A stretch of DNA of 26,376 nt, from the IMG/VR virus record IMGVR_UViG_3300028666_000375, positions 1 through 26,376 of that record. The stretch is one strand, 5' to 3'. Below are positions 1-26,376 of this stretch, in pieces. A program made the translations under genes and the position numbers. The notes below the pieces were generated by a model. The model was not told where the DNA came from, searched no databases, and was given only the letters and a program-made list of their open reading frames with translations. How positions within the stretch are numbered: the first letter of the stretch is position 1; every line of letters begins with the position of its first letter. This DNA is from a virus.

Positions 1-2
1 AT

Positions 3-1127
3 TTGGCTGCTTTTATACAAAATGCTCAAAAACAAATAGCAAGTAATAAAATGGCAGTCAGTCCACAGCAAATAGGAGATATTAAACAACAAGTTACTGA
101 CAAATTAGCTAAACTTGACGGTATTTCAGCAGCACCGACATCAGATCCAACAACAGTAGCAGCAGACGCAACAAAGAAAATGGATAATGCTGAAGCATCT
201 ACACCAGGAGTTCCAGCAACAGGACCAACTAAACCATTAGAAGCTCCAAATGGAACTCAACAACCAGTAGGAGTAGCAGGAACACCTATCAATGGAACAT
301 CTACTGGAACAGGACTTGCCGGAGCTTATGCTGATGCGTTAAAACCATCAACAGGAGTAACACAGACAGAACCAGAAGAACAGCCGTTACCTATAACTCA
401 AACAACTACGGGACTTCCAGCCACATCAAATACAGTAACAGGTAAAGAAGGATTAACAGTAGAAGCACAGCCATCTTCAGCTACAACAGAACAACCGTTA
501 TTTAATAACGAGATAACAAGTGACAGTTTACTTCCATCAGCGCAGCAAAAGTATACTCAAAATCCTGCATTTAAGCCACCGTTTAGTAAGAGAAGTGAAT
601 CAGATTTTGCTAATCCACCAATGCCACCTGAACAAGCATTACAACCTAACGAATTAGGCACAGATAATGCCATATTCAACAATCCACAAGGAAACACACC
701 TGTAGTTAATCCAGTGACTAATCAAGTTAAGCAAGTTCCACCAGTTACAGGACTTCAAGGACAAAAGCCAGTAGTTAATTTACAGACACCACAAGTTCAA
801 CAAAAGGGCATAATTCCAACAACACCAGCAACAGCCCCAGCAATGCCTAAACCAATTGTTCCACAAGTTCCACAATTTGACCCAAATCAACCTCACGCAC
901 TAATACCAGAAGAATTAGGCGATTTAGATATGAATGACCCAAAAGCTGTATCGGCAGAAGATTTAGCAAGATTTAGTGCTACACAGAATGCTAGTAGAAC
1001 TACCCCTGACATGACTACATCTGAGGTACCTTCATTAGACCAAGCCAGAGTAAAGTCAAAAGCAGATTTAGGTAAGTGGAACTCATATATGAAGACAGCT
1101 CAACAAAACGCTGGGTTAAGACCATAA
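3..1127 (+). CDS. Pro/Thr/Ala/Gln-rich protein, 5' end outside window
   Basis: The frame is open to the left edge, so the true start probably lies upstream and this is a C-terminal portion of at least 374 residues. The sequence is low complexity and rich in Pro, Thr, Ala and Gln, with many short TTPAT- or PQVPQ-like stretches, no cysteine, no membrane segment and no catalytic motif. Such composition fits an extended, disordered linker or structural/virion-associated protein, but no family is recognised. It is followed 27 bases later by an acidic protein on the same strand, with which it probably forms an operon. Confidence 0.7.
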   Translation: MAAFIQNAQKQIASNKMAVSPQQIGDIKQQVTDKLAKLDGISAAPTSDPTTVAADATKKMDNAEASTPGVPATGPTKPLEAPNGTQQPVGVAGTPINGTSTGTGLAGAYADALKPSTGVTQTEPEEQPLPITQTTTGLPATSNTVTGKEGLTVEAQPSSATTEQPLFNNEITSDSLLPSAQQKYTQNPAFKPPFSKRSESDFANPPMPPEQALQPNELGTDNAIFNNPQGNTPVVNPVTNQVKQVPPVTGLQGQKPVVNLQTPQVQQKGIIPTTPATAPAMPKPIVPQVPQFDPNQPHALIPEELGDLDMNDPKAVSAEDLARFSATQNASRTTPDMTTSEVPSLDQARVKSKADLGKWNSYMKTAQQNAGLRP

Positions 1128-1154
1128 TTAAGTAGTATAACCGAAAGATGTAAC

Positions 1155-2036
1155 ATGATTGATAAGACCGAAACATTTTCTTTTACTTTCTTATACAGGA
1201 GTGATAATGAAAAGGTTATACTAATTAAACAAGGCGAGATACCAGCTAAATCAGAAGATGAGGCAGATACTGTATTAACTTCATCAAATCCAGATGATGT
1301 TTCCGCTATTGACGGTATTGTATCTAAAATAACTCCATTTAATGATGCTGAACCAGGGAGTGAACCAACTATTACAGAAACTCTTCAAGAATTAGAAGAT
1401 AAATATAATATCTCTCTTGAAGAATTAGAAGAAGAAACTGGTGAAGATTTAGATGGTGATAATGAGCATATGGAACATGACGAACATATTGAAAAAGCAT
1501 TAGACAACCCAGATATGGAAAACGAGCATGAAGAGTATTCGTTAACTGATCCGTTAGCTATGATGCCAGAACATAAAAATAAGTATACCAATCCAGATTC
1601 ATTTTTAGAAGAAGATGATGGATATGAAGATGTGTTTAGTTCGCCAGAAATAGCCGTAGAAGACGAGGAAGTATTAGAGGAAGGCGCTAAACCAGAAGAA
1701 GCAATCAGTGCCTTTATACGTGAAACTACGCCAGGGAAAGACTACTATGCCAAAGAAGTTAACGACATATTTTCAAATCTACGTATATTTGATAGTTATG
1801 CCAAATTAGCTATTCTTCGTAGACTTCCTGCTACTGGTAATATAACAGTTATGCGTGATGAAAGTGGCACAGCTTGCTTAATGCGAACTGAAGGTGGTAT
1901 GCCAAATGCTCACGTACATGTTGATGAGAAAATACTCCAAGAACTTGTAAATCCATCTGGCTTAACTCCTGATATTTCATCTGAAGTTAGAGATGGCGCT
2001 GGAAGAATGGCTCGACCAAAGTTTATGAGATACTAA
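1155..2036 (+). CDS. Acidic protein of unknown function
   Basis: A 293-residue protein starting at ATG with a GAAAG ribosome binding site seven bases upstream. Residues about 80-190 are strongly acidic (runs of E and D, with EHDEH-like stretches) and probably disordered. The last ~100 residues, from SAFIRETTPGKDYYAKEV onward, look like a folded domain (NLRIFDSYAKLAILRRLP, then NAHVHVDEKILQELV). No family is recognised. The neighbour upstream is also low complexity, so the pair may be structural or scaffold-like, but this is inference. Confidence 0.75.
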   Translation: MIDKTETFSFTFLYRSDNEKVILIKQGEIPAKSEDEADTVLTSSNPDDVSAIDGIVSKITPFNDAEPGSEPTITETLQELEDKYNISLEELEEETGEDLDGDNEHMEHDEHIEKALDNPDMENEHEEYSLTDPLAMMPEHKNKYTNPDSFLEEDDGYEDVFSSPEIAVEDEEVLEEGAKPEEAISAFIRETTPGKDYYAKEVNDIFSNLRIFDSYAKLAILRRLPATGNITVMRDESGTACLMRTEGGMPNAHVHVDEKILQELVNPSGLTPDISSEVRDGAGRMARPKFMRY

Positions 2037-2039
2037 TTT

Positions 2040-2246
2040 GTGATAAAAGTATTAGATATTCTTGAAGGTGAGATATTTGAATTGCCTGAACAATCTAATT
2101 ATTTTGGCAATGAACTTTTAGAGTTATGCAGAAAATATCCAGGTGCTTGGGAATTATTAAAAACTGGAAAAATGTATAACTATAATACTAAAATATTAGA
2201 AATAAGCAAGATAAAAGAAGATTTAAGGTTTGAGGTATTAACATGA
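2040..2246 (+). CDS. Small protein, probable divergent member of the array family
   Basis: A 68-residue product starting at GTG four bases after the previous stop. It opens with IKVLDILEGEIFEL and ends with LRFEVLT, the same arrangement as the YRILxIxTG...FEIVEV family that fills the opposite strand, so it is probably a divergent relative and the only one on this strand. As in that family, its FEV codons (TTT GAG GTA) supply a GAGG ribosome binding site for the next gene, and its TGA stop overlaps that gene's ATG. The start is less certain because no strong ribosome binding site precedes it. Confidence 0.65.
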   Translation: MIKVLDILEGEIFELPEQSNYFGNELLELCRKYPGAWELLKTGKMYNYNTKILEISKIKEDLRFEVLT

Positions 2247-2329
2247 AATCATTTTTTGGAGGTATTTGGTTCTTACTTTATGCTATTTACGCTATTATTT
2301 TTCACAAAGACATAGAGTTATTTAAATAA
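2243..2329 (+). CDS. 28-residue single-pass membrane peptide
   Basis: A very short gene starting at an ATGA overlap with the previous stop, with GAGG seven bases upstream. The product opens MKSFFGGIWFLLYAIYAIIF and closes with a charged HKDIELFK tail. About 17 hydrophobic residues in the middle could span a membrane once. The convincing translational coupling is the main reason to call it real. It could be a small lysis-accessory, superinfection-exclusion or signalling peptide, but nothing in the sequence decides this. Confidence 0.6.
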   Translation: MKSFFGGIWFLLYAIYAIIFHKDIELFK

Positions 2330-2419
2330 AGATAACTAACCAAAATTAACCTAATTATTACAAACACAAGAATATGAACCATTCATAAAAGTGTGTTAAA
2401 ATCAAAAAAAACAAAAAAA
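2330..2419. other. Short AT-rich non-coding gap between converging operons
   Basis: About 90 bases between the membrane peptide stop and the shared terminator. It is AT-rich with no convincing reading frame. No clear promoter is visible, which is expected between converging transcription units. Confidence 0.5.
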
Positions 2420-2448
2420 ATCCCAGAAGATTTTTAGTCTCCTGGGAT
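2420..2448. terminator. Bidirectional intrinsic terminator
   Basis: ATCCCAG pairs with CTGGGAT, extended past one A/C mismatch by AGA with TCT, around a seven-base loop. An A-run lies to the left and a T-rich stretch to the right, so the hairpin can terminate transcripts from either side. It sits exactly where the + strand operon and the long - strand operon converge. Confidence 0.85.
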
Positions 2449-2457
2449 CTTCTTTTA

Positions 2458-2883
2458 CTATATGTTTTTATTATTAATTGAAAAAGTATCTACAATGTTT
2501 AACCCATAAGCTTTGATAACTTCTTCCTTACTTACTGGTATATAATCAAATTCACAAAACTGACAATCTGGATAAATCTTTTGTAATTCTTTTAGATTGG
2601 TGTGAATAAACCCCTTACAAGCTTTTAATGTTAGAACAATTGGACAAGATTTATAGTAGTTATTAAAATAGGTAGGGTATACAACCTTGGTATCTTCTCT
2701 TAATCGTCTTTTTCTTTTAACAGTAGCTTCGAGCATTTTTTTACTGCCATTACCACTACAATCGCGATACAATATCTCGCCTGTCAAAAGATGTAAAATC
2801 TTATAAAAGTCATTAGATAAGAACTTTTCAGCTTTTTTATTAGTTATAATTAGCTGCGATACCTCTGAATACTCGTCCCGCAT
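2458..2883 (-). CDS. Array-family protein with N-terminal extension
   Basis: A 141-residue product. Residues 26-39 read FYKILHLLTGEILY, matching the usual N-terminal signature of the array family, but here it is preceded by 25 extra residues (MRDEYSEVSQLIITNKKAEK...). The start is supported by GGAG and by the preceding gene ending five bases upstream. The middle is basic (KRKRRLRED) and a CEFDYIPV stretch near residue 110 may correspond to the usual C-terminal strand, followed by a 25-residue tail. It is the last gene before the terminator. Function unknown. Confidence 0.75.
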   Translation of the reverse strand: MRDEYSEVSQLIITNKKAEKFLSNDFYKILHLLTGEILYRDCSGNGSKKMLEATVKRKRRLREDTKVVYPTYFNNYYKSCPIVLTLKACKGFIHTNLKELQKIYPDCQFCEFDYIPVSKEEVIKAYGLNIVDTFSINNKNI

Positions 2884-2887
2884 ATTA

Positions 2888-3163
2888 CTACTCCACTAAT
2901 TCAAACTCAACTGGATCAAAATCTATTTCCGAATAGTTTAACTTTGTTCTCATATCTTTTTTATTTCTTTTAATCTGTTCCCACTTTTCTTCTGTAACTC
3001 TGTCAGTAAACACAGTATGGAAATCTCTATCCCAATTACCTTGTTTATTTTTATAGATACTAAATATTTTTTGAGTGTATTCAAAATTTTCTAAAATATG
3101 TATGATAGTATATTTGTTATCCATAAAACACATGGATGCTGTTGGTATATGTAATAATTTCAT
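2888..3163 (-). CDS. Array-family small protein (MKLLHIPT type)
   Basis: A 91-residue protein starting MKLLHIPTASMCFMD and ending DPVEFELVE. The GEY part of the signature is replaced by ASM. The start codon overlaps the stop of the polymerase gene (TAATG), and the polymerase tail codons contain GAGG as ribosome binding site. The middle is rich in Lys, Asp and Trp (TEEKWEQIKRNKKDM). It sits away from the main arrays, so relatives are dispersed as well as tandem. Confidence 0.85.
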   Translation of the reverse strand: MKLLHIPTASMCFMDNKYTIIHILENFEYTQKIFSIYKNKQGNWDRDFHTVFTDRVTEEKWEQIKRNKKDMRTKLNYSEIDFDPVEFELVE

Positions 3164-4458
3164 TAGTCATCCTCATCAGCTGCTTCTTCTTCCTCAAATC
3201 CCATAGCCTCGTCATACTCATCTTTTGTACATTCATTTACTGCTAACATGTAATCTTCTGGATTGTGTACACCGTCAATCCCTAAATCTTCACATAACTT
3301 TTCAAAATACTCTTCTTTCGAGAGTTTGACCTTCTTTAAGTAAGTTTCATCCATTTCCAAACTTGAACTCTTAATGATAAGTTTGAACTTCTTTTTCTTG
3401 TCAATATCTAACGAAGCGTCAAGTTTTTCAAGTAATAGTGCTTTCTTGTCTGGTGAATGTCTCCACTCATCTCGTTCAATTTCTGCTACCCACTCATACG
3501 AAAATCCAACTTCAAGACTTGTACGATAGTTAACTGGGTCACCGTCATACTTAACTTGATTTTCCATAATATCACGAAGTTTGTCAATTACATCAGCAGC
3601 ATCGTCAATATGTACAGCAAATACAATCGAGTCGTGAATCCAGAAATACATGGTAGCTCGTTTACCTGCTGTTTTTAACCAATTCTTGAATTTACATGCC
3701 GCTAACGAACACATATCGGTTGCTGTACTTTGAATGGGAGTATTTTTACAAGTTTTATACTCATTTCTTAATGACCAATACTCACCATCATGTTTAAGTT
3801 TAGATATAGTCTTCTTATCTTCTTCCACTAATGCTTTGTAGGCATCCATTCTTCCTTGAACTTTTGATGTGGCTCTACGTCTGCCAAATGGAGTTTCAAT
3901 ATATCCAGTTTTAATGGCATTTAGGAATGTTGTTTCCTGCCATGGCTTAACTTTTGGATATAAATTATAGAAACCATTGATGAGTTTTAATGCTTCTTCG
4001 TAAGGGATACGTAAATCCATTGCTATTTTCTCTGGCCCTGCTCCGTAAGTTAGAGCAAAGTTAGTAGATTTAGTGGATTTACGCTTATTCATGAAGTCTT
4101 TTAGTTGTGCTTTAAGACTATCATATTCTTCTGTATATTCTTTGGCAAGTTTTAACGATGCTTCTAATGTTTCATAGTCAATACCATAAATCTTTTTTGT
4201 AGTTTCTTTGTGAATATCTTTGCCTGAATTAACCGTGGCAATCATATTTGTATCGCCAGAAATAGAGGCCAATACGTATAATTCCAACTGGCTGTAGTCG
4301 GCGTTCACAATAATCCAGTCTTTTTTGAGCGATAAGAAACTATCATACTCTTTTTGAAGTTCTGGATTATCTTTAAGAACACTACGCCAGTCTATCCCCA
4401 ACTTATCTAAACTGTTGAAGGATAGACTGTCTAATTTATTAACAATTGCTTCGGTCAT
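3163..4458 (-). CDS. Family-A DNA polymerase, C-terminal catalytic half
   Basis: A 431-residue protein with the fingers and palm of a PolA/T7-type polymerase and no exonuclease. Motif A is DYSQLELYVLA (metal-binding D54), motif B is RKSTKSTNFALTYG (R126, K130, F134, Y138) and motif C is IHDSIVFAV (H275, D276). Compared with the usual DYSQIELR and HDE, the arginine of motif A is Tyr and the glutamate of motif C is Ser. The N-terminal ~45 residues before motif A and ~100 residues after the palm (ending in an acidic EEEEAADEDD tail) are extra. The exonuclease and thumb half is encoded separately at 8257-10080, so a working enzyme needs both. Motif order and spacing make the family assignment firm. 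Confidence 0.93.
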   Translation of the reverse strand: MTEAIVNKLDSLSFNSLDKLGIDWRSVLKDNPELQKEYDSFLSLKKDWIIVNADYSQLELYVLASISGDTNMIATVNSGKDIHKETTKKIYGIDYETLEASLKLAKEYTEEYDSLKAQLKDFMNKRKSTKSTNFALTYGAGPEKIAMDLRIPYEEALKLINGFYNLYPKVKPWQETTFLNAIKTGYIETPFGRRRATSKVQGRMDAYKALVEEDKKTISKLKHDGEYWSLRNEYKTCKNTPIQSTATDMCSLAACKFKNWLKTAGKRATMYFWIHDSIVFAVHIDDAADVIDKLRDIMENQVKYDGDPVNYRTSLEVGFSYEWVAEIERDEWRHSPDKKALLLEKLDASLDIDKKKKFKLIIKSSSLEMDETYLKKVKLSKEEYFEKLCEDLGIDGVHNPEDYMLAVNECTKDEYDEAMGFEEEEAADEDD

Positions 4459-4715
4459 TACTTATCATCTTTTAGAAATAATACCTCTTCTAACTCTTTA
4501 ATGGATGCTTCTAATTCTATAATACTTTCTTGGAGAGAACTTGCTGATGTATTTGACAAATCTAATGATAAATCTGTTAAATTGCCAGTCAAATTGTCTT
4601 GTAGATTTTCTAATGCGTCAATAGAGTGTAAAATTAGTTTATAATCAGGATGTAAAGTCCCGATATACTTCTTACTATCAATCATTTGTTGTAATTCATC
4701 AGTTCTGTTAGACAT
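4458..4715 (-). CDS. Small coiled-coil-like protein of unknown function
   Basis: An 85-residue acidic, Leu- and Ser-rich protein. Residues ~30-85 (ALENLQDNLTGNLTDLSLDL, then a Glu-rich helix) look helical with heptad-like leucines. It overlaps the sigma gene upstream by 34 bases, and its stop overlaps the start of the polymerase half (TAATG), so it is translationally coupled to both. It could help bring the polymerase halves together or act with the sigma factor, but no family is recognised. Confidence 0.7.
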   Translation of the reverse strand: MSNRTDELQQMIDSKKYIGTLHPDYKLILHSIDALENLQDNLTGNLTDLSLDLSNTSASSLQESIIELEASIKELEEVLFLKDDK

Positions 4716-5374
4716 ATTGCTTCATCTTTCCTAAAACATTCTTTATGTATCTGGCTTACGCGACTTTCAGTGATACCAAGTTCAGCACCAATGTCATACA
4801 GGTTCTGTTCAAGGAAGTAGTGGTTATTAATGATATACTGTTCGCGTTCAGTAAGAGGACAACGTTTCATGATAGATTTAACAGTTTCTAATGCTTCGAT
4901 GTTTGTATATTTGTCTGTGGTATCCTCAACATCGAACGTTGTTTCTTGCTCACTATTATTATCGGAAATAATTCCAAATTGATGAATAACCGTCGAACGT
5001 TTTACCGCAGTATCAATCTGGTCTTGATTTAGTGTATCTGAACTAAATGTATTATCATCAGCATTGTGAGTAATAAGTTTTAGACTGGCTCTGGTTGACC
5101 TTGAAACGGTATCTTCCCCACGCAGGTAATCAAGTAACGCACCTTTTACCCGATAATAGGAAAAAGTTTTAAATGAGGCGCCAGTAGACTTATCGTAATT
5201 ATTCCAGCATTCGAGAAGAGCAACCATACCAGCCTGCCTTAATTCTTCCTTCAAGGTAGGTTGAATTGCTTTTGCTCCAGACTTACGAGCTGTATTATAA
5301 ATCTTATTTACCGTAATTTCTACAACTTCATAATATTTTTCAATTCCTTCGTAGCTTCGTACTTCGTTTTCCAT
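4682..5374 (-). CDS. FliA-like (sigma-70 family) RNA polymerase sigma factor
   Basis: A protein of 230 residues when started at the ATG at 5374, which has AGGAA six bases upstream; the longer open frame up to 5431 would run into the preceding gene and lacks such a site. Residues ~40-88 match region 2, which binds core polymerase and the -10 element (LKEELRQAGMVALLECW, then FKTFSYYRVKGALLDYLRG). Residues ~174-216 match the region 4 helix-turn-helix (LTEREQYIINNHYFLEQNLY, then IGAELGITESRVSQIHKECF). It should redirect host RNA polymerase to phage promoters. Its place between the two polymerase halves is unusual. Confidence 0.92.
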   Translation of the reverse strand: MENEVRSYEGIEKYYEVVEITVNKIYNTARKSGAKAIQPTLKEELRQAGMVALLECWNNYDKSTGASFKTFSYYRVKGALLDYLRGEDTVSRSTRASLKLITHNADDNTFSSDTLNQDQIDTAVKRSTVIHQFGIISDNNSEQETTFDVEDTTDKYTNIEALETVKSIMKRCPLTEREQYIINNHYFLEQNLYDIGAELGITESRVSQIHKECFRKDEAICLTELMNYNK

Positions 5375-5384
5375 TAGGTTCCTA

Positions 5385-5996
5385 TTAGTTGTTATTGTTA
5401 TTAATAATCCAGATTTTACTAGTGGAAGCAATACCAGTAGTCATTGCCCTACCATATAATATAAGATTATAATCTTCAAGAGCTGTTAATTCTTCTTGTG
5501 TGTATTTACCGCTATTTTTAGCTCTTTTTAAAGCAGCTTGTTTATTATTAATTTCTTCAAACTCTTGCCGTTGAAGTTCCATAGTTGAAAATACTACTGG
5601 CATGATAATATCTTTACCGTATCCTCTATGTGCTACTCCATTCGAATACTCACACATATAAAAGGCATTACGTTTAAATAAACCACTATTAAGCATTACA
5701 GTTTTACCAGACTTTACTTCAATTTCTATAAGAGTATCAAAAACGTCTTTCACTCTGAAATCAGGAAAAGATTGAGTACCATTTGGTTGGAATATAAAAT
5801 TACCTATTTTAGGAATCTCATTAGTTTCAATTGGTATCTGTTCTACAAATCCTTCTTCTTGTAAGATTTTTGTTATAACATTTTCAGTATTATTTTCATT
5901 ATTTTTATTTGAAGGATTTATATTCTTTTTTAAAAATAGAGATTTACCTGAATTAGCTAATTTTAATTTTTCGGTTAATTCCTCTACTGTTGACAT
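5385..5996 (-). CDS. PD-(D/E)XK nuclease, probable type II restriction enzyme
   Basis: A 203-residue protein with P78-D79 followed 13 residues later by E93-V-K95 (FPDFRVKD...IEIEVKSGK), the metal-binding signature of PD-(D/E)XK endonucleases. The following MLNSGLFKRNAFYMCEY is the kind of post-catalytic strand seen in restriction enzymes. The gene begins inside the end of an adenine methyltransferase gene (13-base overlap), the typical arrangement of a restriction-modification pair. It ends in a low-complexity run of Asn. The recognition site cannot be read from the sequence, and a solitary degradative nuclease remains possible. Confidence 0.72.
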   Translation of the reverse strand: MSTVEELTEKLKLANSGKSLFLKKNINPSNKNNENNTENVITKILQEEGFVEQIPIETNEIPKIGNFIFQPNGTQSFPDFRVKDVFDTLIEIEVKSGKTVMLNSGLFKRNAFYMCEYSNGVAHRGYGKDIIMPVVFSTMELQRQEFEEINNKQAALKRAKNSGKYTQEELTALEDYNLILYGRAMTTGIASTSKIWIINNNNN

Positions 5997-6865
5997 ATTT
6001 TATTATATTCCTCAACAACATCAGCCTTCCCAAATCCTGGGATGCCACTATTTTTTAATGAAAGTTTTACAAAATCTAATGCTTTTAATTTTTCTAAAAT
6101 TAAAATATCTTTTGCCTTAAAAAATATCCATTGTTGTTTTTTATCACACTGTTCTTTTGAATATGCTTTAAAAGTATAATCAAGATATCCCTGTCTAGGA
6201 ACAGCAAAATCCCAGTCGTAATCAAAAAACTTTTCGGCTTCTGTTGTTCTATTATATTGATACAATTTAAAATCTGAATGTTCTGTTTTAGGTTTTTCTG
6301 TAATTCGTAAATTAGTTTGAGTCGGTAATAACGACCAAATCTGAAAACAACAACGAAGATTATAATCTTTATCTAATAGAGTAAACGAGTTTTCTGGTAA
6401 ATCTATATCTATTACTAAATTAGCTTCTGGATTAATTTTTGACTGAGCTGACCATTTTCTAAACTGAATTGGTACAATAAATCCAACTATATTTCCTAAT
6501 GTTAAAGATTTATTTATAAATTGTATGGCCAAACTTGCTTTTGTTCCAAAAGGAGGATTCCCAATTGTTATAAATTGTTTTTTACACGCCAATAATATTT
6601 CTTTGGCAGCATTGGACATAATTTTATGAGTTAAAAAATTACGTTTTATTACCTCAGGATGTTCGGGGGCAATATCATATCCTATTTTAGCTTCGTTTAT
6701 TACATCAAGAAATCTACCATTACCGGCGGATGGCTCAATAAAAATAACTGAACTTAATGTTAAGTTTTGTGATAATATATATTGTTTTAATTTTTCATAA
6801 CAGAGTAATGCGGTTATTTCTTTTGTATAGTATTTATCTAATTCTATTGCTTCTTTTCTGTCCAA
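5984..6865 (-). CDS. N6-adenine DNA methyltransferase (gamma-type order)
   Basis: A 293-residue protein. KYYTKE (11-16) is motif X, EPSAGNGRF (44-52) is the SAM-binding motif I, D64 fits motif II and NPPFG (103-107) is the catalytic motif IV of N6-adenine methyltransferases. The order X-I-IV followed by ~150 residues for target recognition is the gamma class. The start is a TTG with AGAGGA upstream, formed by the ERK codons of the preceding gene. The following, overlapping gene is a PD-(D/E)XK nuclease, so this is probably the protective half of a restriction-modification system; an orphan methyltransferase shielding phage DNA is the alternative. Confidence 0.88.
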   Translation of the reverse strand: MDRKEAIELDKYYTKEITALLCYEKLKQYILSQNLTLSSVIFIEPSAGNGRFLDVINEAKIGYDIAPEHPEVIKRNFLTHKIMSNAAKEILLACKKQFITIGNPPFGTKASLAIQFINKSLTLGNIVGFIVPIQFRKWSAQSKINPEANLVIDIDLPENSFTLLDKDYNLRCCFQIWSLLPTQTNLRITEKPKTEHSDFKLYQYNRTTEAEKFFDYDWDFAVPRQGYLDYTFKAYSKEQCDKKQQWIFFKAKDILILEKLKALDFVKLSLKNSGIPGFGKADVVEEYNKICQQ

Positions 6866-6868
6866 AAG

Positions 6869-7132
6869 TTATTTCCTCTCATACTTAATTACATCACCAA
6901 CTATGACTTTCTGACAAACTCCATTAATAAACCATGCTTTATAGCCCGTAATAGCGTCTGTAATGGCTGGTTCGTTATTATCCCTATGAAGGTTGCCATT
7001 AATATACCACGCCTCTAAACCATCTACAACGATAGCTGGGCCATCTACTCTATGAAACTTGCCATTTTCTGTATGTTCTTCTCTAATAACTTCTTTTTGT
7101 TGTGGTGTTTTATATTTTTTATATTGTACCAT
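6869..7132 (-). CDS. WxxNGxxHR-repeat (MORN-like) small protein
   Basis: Started at the ATG at 7132, directly after the preceding stop and with GTGGAG upstream, this is an 87-residue protein; the longer open frame to 7243 only overlaps the neighbour. It contains about two and a half copies of a short repeat: HTENGKFHRVDGPA (20-33), WYINGNLHRDNNEPA (42-56) and WFINGVCQK (67-75). Such NGxxHRxDGPA repeats are common in phage and bacterial proteins resembling MORN repeats and probably form stacked beta-hairpins. The function is unknown. Confidence 0.78.
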   Translation of the reverse strand: MVQYKKYKTPQQKEVIREEHTENGKFHRVDGPAIVVDGLEAWYINGNLHRDNNEPAITDAITGYKAWFINGVCQKVIVGDVIKYERK

Positions 7133-7133
7133 A

Positions 7134-7400
7134 TTACTCCACCAATTCAAATTCATCAGGAGATATATTCCATCCTTTATTAAGTTCTTGTTTAAAGACA
7201 TGGTCGCCATACACAATAGTAGAGCCTTTATATTCTGTATCAAAGATAGCTGTATATTTTTTACTCCAAAGTGTTTTCCAGCATTCTTTTGTTATATCAG
7301 AAGCCCATTGTTCGTTATTTGAACCACAAGCAATAGCACTATTATAAGGATTTGCTATATAGCGACAAAATTGACCAGATGGTATATGTAGTATTCTCAT
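7134..7400 (-). CDS. Array-family small protein (MRILHIPSGQF type)
   Basis: An 88-residue protein with MRILHIPSGQFCRYI at the start and DEFELVE at the end. The first ~25 bases of the gene are nearly identical to those of the distant paralog at 14618-14872 (they share CCAGATGGTATATG and flanks in the + strand), pointing to recent duplication or recombination. The codons for the final VE give GTGGAG as ribosome binding site for the next gene. The middle contains a KECWKTLWSKKYTAIF stretch resembling the one in the next paralog (RQFWDRIWSEGRIKTF). Confidence 0.87.
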   Translation of the reverse strand: MRILHIPSGQFCRYIANPYNSAIACGSNNEQWASDITKECWKTLWSKKYTAIFDTEYKGSTIVYGDHVFKQELNKGWNISPDEFELVE

Positions 7401-7404
7401 TATA

Positions 7405-7635
7405 TTACTCCATCAATTCAAATTCTGTTTTATCTAACTTATAGGTAAGAATTTTTTTATCATAAAAAGTTTTAATTCTTCCCTCACTCCATATTCTGTC
7501 CCAAAATTGTCTTGAAACATTAGTTTTAGGAAGACCCCAATGGTCATCAACACCAGAAATATCCAGTAACCATTCGTCGGAACCTATTGGAGCTAATGTA
7601 CAGAATGTTCCCTCTAATATACATAGCATTCTCAT
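7405..7635 (-). CDS. Array-family small protein (MRMLCILEGTF type)
   Basis: A 76-residue protein starting MRMLCILEGTFCTLAP and ending TEFELME. GGAG, read from the YGD codons of the upstream gene, lies seven bases before the ATG. The body aligns loosely with the downstream neighbour around an aromatic (F/C)W...W stretch followed by FEL(V/M)E, so these two are probably a local duplication. Confidence 0.83.
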   Translation of the reverse strand: MRMLCILEGTFCTLAPIGSDEWLLDISGVDDHWGLPKTNVSRQFWDRIWSEGRIKTFYDKKILTYKLDKTEFELME

Positions 7636-7637
7636 AG

Positions 7638-8282
7638 CTAATCTCCATATAAACAGAAATGTAGATATCTAACTACATCTTCTTTAAGTTTAGTGGTCGA
7701 TTGAATGTTTGAATTAGGAATAATGTTAGTCATAACCATATCTGACATATCTGTTATAATTTCTGTTAATATATCATCAACACTATCAAACTCTAAAATG
7801 CCTAATCCAACTGCTTCTGTTAATTGTTTAATTGCTGAACCTGGACTTAAATAAAACTTAAATGTTCCGTCATATTTCTCAAAACTTAACATACATTGTA
7901 GCCCAGTATCCCCAACATTTACATCTAATTGTTCATCGTTTAATAATAGTATTTTAGTTTCATCATAATCGTTAAACTCTGATGTTTGTATATATGTTTT
8001 TATATCTTGTTCTATGTTATCTCTGTATAACAAATTATCTATTCGTTTCTTACTTCTACCTGCCTTACTTTTTACTTGTTTATATGCTAACATAATCATG
8101 GCATGTTTATATTCAGATAACAGCTCTTCCTTATTTGAAAGAATGGCTGCTACCTGAACATTATGCTTCAATAATGCATAATTCAAAAATCCTTTATCAG
8201 GAGTAAATGAATATGCGTTAAACGTGTATGATAAGTTAGAATACTTGCTTGGTTTACTAAACTGAATCGTCATCCTCGTCAT
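7638..8282 (-). CDS. Protein of unknown function, coupled to polymerase half
   Basis: A 214-residue protein whose start overlaps the end of the polymerase exonuclease half by 26 bases. It has no cysteine-rich or catalytic motif that I can recognise. Residues ~60-85 are basic and helical (AYKQVKSKAGRSKKRIDNLL), with mixed beta-like stretches after (GLQCMLSFEKYDGTFKFYLS). The position right after the N-terminal polymerase half suggests a replication role, but this is only context. Two ATGs lie three codons apart, so the exact start is uncertain. Confidence 0.72.
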   Translation of the reverse strand: MTRMTIQFSKPSKYSNLSYTFNAYSFTPDKGFLNYALLKHNVQVAAILSNKEELLSEYKHAMIMLAYKQVKSKAGRSKKRIDNLLYRDNIEQDIKTYIQTSEFNDYDETKILLLNDEQLDVNVGDTGLQCMLSFEKYDGTFKFYLSPGSAIKQLTEAVGLGILEFDSVDDILTEIITDMSDMVMTNIIPNSNIQSTTKLKEDVVRYLHFCLYGD

Positions 8283-10080
8283 CCCCAGTCTTTTTAGATG
8301 CTTTGGCTGGCTTTATCTGTAATGACACGTCAAAAACTAACGCATTATTTACTTTTTGCCGGTCTGTTTCCGATAACTTTGCTACAATCTTATCATATAA
8401 AATGTTTTCTGCTTGTGAAACAACATTAGGACAAAAGTATTGTTTAACCATACTTCCTTGTGCTGGTAGTGTTAAAATAGGCCCGCCTTTTTTCTTTTGT
8501 CCATTATGATTTGTGAAATTAGTACTACCTAATCTCGCTGTTCTGTTAGTTTGTCTATATTGCGAGTTAAGTGTCCAATGTCCAACACATTTATATTGTC
8601 TTGAACCCTCGTTTAACGTGCCAACATACCCACGATAAGAATATGTAGAATATAACTTTAATAACTTTTTAAGTTTTGATAACTTAAAGATAAACGGATG
8701 AAATAAAATCAAATCATCAAGAGCTTTTTGGTCTGTGCTTGGTGCTTTCTTTGGAGTTCTATGAAAAATTGGAAGATTAAGTTTATTTTCATTAAAAAGA
8801 ATATCTCCTAATTGCTTTGATGATACTATATTAAACGTATCTTTATCATCAATATACTTATCAATTAGTTTCAATCCATCTTTATGTGTTTCTACAATTT
8901 GCTTCTCGTATTCAAGTTTAGAAGCTAAAAATCTATCTCTTGATAATATATAACCTTCACATGCCAATTCATTCGCTGTAAGAATAACCTTATGTGGAAC
9001 CTTATAATAGAAGTTCCATAAAGATTTAGCCATATTCTTTTTTAAGAAATTGATAAGTCTTACAACAGCAAGAGCATCCATTGAACTATAAGGAGAAATT
9101 ATTTCCAACGGAACATCTTCATAACCGTATGTCTTATTACCTAATGCTTCTTTTGCTGCCTTCCCTTTTGCTTCTTTCTTTTTCTTTGAAAAGATTTTAG
9201 TTTGTTCTTCAAGCCAATCTTTAATAGGATCTTTATACGCTGGCAAATTAATAAGATGTGTATTTTCTTTAAGAGCCGCAGATTTATTAGCATGATGAAA
9301 CAAGTTAAGTAAAATCATAGTATCAGCCATAAAGTTCTTTGGCTGTCTACCATCGAACAATTCGTGTAAAACTAACAGATCATACGCAGCATTGTGAATG
9401 AACATTGGCTGTGTTGAATTAAAGAATATCTCTTCTGAATACTTGAATAATGTTTCTTTTGTAAATGTACACTTTCCAGAAGCAATTAACGCGTCAGAAG
9501 CAGGAATACACCATGCCTCATCTTCGTCAGATAACCAAGCCAAGGAATAGCAGAGTAATTTTGGTGCTGGGTCTTTGATGAACGGATTAAGAAAATTGGT
9601 TTCAGTATCAAATCCACATGGTTCTTTCATACATCTGTCTCGAAGATATATTAGGTCTTCTTCGGTAGTAGCAGTATACAATTTTTGCGGTCTACTTTTA
9701 ACCAAATCAATTTCGGCAATTTTCTTTTTTAATACATCAAAGTGCTCACCATACATATACTTATCAGTGTAAAATAACTCATTTACACTATGATTATCTA
9801 TTACAATCGGTATTACTTTATCTTTAATGTTAACTGTATCGCCTATCTCTGGAAAAAATCCGCCAAGTTCAAGTCCGTAATGAAAAATAATATCCGGATT
9901 AAACTCATATATTTCATTACTTATCTCTTCCGTTAGTTCAGAAGAAATAAACATTTTGGTTTCTAAACTACAACTTGGCGGGTTCGGGACAAACTCGTTT
10001 AATAGTCTTAATGGTTTACTATCTCGTAATTCAGGTTGCCCATGAACCAAGATAGCAACATTTACTGTGTTAGTTTTCAT
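8257..10080 (-). CDS. Family-A DNA polymerase, N-terminal half (3'-5' exonuclease and thumb)
   Basis: A 607-residue protein with a DnaQ-like proofreading exonuclease: Exo I FDTET (D158, E160), Exo II HNAAYD (D234) and Exo III YSSMD (Y331, D335). It then continues through the thumb to the polymerase motif NRTARLGSTN (512-521) and VKQYFCPN (545-552), which in intact enzymes stands just before motif A. It stops there, adding ~55 residues (LYDKIVAKLSETDRQKVNNA, acidic DDEDDD tail) not seen in ordinary PolA. Motifs A, B and C are in the separate gene at 3163-4458. About 150 residues precede the exonuclease and are unassigned. Confidence 0.92.
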   Translation of the reverse strand: MKTNTVNVAILVHGQPELRDSKPLRLLNEFVPNPPSCSLETKMFISSELTEEISNEIYEFNPDIIFHYGLELGGFFPEIGDTVNIKDKVIPIVIDNHSVNELFYTDKYMYGEHFDVLKKKIAEIDLVKSRPQKLYTATTEEDLIYLRDRCMKEPCGFDTETNFLNPFIKDPAPKLLCYSLAWLSDEDEAWCIPASDALIASGKCTFTKETLFKYSEEIFFNSTQPMFIHNAAYDLLVLHELFDGRQPKNFMADTMILLNLFHHANKSAALKENTHLINLPAYKDPIKDWLEEQTKIFSKKKKEAKGKAAKEALGNKTYGYEDVPLEIISPYSSMDALAVVRLINFLKKNMAKSLWNFYYKVPHKVILTANELACEGYILSRDRFLASKLEYEKQIVETHKDGLKLIDKYIDDKDTFNIVSSKQLGDILFNENKLNLPIFHRTPKKAPSTDQKALDDLILFHPFIFKLSKLKKLLKLYSTYSYRGYVGTLNEGSRQYKCVGHWTLNSQYRQTNRTARLGSTNFTNHNGQKKKGGPILTLPAQGSMVKQYFCPNVVSQAENILYDKIVAKLSETDRQKVNNALVFDVSLQIKPAKASKKTGDDEDDDSV

Positions 10081-10369
10081 CTAAAACTTTCATACGGTTA
10101 GCTATATACCATTTACCGCCTTGGGCAATGGGTCTATTAATTTCCACATAATCCTCAATTTCAACCTTAACCCAAATCCTACCAGTCATAGATAAATGAG
10201 GAGCTTTTGGTTGGGCGGTTGTGTGCCAGCCTTTACGTGGAGCAAATCCTTTTGTTTCGTGTAATTCAGCCTGATACCATACATTACGTTTCAATCTTAA
10301 TTTTTTGTTAATAAATAATGGGGCAATATCACCATTTTTGAGCAATCTAAAAAGCTTATAAGCAATCAT
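10070..10369 (-). CDS. Small conserved phage-type protein of unknown function
   Basis: A 99-residue basic protein: MIAYKLFRLLKNGDIAPLFI, then KGFAPRKGWHTTAQPKAPHL, then GRIWVKVEIEDYVEINRP and GGKWYIANRMKVLDE. From memory, sequences with this LFIN...GWH...APHL...W..VEI layout recur in phages as uncharacterised proteins; I cannot name a family. It overlaps the start of the exonuclease half of the polymerase by 11 bases, suggesting coupled expression with replication genes. Confidence 0.8.
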   Translation of the reverse strand: MIAYKLFRLLKNGDIAPLFINKKLRLKRNVWYQAELHETKGFAPRKGWHTTAQPKAPHLSMTGRIWVKVEIEDYVEINRPIAQGGKWYIANRMKVLDEN

Positions 10370-10372
10370 GTA

Positions 10373-10723
10373 TTAAACAACCTTATCTACGGTAAACTGA
10401 ATAATGCTTGCTTCAATTACTTCTGAAAGTTTAATGTTTGGATTTTCTTTTGAAAGTTCAGCAAATACAGTAGTTATAACCTTGCGGGCATCATCCTCAC
10501 TCATGTATCTTACAAGGCGTTCGAGATACGGTTTATATACTTCTCTTGGGAGAAAATCGCTAACAGGGTCATCAGAAGCACACTCTGAATTAGCATAGGC
10601 TTTTGTAGCGGTAGTATTAATTAGAGGTTGATTTGAATATTTTGCTGCTTGTGCCTTATTAAATGCTGTCTGTGGCTTAAACACTACTTCTGATTGATCT
10701 TTCATAAACGGAATTCTTGCCAT
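10373..10723 (-). CDS. Protein of unknown function
   Basis: A 116-residue protein with a clear ATG and AGGAG about eight bases upstream, one of the better ribosome binding sites in the block. The first ~55 residues are polar and probably disordered, and the rest looks helical (REVYKPYLERLVRYMSEDDA, then KVITTVFAELSKENP). No motif is recognised. It follows the ligase after a 44-base gap, so it may begin a new transcript. Confidence 0.75.
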   Translation of the reverse strand: MARIPFMKDQSEVVFKPQTAFNKAQAAKYSNQPLINTTATKAYANSECASDDPVSDFLPREVYKPYLERLVRYMSEDDARKVITTVFAELSKENPNIKLSEVIEASIIQFTVDKVV

Positions 10724-10767
10724 ATTTTTACTCCTGATATATAGTATCGTATTAATATATATTAAAA
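10724..10767 (-). promoter_or_regulatory. AT-rich gap with 14-base palindrome and AGGAG site
   Basis: One of the few real gaps in the - strand operon. It contains the perfect palindrome TTAATATATATTAA (10752-10765) just after the ligase stop, then a strong AGGAG for the next gene. The palindrome could be a protein-binding operator or part of a promoter read by the phage sigma factor. No convincing -35 element is visible, so promoter activity is speculative. Confidence 0.3.
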
Positions 10768-11688
10768 TTAGTCCATATCGTCATCTGCGCGAAGTCCAAG
10801 CCATACTGGATGCCTTGGCTTATCTTTAACACCAACAGCAAAATACTTATATTTGAAAATAGAGTTCAGATATTTAGCTTGGTTATCCCAGATTTCTCTT
10901 CTCATTTCGTCGTTCAACCCAGAGCCAACACGAAGTTCTACACCTGTATATATATCAACTGCTACAATAGTTCCTAATGTTCCCTTACCAACCATGTCAT
11001 CTTTCTTTGAGGTCTTTTCTTTAAGCCCCAAAGCGTTTATAGTTGAAGCAGCGGTGTTCTCCATAAGCTCTTCAAAACCTGTAATTCTGGCTTCGCTATC
11101 ACTAAACCTCTTTAATTTCAATAGATAGCCTTCTTTATTTGTGCTTCTACCGAGTTTATACGGCCCACTATCAGACCTAATAATAATACCTTCAAATCCC
11201 TTATTCAAACATTCTTCTTCAAAATCTAGTAGTTCTTGTTTATTATTAAGTTTTTTAGGAAGCAGTTTAACAATACGCGGATCGTTAAACGTTATGCTTT
11301 CTAATAGTTCCATACGTTTTTCATAAGAAACTGTCAAATCGTCTTCAATTACATCAAAGATATAATAGATAAACTCTGGCTGACCATCAAATGACATAAT
11401 ATTGTGTGTAGATTCCTGAAAATTGAAATCTTTACTTGACACAATCTCGCCATCGAACTCTCCGGAAAAAATTTCAGAGTTTTTCGAAGCCAAACACAAA
11501 CTCTTTTCTAACTCGTTGCGGATGTATGTGTTAGGTATCTTTTTCAGTTTCCTACTTTTCACTAATTTATCCAAAAACAAGCAGCGAATACCGTCAAGTT
11601 TCGGTGTGCCATATACTGGATATTTAATGTTGTCAGTATCTTCTGGACTTAACGTGGCAGCTAACATGGGTCTTGTAATTTTACTCAT
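10768..11688 (-). CDS. ATP-dependent DNA ligase
   Basis: A 306-residue protein, close to the size of T7-type ligases. Motif I is TPKLDGIR with the nucleotidylated lysine K30, motif III region GEFDGEIV (76-83), motif IV EGIIIRS (166-172) and motif V LLKLKRF (189-195). The C-terminal part (EARITGFEELM, then GTLGTIVAVDIYTGVELRVG, ending PRHPVWLGLR) is an OB-fold like that of phage ligases. It seals nicks during phage replication or recombination. The start has GAGG about ten bases upstream, provided by the EV codons of the preceding array gene. Confidence 0.95.
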   Translation of the reverse strand: MSKITRPMLAATLSPEDTDNIKYPVYGTPKLDGIRCLFLDKLVKSRKLKKIPNTYIRNELEKSLCLASKNSEIFSGEFDGEIVSSKDFNFQESTHNIMSFDGQPEFIYYIFDVIEDDLTVSYEKRMELLESITFNDPRIVKLLPKKLNNKQELLDFEEECLNKGFEGIIIRSDSGPYKLGRSTNKEGYLLKLKRFSDSEARITGFEELMENTAASTINALGLKEKTSKKDDMVGKGTLGTIVAVDIYTGVELRVGSGLNDEMRREIWDNQAKYLNSIFKYKYFAVGVKDKPRHPVWLGLRADDDMD

Positions 11689-11690
11689 TT

Positions 11691-11948
11691 TTATTTTACC
11701 TCTATGATTTCAAATAGTTCTTGATGATATTTTAAGTAAATTGGTGTGTTACTATCTAAATATATTAAATAAGCACAGTTTAATATACTCTCACAATCTA
11801 TGCGTGATGTAGTTTCTAATATATCACCATAGAAATAACTTATATGTTTATCATATTCAGAAAAAGGAAAGGTTTGTTTATTACTATGTCTGTTGGTAAT
11901 ATATAAATACGTCCCATTTTCTATACATAATATCCTGTATTTACTCAT
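11691..11948 (-). CDS. Array-family small protein (YRILCIENGTYLY)
   Basis: An 85-residue protein starting MSKYRILCIENGTYLYITN and ending LFEIIEVK. It is the last gene of the second array, and its GAG GTA codons provide the ribosome binding site for DNA ligase. The middle is acidic and Tyr-rich (SEYDKHISYFYGDIL). Its ATGAGTAA start overlaps the upstream stop by eight bases. Confidence 0.87.
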   Translation of the reverse strand: MSKYRILCIENGTYLYITNRHSNKQTFPFSEYDKHISYFYGDILETTSRIDCESILNCAYLIYLDSNTPIYLKYHQELFEIIEVK

Positions 11949-12192
11949 CAGGGACCTCTATTATCTCAAATAATATTGGATTTTGTGTCATATTAAGTCT
12001 AATTCCATTTCCTAAAAACAAATATTCATGACGCATTTCGTTTATTACTTTTTGTATCATACTAACATGTGGTCTTTCAAATATTTTAAACTCGTTTCTA
12101 CTGCACTTAACTTCCCAACCTGTATAAAGAAAACTGCCATGTAAGCTTTCATATAAATATTCACCAGTCTCAATTATAAGTACTCTATACAT
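11941..12192 (-). CDS. Array-family small protein (YRVLIIETGEYLY)
   Basis: An 83-residue protein, MYRVLIIETGEYLYESLHGS at the start and LFEIIEVPDE at the end. The PDE tail is the out-of-frame reading of the next gene's ATG AGT AA. The middle (GWEVKCSRNEFKIFERPHVS) resembles paralogs that place a short 'F-K-I-F/Y-E' strand halfway through. The start overlaps the upstream stop by one base. Confidence 0.88.
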   Translation of the reverse strand: MYRVLIIETGEYLYESLHGSFLYTGWEVKCSRNEFKIFERPHVSMIQKVINEMRHEYLFLGNGIRLNMTQNPILFEIIEVPDE

Positions 12193-12470
12193 TAAGGAAC
12201 CTCTACAACTTCAAATATAGCAAGGTTATCTTTCATATGTATTACAGTATACGAGTCATTAAACGGAATGCGTATAGTATTTTCGTTTCTAATATTTCTT
12301 GCTAAAAATATTTCAGCACGTTCTTTTGACTGAACTTCATAGATATTATACACAGTAAAATCAGCATGTTCCAGCTCTAATTTAGAAAATAGGCTTGCGA
12401 ACTCATCTAAACCATATCTGCTGTATAAATATTCCCCAGTTTCTATACATAATATCCTGTAGTTACTCAT
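12192..12470 (-). CDS. Array-family small protein (YRILCIETGEYLYSRYG)
   Basis: A 92-residue protein. Its start (MSNYRILCIETGEYLYSR) and middle (LELEHADFTVYNIYEVQSKE) closely parallel the paralog at 13590-13874 (SVTELADADFLIYKVFETSS), and both share an NTIRIP stretch near the C-terminus. The two are therefore a recognisable duplicated pair within the array. It ends in IFEVVEVP. Confidence 0.88.
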   Translation of the reverse strand: MSNYRILCIETGEYLYSRYGLDEFASLFSKLELEHADFTVYNIYEVQSKERAEIFLARNIRNENTIRIPFNDSYTVIHMKDNLAIFEVVEVP

Positions 12471-12720
12471 ATGAAACCTTTATTATCTCAAACGCAGCGA
12501 GATTTTCAGTGCGAAAGTCTGCGTAACCGTTTCCACAACTTATTAGATAACCACAACGCAAGTAGTCTAAAGCGTCTTTACTACTATCAAATAGTCTAAT
12601 TTTTATTTCAATTTTTTCTTTATCTACATTTTCTAATTCATAACAGGAATACGGAGCAATTCCATTCATGCTATAAAGAAAATCACCACTCTCAATAAAT
12701 ACTATGCCCCATTTACTCAT
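12463..12720 (-). CDS. Array-family small protein (WGIVFIESGDFLY)
   Basis: An 85-residue protein starting MSKWGIVFIESGDFLYSMNG and ending AFEIIKVSYE. Here the usual EV is KV, so the ribosome binding site for the next gene is weaker (AAGGTTT rather than GAGGTT). The SYE tail is again the reading of the next ATG AGT AA in another frame. The middle has an EIKIRLFDSSKDALDYL stretch. Confidence 0.85.
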   Translation of the reverse strand: MSKWGIVFIESGDFLYSMNGIAPYSCYELENVDKEKIEIKIRLFDSSKDALDYLRCGYLISCGNGYADFRTENLAAFEIIKVSYE

Positions 12721-12730
12721 CAGGAACCTC
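12712..12730. repeat. Junction repeat, copy 1 (TTTACTCATCAGGAACCTC)
   Basis: A 19-base element joining two array genes. On the - strand it encodes EVPDE and the stop of one gene, the GAGG ribosome binding site, and the ATG AGT AAA of the next. Identical copies lie at 13155-13173 and 13866-13884, and near-copies at 13333-13351, 11941-11958 and 14059-14074. Confidence 0.8.
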
Positions 12731-12910
12731 TATTATTTCAAATTTTTCTTTGTTTTCTTTGAGAACAATACTGACAATTTCGTTATTATAATCATAGTAA
12801 TTAAACACTCATTTAGCCGGACTATCTTCATCAAAATATTTTTCTAATTCACTTCTATATTTTTTATAATCTACATATATTCCTTCTTCGATGTACAATA
12901 ATTTATACAT
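12713..12910 (-). pseudogene. Array-family gene interrupted by an in-frame TGA
   Basis: Reading from the ATG at 12910 gives MYKLLYIEEGIYVDYKK, then a TGA at codon 34 (12809-12811), and the same frame then continues VFNYYDYNNEIVSIVLKENK and ends KFEIIEVPDE at the normal junction. The start has GAGG upstream and the flanking junctions are intact. The simplest reading is a nonsense mutation in a 65-residue paralog (for example from TGG, giving AKW). Readthrough is possible but TGA is used as a normal stop elsewhere in the window. A sequencing error would give the same picture. Confidence 0.8.
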
Positions 12911-13163
12911 CCGGAACCTCTACAAGTTCAAAAAGTTCAGGATTTTTTCCAACACATATCCAACCGTAAATGCTACGTATGGAGTTTCTTATACCATGTT
13001 CTTCAAATCTTATCAAAATATTTTCTTTACTATCTTCATATATAGGAAAGTCTGATTTATCGGAAGCATTTACAATCTCTAATTCTGAATATATTTGTTC
13101 TTTATCTATATCTGTATGTAAAAATTCTCCAAATTCTATATAAAGTATTCTATATTTACTCAT
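12903..13163 (-). CDS. Array-family small protein (YRILYIEFGEFLH)
   Basis: An 86-residue acidic protein starting MSKYRILYIEFGEFLHTDID and ending LFELVEVPDV. The PDV tail comes from reading the next gene's ATG TAT AA (the broken paralog) in the other frame. The middle has SDFPIYEDSKENILIRFEE, a pattern of short strand then helix seen in several paralogs. Confidence 0.88.
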   Translation of the reverse strand: MSKYRILYIEFGEFLHTDIDKEQIYSELEIVNASDKSDFPIYEDSKENILIRFEEHGIRNSIRSIYGWICVGKNPELFELVEVPDV

Positions 13164-13173
13164 CAGGAACCTC
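13155..13173. repeat. Junction repeat, copy 2
   Basis: An exact 19-base copy of the junction element at 12712-12730, at the boundary between two array genes. The shared bases cover the C-terminal codons, the ribosome binding site and the next start. Confidence 0.8.
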
Positions 13174-13341
13174 TACTATTTCGAACCTTATTCTATTTTC
13201 TTTGAACATTATAAGCTCATTATTTTTCCAAAAACACCATCCATTATCTTTTGAAAAGAGTTCTTCTAAATGTTCTTTTGTAGTATATCTTGTTTTTATA
13301 TATTCGCCATCTTCTATGAACAATAATTTATATTTACTCAT
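13156..13341 (-). CDS. Array-family small protein, shortest intact member
   Basis: Started at the ATG at 13341 (ATG AGT AAA, with GGGG about six bases upstream) this is 61 residues: MSKYKLLFIEDGEYIKTRYT, a short middle (LFSKDNGWCFWKNNELIMFK) and RFEIVEVPDE. The open frame extends four codons upstream, but those belong to the previous gene's tail. It is the smallest intact paralog and so gives a view of the minimal fold: N-terminal signature, one helix or hairpin, C-terminal strand. Its middle resembles the broken paralog just downstream. Confidence 0.85.
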   Translation of the reverse strand: MSKYKLLFIEDGEYIKTRYTTKEHLEELFSKDNGWCFWKNNELIMFKENRIRFEIVEVPDE

Positions 13342-13597
13342 CAGGAACCCCAACTATCTCAAAGATTTCTGGGAATTGCAGTCTATCTATTTTTTTATCT
13401 GAAAATAATCTATATTGTTGGTCGCCATGCTCTACCCGTTTATAAGCTATTTTAATATCATTTGTTTCGTATATTTTACAGCTTTCTTTGTCAATTCCAT
13501 AAAAGCCTATCTCGTATGGAGAATATAAAGATCCCATATTTTTTCGTTCAAGCAAAAATTCACCAGTCTCAATTATAAGTATCCTGTATTTACTCAT
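13334..13597 (-). CDS. Array-family small protein (YRILIIETGEFLLERK)
   Basis: Started at the ATG at 13597 rather than the upstream TTG-type frame at 13618, since all neighbours use ATG AGT AAA at this junction. The 87-residue product starts MSKYRILIIETGEFLLERKN and ends IFEIVGVPDE. The usual EV is GV (GGGGTT), which still leaves a G-rich ribosome binding site for the next gene. The middle contains SPYEIGFYGIDKESCKIYET, similar in layout to the paralog at 12463-12720. Confidence 0.86.
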   Translation of the reverse strand: MSKYRILIIETGEFLLERKNMGSLYSPYEIGFYGIDKESCKIYETNDIKIAYKRVEHGDQQYRLFSDKKIDRLQFPEIFEIVGVPDE

Positions 13598-13874
13598 CTG
13601 AAATCTCCACAATTTCAAATATACTGAGGTTATTTTTAATTAAGATAACCTCATGCTTATTACCATTTGGAATGCGTATTGTATTACATTGTGTTGCGTT
13701 ATTGTTGAAATACATAGTAGCCTCGTATTTGGAAGACGTTTCAAATACTTTATATATAAGAAAATCAGCATCGGCTAACTCTGTAACTGAATACAAGAAA
13801 GGAAATCGCGACCCTCCTTCTCTGCTATATAAGTAATCACCAGTTTCTACACAAAGTATTCTATATTTACTCAT
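13590..13874 (-). CDS. Array-family small protein (YRILCVETGDYLYSREG)
   Basis: Started at the ATG at 13874, giving 94 residues: MSKYRILCVETGDYLYSREG, a middle with LADADFLIYKVFETSSKYEA and NTIRIPNGNKHEVILIKNN, and the end IFEIVEISDE. It is clearly related along its whole length to the gene at 12192-12470. The ISDE tail overlaps the next start. GAGG precedes its own ATG inside the upstream gene's EVPDE codons. Confidence 0.88.
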   Translation of the reverse strand: MSKYRILCVETGDYLYSREGGSRFPFLYSVTELADADFLIYKVFETSSKYEATMYFNNNATQCNTIRIPNGNKHEVILIKNNLSIFEIVEISDE

Positions 13875-13884
13875 CAGGAACCTC
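13866..13884. repeat. Junction repeat, copy 3
   Basis: The third exact copy of the 19-base junction element, again at a stop/start overlap between array genes. Three identical copies within about 1.2 kb, in genes whose middles differ, point to recombination or strong constraint at the seam. Confidence 0.8.
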
Positions 13885-14064
13885 AACTATCTCAAATAAA
13901 TATGGATATTCTTCATAATAAAAAGACTTGGCGCACTGTCTTTTAACACCATATCTATTTTTTAATCTTTCTAACAAATCTTCCAAGTTATCTCTTTCAA
14001 GTATCTTAAATCCTTCGTTTAAGTATCTTCCTTTCTCTATGAACAATACTCTATATTTACTCAT
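13867..14064 (-). CDS. Array-family small protein (YRVLFIEKGRYLNEG)
   Basis: Started at the ATG at 14064, giving 65 residues; the upstream nine codons are the tail of the preceding gene read in another frame. It begins MSKYRVLFIEKGRYLNEGFK and ends LFEIVEVPDE. The middle is basic (LERDNLEDLLERLKNRYGVK) and helical, in contrast to its acidic neighbours. Confidence 0.86.
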   Translation of the reverse strand: MSKYRVLFIEKGRYLNEGFKILERDNLEDLLERLKNRYGVKRQCAKSFYYEEYPYLFEIVEVPDE

Positions 14065-14296
14065 CAGAAACCTCCGCCTCTTGTATTTCAAAAGAAGCTC
14101 TGTCTTTTATACAAAAGTATGTATTTCCATTAATTATAACATGATATCTTTCAGACATACTGTTATTGGCATCATATGTAAAATACCTGTCTATATCTTC
14201 CTGGTAAAAAAGTAATGGTGTAATAGATCTGTCAGTTTCACATACATAACAACCTTCATCTATAAGAAGAAGTTTGTATCGCTTTTGTTTAATCAT
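14057..14296 (-). CDS. Array-family small protein (YKLLLIDEGCYVCE)
   Basis: A 79-residue protein starting MIKQKRYKLLLIDEGCYVCE and ending SFEIQEAEVSDE. GAGG, formed by the IED codons of the preceding gene, lies seven bases before the ATG. The C-terminal signature is followed by a repeated EAEV before the SDE tail. Two Cys in the signature region are unusual for the family. Confidence 0.86.
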   Translation of the reverse strand: MIKQKRYKLLLIDEGCYVCETDRSITPLLFYQEDIDRYFTYDANNSMSERYHVIINGNTYFCIKDRASFEIQEAEVSDE

Positions 14297-14298
14297 AG

Positions 14299-14613
14299 CT
14301 AATCCTCTATATTTAACAGAGCATTATAACATTGAATAAATACATTGTACATATCATATATAGAAATATACCCAATAAACATATTCTTATAATAGATTTC
14401 AAGTATCTCTTCATCTTCTTCGACAGTCTTAAATTTAATGAGACTGTTAGATAGATTATTAAGATTGAACTTTAATTCTTTATCGTAAAATCCAATGAAA
14501 CTTTTTGGTAATCCTTTATTGGTAATTGGAATAATAAAATCAGAACATAGACAAATAGCTGGTCTGCCATTATCAAGTTCAGTATAACTAACTGACATTA
14601 GTTCGTGCGACAT
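14299..14613 (-). CDS. Unrelated small protein inside the array
   Basis: A 104-residue protein lacking the N-terminal signature: MSHELMSVSYTELDNGRPAI, then a mainly beta-like body with LGYISIYDMYNVFIQ-like hydrophobic stretches near the end. It ends LLNIED, and its final GAG GAT codons still serve as ribosome binding site for the next array gene. It shows that the array accepts unrelated genes provided they end in the same junction. No family recognised. Confidence 0.75.
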   Translation of the reverse strand: MSHELMSVSYTELDNGRPAICLCSDFIIPITNKGLPKSFIGFYDKELKFNLNNLSNSLIKFKTVEEDEEILEIYYKNMFIGYISIYDMYNVFIQCYNALLNIED

Positions 14614-14617
14614 TATG

Positions 14618-14872
14618 TTATTCCTCTGTCTCTATTAGTTGAAACTCGCTATTTTCAAACTTCCAATCCTGTTCAAAATTATTAATTCTTCTAACTTCTG
14701 TATACATATAGTCGTACGAAAGATAGCTAATAATTTTCCATGCTAATTCTTCTACTGAATTGTTAATCAAAAAAGTCGATGCTTTACTAGCATTTTCTAT
14801 AATTTCAGTTATTTGATTTTCTTCGGTAAATACTTTTATATACTGTCCAGATGGTATATGTAGTATTTTCAT
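14618..14872 (-). CDS. Array-family small protein (MKILHIPSGQYIKV)
   Basis: An 84-residue protein starting MKILHIPSGQYIKVFTEENQ and ending SEFQLIETEE. The first ~25 bases of the gene almost match the start of the paralog at 7134-7400, seven kilobases away, although the rest of the two proteins differs. The tail GAG GAA gives the next gene's ribosome binding site. Confidence 0.88.
   Translation of the reverse strand: MKILHIPSGQYIKVFTEENQITEIIENASKASTFLINNSVEELAWKIISYLSYDYMYTEVRRINNFEQDWKFENSEFQLIETEE
14847..14867. repeat. 5' module repeat shared with 7375-7395 and 15890-15910
   Basis: A 21-base stretch containing CCAGATGGTATATG that encodes HIPSG of the N-terminal signature on the - strand. 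It is identical at 7375-7395 and differs by one base at 15890-15910. Related forms (CCTGTTGGTATATGAAGTA) occur at 24582-24600 and 25401-25419. Confidence 0.75.
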
Positions 14873-15166
14873 TTATACCTCCACTAACTCAAACTCCGCT
14901 TCTGTAAGTGTATCTATTGTTTTAAAGTCTATTTCAGCATTTTTGTATAATGCTCTGTTAAATATAAAATCATTATCTGGGTTTAGTTTACTGTAATTTA
15001 CTATTGTGGATATAATTTTTTCATATGTCCGAGAAGCAGTAACTCTACCAACCATTAGTTCTATGGGCCAACAAATTTCACCAAGAGGATACTTATCTGT
15101 GTTATTAGCATCTTCTGGAAAAAACCTAAAATATTTACCACTTGGAATATATAACAATTCTTTCAT
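14873..15166 (-). CDS. Array-family small protein (LLYIPSGKYFRFFPE)
   Basis: A 97-residue protein starting MKELLYIPSGKYFRFFPEDA and ending EAEFELVEV. The ribosome binding site is AAGGAT from the VRI codons of the upstream gene. GGAGG in its own last codons serves the next gene. The middle contains VTASRTYEKIISTIVNYSKL, like the helix in the next paralog (AWKIISYLSYDYMYTE), suggesting this neighbouring pair arose by duplication. Confidence 0.87.
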   Translation of the reverse strand: MKELLYIPSGKYFRFFPEDANNTDKYPLGEICWPIELMVGRVTASRTYEKIISTIVNYSKLNPDNDFIFNRALYKNAEIDFKTIDTLTEAEFELVEV

Positions 15167-15582
15167 TATTTTATCCTTACGATTTCAAACTCTGATGGAA
15201 TTGGAATTAGATTTTTACTATTTTTTTCTTTAAGCTTATACCATAAATCATGTCTATAAGTAATGTTCCATAAATCCATAGCAATATCAAATCTAAAATT
15301 AAAACTGGTTATCAAAGCTTGTAAAGTATGTTTGTTTGTATATGTAAATGTTTTTAATTCGACAAATCCATTTTCTGCTGTCATCATATCTGTAATAAAA
15401 AATCCAAGAATACCAGTATCTAAATCTTCATTTATAATACAACAATATTTATCAAGATATTTTTGCTTCTGTGCTAACCAACAAGATAAACTGTGTCCTC
15501 TTGATCTGCCGCTTGTTTTATCATAACATACTCCTATCATATTACCAGTAGGAATATGACAAATACCATATTTATAAGCCAT
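15166..15582 (-). CDS. Array-family protein, long member (YGICHIPTGNM)
   Basis: At 138 residues one of the longest members: MAYKYGICHIPTGNMIGVCY, then a large middle (ENGFVELKTFTYTNKHTLQA, then FDIAMDLWNITYRHDLWYKL), ending SEFEIVRIK. The final VRI replaces the usual VEV, but the codons GTA AGG ATA still give an AAGGA ribosome binding site. This is a useful case for separating DNA-level from protein-level constraint. Confidence 0.87.
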   Translation of the reverse strand: MAYKYGICHIPTGNMIGVCYDKTSGRSRGHSLSCWLAQKQKYLDKYCCIINEDLDTGILGFFITDMMTAENGFVELKTFTYTNKHTLQALITSFNFRFDIAMDLWNITYRHDLWYKLKEKNSKNLIPIPSEFEIVRIK

Positions 15583-15927
15583 TCAGTTAACCTCCACTAC
15601 TTCAAACTCATGTATCCCAACATCTAATGTATAGTCATTACATCCTGATATATCTATGCCTATATTACATCTAAAAGTTTTATCATTTACTAATTTTTTT
15701 AGAACATTTTTATTAGTAGAAATAACAACTTTCCTTTCAGCACTATTAGTAACTCCCTCTCCTATCATATATTCCTCTGCCAAGAAAAATCCAGCTACCT
15801 CTTCTGCTTGTTTGTGTGGAACTGTAATAAACCAAGTTTTTAGAAACTTACTTACATCACCACTATCATGACGTATCCAAATAAAGTTTCCAGATGGTAT
15901 ATGAAGTATTTTATACTGTTTCTTCAT
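15583..15927 (-). CDS. Array-family protein (YKILHIPSGNFIWIRHD)
   Basis: A 114-residue protein starting MKKQYKILHIPSGNFIWIRH and ending HEFEVVEVN. Its start lies 17 bases inside the upstream gene, with GGAG (from MEI codons of that gene) seven bases before the ATG. The middle includes FFLAEEYMIGEGVTNSAERK and CNIGIDISGCNDYTLDVGI, partly like the neighbours on both sides (FLSKEYADKFHKD and FRFDIAMDLW). Confidence 0.88.
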   Translation of the reverse strand: MKKQYKILHIPSGNFIWIRHDSGDVSKFLKTWFITVPHKQAEEVAGFFLAEEYMIGEGVTNSAERKVVISTNKNVLKKLVNDKTFRCNIGIDISGCNDYTLDVGIHEFEVVEVN

Positions 15928-16285
15928 AGTTAATCTCCATTATTTCAAACTCTTCTTTTTGTACTTGTTTATTATATTTATCAAAATTAGCCACATCGTA
16001 AATATCCATATATAGATGTTTATAAATATGGTCATTGTTTAAGATACCAGATAACAAGTTAAAATCAGTAGATATTATTTGAAATGCCGATCTATTTGTT
16101 CTATCCTTATGAAACTTATCTGCGTATTCTTTTGATAAAAAATAGTTAATTACACCAACTTCAATTCTTGTTTGATCAGTATCTGCTTGTTCTATTATTT
16201 TAAACTGAATAGTTCTATCATTTATAAATATTTCAATATATACAAAGTTTCCAGTAGGTATATGTAAGATAGAATAATAAGGCAT
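15911..16285 (-). CDS. Array-family protein, first of second array (YSILHIPTGNFVYIE)
   Basis: A 124-residue protein starting MPYYSILHIPTGNFVYIEIF. After the signature EEFEIMEI it has seven extra residues because its frame passes through the start of the next gene. GGAG lies about ten bases before the ATG, immediately after a terminator hairpin. This leaves no room for a normal promoter, so expression depends on readthrough or on a promoter inside the upstream genes. Confidence 0.87.
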   Translation of the reverse strand: MPYYSILHIPTGNFVYIEIFINDRTIQFKIIEQADTDQTRIEVGVINYFLSKEYADKFHKDRTNRSAFQIISTDFNLLSGILNNDHIYKHLYMDIYDVANFDKYNKQVQKEEFEIMEINYEETV

Positions 16286-16300
16286 ACAAATATGCTCCTA

Positions 16301-16326
16301 TAATAAAAAATCCCCGAAGGGACTTT
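16301..16326 (-). terminator. UUCG-loop intrinsic terminator after the helicase block
   Basis: On the - strand AAAGTCCC pairs with GGGATTTT (one G-U pair) around a TTCG loop closed by C-G, the very stable tetraloop, followed by further T residues. It lies right after the stop of the small endonuclease fragment and before the first gene of the second array. Confidence 0.82.
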
Positions 16327-16327
16327 G

Positions 16328-16483
16328 TTATTTGCTTTGTTTGCTATTCCAATGTGCCGACCATATATGCCCTTTTTCACATTGCCACTCCATTTTTGTG
16401 GTGTTATTAATATAATTATCTGATAACAATTTGCCATTTTTTGAAACAGCATGTTCTTGTAATACATTAAGGGCAGGTTTCAT
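16328..16483 (-). pseudogene. Zinc-ribbon endonuclease fragment (51 residues)
   Basis: A short open frame starting ATG two bases beyond the helicase stop. Its product contains SKNGKLLSDNYINNTTKMEW, QCEKGHIWSAHWN and then stops. This matches the repeated unit of the protein at 20048-20743 (NKNGKLISTEY...CWECEKKHQWNAIWN), but lacks the second Cys pair needed to complete the zinc ribbon and the whole nuclease domain. It is therefore probably a remnant of a related homing endonuclease gene. It may still be translated, but no strong ribosome binding site is visible. Confidence 0.65.
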
Positions 16484-16484
16484 A

Positions 16485-17849
16485 TTATTTAGACTTATTT
16501 TTCTTTGTTTCTGACCGTAGTAGTTCTGACTCTTCTTCTTCTGGTATCGCTTCTGTAAATTTAAAAGTTAATGACTGGTCAGGTCTATCTCCTTGAAGAT
16601 TTATGTATACACTATCAGGGCCAACACGCGATTTAAGAATAGTTAATGTTCTTTTCCCAGCATCTTGCGCTTGGTTCGAACTCCCAAGTCCCAGTACTAC
16701 ATCAAAACCAAAAATACTAGCAAAACTTTCAGAAATACTATCATATCCATAAATATCTGATCCTACCGCACTTCTATTTGTCTGATGGGCAGTTAGTAAA
16801 GAACAATCAAACTGTCTACTTAAATTAACAAGAGCATCCCCGACTTCTGCTAATGCTTCATGTTTTTTCTCAAATCCTCCAGGCATTTTCAAACAACCAA
16901 GCCAGTCTAACACTAAAACTTCCGGCGTCCCAAACTCCATGCTATATTTTTCAAGGTAAGTCTCTAATCCACCAAGACTTAATGTTCCTCTATCAAACCC
17001 TTTAATAATAGGTAAACATCCCTTTAAAGAATTGTCAATTTTTCGTTGTAGCGTAACCTTGGCGTCACCCATAGTTACCAATTCTTTTGATGAAAATCCT
17101 GAAATGATACTGTCAAATCGCTGGGCAATCTGTAATTCAGACATTTCCAACGTAATAAACAACGTCCTCATTTTCTGCTTAGCTGCCTCAACTGCTAAAT
17201 TACATAATACAGCAGTTTTACCTCGTCCTGTCGGTGAAAGAATAGTGGCGCATTCTTTTTTTGCTAATCCACCACCAAGGTATCCATCAAGAGTAGGCCA
17301 TCCCGTTGACCATAAACCCTTTCGTGGACTTTCTAAATATCTATCACAGACTAATTCCGTGACATAATTCATACCAATACTGTTTTCTTTACCAAATGAT
17401 TTTTTGTATGCGTCGCCAATTAGTGAATATACAGTGTCAAAATCACCATTATCAAAATACGAAATAGATTTAGAAAAAGCCAGTACCATATTTTGTTTTT
17501 TTATAAACTCATATACTTTTTCTTTTATATATTCATAGTCAGATTTAGATAGTGATTTACCGGAATCTATAACTGATATCATTCCAAAAGCGTCACCATC
17601 TGAATATACTTTATTTTTTTGTCCTTGTAAGATAGTATTTTTTAGAATCTCTATACTTAATGGCCTTTTAGTTTTTTTATAAACATACAAAATCAATTTA
17701 GCTAATTTTATATGACTTTCACCAGCATCTAATATATTTGAAGTAAACTCATCAGATACATTACGAAGAAATTCATAATCTACAGTAAGCAAATGAAGTA
17801 GGCCACTTTGAAATTGAGCATTAAACGGAATTGTAGAAGACTCTAACAT
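16485..17849 (-). CDS. DnaB-like replicative helicase (RecA-type ATPase)
   Basis: A 454-residue protein. Residues 1-150 are a helical N-terminal domain and the rest is a RecA/DnaB ATPase: Walker A SPTGRGKT (205-212), LFITLEMSELQIAQR (DnaB-like motif after Walker A), Walker B VLVLDWLG (D315) and the sensor LLTAHQTN (Q356). STGWPTLDGYLGGGL just before Walker A is the typical DnaB/KaiC entry. It should form a hexamer that unwinds the replication fork in front of the split polymerase. A separate primase is not seen in the window, and no zinc-primase motif is present in this protein. Confidence 0.92.
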   Translation of the reverse strand: MLESSTIPFNAQFQSGLLHLLTVDYEFLRNVSDEFTSNILDAGESHIKLAKLILYVYKKTKRPLSIEILKNTILQGQKNKVYSDGDAFGMISVIDSGKSLSKSDYEYIKEKVYEFIKKQNMVLAFSKSISYFDNGDFDTVYSLIGDAYKKSFGKENSIGMNYVTELVCDRYLESPRKGLWSTGWPTLDGYLGGGLAKKECATILSPTGRGKTAVLCNLAVEAAKQKMRTLFITLEMSELQIAQRFDSIISGFSSKELVTMGDAKVTLQRKIDNSLKGCLPIIKGFDRGTLSLGGLETYLEKYSMEFGTPEVLVLDWLGCLKMPGGFEKKHEALAEVGDALVNLSRQFDCSLLTAHQTNRSAVGSDIYGYDSISESFASIFGFDVVLGLGSSNQAQDAGKRTLTILKSRVGPDSVYINLQGDRPDQSLTFKFTEAIPEEEESELLRSETKKNKSK

Positions 17850-17852
17850 AGT

Positions 17853-18602
17853 TTATTTTATCCAAGTTTTATTGTTTAATACATTAATGACTATATCGTA
17901 AGATACACCATATAGTTTTGATATTTTTAGTTTAGATATATCTGATGTGTTATACAGTTCTCTCATGGAATCGACTATTTCCCATGTTATGGTTGCTCTC
18001 CCATTAGTTTCTCCTTTTCTGCTATCAGACATTTTACCCTTTGTTTCATCTGATAGAATATTTCCTAGAGCATACGAATTACCTTTGCTTGCTTTTTGCA
18101 GCTTTCCTCTTGTTTCTTCCGTTATTATTCTATTTTTATTTAAGATAGCTAATTTTTGTTTAAGAGTTTCTGACATTTTCTTACCAAAATTAGGATTTTT
18201 ATTTCCAATTCTCGCAATAGATTTTTTTAACTTTGTTTCCTTGCTATCTTTTTTATTTTTGTGTGCCATAGATACTTTTTGTTTAGTTTCAACTGAATGA
18301 TGAAATCCTAATGTAGAACCTGCCGTTAAACATATGTTATACTCTGGTTTGTATGTGTCTATTGTTCTTTGTTCATAAAAAATTAAATCTTTCTTATCGC
18401 AATAAAACAAAACCTCAAACTTAAACTTATCTTTTGTATATTTATTCCAAGCACTTTGTAAATGCTGTGAATGATGCTCATTTTTGTTTAATTTTGATAA
18501 ATGACATGTCCACCGTTTTTGTATATTTACAGCAGAACCTATATAGCAATGGTTGTTTATTATGTTTGTTATTTTGTATATTCCAGAATTATTGTGGTTC
18601 AT
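17853..18602 (-). CDS. GIY-YIG homing endonuclease with NUMOD3-like repeats
   Basis: Started at the ATG at 18602 (AGAG upstream), giving 249 residues; the open frame to 18644 begins at TTG inside the helicase. GIY (7-9) and YIG (20-22), R30, E77 and N89 form the GIY-YIG nuclease core. The following region has repeats of the NUMOD3 type (SVETKQKVSMAHKNKK, SDETKGKMSDSRKGE) and ends in a helix-turn-helix-like ISKLKISKLYGVSYD, which together bind DNA. It overlaps the end of the UvsW-like helicase gene by 14 bases and precedes the DnaB-like gene, a typical seat for a free-standing homing endonuclease. Confidence 0.93.
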   Translation of the reverse strand: MNHNNSGIYKITNIINNHCYIGSAVNIQKRWTCHLSKLNKNEHHSQHLQSAWNKYTKDKFKFEVLFYCDKKDLIFYEQRTIDTYKPEYNICLTAGSTLGFHHSVETKQKVSMAHKNKKDSKETKLKKSIARIGNKNPNFGKKMSETLKQKLAILNKNRIITEETRGKLQKASKGNSYALGNILSDETKGKMSDSRKGETNGRATITWEIVDSMRELYNTSDISKLKISKLYGVSYDIVINVLNNKTWIK

Positions 18603-20067
18603 TTTTCTCTTTTGTACATTGTTTATAATATTTAATAATCTCAACCAATAATTCTTTTACTGACTTACATATTTCTACTTCTATTCCAAACTCTTCGCAT
18701 GTTTTTATTCGTTCGTTAGAGTGGTAAAGAAGGAACGGATGAGTCCTATCTATAATATCGACATAGCAGCGAAAAGATTTAAACTTTTCGTTAGGTCTTG
18801 TTATTCGTCCAAGAAATTGAATGAGTTTAATAAATGACTTTCTACCAGACGCATTTATAGCAAATACAGGACTTATAGCAAAATCAATTCCCTCGGAAAT
18901 CACGGTAGAAATTAAAGTGTTTATATTTTCCGTCATAAGTGCTTTTTTCTTAGCATCACGCATAACAATGTCATCGGCCCCATACATCGTCATATATTTT
19001 ACAGCTGGTTCTTTTTTCATGGCGTTACAGAGTTCAAGTCCGTGCTCTATTCTGTCCACAAGTACAAGATTAGGAGTGTCAAGTAGTTCAATACAATAGC
19101 TTAATATCTTGGCTATTGTTTCATTTCGTCCTGTGTTTTCTTGAACACCTTTATCCCATATCAGTTTATAGTTTTTACGTCCAAAGATTTCTTCCTTTAA
19201 GTCATAATCAGTTGGTAAATCAAGAAAGAACGCCTTTACAGGGGCTATACGCTCGTCCTTTGTAGCTTCGGTAAATCCATACTCAAATAATACTGGTCCA
19301 ACTATCGAAGTTAAATCAGCGTTATCTATATCTCGTTTTTCATGCGGAGTAGCTGTAAGTCCAATGAAATAATCAGCGTTTGGGATTTTACTTATAATTT
19401 TTCTGGATGTTTTAGACTTTCCATGATGAACTTCGTCAAGTATTACAAATGACACATTCTTCAAAACCTCCTTCGGTTTTAAAATATTATTTAGAGATTG
19501 TATAGTTGAAACTACTACATCACCAGACAAATCTTTAACACCATCACCAAACTGCGATACTTTAAATCCATACTTTGTAAAATTTTTTACAGTTTGTGTT
19601 AATATGTTTTTGTCATATGTTATGAACAATGCCTTATTTGATTTGGTTAATGATAGATGATAACTCAAAGTTGCCGCCGAAATAAGTGTTTTTCCAGCGC
19701 CCATTGTTGCTTTTACAATCATTATTTTATTTTGTAATATAGTATTTATAGCATTAAGCTGGTAGTTTCTGCGCTCAAACGATGGATTAGTTTGATATAA
19801 TGGAATATCCTCAAATGTAATAGGTGTAAAAGTCTTGTCAAATACTAGTGAGTGATTTGGAAATAACGATTTAAAAAGTCCTATTTTAAGTCTATTTTTA
19901 GCTGTAAGATAACACTTTGTTCCCTCTTTCCATTTTCCAGTTTTATAAGCTACCGTATGCTGATATCCTGGTATTTTATATGATAATTGTTTCGCCAGAA
20001 TTTCACGTTGCTTTTCATTATCAAACTCTATTTCTACTGTAGTATTATTAACTAATTGAGCCTTCAT
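18589..20067 (-). CDS. SF2 DNA helicase, UvsW-like
   Basis: A 492-residue superfamily 2 helicase: Walker A TMGAGKT (121-127), DEVH (211-214), motif III LTATP (237-241) and motif VI QFLGRITRP (417-425), within a RecA-like pair preceded by an ~85-residue N-terminal domain (ending FEDIPLYQTNPSFERRNYQL, the Q-like entry). Size and layout resemble T4 UvsW, which remodels recombination intermediates and stalled forks. The start ATG has AAAGG upstream and overlaps the previous endonuclease gene by 20 bases. Confidence 0.92.
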   Translation of the reverse strand: MKAQLVNNTTVEIEFDNEKQREILAKQLSYKIPGYQHTVAYKTGKWKEGTKCYLTAKNRLKIGLFKSLFPNHSLVFDKTFTPITFEDIPLYQTNPSFERRNYQLNAINTILQNKIMIVKATMGAGKTLISAATLSYHLSLTKSNKALFITYDKNILTQTVKNFTKYGFKVSQFGDGVKDLSGDVVVSTIQSLNNILKPKEVLKNVSFVILDEVHHGKSKTSRKIISKIPNADYFIGLTATPHEKRDIDNADLTSIVGPVLFEYGFTEATKDERIAPVKAFFLDLPTDYDLKEEIFGRKNYKLIWDKGVQENTGRNETIAKILSYCIELLDTPNLVLVDRIEHGLELCNAMKKEPAVKYMTMYGADDIVMRDAKKKALMTENINTLISTVISEGIDFAISPVFAINASGRKSFIKLIQFLGRITRPNEKFKSFRCYVDIIDRTHPFLLYHSNERIKTCEEFGIEVEICKSVKELLVEIIKYYKQCTKEKNEPQ

Positions 20068-20743
20068 ACAACCTTTCTATATATTCAGAAAGATTGTTCT
20101 TTTCTGTATATGGAATTATTATAAGTTTAATGTTATTTTCTTTGGCATACTGTATTTTATCTTTATCTTTTTGTTGTTGTTCTAAAAAAATTTGTTTTGT
20201 TTTATGAAAAAAATTAGGATAGATGTAATGTTGATAACCCTGATATTCAAAAGCTACTTGCGCTTCTTTATCATATCCATCCCATTCATAGTGTTTATTA
20301 TTATATTTAAATCTTGTTTTAGTTAATTTTACATTTAATTTTTGTTCCAATAATTCTTTACATAACTTTTCAGTTTTAAATCTTGTACATTCTGGACACC
20401 AACTATCTGATGATGTTATATGGTTCCAGATAGCGTTCCATTGATGTTTTTTTTCACATTCCCAGCAAAGTTTAGTCATACAATTTTTATATTCAGTTGA
20501 TATCAACTTTCCATTTTTATTAGCAGCAAAGATTTGCAGTTCTTTCAAACTTGGTTTACTATTTCTAGCGCAATAAGGACACCAATGTCCCATTTTTATA
20601 TCGTTCCATTTGGCATTCCATTGGTGTCTATGTTTACATTCCCAAAGTAATATTTGCTTATTACCTGTATAATTTGTCAATAAACATTTTCCACCTTTTA
20701 CGGTGGCATAATTGTGTAATTCTACTATCTCTGTTTTCTTCAT
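20048..20743 (-). CDS. Zinc-ribbon, Vsr-like putative homing endonuclease
   Basis: A 231-residue protein. Two copies of a zinc-ribbon unit (CKHRHQWNAKWN...CPYC, C36/H40/C55/C58; CEKKHQWNAIWN...CPEC, C96/H100/C116/C119) come first, then a nuclease-like domain with YEWDGYDKE (152-160), VAFEYQGYQHY (163-173) and, after an FLEQQQKDKDKI helix, NIKLIIIPYTE. This layout fits free-standing phage homing endonucleases with a Vsr/EDxHD-like core. It sits directly upstream of and overlaps the UvsW-like gene. A truncated relative is at 16328-16483. Confidence 0.8.
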   Translation of the reverse strand: MKKTEIVELHNYATVKGGKCLLTNYTGNKQILLWECKHRHQWNAKWNDIKMGHWCPYCARNSKPSLKELQIFAANKNGKLISTEYKNCMTKLCWECEKKHQWNAIWNHITSSDSWCPECTRFKTEKLCKELLEQKLNVKLTKTRFKYNNKHYEWDGYDKEAQVAFEYQGYQHYIYPNFFHKTKQIFLEQQQKDKDKIQYAKENNIKLIIIPYTEKNNLSEYIERLYEGSIS

Positions 20744-20788
20744 ATACTTAATTCGTACTCTAATTGTTAATATCGGCTTATTTACGTG
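20744..20788 (-). other. Short AT-rich gap, possible regulatory spot
   Basis: A 45-base gap between the last gene of the first array and the endonuclease gene, among the few intergenic spaces in this operon. No terminator hairpin and no convincing promoter is visible. Confidence 0.25.
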
Positions 20789-21049
20789 TTAGTTTAACCG
20801 AGTTTCAGTTATATCACAGATTTCAAACTCTTCAATGTATCGTAAATGAGCTTTTTTACCAAACTTTCTTATAGAAGTACTATTGGCAAATTTTACATAC
20901 TCTTTTGCTATGTATTCAGCATCCTGTCTGGTTTTATACATAGGATTTTCAGATTTAGCAGCATATGGCCAGTGTAATATGCGCCCAGATGTTATTATAA
21001 GAACAAAGAAGGTACCTTGTTTATGTCTGACTACGTTACCTGTATACAT
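20789..21049 (-). CDS. Array-family protein with shifted signature
   Basis: An 86-residue protein in which the signature appears at residues ~14-26 (FFVLIITSGRILHWPY, compare YRILIIETGEYLY) after a 13-residue basic extension MYTGNVVRHKQGT. The end EEFEICDITETRLN matches the C-terminal strand and then continues eight residues. It is the last gene of the first array. With the protein at 2458-2883 it shows that the signature need not be at the N-terminus, so it is not only a translation-start feature. Confidence 0.75.
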   Translation of the reverse strand: MYTGNVVRHKQGTFFVLIITSGRILHWPYAAKSENPMYKTRQDAEYIAKEYVKFANSTSIRKFGKKAHLRYIEEFEICDITETRLN

Positions 21050-21050
21050 T

Positions 21051-21296
21051 TTAAACTTCTACTATTTCAAACAATTCTCTATTATTTTTTAGAAATATAA
21101 GCTTACCGTTTATACCAACATTGAAATCATATTCGTCATGAAATATGTATTCAACTTCTTTTTTCGAGGACCATTCTGCTGGTACAAAGCTATTTTTATC
21201 TGACGATGCCACAACTTCCTCTGGTGAAAACAATGAACCACCAACATGACTTCTTAAAGCGTATTCTCCTGTTTCAATAATAAGTATTCTGTACAT
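21051..21296 (-). CDS. Array-family small protein (YRILIIETGEYALRSH)
   Basis: An 81-residue protein starting MYRILIIETGEYALRSHVGG and ending LFEIVEV. The start codon directly follows the upstream stop and has GGAGG six bases before it. The middle (ASSDKNSFVPAEWSSKKEVE) has the strand-then-helix layout SSKxE seen in several paralogs (AEFSSKEKILNIF at 21537-21788). Confidence 0.88.
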   Translation of the reverse strand: MYRILIIETGEYALRSHVGGSLFSPEEVVASSDKNSFVPAEWSSKKEVEYIFHDEYDFNVGINGKLIFLKNNRELFEIVEV

Positions 21297-21533
21297 TTAA
21301 ACCTCCACAATACAGAACAATTTATTATTTTCTTTTCCTAATCGTATTTGTTCTGTACGTCCTCTGTTAATTACTCTATTTCCATTAAAAATATTTGAAG
21401 CTTTCCCTATATTATGGTATTCAACTACTGAACACGGAAAATAGCGTTCAAATTCTTCTGAAAATAAAAATAAATTGCCATGACAATCTTTATATAAATA
21501 CTCTCCGCTTGGTATGTGAAGTATTCTAAACAT
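21297..21533 (-). CDS. Array-family small protein (FRILHIPSGEYLYKD)
   Basis: A 78-residue protein starting MFRILHIPSGEYLYKDCHGN and ending KLFCIVEV, where the usual E of FEIVEV is Cys. The middle has FSEEFERYFPCSVVEYHNIG, like the FSFEEI stretch in the two following paralogs upstream, so 21297-22040 looks like a run of tandem duplicates. Ribosome binding site GAGG comes from the EV codons of the preceding gene. Confidence 0.87.
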   Translation of the reverse strand: MFRILHIPSGEYLYKDCHGNLFLFSEEFERYFPCSVVEYHNIGKASNIFNGNRVINRGRTEQIRLGKENNKLFCIVEV

Positions 21534-21536
21534 ACT

Positions 21537-21788
21537 CTATACCTCAACTATTTCAAATAATGGTAAAATATCAGAGGTTAGCGCTGTATTTTCTCCGCAG
21601 ATATACACGGCATGACAGTCTGAATTATAAAATATGTTAAGTATTTTTTCTTTTGATGAAAATTCAGCTATTTTAAACACGGTTTCCTCATATTTTATTA
21701 TTTCTTCAAAAGAAAATAATTGATAATTAAAGTTAGGCTCCATATAGTATAAATACTCTCCGCTTTCTATGTGAAGTATTCTATACAT
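21537..21788 (-). CDS. Array-family small protein (YRILHIESGEYLYYME)
   Basis: An 83-residue protein, MYRILHIESGEYLYYMEPNF at the start, LFEIVEV at the end. It is the closest relative of the next gene upstream: both share an FSFEEI motif, an F-x-I-A-x-F stretch, a helix ending F (NIFYN or RLFQQG), an A/E-V-(Y/W)-I-x-G-x-N-T stretch, and D-x-L-x-LFEI. Pairs like this show duplication followed by divergence in the middle. Confidence 0.9.
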   Translation of the reverse strand: MYRILHIESGEYLYYMEPNFNYQLFSFEEIIKYEETVFKIAEFSSKEKILNIFYNSDCHAVYICGENTALTSDILPLFEIVEV

Positions 21789-21791
21789 ATA

Positions 21792-22040
21792 CTATACCTC
21801 AATAATTTCAAATAAATGTAAAGTATCCATGGATAGTTTAGTATTTGTTCCTTGTATCCATACCTCTTGTGTATTTCCTTGTTGAAAAAGTCTAACTATA
21901 TCTTCAATAACATCAAACCCGGCAATACAAAAACTTTGTAATGGATGTCGTGGTATTTCTTCGAAAGAATACAACAACATTGGACACACTTCTGTTGTAT
22001 ATAACCATTCGCCAGTCTCTATAAGAAGTATCCTATACAT
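21792..22040 (-). CDS. Array-family small protein (YRILLIETGEWLY)
   Basis: An 82-residue protein starting MYRILLIETGEWLYTTEVCP and ending LHLFEIIEV. It aligns along its full length with the gene at 21537-21788 (SFEEIPRHPLQSFCIAGFDV against SFEEIIKYEETVFKIAEFSS; VWIQGTNTKL against VYICGENTAL). The spacing to the next start is three bases with GAGG in the EV codons. Confidence 0.9.
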   Translation of the reverse strand: MYRILLIETGEWLYTTEVCPMLLYSFEEIPRHPLQSFCIAGFDVIEDIVRLFQQGNTQEVWIQGTNTKLSMDTLHLFEIIEV

Positions 22041-22043
22041 ATA

Positions 22044-22373
22044 TTATACCTCAATAATTTCAAATTCGTTTCTATTAAATTTTCTTTCTGAATTACCAAA
22101 CCAGCTTTCATTTAGTGTAGGTATATAAACATCACGTAAAAAAGTAATAGCTGATACTTTATCTTTAAAATATATAGCATCTTTTTTTAGTGTAAAATCG
22201 CGTCTATCTATACCAACATCTGCCAATACTCGAAGACTTACTGTTAATAACCAATGATAACCGGCTATATTTGGATAAAAATAATCATATACTATTTGAC
22301 AGGTACTACTATATATATAAGTTCCTGTCTCTATATGGAGAATAACATACTTTTTCTTTTTTGGTTTAGTCAT
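22044..22373 (-). CDS. Array-family protein (YVILHIETGTYIYSS)
   Basis: Started at the ATG at 22373 (ATG ACT AAA, overlapping the upstream GAC TAA stop), giving 109 residues; the open frame to 22385 begins at a TTG in the upstream gene's tail. A short basic leader MTKPKKKK precedes YVILHIETGTYIYSS, and the end is NEFEIIEV. The middle has VDYFYPNIAGYHWLLTV-like aromatic content and RDFTLKKDAIYFKDKVSAIT. Confidence 0.86.
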   Translation of the reverse strand: MTKPKKKKYVILHIETGTYIYSSTCQIVYDYFYPNIAGYHWLLTVSLRVLADVGIDRRDFTLKKDAIYFKDKVSAITFLRDVYIPTLNESWFGNSERKFNRNEFEIIEV

Positions 22374-22629
22374 CTTCAATCTCAACTATTTCAAATAAAT
22401 AATGATATTCAGAAATACTATATCCTACTCCATTTATTATGACTGGCCAAGTAGTATGAAATAAAAAATTAGTAGCTTCATTTACATTAGTAAACTTAAT
22501 AGGTAATCTACCAATCATATTACCGCATAGTTCTTCTGGCGTGAACGGTGAGTAACGCTTATCTCCTTGACAAGTATAAATATAGTCACCAGTTTCAGCA
22601 CATCGTATAGTATACTTTTTGTTAGTCAT
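22366..22629 (-). CDS. Array-family small protein (YTIRCAETGDYIYTCQG)
   Basis: Started at the ATG at 22629, giving 87 residues. It begins MTNKKYTIRCAETGDYIYTC and ends LFEIVEIEDD. The EDD tail is the out-of-frame reading of the next gene's ATG ACT AA. Its own start uses the same trick against the metallophosphoesterase tail (FEDD). FTPEELCGNM in the middle parallels the S-F/P-E-E-(L/I) element of neighbours. Confidence 0.87.
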   Translation of the reverse strand: MTNKKYTIRCAETGDYIYTCQGDKRYSPFTPEELCGNMIGRLPIKFTNVNEATNFLFHTTWPVIINGVGYSISEYHYLFEIVEIEDD

Positions 22630-23311
22630 CTTCAAACACCTGAATAATACTTTTAGTTTCAGTATTTAAATCAAACAAAATTGGTTTATTTGTAGTAGCA
22701 TACCGTTCATCGCAAATAGAGGCATTAGCACACCACACATTATTTACTACCTCTGTTTTTCCACCATTTAGATGTATATGTCCAAATTGAAATAACAATA
22801 ATTCAGGTAAATCAAACTCAATCTTTTGTCTAATTTCAGGACATCCAACATTTTCACCGCGTAATACTCTGTCTAATATACCGTAAGCTGGGCCATGTGT
22901 AATTAAAACATTAGTATCAAGTGGTATTTTAGCCCAATGTTCCTTTGTATTAGAGCCATCTTTTTTGAGGTTAAATGCCCAATCATAAAACCACTTGGAA
23001 TAAGAAGAACCGTAGAACTTAATACCTTCTATAATAATAGACTCACTTTCTAAATAAATTACTCCGTTATCTACACATAATTGTTTAGCTTCTTTTGGAT
23101 ACCTTTCAAAAAAGAAATCATGATTTCCAACACAACAAATTTTATAAGTATGAGGAAACTTACCAAAGATACCAATTTCTTTTGAAACTTCGTGTAAATT
23201 ACCATTCATAGTAAAATCACCAGAATGGAGTAAAATATCTCCATCAGGCATTTTAATTTTATCTAATTGACAATGGGTATCACTAACACAAACTATTCTC
23301 AATACAGTCAT
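22622..23311 (-). CDS. Calcineurin-like metallophosphoesterase embedded in the array
   Basis: A 229-residue protein with the full metal-binding set: SDTH (D11, H13), SGDF (D32), GNHD (N63, H64), THGP (H139) and GHIH (H178, H180). The layout (VGNHDFFFERYP, GIKFYGSSYSKWFYDWAF, NVLITHGPAYGILDRVLRG) resembles the MPPED-type metallophosphoesterases, which hydrolyse phosphodiesters; the substrate here is unknown, possibly a nucleotide or a second messenger. GGGGAG lies just before the ATG. Its tail IIQVFEDD ends at the standard stop/start overlap, so it is chained into the array exactly as a paralog would be. Confidence 0.92.
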   Translation of the reverse strand: MTVLRIVCVSDTHCQLDKIKMPDGDILLHSGDFTMNGNLHEVSKEIGIFGKFPHTYKICCVGNHDFFFERYPKEAKQLCVDNGVIYLESESIIIEGIKFYGSSYSKWFYDWAFNLKKDGSNTKEHWAKIPLDTNVLITHGPAYGILDRVLRGENVGCPEIRQKIEFDLPELLLFQFGHIHLNGGKTEVVNNVWCANASICDERYATTNKPILFDLNTETKSIIQVFEDD

Positions 23312-23561
23312 TTACTCCCCTTTCGACAATTTCAAAAGTTTCATTAGATATAATCAATTCTGCGTCACATTCTGGATTTTTTTCATAATAGTTTAGTATA
23401 TACTCTAATAATATGTTCATTTCTCTTTTAGTTCCAGTAAGCCTTAAGTTTTTAACGCGTGGGTCATACCATCCATAAAATCCGCTTATTTTATTGTTTT
23501 CAATAACAAAATAAACATACACACTCTCTGGTATATATAATAATGAATACTTTTTATACAT
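23283..23561 (-). CDS. Array-family protein with C-terminal extension (YSLLYIPESVYVYF)
   Basis: A 92-residue protein starting MYKKYSLLYIPESVYVYFVI; the usual TGE is ESV. FEIVE is followed by RGVNDCIENSLC, because its frame runs 29 bases into the metallophosphoesterase gene. GGAG for its own start lies seven bases before the ATG in the VEY codons of the preceding gene. Function unknown. Confidence 0.84.
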   Translation of the reverse strand: MYKKYSLLYIPESVYVYFVIENNKISGFYGWYDPRVKNLRLTGTKREMNILLEYILNYYEKNPECDAELIISNETFEIVERGVNDCIENSLC

Positions 23562-23766
23562 GACTATACTCCACTATTTCAAATTCATAAGTTTCATTAC
23601 AAAAATTACGTGGTATAAAATTCAATAATTCTTCTATTTCTTCTTTATTACTCTCTATTTTATATCCAGGTTTATTGACGTATACAGTAGAACAATCAAA
23701 ATTACGATAAGCATACCTATAAAACCAAACATATTCTCCTGTTGGTATATACAATAATCTATACAT
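23554..23766 (-). CDS. Array-family small protein (YRLLYIPTGEYVWFY)
   Basis: A 70-residue, aromatic-rich protein starting MYRLLYIPTGEYVWFYRYAY and ending YEFEIVEYSHV. The middle (KPGYKIESNKEEIEELLNFI) aligns with the next gene downstream (NLRLTGTKREMNILLEYIL), both having a strand then an N/T-K-x-E-x-x-x-L-L helix, so the two form a duplicated pair. Confidence 0.87.
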   Translation of the reverse strand: MYRLLYIPTGEYVWFYRYAYRNFDCSTVYVNKPGYKIESNKEEIEELLNFIPRNFCNETYEFEIVEYSHV

Positions 23767-24073
23767 CAGGAACCTCCACTATCACAAATTCACAAAGTAA
23801 ATTACTCTCAAATCCTTTAAAAGTATAATTTCCTTTTGCTATCATTTTATCTAATATACTTTCAGTTGGTTGAGAAACTAAATAAGTGGCAAATTTTGGA
23901 AATGAAGAATGACTTAATAAGAAACATTTAGCTGAATAAGTAGAATGAAACTCGGCTTCTTCTTCTCCATAGTTTTTCCAGCCATGCCAATAATAATACA
24001 TACCACTCTTTTTGTGTGTTTGTTTATGTCCACGTAATGTTTCATCATGTAGTATAATTTTATATTTTGACAT
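23759..24073 (-). CDS. Degenerate array-family protein
   Basis: A 104-residue protein with MSKYKIILHDETLRGHKQTH at the start: the first strand of the signature is kept but PTGEY is lost, with an inserted RGHKQTHKKSGMYYYWHGW. The end CEFVIVEVPDV is standard. It either diverged or acquired an insertion in the signature hairpin. The middle has STYSAKCFLLSHSSFPKFAT. Confidence 0.8.
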   Translation of the reverse strand: MSKYKIILHDETLRGHKQTHKKSGMYYYWHGWKNYGEEEAEFHSTYSAKCFLLSHSSFPKFATYLVSQPTESILDKMIAKGNYTFKGFESNLLCEFVIVEVPDV

Positions 24074-24327
24074 TATTTAACCTTTATTAGTAAAAATTCA
24101 TTTTTAGATGTTTCAATCTTAATATCTTTAAATCCGGTATCTATATATACTTTATTTTCTTTTCTAACGCTTAAATATCTAAATATACTCCAAATATACC
24201 CATTAAATGTTGCTATTCTATCTGTTAAAAAATATGCTGGTGTTAAATCCCAGCTATCCATGGATATTACGCAACTTCTATACACATATTTTCCAGTAGG
24301 TATATGAAGAATGGCATATTTATTCAT
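24073..24327 (-). CDS. Array-family small protein (YAILHIPTGKYVYRS)
   Basis: An 84-residue protein starting MNKYAILHIPTGKYVYRSCV and ending NEFLLIKVK, a weak form of the C-terminal strand. Its ATG AAT AA start gives the NE stop of the upstream gene. The middle is Tyr/Trp-rich (TFNGYIWSIFRYLSVRKENK). The KV codons (AAA GTT) leave a poor ribosome binding site for the next gene. Confidence 0.86.
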   Translation of the reverse strand: MNKYAILHIPTGKYVYRSCVISMDSWDLTPAYFLTDRIATFNGYIWSIFRYLSVRKENKVYIDTGFKDIKIETSKNEFLLIKVK

Positions 24328-24622
24328 TTGTAATCTCTATTAGTTCAAATTCAGATTTCCACGCTTCTGTTATTTCTCTCATATTAACTGTAATATCTAT
24401 GTATTTAACCTTATAGCAATTTATAAAACTATCTTCTATCTGATATTTAGACCATTTAGAAGTGTCCTCGTTGTTTAAATAATATAAACAAGATTTATTA
24501 TCAATATTTTGAATACCAGAAACATATAATCCAGTAGGTATATGTAAAATCCTATACATCGCTCGGTATCTTACGTAAGTTCCTGTTGGTATATGAAGTA
24601 GTTTATAGTGTTTATCGTTCAT
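24320..24622 (-). CDS. Array-family protein with two N-terminal signatures in tandem
   Basis: A 100-residue protein that begins with HYKLLHIPTGTYVRYRA (5-21) and then at residue 22 repeats the module as MYRILHIPTGLYVSG before a normal middle and the end SEFELIEITNE. The first copy resembles the start of the gene at 25211-25432 (LLHIPTGTYV) also in DNA. The second ATG (24559) lacks a clear ribosome binding site, so the fusion is probably translated as one chain. It looks like the product of recombination between conserved 5' modules, with the body of one gene deleted. Confidence 0.87.
   Translation of the reverse strand: MNDKHYKLLHIPTGTYVRYRAMYRILHIPTGLYVSGIQNIDNKSCLYYLNNEDTSKWSKYQIEDSFINCYKVKYIDITVNMREITEAWKSEFELIEITNE
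24579..24600. repeat. 5' module repeat shared with 25398-25419
   Basis: Twenty-two bases containing CCTGTTGGTATATGAAGTA that encode LLHIPTGT on the - strand, identical at 25398-25419. The two copies lie in the first half of the tandem-signature gene and at the start of the first array gene. Confidence 0.75.
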
Positions 24623-24873
24623 ACTTTAACCTCTATGATTTCAAACTCAACATAATTCATAGCTGTTAGTATATCACTATTACCAAATATATCGCGGTTA
24701 ACTCTATTCTCTCTGACAGCAAATGTATAACCTTTTGGAAAAATTTTATCTAATGTTTGTTTAGGGTAGTTAGCCGGATAATCTGATAAATATCTATAAT
24801 AACTACCATCAAGTTCTACAACGGTGTGTAAATATAGTCCAGTTGGTATATGAAGTATTTTATATTTAATCAT
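24619..24873 (-). CDS. Array-family small protein (YKILHIPTGLYLHTV)
   Basis: An 84-residue protein starting MIKYKILHIPTGLYLHTVVE and ending VEFEIIEVKV. Start and upstream stop overlap as ATGA, with GAGG in the preceding EV codons. The middle includes RYLSDYPANYPKQTLDKIFP and a FAVRENRVNRDIFG loop. Function unknown. Confidence 0.88.
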   Translation of the reverse strand: MIKYKILHIPTGLYLHTVVELDGSYYRYLSDYPANYPKQTLDKIFPKGYTFAVRENRVNRDIFGNSDILTAMNYVEFEIIEVKV

Positions 24874-25214
24874 ACTTCAACCTCTATAATTTCAAATTCA
24901 GCAATTAGTAACGTTTCGTATCTTTTATCATCATCTTCCGTCACGTTTTGTATTAAGAAATCAATAAACGAATAATACCACTCATCCACATATTCAGGAT
25001 CATTATATAATGTTTCACCGACAAGTTTATGACATATAGCTTCTTTTTCTGAATCTAAACAGTTACCATCCTCATTAAATATAGGAGTGGTTAAGTAATT
25101 TTCCATTACAATTTCAAACTCTTTTTTAAACTTATCTAATGTAACGTTATCTTTAAGTTCGTCTGTAATAAAATATTCACCTGATAATAAATGAAGTATT
25201 TTATATTTACTCAT
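24870..25214 (-). CDS. Array-family protein (YKILHLLSGEYFITDE)
   Basis: A 114-residue, strongly acidic protein starting MSKYKILHLLSGEYFITDEL and ending AEFEIIEVEV with a TGA stop inside the next ATG (ATGA). The middle is largely helical and acidic (DNVTLDKFKKEFEIVMENYL, ICHKLVGETLYNDPEYVDEW). HLLSGE links it to HLLTGE in the gene at 2458-2883. The ribosome binding site GAGGA comes from VRI codons of the upstream gene. Confidence 0.87.
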   Translation of the reverse strand: MSKYKILHLLSGEYFITDELKDNVTLDKFKKEFEIVMENYLTTPIFNEDGNCLDSEKEAICHKLVGETLYNDPEYVDEWYYSFIDFLIQNVTEDDDKRYETLLIAEFEIIEVEV

Positions 25215-25432
25215 GTAGAAATCCTCACTGGTTCAAATTCACATCTATTTAGTTTACGTTGATGTTTTATTTTTTCATTTCTAAAATATGCTTTTATTTC
25301 TTTTAAAGAACCGAATATTTTTGGAGTTTCTTTTACGATACTTTCTCCCCAAACAGTCCATACATCTTTGCCATTCACATATATACTTGAAACATAGGTT
25401 CCTGTTGGTATATGAAGTAACTGGTATCTCAT
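25211..25432 (-). CDS. Array-family small protein, first of the first array
   Basis: A 73-residue protein starting MRYQLLHIPTGTYVSSIYVN and ending CEFEPVRIST. As in the gene at 15166-15582 the end has VRI instead of VEV, but GTG AGG ATT keeps GAGGA as ribosome binding site for the next gene. AAGGGAA precedes its own ATG, immediately after a terminator hairpin, so there is no visible promoter of its own. Confidence 0.86.
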   Translation of the reverse strand: MRYQLLHIPTGTYVSSIYVNGKDVWTVWGESIVKETPKIFGSLKEIKAYFRNEKIKHQRKLNRCEFEPVRIST

Positions 25433-25456
25433 ACTTCCCTTCTTTCTATAAAAAAA

Positions 25457-25483
25457 GAGGAGAAGCTTTTTAGGCTTCTCCCC
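25457..25483 (-). terminator. Intrinsic terminator before the first array
   Basis: GGAGAAGC pairs perfectly with GCTTCTCC around a seven-base loop, and the - strand continues into a run of T residues. It closes the transcript of the helix-turn-helix gene and lies only about 25 bases before the first array gene. Confidence 0.88.
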
Positions 25484-25501
25484 TATGTTAATTAGGCTTA
25501 A

Positions 25502-26182
25502 TTATGCCTTAATTGTGACTGTCATATGAGTATAACGGTCAGTATCAGCATTGTAATGAAGACCAAGATTATGGTAACTTGTATGGAAAAGAGTTACGAA
25601 ATTGTTAGCGATGTTTGCTGGAACCGAAGTACCGTAAAAAGCGTAGTCCCTAATACTTCGTGTAGAAGCTCCAACATGCTTAGCAATTTCAACCAAGGTC
25701 ATTTCAGAGCTGTAAATCTTATTAGCCAGAAGAACGTTGTAGGTCTTGCTGGCAGTACGAGCGGTAACGGTTTCCTTCATCTTCTTCATGGAAGTCTTTG
25801 AAACTGATACGATAGTGTTCTTGGTTGCCATTGAATTCTCCTTCGATATTTGTAGATTGGCGAGTAGTAATTTTTCATCCCCGGAGGAATACAAAATTGG
25901 TTTATTAATTACTTTGGCTGTAAAATTAGAACTTAAAAGAGAATCCACAGATGTATTTAGCAGTTTCGACAATTTGAATAGCCAATAAGTATCTGGGAAA
26001 ACAGTTCCTTCGAGCCATTGTGTAATTTCAGTGGATATAATAATTCCGGAACCCATTCCAGACAATTTTATAGCCAAAGAAGTTGGAGTATACTTTAATT
26101 CTGTCATTATTTTTTGTAAATTAGAAACCAAATTAGTTTCAACTTCTGTGAAAGACTCTGGTAATTGAACAGTATTAGTCAA
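25502..26182 (-). CDS. Two-part helix-turn-helix regulator with possible internal start
   Basis: A 226-residue frame starting at TTG, inside the upstream gene's last codons (GAC TAA in TTG ACT AA). Residues ~18-85 look like an XRE-type helix-turn-helix (NLQKIMTELKYTPTSLAIKL, TEITQWLEGTVFPDTYWLFK, LSKLLNTSVDSLL). Residues ~160-200 contain a second one (MTLVEIAKHVGASTRSIRDY). Residue 118 is an ATG with a near-perfect AGGAG six bases before it, so the C-terminal half (25502-25831, 109 residues) is probably also, or mainly, made on its own. Likely a transcriptional regulator; targets unknown. Confidence 0.75.
   Translation of the reverse strand: MTNTVQLPESFTEVETNLVSNLQKIMTELKYTPTSLAIKLSGMGSGIIISTEITQWLEGTVFPDTYWLFKLSKLLNTSVDSLLSSNFTAKVINKPILYSSGDEKLLLANLQISKENSMATKNTIVSVSKTSMKKMKETVTARTASKTYNVLLANKIYSSEMTLVEIAKHVGASTRSIRDYAFYGTSVPANIANNFVTLFHTSYHNLGLHYNADTDRYTHMTVTIKA
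25838..25842 (-). promoter_or_regulatory. Strong internal ribosome binding site (AGGAG)
   Basis: AGGAG lies six bases before an in-frame ATG (25829-25831) within the helix-turn-helix gene. It is stronger than the site at the TTG start of the long frame and suggests a separate 109-residue product starting MATKNTIVSVSKTSMKKMKE. Confidence 0.7.
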
Positions 26183-26375
26183 TTGAAATACCTGATGCTT
26201 TCAATAGTGTAATAAAGCTTTCTTTGGTATAAAGAACTTCGGACATTAAAAAAATATCACGATAAGTTTTTACACAAAGACCCTTATTAGTTCGTTTAAT
26301 AGAAAGAGAAAAACTATGATCACCAGGACTTTTAGTTAAGAAAGTTAGGATTTTATTGAGAGGCACATTGTTCAC
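26175..26375 (-). CDS. Protein of unknown function, 5' end outside or at window edge
   Basis: At least 66 residues (MNNVPLNKILTFLTKSPGDH, SFSLSIKRTNKGLCVKTYRD, ending LLKASGISID), with the start at or beyond the right edge. No motif is recognised. The stop overlaps the TTG start of the next gene in the same stop/start style used across the array. Confidence 0.6.
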   Translation of the reverse strand: MNNVPLNKILTFLTKSPGDHSFSLSIKRTNKGLCVKTYRDIFLMSEVLYTKESFITLLKASGISID

Positions 26376-26376
26376 T

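What the first reader, a model, noticed from the sequence alone, without database searches (positions are those of the whole stretch)
3163..10080. Family-A DNA polymerase split just before motif A, halves 3.8 kb apart
The 607-residue gene carries Exo I-III and the thumb up to the TARLGS and QYFCPN motifs; the 431-residue gene starts ~53 residues before motif A DYSQLE and carries motifs A, B and C. Both broken ends carry extra segments not found in ordinary PolA (N-half tail LYDKIVAKLSETDRQKVNN, C-half head AIVNKLDSLSFNSLDKLG) that look alike and could be a mutual docking pair. Eight genes lie between the halves, including a sigma factor and a probable restriction-modification pair. No intein residues are seen at either end.
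Basis: partly seen in the sequence, partly recalled or inferred. Interest (0 to 1): 0.78.

Follow-up and report, generated by a model that had tools for sequence, protein, structure and literature searches.

The report
Phage DNA polymerase in two genes
A bacterial virus makes its family-A DNA polymerase as two separate proteins cut at a hairpin just before the catalytic site; the cut is old, both halves are still under selection, and an unrelated group of phages has cut the same enzyme at the same spot, so it is a new case of a known but little-studied kind of split enzyme.

Summary
The window is a phage record (26.4 kb fragment). One gene (8257-10080, minus strand) encodes the 3'-5' exonuclease, thumb and first palm strand of a family-A polymerase. 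A second (3163-4458, minus strand) encodes the rest of the palm and the fingers, with motifs A, B and C. The two models tile the same solved polymerases (Bst Pol I 297-644 and about 645-876). A sister lineage (four contigs, 72%/61% identical) has the same split with different genes between the halves, including a LAGLIDADG endonuclease gene. Both halves are under purifying selection. The nearest unsplit polymerases lack the extra segments at the break. No intron or intein was found. The most likely mechanism is non-covalent assembly of two subunits into one Klenow-like enzyme. The claim that the two extra segments 'look alike' fails against shuffles, although both are predicted helical. The kind is not new: MEP401-type phages split PolA at the same hairpin, and one (ct2os315) has its halves 3.6 kb apart. 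A tree indicates the two splits arose independently, so one hairpin has been broken at least twice. A second polymerase cannot be excluded, because the genome is incomplete.

The parts
8257..10080 (-). N-half of family-A DNA polymerase (607 aa): N-terminal extension, 3'-5' exonuclease, thumb, first palm strand up to VKQYFCPN, C-terminal tail
   Evidence: Pfam exo and PF00476 positions 21-93; model aligns to Bst Pol I 297-644 and Klenow 324-697, Z about 20-21
9601..9609 (-). Exo I motif DTE (D158, E160)
   Evidence: nearly invariant in 33-sequence alignment
9379..9381 (-). Exo II aspartate D234
   Evidence: nearly invariant
9076..9090 (-). Exo III motif Y331-D335
   Evidence: nearly invariant
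8260..8424 (-). Extra C-terminal tail of the N-half (residues 553-607): two predicted helices, then an acidic end
   Evidence: absent from the nearest unsplit polymerases; ENILYDKIVAKLS identical in sister lineage; helices 552-567 and 571-581 at pLDDT about 72-80
3163..4458 (-). C-half of family-A DNA polymerase (431 aa): catalytic palm, fingers, C-terminal extension
   Evidence: PF00476 positions 144-376, 2.5e-48; model aligns to Bst Pol I 630-876, Z 26.7, rmsd 1.7 over 246 residues
4321..4458 (-). Extra N-terminal head of the C-half (residues 1-46)
   Evidence: LSFNSLDKLGIDWRSV identical in sister lineage while the whole C-half is 61% identical; helical but low confidence
4282..4299 (-). Motif A DYSQLE
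   Evidence: invariant D54 Y55 S56 Q57 E59
4045..4083 (-). Motif B R126...K130...F134...Y138
   Evidence: alignment to Taq and phage polymerases
3631..3636 (-). Motif C HD (H275 D276)
   Evidence: invariant
4458..8282 (-). Eight genes between the halves: 214, 76, 88, 124, 293 (methyltransferase), 203, 249 (sigma factor) and 85 aa
   Evidence: ORFs, families; order differs in the sister lineage

Best explanation
The phage polymerase is an obligate two-subunit enzyme. The 607-aa protein supplies exonuclease, thumb and the first strand of a palm beta-hairpin. The 431-aa protein supplies the second strand with the motif A aspartate, the rest of the palm and the fingers. The two chains meet at the hairpin turn (Klenow about 697-700) and refold into one Klenow-like active site without splicing; the hairpin strands, the thumb-palm contacts and the added helical tail and head probably hold them together. 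Shown: two separate complete genes, complementary fold coverage, conserved catalytic residues, purifying selection, and the same split in a sister lineage. Inferred: physical assembly, activity, and docking by the extra segments. Less certain (about 0.4): the break arose from insertion of a homing endonuclease gene at the hairpin, later lost or moved in the window's lineage.
For: Pfam and fold matches tile one polymerase: N-half Bst 297-644, C-half from about 645 to 876. Catalytic residues of both activities are kept. Sister lineage: same split, 72% and 61% identity, dN 0.21 and 0.33 against near-saturated dS. 76 of 80 nearest viral-contig polymerase loci run unbroken through motif A (a few are cut by the contig edge upstream); the only four split ones are the sister lineage. 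N-half palm stretch 490-545 is modelled poorly without its partner. A LAGLIDADG gene overlaps the C-half start in the sister lineage. Split PolB 43A/43B of Aeromonas phage 25 co-purifies and is active, and split NrdA of Aeh1 is active (PMC2988022).
Against: No co-fold or experiment. The head is modelled at low confidence (pLDDT 44-61). Neither tail nor head resembles the LAGLIDADG protein, so endonuclease origin is circumstantial, and the window's lineage has no endonuclease gene between the halves. Motif C reads HDS where Klenow has HDE, though some unsplit phage polymerases (L004) share this. The genome is a fragment, so an intact second polymerase could exist.
Confidence: 0.82

Rival explanations
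1. The two halves are exons of one gene interrupted by a self-splicing intron or joined by trans-splicing, so one polypeptide is made, as in intron-interrupted phage polymerases.
For: Introns with endonuclease genes commonly interrupt phage polymerase genes; in Listeria phage P70 the break is inside motif A.
Against: No Rfam intron at gathering or at E 1 in the window interval or sister interval; note that Rfam also found none in P70, so this test is weak alone. The N-half has its own stop after a conserved tail and the C-half its own start and conserved head, so joining the reading frames would insert about 100 residues absent from unsplit relatives. Eight genes lie between, and their order has changed between lineages.
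Confidence: 0.05
2. A split intein ligates the two halves after translation.
For: Split inteins occur in some phage polymerase genes (MIJ3 PolB, PMC6892783).
Against: No Hint or intein Pfam match in either half; the extra segments are 55 and 46 residues, without recognisable intein blocks.
Confidence: 0.02
3. The split polymerase is a decaying remnant and the phage replicates with another polymerase.
For: Genome incomplete, so another polymerase cannot be excluded.
Against: Both halves open, catalytic residues kept, purifying selection over large divergence; no PolB or PolIII alpha, and no second PolA, in six contigs.
Confidence: 0.07
4. The halves work separately: the N-half as a free exonuclease or DNA-binding protein, the C-half as something else.
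For: Stand-alone family-A-type exonucleases exist (7r0t ExnV1 matches the N-half exo domain).
Against: The N-half keeps the thumb and the palm strand with the RLGS arginine R516, invariant, which has no evident use in a free exonuclease; the C-half has no thumb to hold primer-template.
Confidence: 0.04

Closest known systems
MEP401/MEP402-type split PolA of OM43 phages, and kin QDWS535, ctOsX528, ct2os315
   Same: Family-A polymerase in two genes cut at the same palm hairpin just before motif A; N-half has exo and the first part of PF00476, C-half the rest. In ct2os315 the halves are 3.6 kb and seven genes apart, a methyltransferase gene among them.
   Different: Independent origin by tree (starred branches force two changes, AU p 0.017). 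There the C-half begins 5 residues before the motif A Asp and neither end has a long extra segment (QDWS535 has a short N-half tail); here 53 residues precede it and the N-half carries a 55-residue tail.
Split PolB gp43A/43B of Aeromonas phages 25 and 44RR
   Same: A replicative phage polymerase in two genes, with an endonuclease gene at the break in phage 25; subunits co-purify and are active (PMC2988022).
   Different: Family B, not family A, so the break site is not comparable.
Split NrdA of Aeromonas phage Aeh1 (mobE insertion)
   Same: An enzyme broken by a homing endonuclease gene that works as two chains (PMC2988022).
   Different: Ribonucleotide reductase, not a polymerase.
PolA of phage G20c (7r0k) and Klenow/Bst Pol I
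   Same: Fold and catalytic residues of both halves together.
   Different: Single chain, with no tail or head at the hairpin.

Membership tests
Family-A DNA polymerase | PF00476 over the curated cut-off, with motifs A, B and C | tested here: met
   shared between the two proteins
Family-A DNA polymerase | 3'-5' exonuclease residues of the proofreading class | tested here: met
   D158, E160, D234, Y331, D335
Family-A DNA polymerase | DNA polymerase activity | not testable with these tools
   needs expression and assay
MEP401-type split PolA | PolA in two genes broken in the hairpin before motif A | tested here: met
   beside
MEP401-type split PolA | Shared descent of the split | tested here: not met
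   tree forces two origins, AU p 0.017
Endonuclease-split gene (Aeh1 nrdA, phage 25 gene 43) | Endonuclease gene at the break | tested here: inconclusive
   present in the sister lineage next to the C-half, absent between the halves in the window
Endonuclease-split gene (Aeh1 nrdA, phage 25 gene 43) | Subunits assemble into an active enzyme | not testable with these tools
   needs co-purification
Intron-interrupted polymerase gene | Self-splicing intron between the parts, flanking exons that join into an ordinary protein | tested here: not met
   frames do not join without about 100 extra residues and eight genes lie between; no Rfam match, though Rfam also misses P70
Split intein | Intein splicing domain at the broken ends | tested here: not met
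   no Pfam match at the ends

The most novel reading that the evidence does not exclude
The tail and head form a dedicated subunit-docking module evolved after an endonuclease-driven fission, giving a natural two-subunit family-A replicase, and the palm hairpin before motif A is a general, repeatedly used fission point of family-A polymerases in phages.
Probability: 0.4. Interest if true: 0.6.

Novelty: new variant of a known kind. Interest (0 to 1): 0.45.

Why it matters
It is a second, independent case of a family-A polymerase cut at the same turn right beside the catalytic aspartate. That makes the turn a testable natural split site, useful for asking how an active site can be assembled from two chains and for building switchable or split polymerases. 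The tail and head give a concrete hypothesis for how the halves find each other across separate genes.

Tried and rejected
Tail-head similarity: no better than shuffles. Descent of tail or head from the LAGLIDADG protein: no signal. Introns: no Rfam intron match. Second polymerase (PolA, PolB, PolIII alpha) in the window and five related contigs: none; the genome is incomplete. Relatives in bacterial genomes: none. Enterococcus phage GiddyUp 'two polymerases': a frameshift, as the N-part ends in out-of-frame residues. Listeria phage P70: break inside motif A, so intron-type, not comparable. MT835911 hit: a bacterial contig with ordinary PolA. Misassembly: unlikely, because four sister contigs carry the same split, though the link between the window's own two halves rests on this one contig; the identical contig ends at window position 7936, before the C-half. 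Relatives of the sister's LAGLIDADG gene in two other contigs do not lie beside a recognisable relative of this polymerase.

Full report
What is there. The window is a fragment of a phage genome. An identical contig overlaps it from 7936 to 26376 and extends it to about 44 kb. Sister contigs carry myovirus-type genes (baseplate wedge, head-tail adaptor, clamp loader). On the minus strand lie a 607-aa gene (8257-10080) and a 431-aa gene (3163-4458), with eight genes and 3.8 kb between. Pfam places the first on the exonuclease and PF00476 positions 21-93, and the second on PF00476 positions 144-376. PHROG profiles agree.

Complementarity. AlphaFold2 models were built from 32- and 33-sequence alignments of this lineage and phage polymerases. 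The N-half aligns to Bst Pol I 297-644 and Klenow 324-697 (Z about 20-21) and to phage G20c polymerase (Z 22.0). The C-half aligns to Bst 630-876 (Z 26.7, rmsd 1.7 over 246 residues); the part of that range before about 645 is the extra head, not the conserved core. Together they cover one polymerase, with the break at the hairpin turn just before motif A. Catalytic residues of both activities are kept.

Extra segments. The N-half runs 55 residues beyond YFCPN and the C-half begins 46 residues before the conserved strand. Unsplit relatives mostly have zero to about nine residues there. The tail is predicted to form two helices (pLDDT about 72-80); the head is helical at low confidence. ENILYDKIVAKLS in the tail and LSFNSLDKLGIDWRSV in the head are identical in the sister lineage, where the proteins are 72% and 61% identical overall. 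The tail core as a whole (64%) and the head as a whole (65%) are not clearly more conserved than the rest. They do not resemble each other beyond chance. A docking role is plausible but inferred.

Sister lineage. Four contigs have the same split with 1.65 kb between the halves, a LAGLIDADG endonuclease gene directly upstream of and overlapping the C-half start, and a shuffled order of the sigma factor, methyltransferase and neighbouring genes. In three of the contigs (L007, L008, L009) a DUF4379 endonuclease-like gene lies directly upstream of the N-half; the fourth begins too close to it to tell. The split is therefore older than the divergence of the two lineages. dN is 0.21 (N) and 0.33 (C) against near-saturated dS, which indicates purifying selection on both halves.

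Not an intron, not an intein. No Rfam intron matches the interval in either lineage, although Rfam also misses the presumed intron of Listeria phage P70, so the stronger argument is anatomical: the conserved tail, stop, start and head are those of two proteins, and joining the frames would add about 100 residues that unsplit relatives lack. P70 by contrast breaks inside motif A, as an intron would. No intein domain is found.

What is known. Methylophilales phages MEP401 and MEP402 encode PolA in two genes (PMC10580990). Their N-half ends ...FLSRYGE and their C-half begins MILNADAKALEW, so the break is just before motif A. Kin in Alcaligenes phage QDWS535 and spring-water phages share it, and in ct2os315 the halves lie 3.6 kb and seven genes apart, with a cytosine methyltransferase gene between. 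A tree of the polymerase part puts those splits with HMO-2011-type polymerases, which are unsplit, and the window with other phage polymerases. Starred branches force two changes, no bootstrap tree has one, and the AU test gives p 0.017; the group was named after the precedent was found, so the p value is a guide. The same hairpin was thus probably broken twice. Split PolB 43A/43B of Aeromonas phage 25 co-purifies and is active, and split NrdA of Aeh1 is active (PMC2988022), which makes two-chain assembly the natural reading.

Verdict. The kind is known; this is an independent lineage with extra segments at the break. Limits: incomplete genome, no co-folding, and only one contig linking the window's own two halves.

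Noticed in passing
window 2888-25432, minus strand: About 29 paralogues of a small protein (75-125 aa, YRILHIxTGxYLY...FEIVEV), in arrays; the few members tested have no Pfam match; similar arrays are in the sister contigs.
   Followed up: partly
window 20048-20743; L022 1769-2659; L021 15208; L023 8856 and 13219: DUF4379 treble-clef, homing-endonuclease-like genes in several copies in this phage lineage, one directly upstream of the polymerase N-half.
   Followed up: partly
window 17853-18644: GIY-YIG endonuclease gene with NUMOD3 motifs between two helicase genes.
   Followed up: no
window 5984-6865 and 5385-5996: Type II-like methyltransferase (PADLOC MTase_II 4e-53; 50% identical to jumbo phages XbC2 and Kaldavass) beside a 203-aa protein with a PD...EVK pattern but no named family.
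   Followed up: partly
L124 (MW202796) 6923-7633 and 11232-12392: Deposited phage ct2os315 has MEP401-type PolA halves 3.6 kb apart, annotated only as two 'DNA polymerase' genes.
   Followed up: yes
L111 (PV544172) 993-3343: Enterococcus phage GiddyUp's two DNA polymerase genes look like a frameshifted single gene.
   Followed up: yes

Follow-up and report, generated by a model that had tools for sequence, protein, structure and literature searches.

It is established that Shine-Dalgarno (SD) sequences can lie inside upstream genes and that they affect which codons and stops are used where those genes end (Palleja et al., 2009; PMC2784483), and Eyre-Walker (1996) is cited in that paper on SDs in the ends of upstream genes. 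For coupled overlapping gene pairs, such as trpB-trpA of E. coli, spacings of -4, -1 and -8 nt are enriched and the SD influences coupling (PMC12548453, PMC6728339, PMC10666635). The -8 nt spacing belongs to the known classes but is less favoured (PMC12548453, PMC10666635), and its overlap is described as both less enriched than shorter ones and poorer at reinitiation (PMC10666635). A viral example, cited in PMC2784483, is the fusellovirus SSV4, in which stop codon and SD are fused as GGTGA.

Here we describe a related arrangement in a 26.4 kb IMG/VR virus record, analysed over its whole length and called the window below. Its array genes and the genes of a DnaB-like helicase, pieces of a family A polymerase, an ATP-dependent ligase and a sigma-70-like factor lie on the minus strand, where about 34 small paralogs form tight head-to-tail blocks. 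Contig G001 (35.9 kb) is a longer copy of the window phage, with 18,441 identical bases in the overlap, and a second phage (contigs G002-G005), whose helicase is 57% identical to that of the window phage, carries arrays of its own. Together, the window phage with its longer copy (phage A) and the second phage (phage B) supplied 112 usable array members. The members have in common an N-terminal motif, M-x-(K/R)-Y-x-I-L-x-I-(P/E)-x-G-x-Y, and a C-terminal motif, F-E-h-h-E-V (F-E1-h-h-E2-V below), on either side of a highly variable middle. None of eight members tested matched Pfam at an E value of 0.1, a PHROGs profile search gave a single borderline match (E 0.03), and fold searches with predicted models returned nothing clear (best PDB E 2.2, BFVD E 0.16, VIA Z 2.2). 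No lineage of the family beyond phages A and B was found in IMG/VR (searched by sub-alignments, helicase and DNA pattern), in GTDB genomes or in INPHARED, and loci with helicases about 25% identical held no confident array members. One GTDB pattern match (L110), in a MerR-type protein, appears to be due to chance.

The first-pass annotation of this DNA had proposed, for positions 11941-16285, that the C-terminal codons of array genes double as ribosome binding sites of the genes that follow. That range does hold array blocks, but only some of them, as members in the window span 2888 to 25432 and more lie on further contigs. The features in the window are:

2888-3163, minus strand: outlying member, ending in FELVE and a stop (GTGGAGTAGTAATATG).
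7134-7400 and 7405-7635, minus strand: outlying members, ending in FELVE or FELME and a stop; the terminal GGAG serves the next start.
11691-12720, minus strand: array block of members 11691-11948, 11941-12192, 12192-12470 and 12463-12720, chained by overlaps of 1-8 nt; GAGGTAAAATAAAA of its last member serves the DNA ligase gene 10768-11688.
11954-11958, minus strand: example SD GAGGT in the E-V codons of 11941-12192; next ATG at 11948-11946.
12713-12910, minus strand: broken member that begins MYKLLYIEEG, has an in-frame TGA at 12808-12810 and ends in FEIIEVPDE and a stop; its end still gives the next gene GAGGTTCCTGATG.
12903-14296, minus strand: array block of members 12903-13163, 13156-13341, 13334-13597, 13590-13874, 13867-14064 and 14057-14296, every one joined by an 8-nt overlap, ATGAGTAA or ATGTATAA.
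14618-16285, minus strand: array block of members 14618-14872, 14873-15166, 15166-15582, 15583-15927 and 15911-16285, with SD cores such as GTGGAGGT, GTAAGGA and ATGGAGA.
15174-15178, minus strand: AAGGA in the V-R-I codons of 15166-15582; next ATG at 15166-15164.
20789-22629, minus strand: array block of members 20789-21049, 21051-21296, 21297-21533, 21537-21788, 21792-22040, 22044-22373 and 22366-22629; 20789-21049 is without an adjacent next start and its end has decayed to FEICDITETRLN.
23283-25432, minus strand: array block of members 23283-23561, 23554-23766, 23759-24073, 24073-24327, 24320-24622, 24619-24873, 24870-25214 and 25211-25432.
25222-25226, minus strand: GAGGA in the V-R-I codons of 25211-25432; next ATG at 25214-25212.

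Reading TGA as a sense codon, as an explanation for the broken member at 12713-12910, is ruled out by other members that end in TGA.

The junctions show the short overlaps or spacers by which translationally coupled pairs are recognized: among the 112, stop-to-start spacing is -8 nt in 50, -4 nt in seven, -1 nt in five and 0 to +4 nt in 34. As in trpB-trpA, stop and start codons overlap, judged from the sequence; unlike in such pairs, the dominant spacing is -8 nt. In the 8-nt overlap the first codons of the next gene (ATG AGT AA, ATG ACT AA or ATG TAT AA) hold the stop of the upstream gene, whose tails DE, YD and DV are a consequence of them. SSV4 as cited in PMC2784483 and the array phages are alike in being compact viral genomes with gene ends adapted to hold the next SD. 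SSV4 makes the stop codon itself a component of its SD; in the array, sense codons ahead of the stop hold the SD, and the stop of an 8-nt overlap falls inside the first codons of the next gene. Compared with the embedded SDs of PMC2784483, the array is a tandem family of about 110 paralogs, in which codon and residue can be compared at a constant position of the protein while the register shifts. The principle itself is known; the novelty lies in the scale, in a register that can move and in cassette-like junctions, all in a family not described before.

SD cores (GAGG, AGGA, GGAG, AAGG or AGGT) were scored at -16 to -4 from the next start. In the window, 29 of the 33 junctions with an adjacent start contain one, against two and zero in two adjacent control stretches; in both phages together, 78 of 106 do, against five and three in two upstream control stretches, and about a quarter (28/106) are without a strong core. 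By these counts the junctions fit the class of SDs embedded in upstream coding sequence, which is recognized by a core within the preceding ORF and 4-11 nt ahead of the start of the next gene. Where the first-pass annotation had seen the signal in nearly every array gene, this is accurate for SD cores but too strong for GAG-GTN as such, since GAGG is exact in 19/33 window junctions and, of the 34 window members, 17 have a literal E-V and 28 an E at that site. Its account of individual sequences agrees with ours: member ends read GTN/ATA-GAG-GTN, GAGG precedes the ATG by 5-9 nt in 48 of 55 cases over all members, and the two VRI ends keep the purine tract (GTA AGG ATA AAA TAATG in 15166-15582; GTG AGG ATT TCT ACATGA in 25211-25432). 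When each protein was held fixed and codons were redrawn from the family's own usage, the mean SD pairing energy rose from -6.0 to -2.5 kcal/mol (n=105, p=3e-17; the anti-SD of the host may differ). These putative SDs are presumably used by the host ribosome. RNA folding at the junctions, compared with mid-gene or shuffled sequence, was not more structured and gave no sign of an SD-sequestering hairpin.

The choice between the synonymous codons GAG and GAA was then related to the next start, defined by an automatic rule: within a fixed range around the stop, the earliest ATG to open an ORF of at least 45 codons. Eight starts were assigned manually and can be omitted. When a glutamate codon ends 5-10 nt ahead of the next start, it is GAG in 77 of 88 cases (11 GAA), compared with about 23% GAG elsewhere (GAG:GAA 67:207 in other tail codons, 130:446 in gene bodies). 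With automatic starts only, the ratios in and out of this SD window are 23:2 and 25:61 for members in the 26.4 kb record (p=1e-8), and 51:8 and 37:125 for members outside it, which the first-pass annotation never covered (p=6e-18); the bias is also significant in phage A and in phage B separately. Lysine (AAG) and arginine (AGG) codons show the same bend, and GAG, AAG and AGG are enriched only in the SD window. Thus, the synonymous codons of upstream gene ends are bent towards the SD. The first-pass annotation had suggested asking whether the GAGG tract or the encoded residues are better conserved, and the answer favours a translation signal, with GAG/GAA tracking the distance to the next ATG across the 112 members. 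The members are related and their tree resolves few branches (four well-supported inner ones), which leaves one or two formally independent pairs on well-supported branches; independent contrasts have no power on such a tree, and the case rests on synonymous differences. Protein terminal branches near one change per site argue, though they do not test, that synonymous sites are probably saturated.

From these data we consider it very probable that array gene ends are under a dual constraint, with a protein strand and the SD of the next gene written in the same codons. Because the paralogs are co-directional and tightly packed, each SD would have to fall in the last codons of the preceding gene. 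On the protein side, F-E-h-h-(E/K/R/Y) is predicted to form the C-terminal beta strand of a small domain; on the translation side, codons ending 5-10 nt before the next ATG would be held to a purine SD core (GAG-G, AAG-G, AGG or GGAG). Glutamate could satisfy both, as GAG where an SD is needed and as GAA where it is not. In the commonest junction, the 8-nt overlap, the first codons of the next gene in addition supply the upstream stop and last residues. That codon choice reflects general stop context, and not the start of the next gene, is extremely unlikely. SD and stop positions are indeed correlated in short junctions, yet GAG is chosen wherever the next ATG follows at 5-10 nt, be the stop at 3, 6 or 12 nt, and there is no GAG in FEIIEID or FEIVED ends, in which the stop is close and the next start distant.

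Sorting members by the position of the next ATG places the SD on E2 in 56, on E1 in 31 (one corrected start included) and elsewhere in 23. When it is on E2 (FEIVEV, FEIVEVPDE and others), E2 is GAG:GAA 42:5 and E1 mostly GAA (GAA:GAG 35:15); pairing the two within genes gives 27 cases of E1=GAA with E2=GAG and one of the opposite (p=2e-7). When it is on E1 (FEIIYD, FEVIYD), E1 is GAG:GAA 28:2, compared with 17:54 where the SD is not on E1, and YD, which is the next gene's TATGACTAA, stands in for E2-V. With the SD elsewhere, E1 is GAA:GAG 19:2 and E2 is GAA:GAG 10:5 or AAA/AGA. The SD sits on either conserved glutamate according to the next ATG, and the GAG codon shifts along. Under the dual constraint, moving the next start by about 9 nt would move GAG to the other conserved glutamate. 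The array is a natural experiment that tells protein-level from translation-level constraint, in which the same conserved glutamate occurs with and without SD duty and its codon changes to match.

Six members are without an adjacent start and end in FEIVED, FEIIEID, FEIIEVD, FEICDITETRLN, FEVVDLITDINK and FDIVKTNPISL. The first three keep E2, with both glutamate codons GAA GAA, and the other three have lost it. The first-pass annotation had held that members with no following gene would point to protein-level constraint if they kept GAG GTN; none of the six has GAG in the motif. This small set also shows no GAG preference of the kind that stop context would predict. Two likely A/B counterpart pairs show the codon switch. 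The first (SH-aLRT 94) has ATAGAGGTTAAAGTATG in phage A and ATAGAACTAGGAGAAGATGAATG in phage B, that is, ATA GAG GTT AAA GTATG at A 19226 versus ATA GAA CTA GGA GAA GATGAATG at B 21260. The second (SH-aLRT 93) has GAA CCA GTG AGG ATT at A 18634 versus GAG GTC ATA GAA ATT at B 19551, where GAGG stands 13 nt from the start, longer than usual. Outside the family, the polymerase piece 3163-4458 ends in GAGGATGACTAATG and 14299-14613 in GAGGATTAGCTATG, as the first-pass annotation had noted for unrelated genes. Its examples are correct but do not generalize: over 25 non-family junctions the bias is weaker and not significant (GAG 4/9 in the SD window vs 13/46 elsewhere).

The residues themselves divide between the two constraints. 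After E2, V and I/L number 31 and 13 with the SD there and 1 and 14 without (p=3e-5); after E1 the ratios are 12:19 and 7:69 (p=7e-4). Therefore, part of the preference for GTN, which completes GAGG, over ATN comes from the SD. With the SD on E2, 47 of 56 members have E there, and with the SD elsewhere 15 of 23 do; E1 is E in 101 of 110 overall, and F-E1 is conserved with or without the SD on E1. Glutamate therefore has protein-level support. In AlphaFold2 models of one FEIVEV member (strand F78-E82, pLDDT 91) and one FEIIYD member (strand F72-Y76, pLDDT 87), F-E-h-h-X2 lies in the last strand and the next residue outside it. The protein alone, with FEIVEV kept for fold or partner binding and GAG incidental, would account for the conservation of F-E1-h-h in all registers, for the persistence of E2 away from the SD, for GAGG being nearly always in one frame (53/54) and for the confidently predicted strand. 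As a sole explanation it is nevertheless refuted by the synonymous data, and we give it very little probability: GAG and GAA encode the same residue yet their use follows how far away the next start is, E1 and E2 of a single gene differ (27 vs 1), and members that lack an adjacent start have GAA. Its place is as the second half of the dual constraint. The GAG choice is imposed by translation, as largely are V over I/L after E2 and the tails PDE, PDV and YD, which are the next gene's ATGAGTAA, ATGTATAA and ATGACTAA; the F-E-h-h strand reflects protein-level constraint, and E2 itself partly so. The central suggestion of the first-pass annotation, that translation signals impose some of the conservation at the C-terminus, is thus supported, with the qualification that the residues are partly under protein constraint. 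As a warning, short C-terminal motifs in dense phage operons (EV, PDE, YD) may be taken for protein motifs although they are in part ribosome binding sites and start codons.

Recent duplication or recombination at gene borders might also keep junction DNA alike without selection on the SD, and phage B does contain one unit duplicated in tandem almost perfectly (period 217 nt, two differences over about 240 nt), while member 24320-24622 repeats the N-terminal motif. We nonetheless regard this as highly improbable. Only one such recent pair was seen, with none in the window; conserved N-terminal residues have mixed codons (six for L; GAA 31 and GAG 5 for the E of GEY); E1, 9 nt from E2, stays mixed; information content upstream of the start peaks at -10 and -8 and is uneven across the junction; and the long terminal branches suggest that recent copies do not carry the pattern. 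The dual constraint further hints at how small phage genes can build up into long tandem arrays that stay translatable. Tentatively, and with less than even confidence, we propose that the array consists of interlocking expression cassettes. A unit would run from its ATG to just before the next, with a length of 1 mod 3 in -8 nt junctions; its C-terminal codons would carry the next ribosome binding site and its stop codon would come from the start of the next unit, so that any tandem copy or insertion would be translated at once and would pass translation on. If so, cassettes would let a phage expand and diversify a large repertoire of small proteins without new regulatory DNA. The 217 nt period of the phage B duplicate is 1 mod 3, as the -8 nt junction requires, and the duplicated unit would be an immediately translatable copy.

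The member that carries the N-terminal motif of the array family twice suggests that unequal recombination has taken place inside the array, and near-identical neighbours in the second phage (loci L022 and L024) represent a recent tandem duplication of one 217-nt unit, that is, one gene from its ATG to just before the next.

24320-24622 (-), array member with doubled N-terminal motif (HYKLLHIPTGTYV...MYRILHIPTGLYV)
L022 10370-10594 and L024 189-413, adjacent, near-identical array members
12713-12910 (-), array member with in-frame TGA (12808-12810)

At the end of the TGA-interrupted member, the Shine-Dalgarno sequence of the next gene is still present. For another member, 21537-21788 (-), the fold was predicted confidently (model me776ef894850; pLDDT 91), and searches of PDB and BFVD with this model returned no clear match.

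Array blocks flank both the endonuclease and the zinc finger gene listed below, and terminator-like hairpins lie directly upstream of two blocks, the number of such sites being close to that expected from shuffled sequence.

25456-25484 and 16307-16326 (-), terminator-like hairpins
17853-18605 (-), GIY-YIG endonuclease with NUMOD3 motifs
20048-20743 (-), treble-clef zinc finger protein (DUF4379)
4682-5431 (-), sigma-70-like factor of the phage, with regions 2 and 4
8257-10080 and 3163-4458 (-), two ORFs of a split family A DNA polymerase

The two polymerase ORFs are separated by about 3.8 kb, one holding the exonuclease together with the beginning of the polymerase domain, the other running from the DYSQLEL motif onward; the polymerase of the second phage is likewise split (contig G005, 22663-24477 and 26164-27447).

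Follow-up and report, generated by a model that had tools for sequence, protein, structure and literature searches.

The window, the whole 26,376-nt stretch of viral DNA analysed here, contained arrays of small genes that were joined end to end by short repeated seams (Table 1). The seam-joined genes belonged to one previously unnamed small-protein family with the motif xYxILHIPTGxY...FEIVEV. The window phage had 54 copies in 43.8 kb and a related phage had 55; in both, the family took up about one third of the DNA. At the place corresponding to the array at 11691-14296, the relative had three family genes. A -4 seam likewise linked the third gene of the array at 24619-25432 to the next gene (24320-24622).

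At a seam, the end of the upstream gene contained the ribosome-binding site for the downstream gene, and the downstream start supplied the upstream stop codon. This stop was provided by codons 2-3 (NNT AAA/AGA) of the downstream gene, as read from the sequence, and a Shine-Dalgarno core, GAGG, lay in the last upstream codons some 10 nt ahead of the following ATG, within phrases such as ...GAG GTT CCT GAT GAG TAA or ...GAG GTA ATA TAT GAC TAA. An exact 8-nt overlap (ATGNNTAA/TAG) was present at nine junctions of 11941-14091, counting both ends of a broken gene. Thus, the preliminary description of stop codons supplied out of frame by the next start was correct for these nine junctions, and the range that it gave included one junction of another type, at 12192. 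The FEDD, IEDD, SHV, PDV and ITNE ends that it listed, including that of the metallophosphoesterase, were also confirmed.

Table 1. Arrays, bordering genes and junctions, in window coordinates
Feature	Position	Strand	Basis
DNA ligase bordering the 11691-14296 array	10768-11688
Array, 9 family genes and one broken copy	11691..14296	-	gene calls
8-nt overlap PDE*/MSK	11941..11948	-	sequence + gene calls
Exception within 11941-14091: 1-nt overlap EVP*/MYR (TAATG), spacing -1	12192	-
8-nt overlap SYE*/MSN	12463..12470	-	sequence + gene calls
Family gene broken by an in-frame TGA (12809-12811), seams intact at both ends	12713..12910	-
8-nt overlap PDE*/MSK, exit of broken gene	12713..12720	-	sequence + gene calls
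8-nt overlap PDV*/MYK, entry to broken gene	12903..12910	-	sequence + gene calls
8-nt overlap PDE*/MSK	13156..13163	-	sequence + gene calls
8-nt overlap PDE*/MSK	13334..13341	-	sequence + gene calls
8-nt overlap ISDE*/MSK	13590..13597	-	sequence + gene calls
8-nt overlap PDE*/MSK	13867..13874	-	sequence + gene calls
8-nt overlap VSDE*/MSK (TGATGAGTAA)	14057..14064	-	sequence + gene calls
Conserved 104-aa ORF bordering the 11691-14296 array	14299-14613
Array with non-overlap repeated seam of the GAGGTATAATATATGTATAGG type: spacing +3 (three junctions) or 0 (one junction)	21051..22040	-
8-nt overlap IEDD*/MTK, beyond 11941-14091	22366..22373	-
8-nt overlap metallophosphoesterase FEDD*/MTN, beyond 11941-14091	22622..22629	-
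8-nt overlap SHV*/MYK, beyond 11941-14091	23554..23561	-
8-nt overlap PDV*/MYR, stop TAG, beyond 11941-14091	23759..23766	-
8-nt overlap ITNE*/MNK, beyond 11941-14091	24320..24327	-
Three-gene array, -4 (ATGA) seams	24619..25432	-
8-nt overlap of two non-family genes (ISID*/TTG start)	26175..26182	-

Neither the window (megablast) nor one family member (tblastn, up to E 5) matched any named phage, and comparison of the family with PHROGs and Pfam gave nothing beyond chance-level matches. AlphaFold models of two family members were confident (pLDDT 92-93) and had no significant match in the PDB or among viral structures. The first model's weak PDB matches, like a profile search, leaned towards beta-trefoil proteins, a likeness that we did not count as evidence. 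Scans of genome contigs with the ligase and with a family member found none, nor did an Rfam search. Within IMG/VR, scans by seam, start pattern and ligase returned the same five contigs only; a broader motif pattern also matched two large contigs, in each of which the motif occurred once, and a helicase scan also matched remote helicases at ~25% identity.

Spacing and codon choice at the junctions

A spacing of exactly -8 was found at 44 of the 88 close family junctions of the window phage and its relative, compared with 19/388 (4.9%) close junctions at 75 loci of unrelated phages (Fisher p ~1e-22, although the junction counts were not independent since the arrays grew by duplication). This frequency was far above chance, and NNTAA-type stops followed 5% of background ATGs. 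Unrelated loci and family junctions were called with the same script, in which overlaps up to 8 nt were unpenalised. As the starts were predicted and the script tolerated such overlaps, the pattern might be an artefact of gene calling, with the real starts elsewhere and the overlaps created by the first reading or by the gene caller. We considered this very improbable, because the conserved N-terminal motif began at the same ATGs in dozens of paralogues with a correctly spaced Shine-Dalgarno core, and the same caller rarely yielded -8 in unrelated phages.

About half of the family junctions of the window phage had other spacings (-4, -1, 0 to +4), and arrays with -4, +2 and +3 seams were repeated in the same way as the -8 arrays. 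Adjacent junctions had equal spacing in 36 of 73 cases (19 +/- 2.9 after shuffling). Five orthologous adjacent junctions involved two array genes or the metallophosphoesterase end, and at 4 of these the spacing differed between the two phages; for example, the metallophosphoesterase orthologue of the relative ended in FED* with a spacing of +3. The -8 spacing was therefore not conserved across orthologous junctions.

The choice of glutamate codons depended on the distance to the next start. Among Glu codons located 7-15 nt before the next ATG, GAG was used in 40/44 cases in the window phage and 32/42 in the relative, while at other places in the family its share was 21% and 24%, respectively. 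The same was true for a single motif residue (the Glu of FExx), which was GAG in 27 of 29 cases at 8-14 nt from the next ATG and in 17 of 56 further off. Thus, the conserved C-terminal Glu was encoded by GAG almost only when the next ATG lay about 10 nt downstream. Since GAG choice followed the distance and not the residue, the seam was under selection as a signal.

This result bears on the possibility that the seam is a plain by-product of conserved protein ends (M[STY][KR]... and ...EVPDE/EVIYD) and duplication, contributing nothing to gene traffic except ordinary homology, with an incidental stop. Spacing was indeed homogeneous inside arrays, and an NNTAA-type stop at codons 2/3 occurred in 27/64 family genes whose upstream junction was other than -8, against 8/70 non-family genes, which suggested that the start sequence was partly a protein property. 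However, GAG choice tracked distance and not the residue, and the breakpoints of an exact duplication, described below, were in the seam. We regarded the by-product explanation as rather unlikely.

Gene gain at the seams

The preliminary description had also proposed a plug-in seam, to be checked by whether genes were gained or lost at the junctions in relatives, and this check was positive in one case of gene gain. Relative G005 (10360-10815) had an exact tandem duplication of a 217-bp gene unit (n=1 event), both breakpoints of which were inside the 22-bp seam copy GAGATAATATATGACTAAAATA; the exact duplication occurred in three contigs. A second sharp identity edge was located at -13 (95% over 81 bp). 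In both phages, whole-gene repeats (8/8) ran from seam to seam, and array repeats spanned the gene start in both copies in 186 of 203 cases, with 25-33% expected by chance. Pairwise identity peaked at -15..+30 around the starts and dropped to ~0.3 in the gene cores. The core genes of the two phages were syntenic, and between them the arrays grew and shrank by whole genes.

These observations suggested that the repeated seams also act as recombination joints. Taken together, the sequence data made it probable that the seam acts as a compact element for translational coupling, recurring along small genes that were duplicated in tandem, and that the seams double as such joints. A ribosome finishing one gene would restart on the next by termination-reinitiation. 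Because the array genes share their ends, the junctions all form short direct repeats, and recombination of two seams would add or remove exactly one gene while leaving both frames, the stop codon and the ribosome-binding site intact. The 8-nt overlap would be copied together with the gene unit, helping to keep the units neat rather than causing the modularity.

Correlations between gene ends, computed to see whether genes or junctions are passed on as blocks, pointed both ways. In the window phage, the 3' end of a gene and the 5' end of the next one gave r 0.24, and the 5' and 3' ends within a gene r 0.17-0.20; in the relative, the neighbour-end value was 0.09 versus 0.19-0.24 within genes (matrix correlation). 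The exact duplication was a single one, and its neighbours share seam sequence for functional reasons too; together with the correlations, these points speak against the explanation given above.

A stronger proposal was that the seam evolved as a universal plug-in joint whose out-of-frame stop lets any gene be inserted or replaced without harm. Consistent with this, the MSK/MTK seams (ATGASTAA) closed both non-start frames (TGA, TAA) at 33 of the 45 family starts whose junction had -8 spacing, the broken gene retained its seams, and the metallophosphoesterase was joined by the same seam phrase, as was a 373-aa gene from outside the family in the relative (MTKFKIF..., C2 15104). However, a frame that entered in the phase of the ATG was not stopped, and 24320-24622 was a single, fused ORF carrying two N-termini in tandem. 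Moreover, the stop position was free to vary among arrays and among orthologous junctions, and no case was found of an unrelated gene inserted with its breakpoints at a seam. The universal joint thus appeared quite unlikely. The plug-in idea was supported in part, by gene gain at the seams, whole-gene repeats running between them, arrays that changed by whole genes and the closing of both non-start frames, and not in the role given to the out-of-frame stop: it was the shared seam sequence, not the borrowed stop, that made gene gain harmless. Also unlikely, in our judgement, was a further reading of the seam as a selected reusable joint, a coding repeat of ~22-60 bp with Shine-Dalgarno sequence, start and two-frame stop, by which the phage would continually gain, lose and reshuffle a large, highly variable small-protein family as a cassette array without a dedicated recombinase.

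Comparison with known systems

Short conserved border sequences are a long-standing proposal for the joints of phage genome mosaicism, and to our knowledge such joints have rarely been seen. The present lineage had ~55 paralogues per 43 kb with the same short border phrase, and an exact duplication caught in the act. Therefore, it was a good test system for whether coupling signals in coding ends double as recombination joints. In addition, the family filled one third of the sequenced early region, and structure searches of two models found no solved relative.

Termination-reinitiation has been described for gene pairs that overlap (Huber et al. 2019, PMC6728339; 2023, PMC10666635). Spacings of -8..+6 have been linked to reinitiation, for which the final 15 nt of the upstream gene can be enough, and among prokaryotic overlaps -8 (ATGNNTGA) ranks third in frequency (PMC10666635). 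The array shared with such pairs unidirectional genes, a spacing of -8 to ~+6 and a Shine-Dalgarno sequence inside the upstream gene; within the family, 79/90 junctions were in the range -8..+4, and GAG choice marked the Shine-Dalgarno sequence. In contrast to those pairs, the main class of the array was -8 with TAA/TAG (half of the family junctions), and one near-identical phrase was repeated through paralogues. As a means of translational coupling the overlap seam would be ordinary; it is unusual in how often it is repeated.

Repeated elements at gene borders have also been described in other phages. The promoter-early-stem-loops (PeSL) of T4-like phages are, in the account cited in PMC4503421, promoter-terminator elements repeated at gene borders and proposed for gene shuffling, and on that account the likeness is a repeated regulatory element at gene borders. 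A promoter or terminator role of the seam was rejected, as 11600-14400 had 14 promoter-like sequences compared with 19.1 in shuffles, and 1 terminator-like sequence compared with 0.6; most array junctions had no intergenic DNA. The start-associated sequence (SAS) of Cluster K mycobacteriophages is a short Shine-Dalgarno repeat before many small non-structural genes and sometimes includes the upstream stop (PMC3203893), similar to the seam in being a repeated short Shine-Dalgarno sequence at the starts of small genes. However, the 13-bp SAS consensus GGGATAGGAGCCC had no match within the window at up to 2 mismatches, SAS genes are from different phamilies while the array genes were mostly of one family, and the array repeat sat within the coding sequence of both genes.

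Gene 68 of Island3, from the Cluster I mycobacteriophages, was gained or lost by recombination of ~50-bp repeats encoding the C-terminus of neighbouring genes (PMC3029335). Here, too, gene gain or loss was associated with recombination at a shared border sequence: the short border was shared, the flanks were divergent, and the gain breakpoints were inside it (n=1). Island3 gene 68 is an isolated instance, whereas in the present phage such repeats made up an entire region of the genome, and these additionally contained the start signal and the overlap.

Genomes and the array gene family

The window (26,376 bases) was 100% identical over 18,441 bases to IMG/VR contig 3300031251_000400, which extended 17.5 kb further upstream, and the two were merged into a 43.8-kb union (U). 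A related phage was represented by four contigs (3300029913_000937, 3300029986_000716, 3300037243_000135 and 3300029915_000034), two of which were joined for comparison (C2). The helicases and ligases of the two phages were 57% and about 64% identical, respectively. The genome coded for a DnaB-like helicase, an ATP-dependent ligase, a family A DNA polymerase, a sigma factor and a metallophosphoesterase; in the relative, a baseplate wedge protein was encoded on the opposite strand.

The array genes belonged to one family with the N-terminal motif xYxILHIPTGxY and the C-terminal motif FEIVEV on either side of a variable middle. A profile identified 54 members in U, where they took up 32% of the DNA, and 55 in C2 (33%); the structural half of the contig from the relative had none. 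The family islands lay between syntenic core genes at matching positions in both phages and differed in gene number: the island between a conserved 104-aa ORF and the ligase held nine members and one broken copy in U and three members in C2. The named databases contained no clear relative of the family, and its confident predicted fold had no significant match among solved structures.

Features observed in the window (w) and in L006, a further sequence carrying family genes
Position	Feature	Observation
w2458-25432; L006	Unnamed small-protein family	About 55 copies per 43 kb; two phage species only
w8257-10080; w3163-4458	Family A DNA polymerase, two genes	Separated by about 3.8 kb that hold a methyltransferase-like gene, the sigma factor and family genes; split also present in the related phage
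w12713-12910	Broken family gene	In-frame TGA (w12809-12811); both seams intact
w20048-20743	Protein bearing ELQ.YA..KGGKLLS...W.C..GH.W...WCP.C-type repeats	Possible homing or zinc-ribbon protein; contig G007 of the relative has several; locations differ between the two phages
w24320-24622	Single ORF with two consecutive family N-termini	YKLLHIPTGTYV...MYRILHIPTGLYV, as though a deletion had fused two genes
L006:10586-11036	Seam with no out-of-frame stop in the downstream start	ATGTGGATA; upstream gene overruns its usual end (41-nt overlap); preceding gene has a GTG-start seam

Overlap junctions and the out-of-frame stop

The preliminary description had reported that the stop of each gene was supplied out of frame by the start of the next. 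All the overlaps it listed were found as described, and within its range nine junctions were 8-nt overlaps (-8), two of them bordering the same broken gene, while one (w12192) was -1. Exactly -8 was the spacing of 44 of the 90 family-family junctions in both phages (44 of about 88 if only close ones were counted), compared with 7/93 among other junctions of the same genomes and 19/388 among close junctions of 75 unrelated phage loci with genes called by the same script. Since the arrays grew through duplication, these counts are not independent of one another. The overlap was genuine and well above chance.

Codons 2-3 of the downstream gene (ATG NNT AAA or AGA) provided the upstream stop. It had also been proposed that any reading frame entering the junction in the right phase would be terminated there and handed to the next start. 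This applied to both non-start frames, shut by TGA and TAA in ATGASTAA at 33 of the 45 family starts whose junction was -8, but the ATG's own frame stayed open; the ORF with two N-termini looked like the result of such an open frame. The out-of-frame stop was also carried by 27/64 family genes that did not use it, compared with 8/70 non-family genes and 5% of background ATGs, so it is partly a property of the protein start.

Shine-Dalgarno cores in the gene ends

Glutamate codons 7-15 nt before the next ATG were GAG in 40/44 cases in U and 32/42 in C2, against a GAG share of 21% and 24% elsewhere in the family. The conserved glutamate of the FExx motif was GAG in 27/29 cases at a distance of 8-14 nt to the following ATG and in 17/56 at greater distances. 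In MTK seams this glutamate itself was at the right distance (TTT GAG GTA ATA TAT GAC TAA), and in MSK seams the position was held by the next one (GAG GTT CCT GAT GAG TAA). From this dependence of GAG choice on distance, selection appears to maintain a Shine-Dalgarno core in the coding end of each gene. The seam spacing was within the range linked in the literature to termination-reinitiation, for which the last 15 nt of the upstream gene can suffice according to published work. We infer translational coupling in the window phage from these sequence features, and ordinary coupling was the most likely mechanism of the seam.

Gene duplication at seams and precedents

The seams had been suggested as the sites of gene gain and loss, and an exact duplication of a 217-bp unit (one gene) in the relative's contig G005 agreed with this, both breakpoints lying inside a seam, although a single case gives no rate. 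Identity of the copies began and ended within GAGATAATATATGACTAAAATA, the seam, which occurred three times in succession; both copies were present in three contigs. Of the 203 DNA repeats touching the arrays of both phages, 186 included a gene start in each copy, where 25-33% would be expected. Eight repeats held a complete gene, and every one of them started no more than about 50 nt before one gene start and stopped no more than about 50 nt past another. Neighbouring junctions had the same spacing in 36/73 cases (19 +/- 2.9 after shuffling), including those in -4, +2 and +3 arrays, and spacing was equal in only one of five orthologous adjacent junctions (between two array genes or at the metallophosphoesterase end). 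Seams are therefore copied as part of the unit and drift from one lineage to another, and -8 is one among several equivalent types. Seam phrases were also present on non-family genes, namely at the metallophosphoesterase end and on a 373-aa ORF in C2; insertion of a foreign gene at a seam was not seen in the phages compared. By being repeated, the seams most likely act as homologous joints for the duplication and loss of whole genes. Their nearest precedents are start-associated sequences and PeSLs, each with a defining feature that tests on the window did not support, and boundary-sequence recombination in phages.
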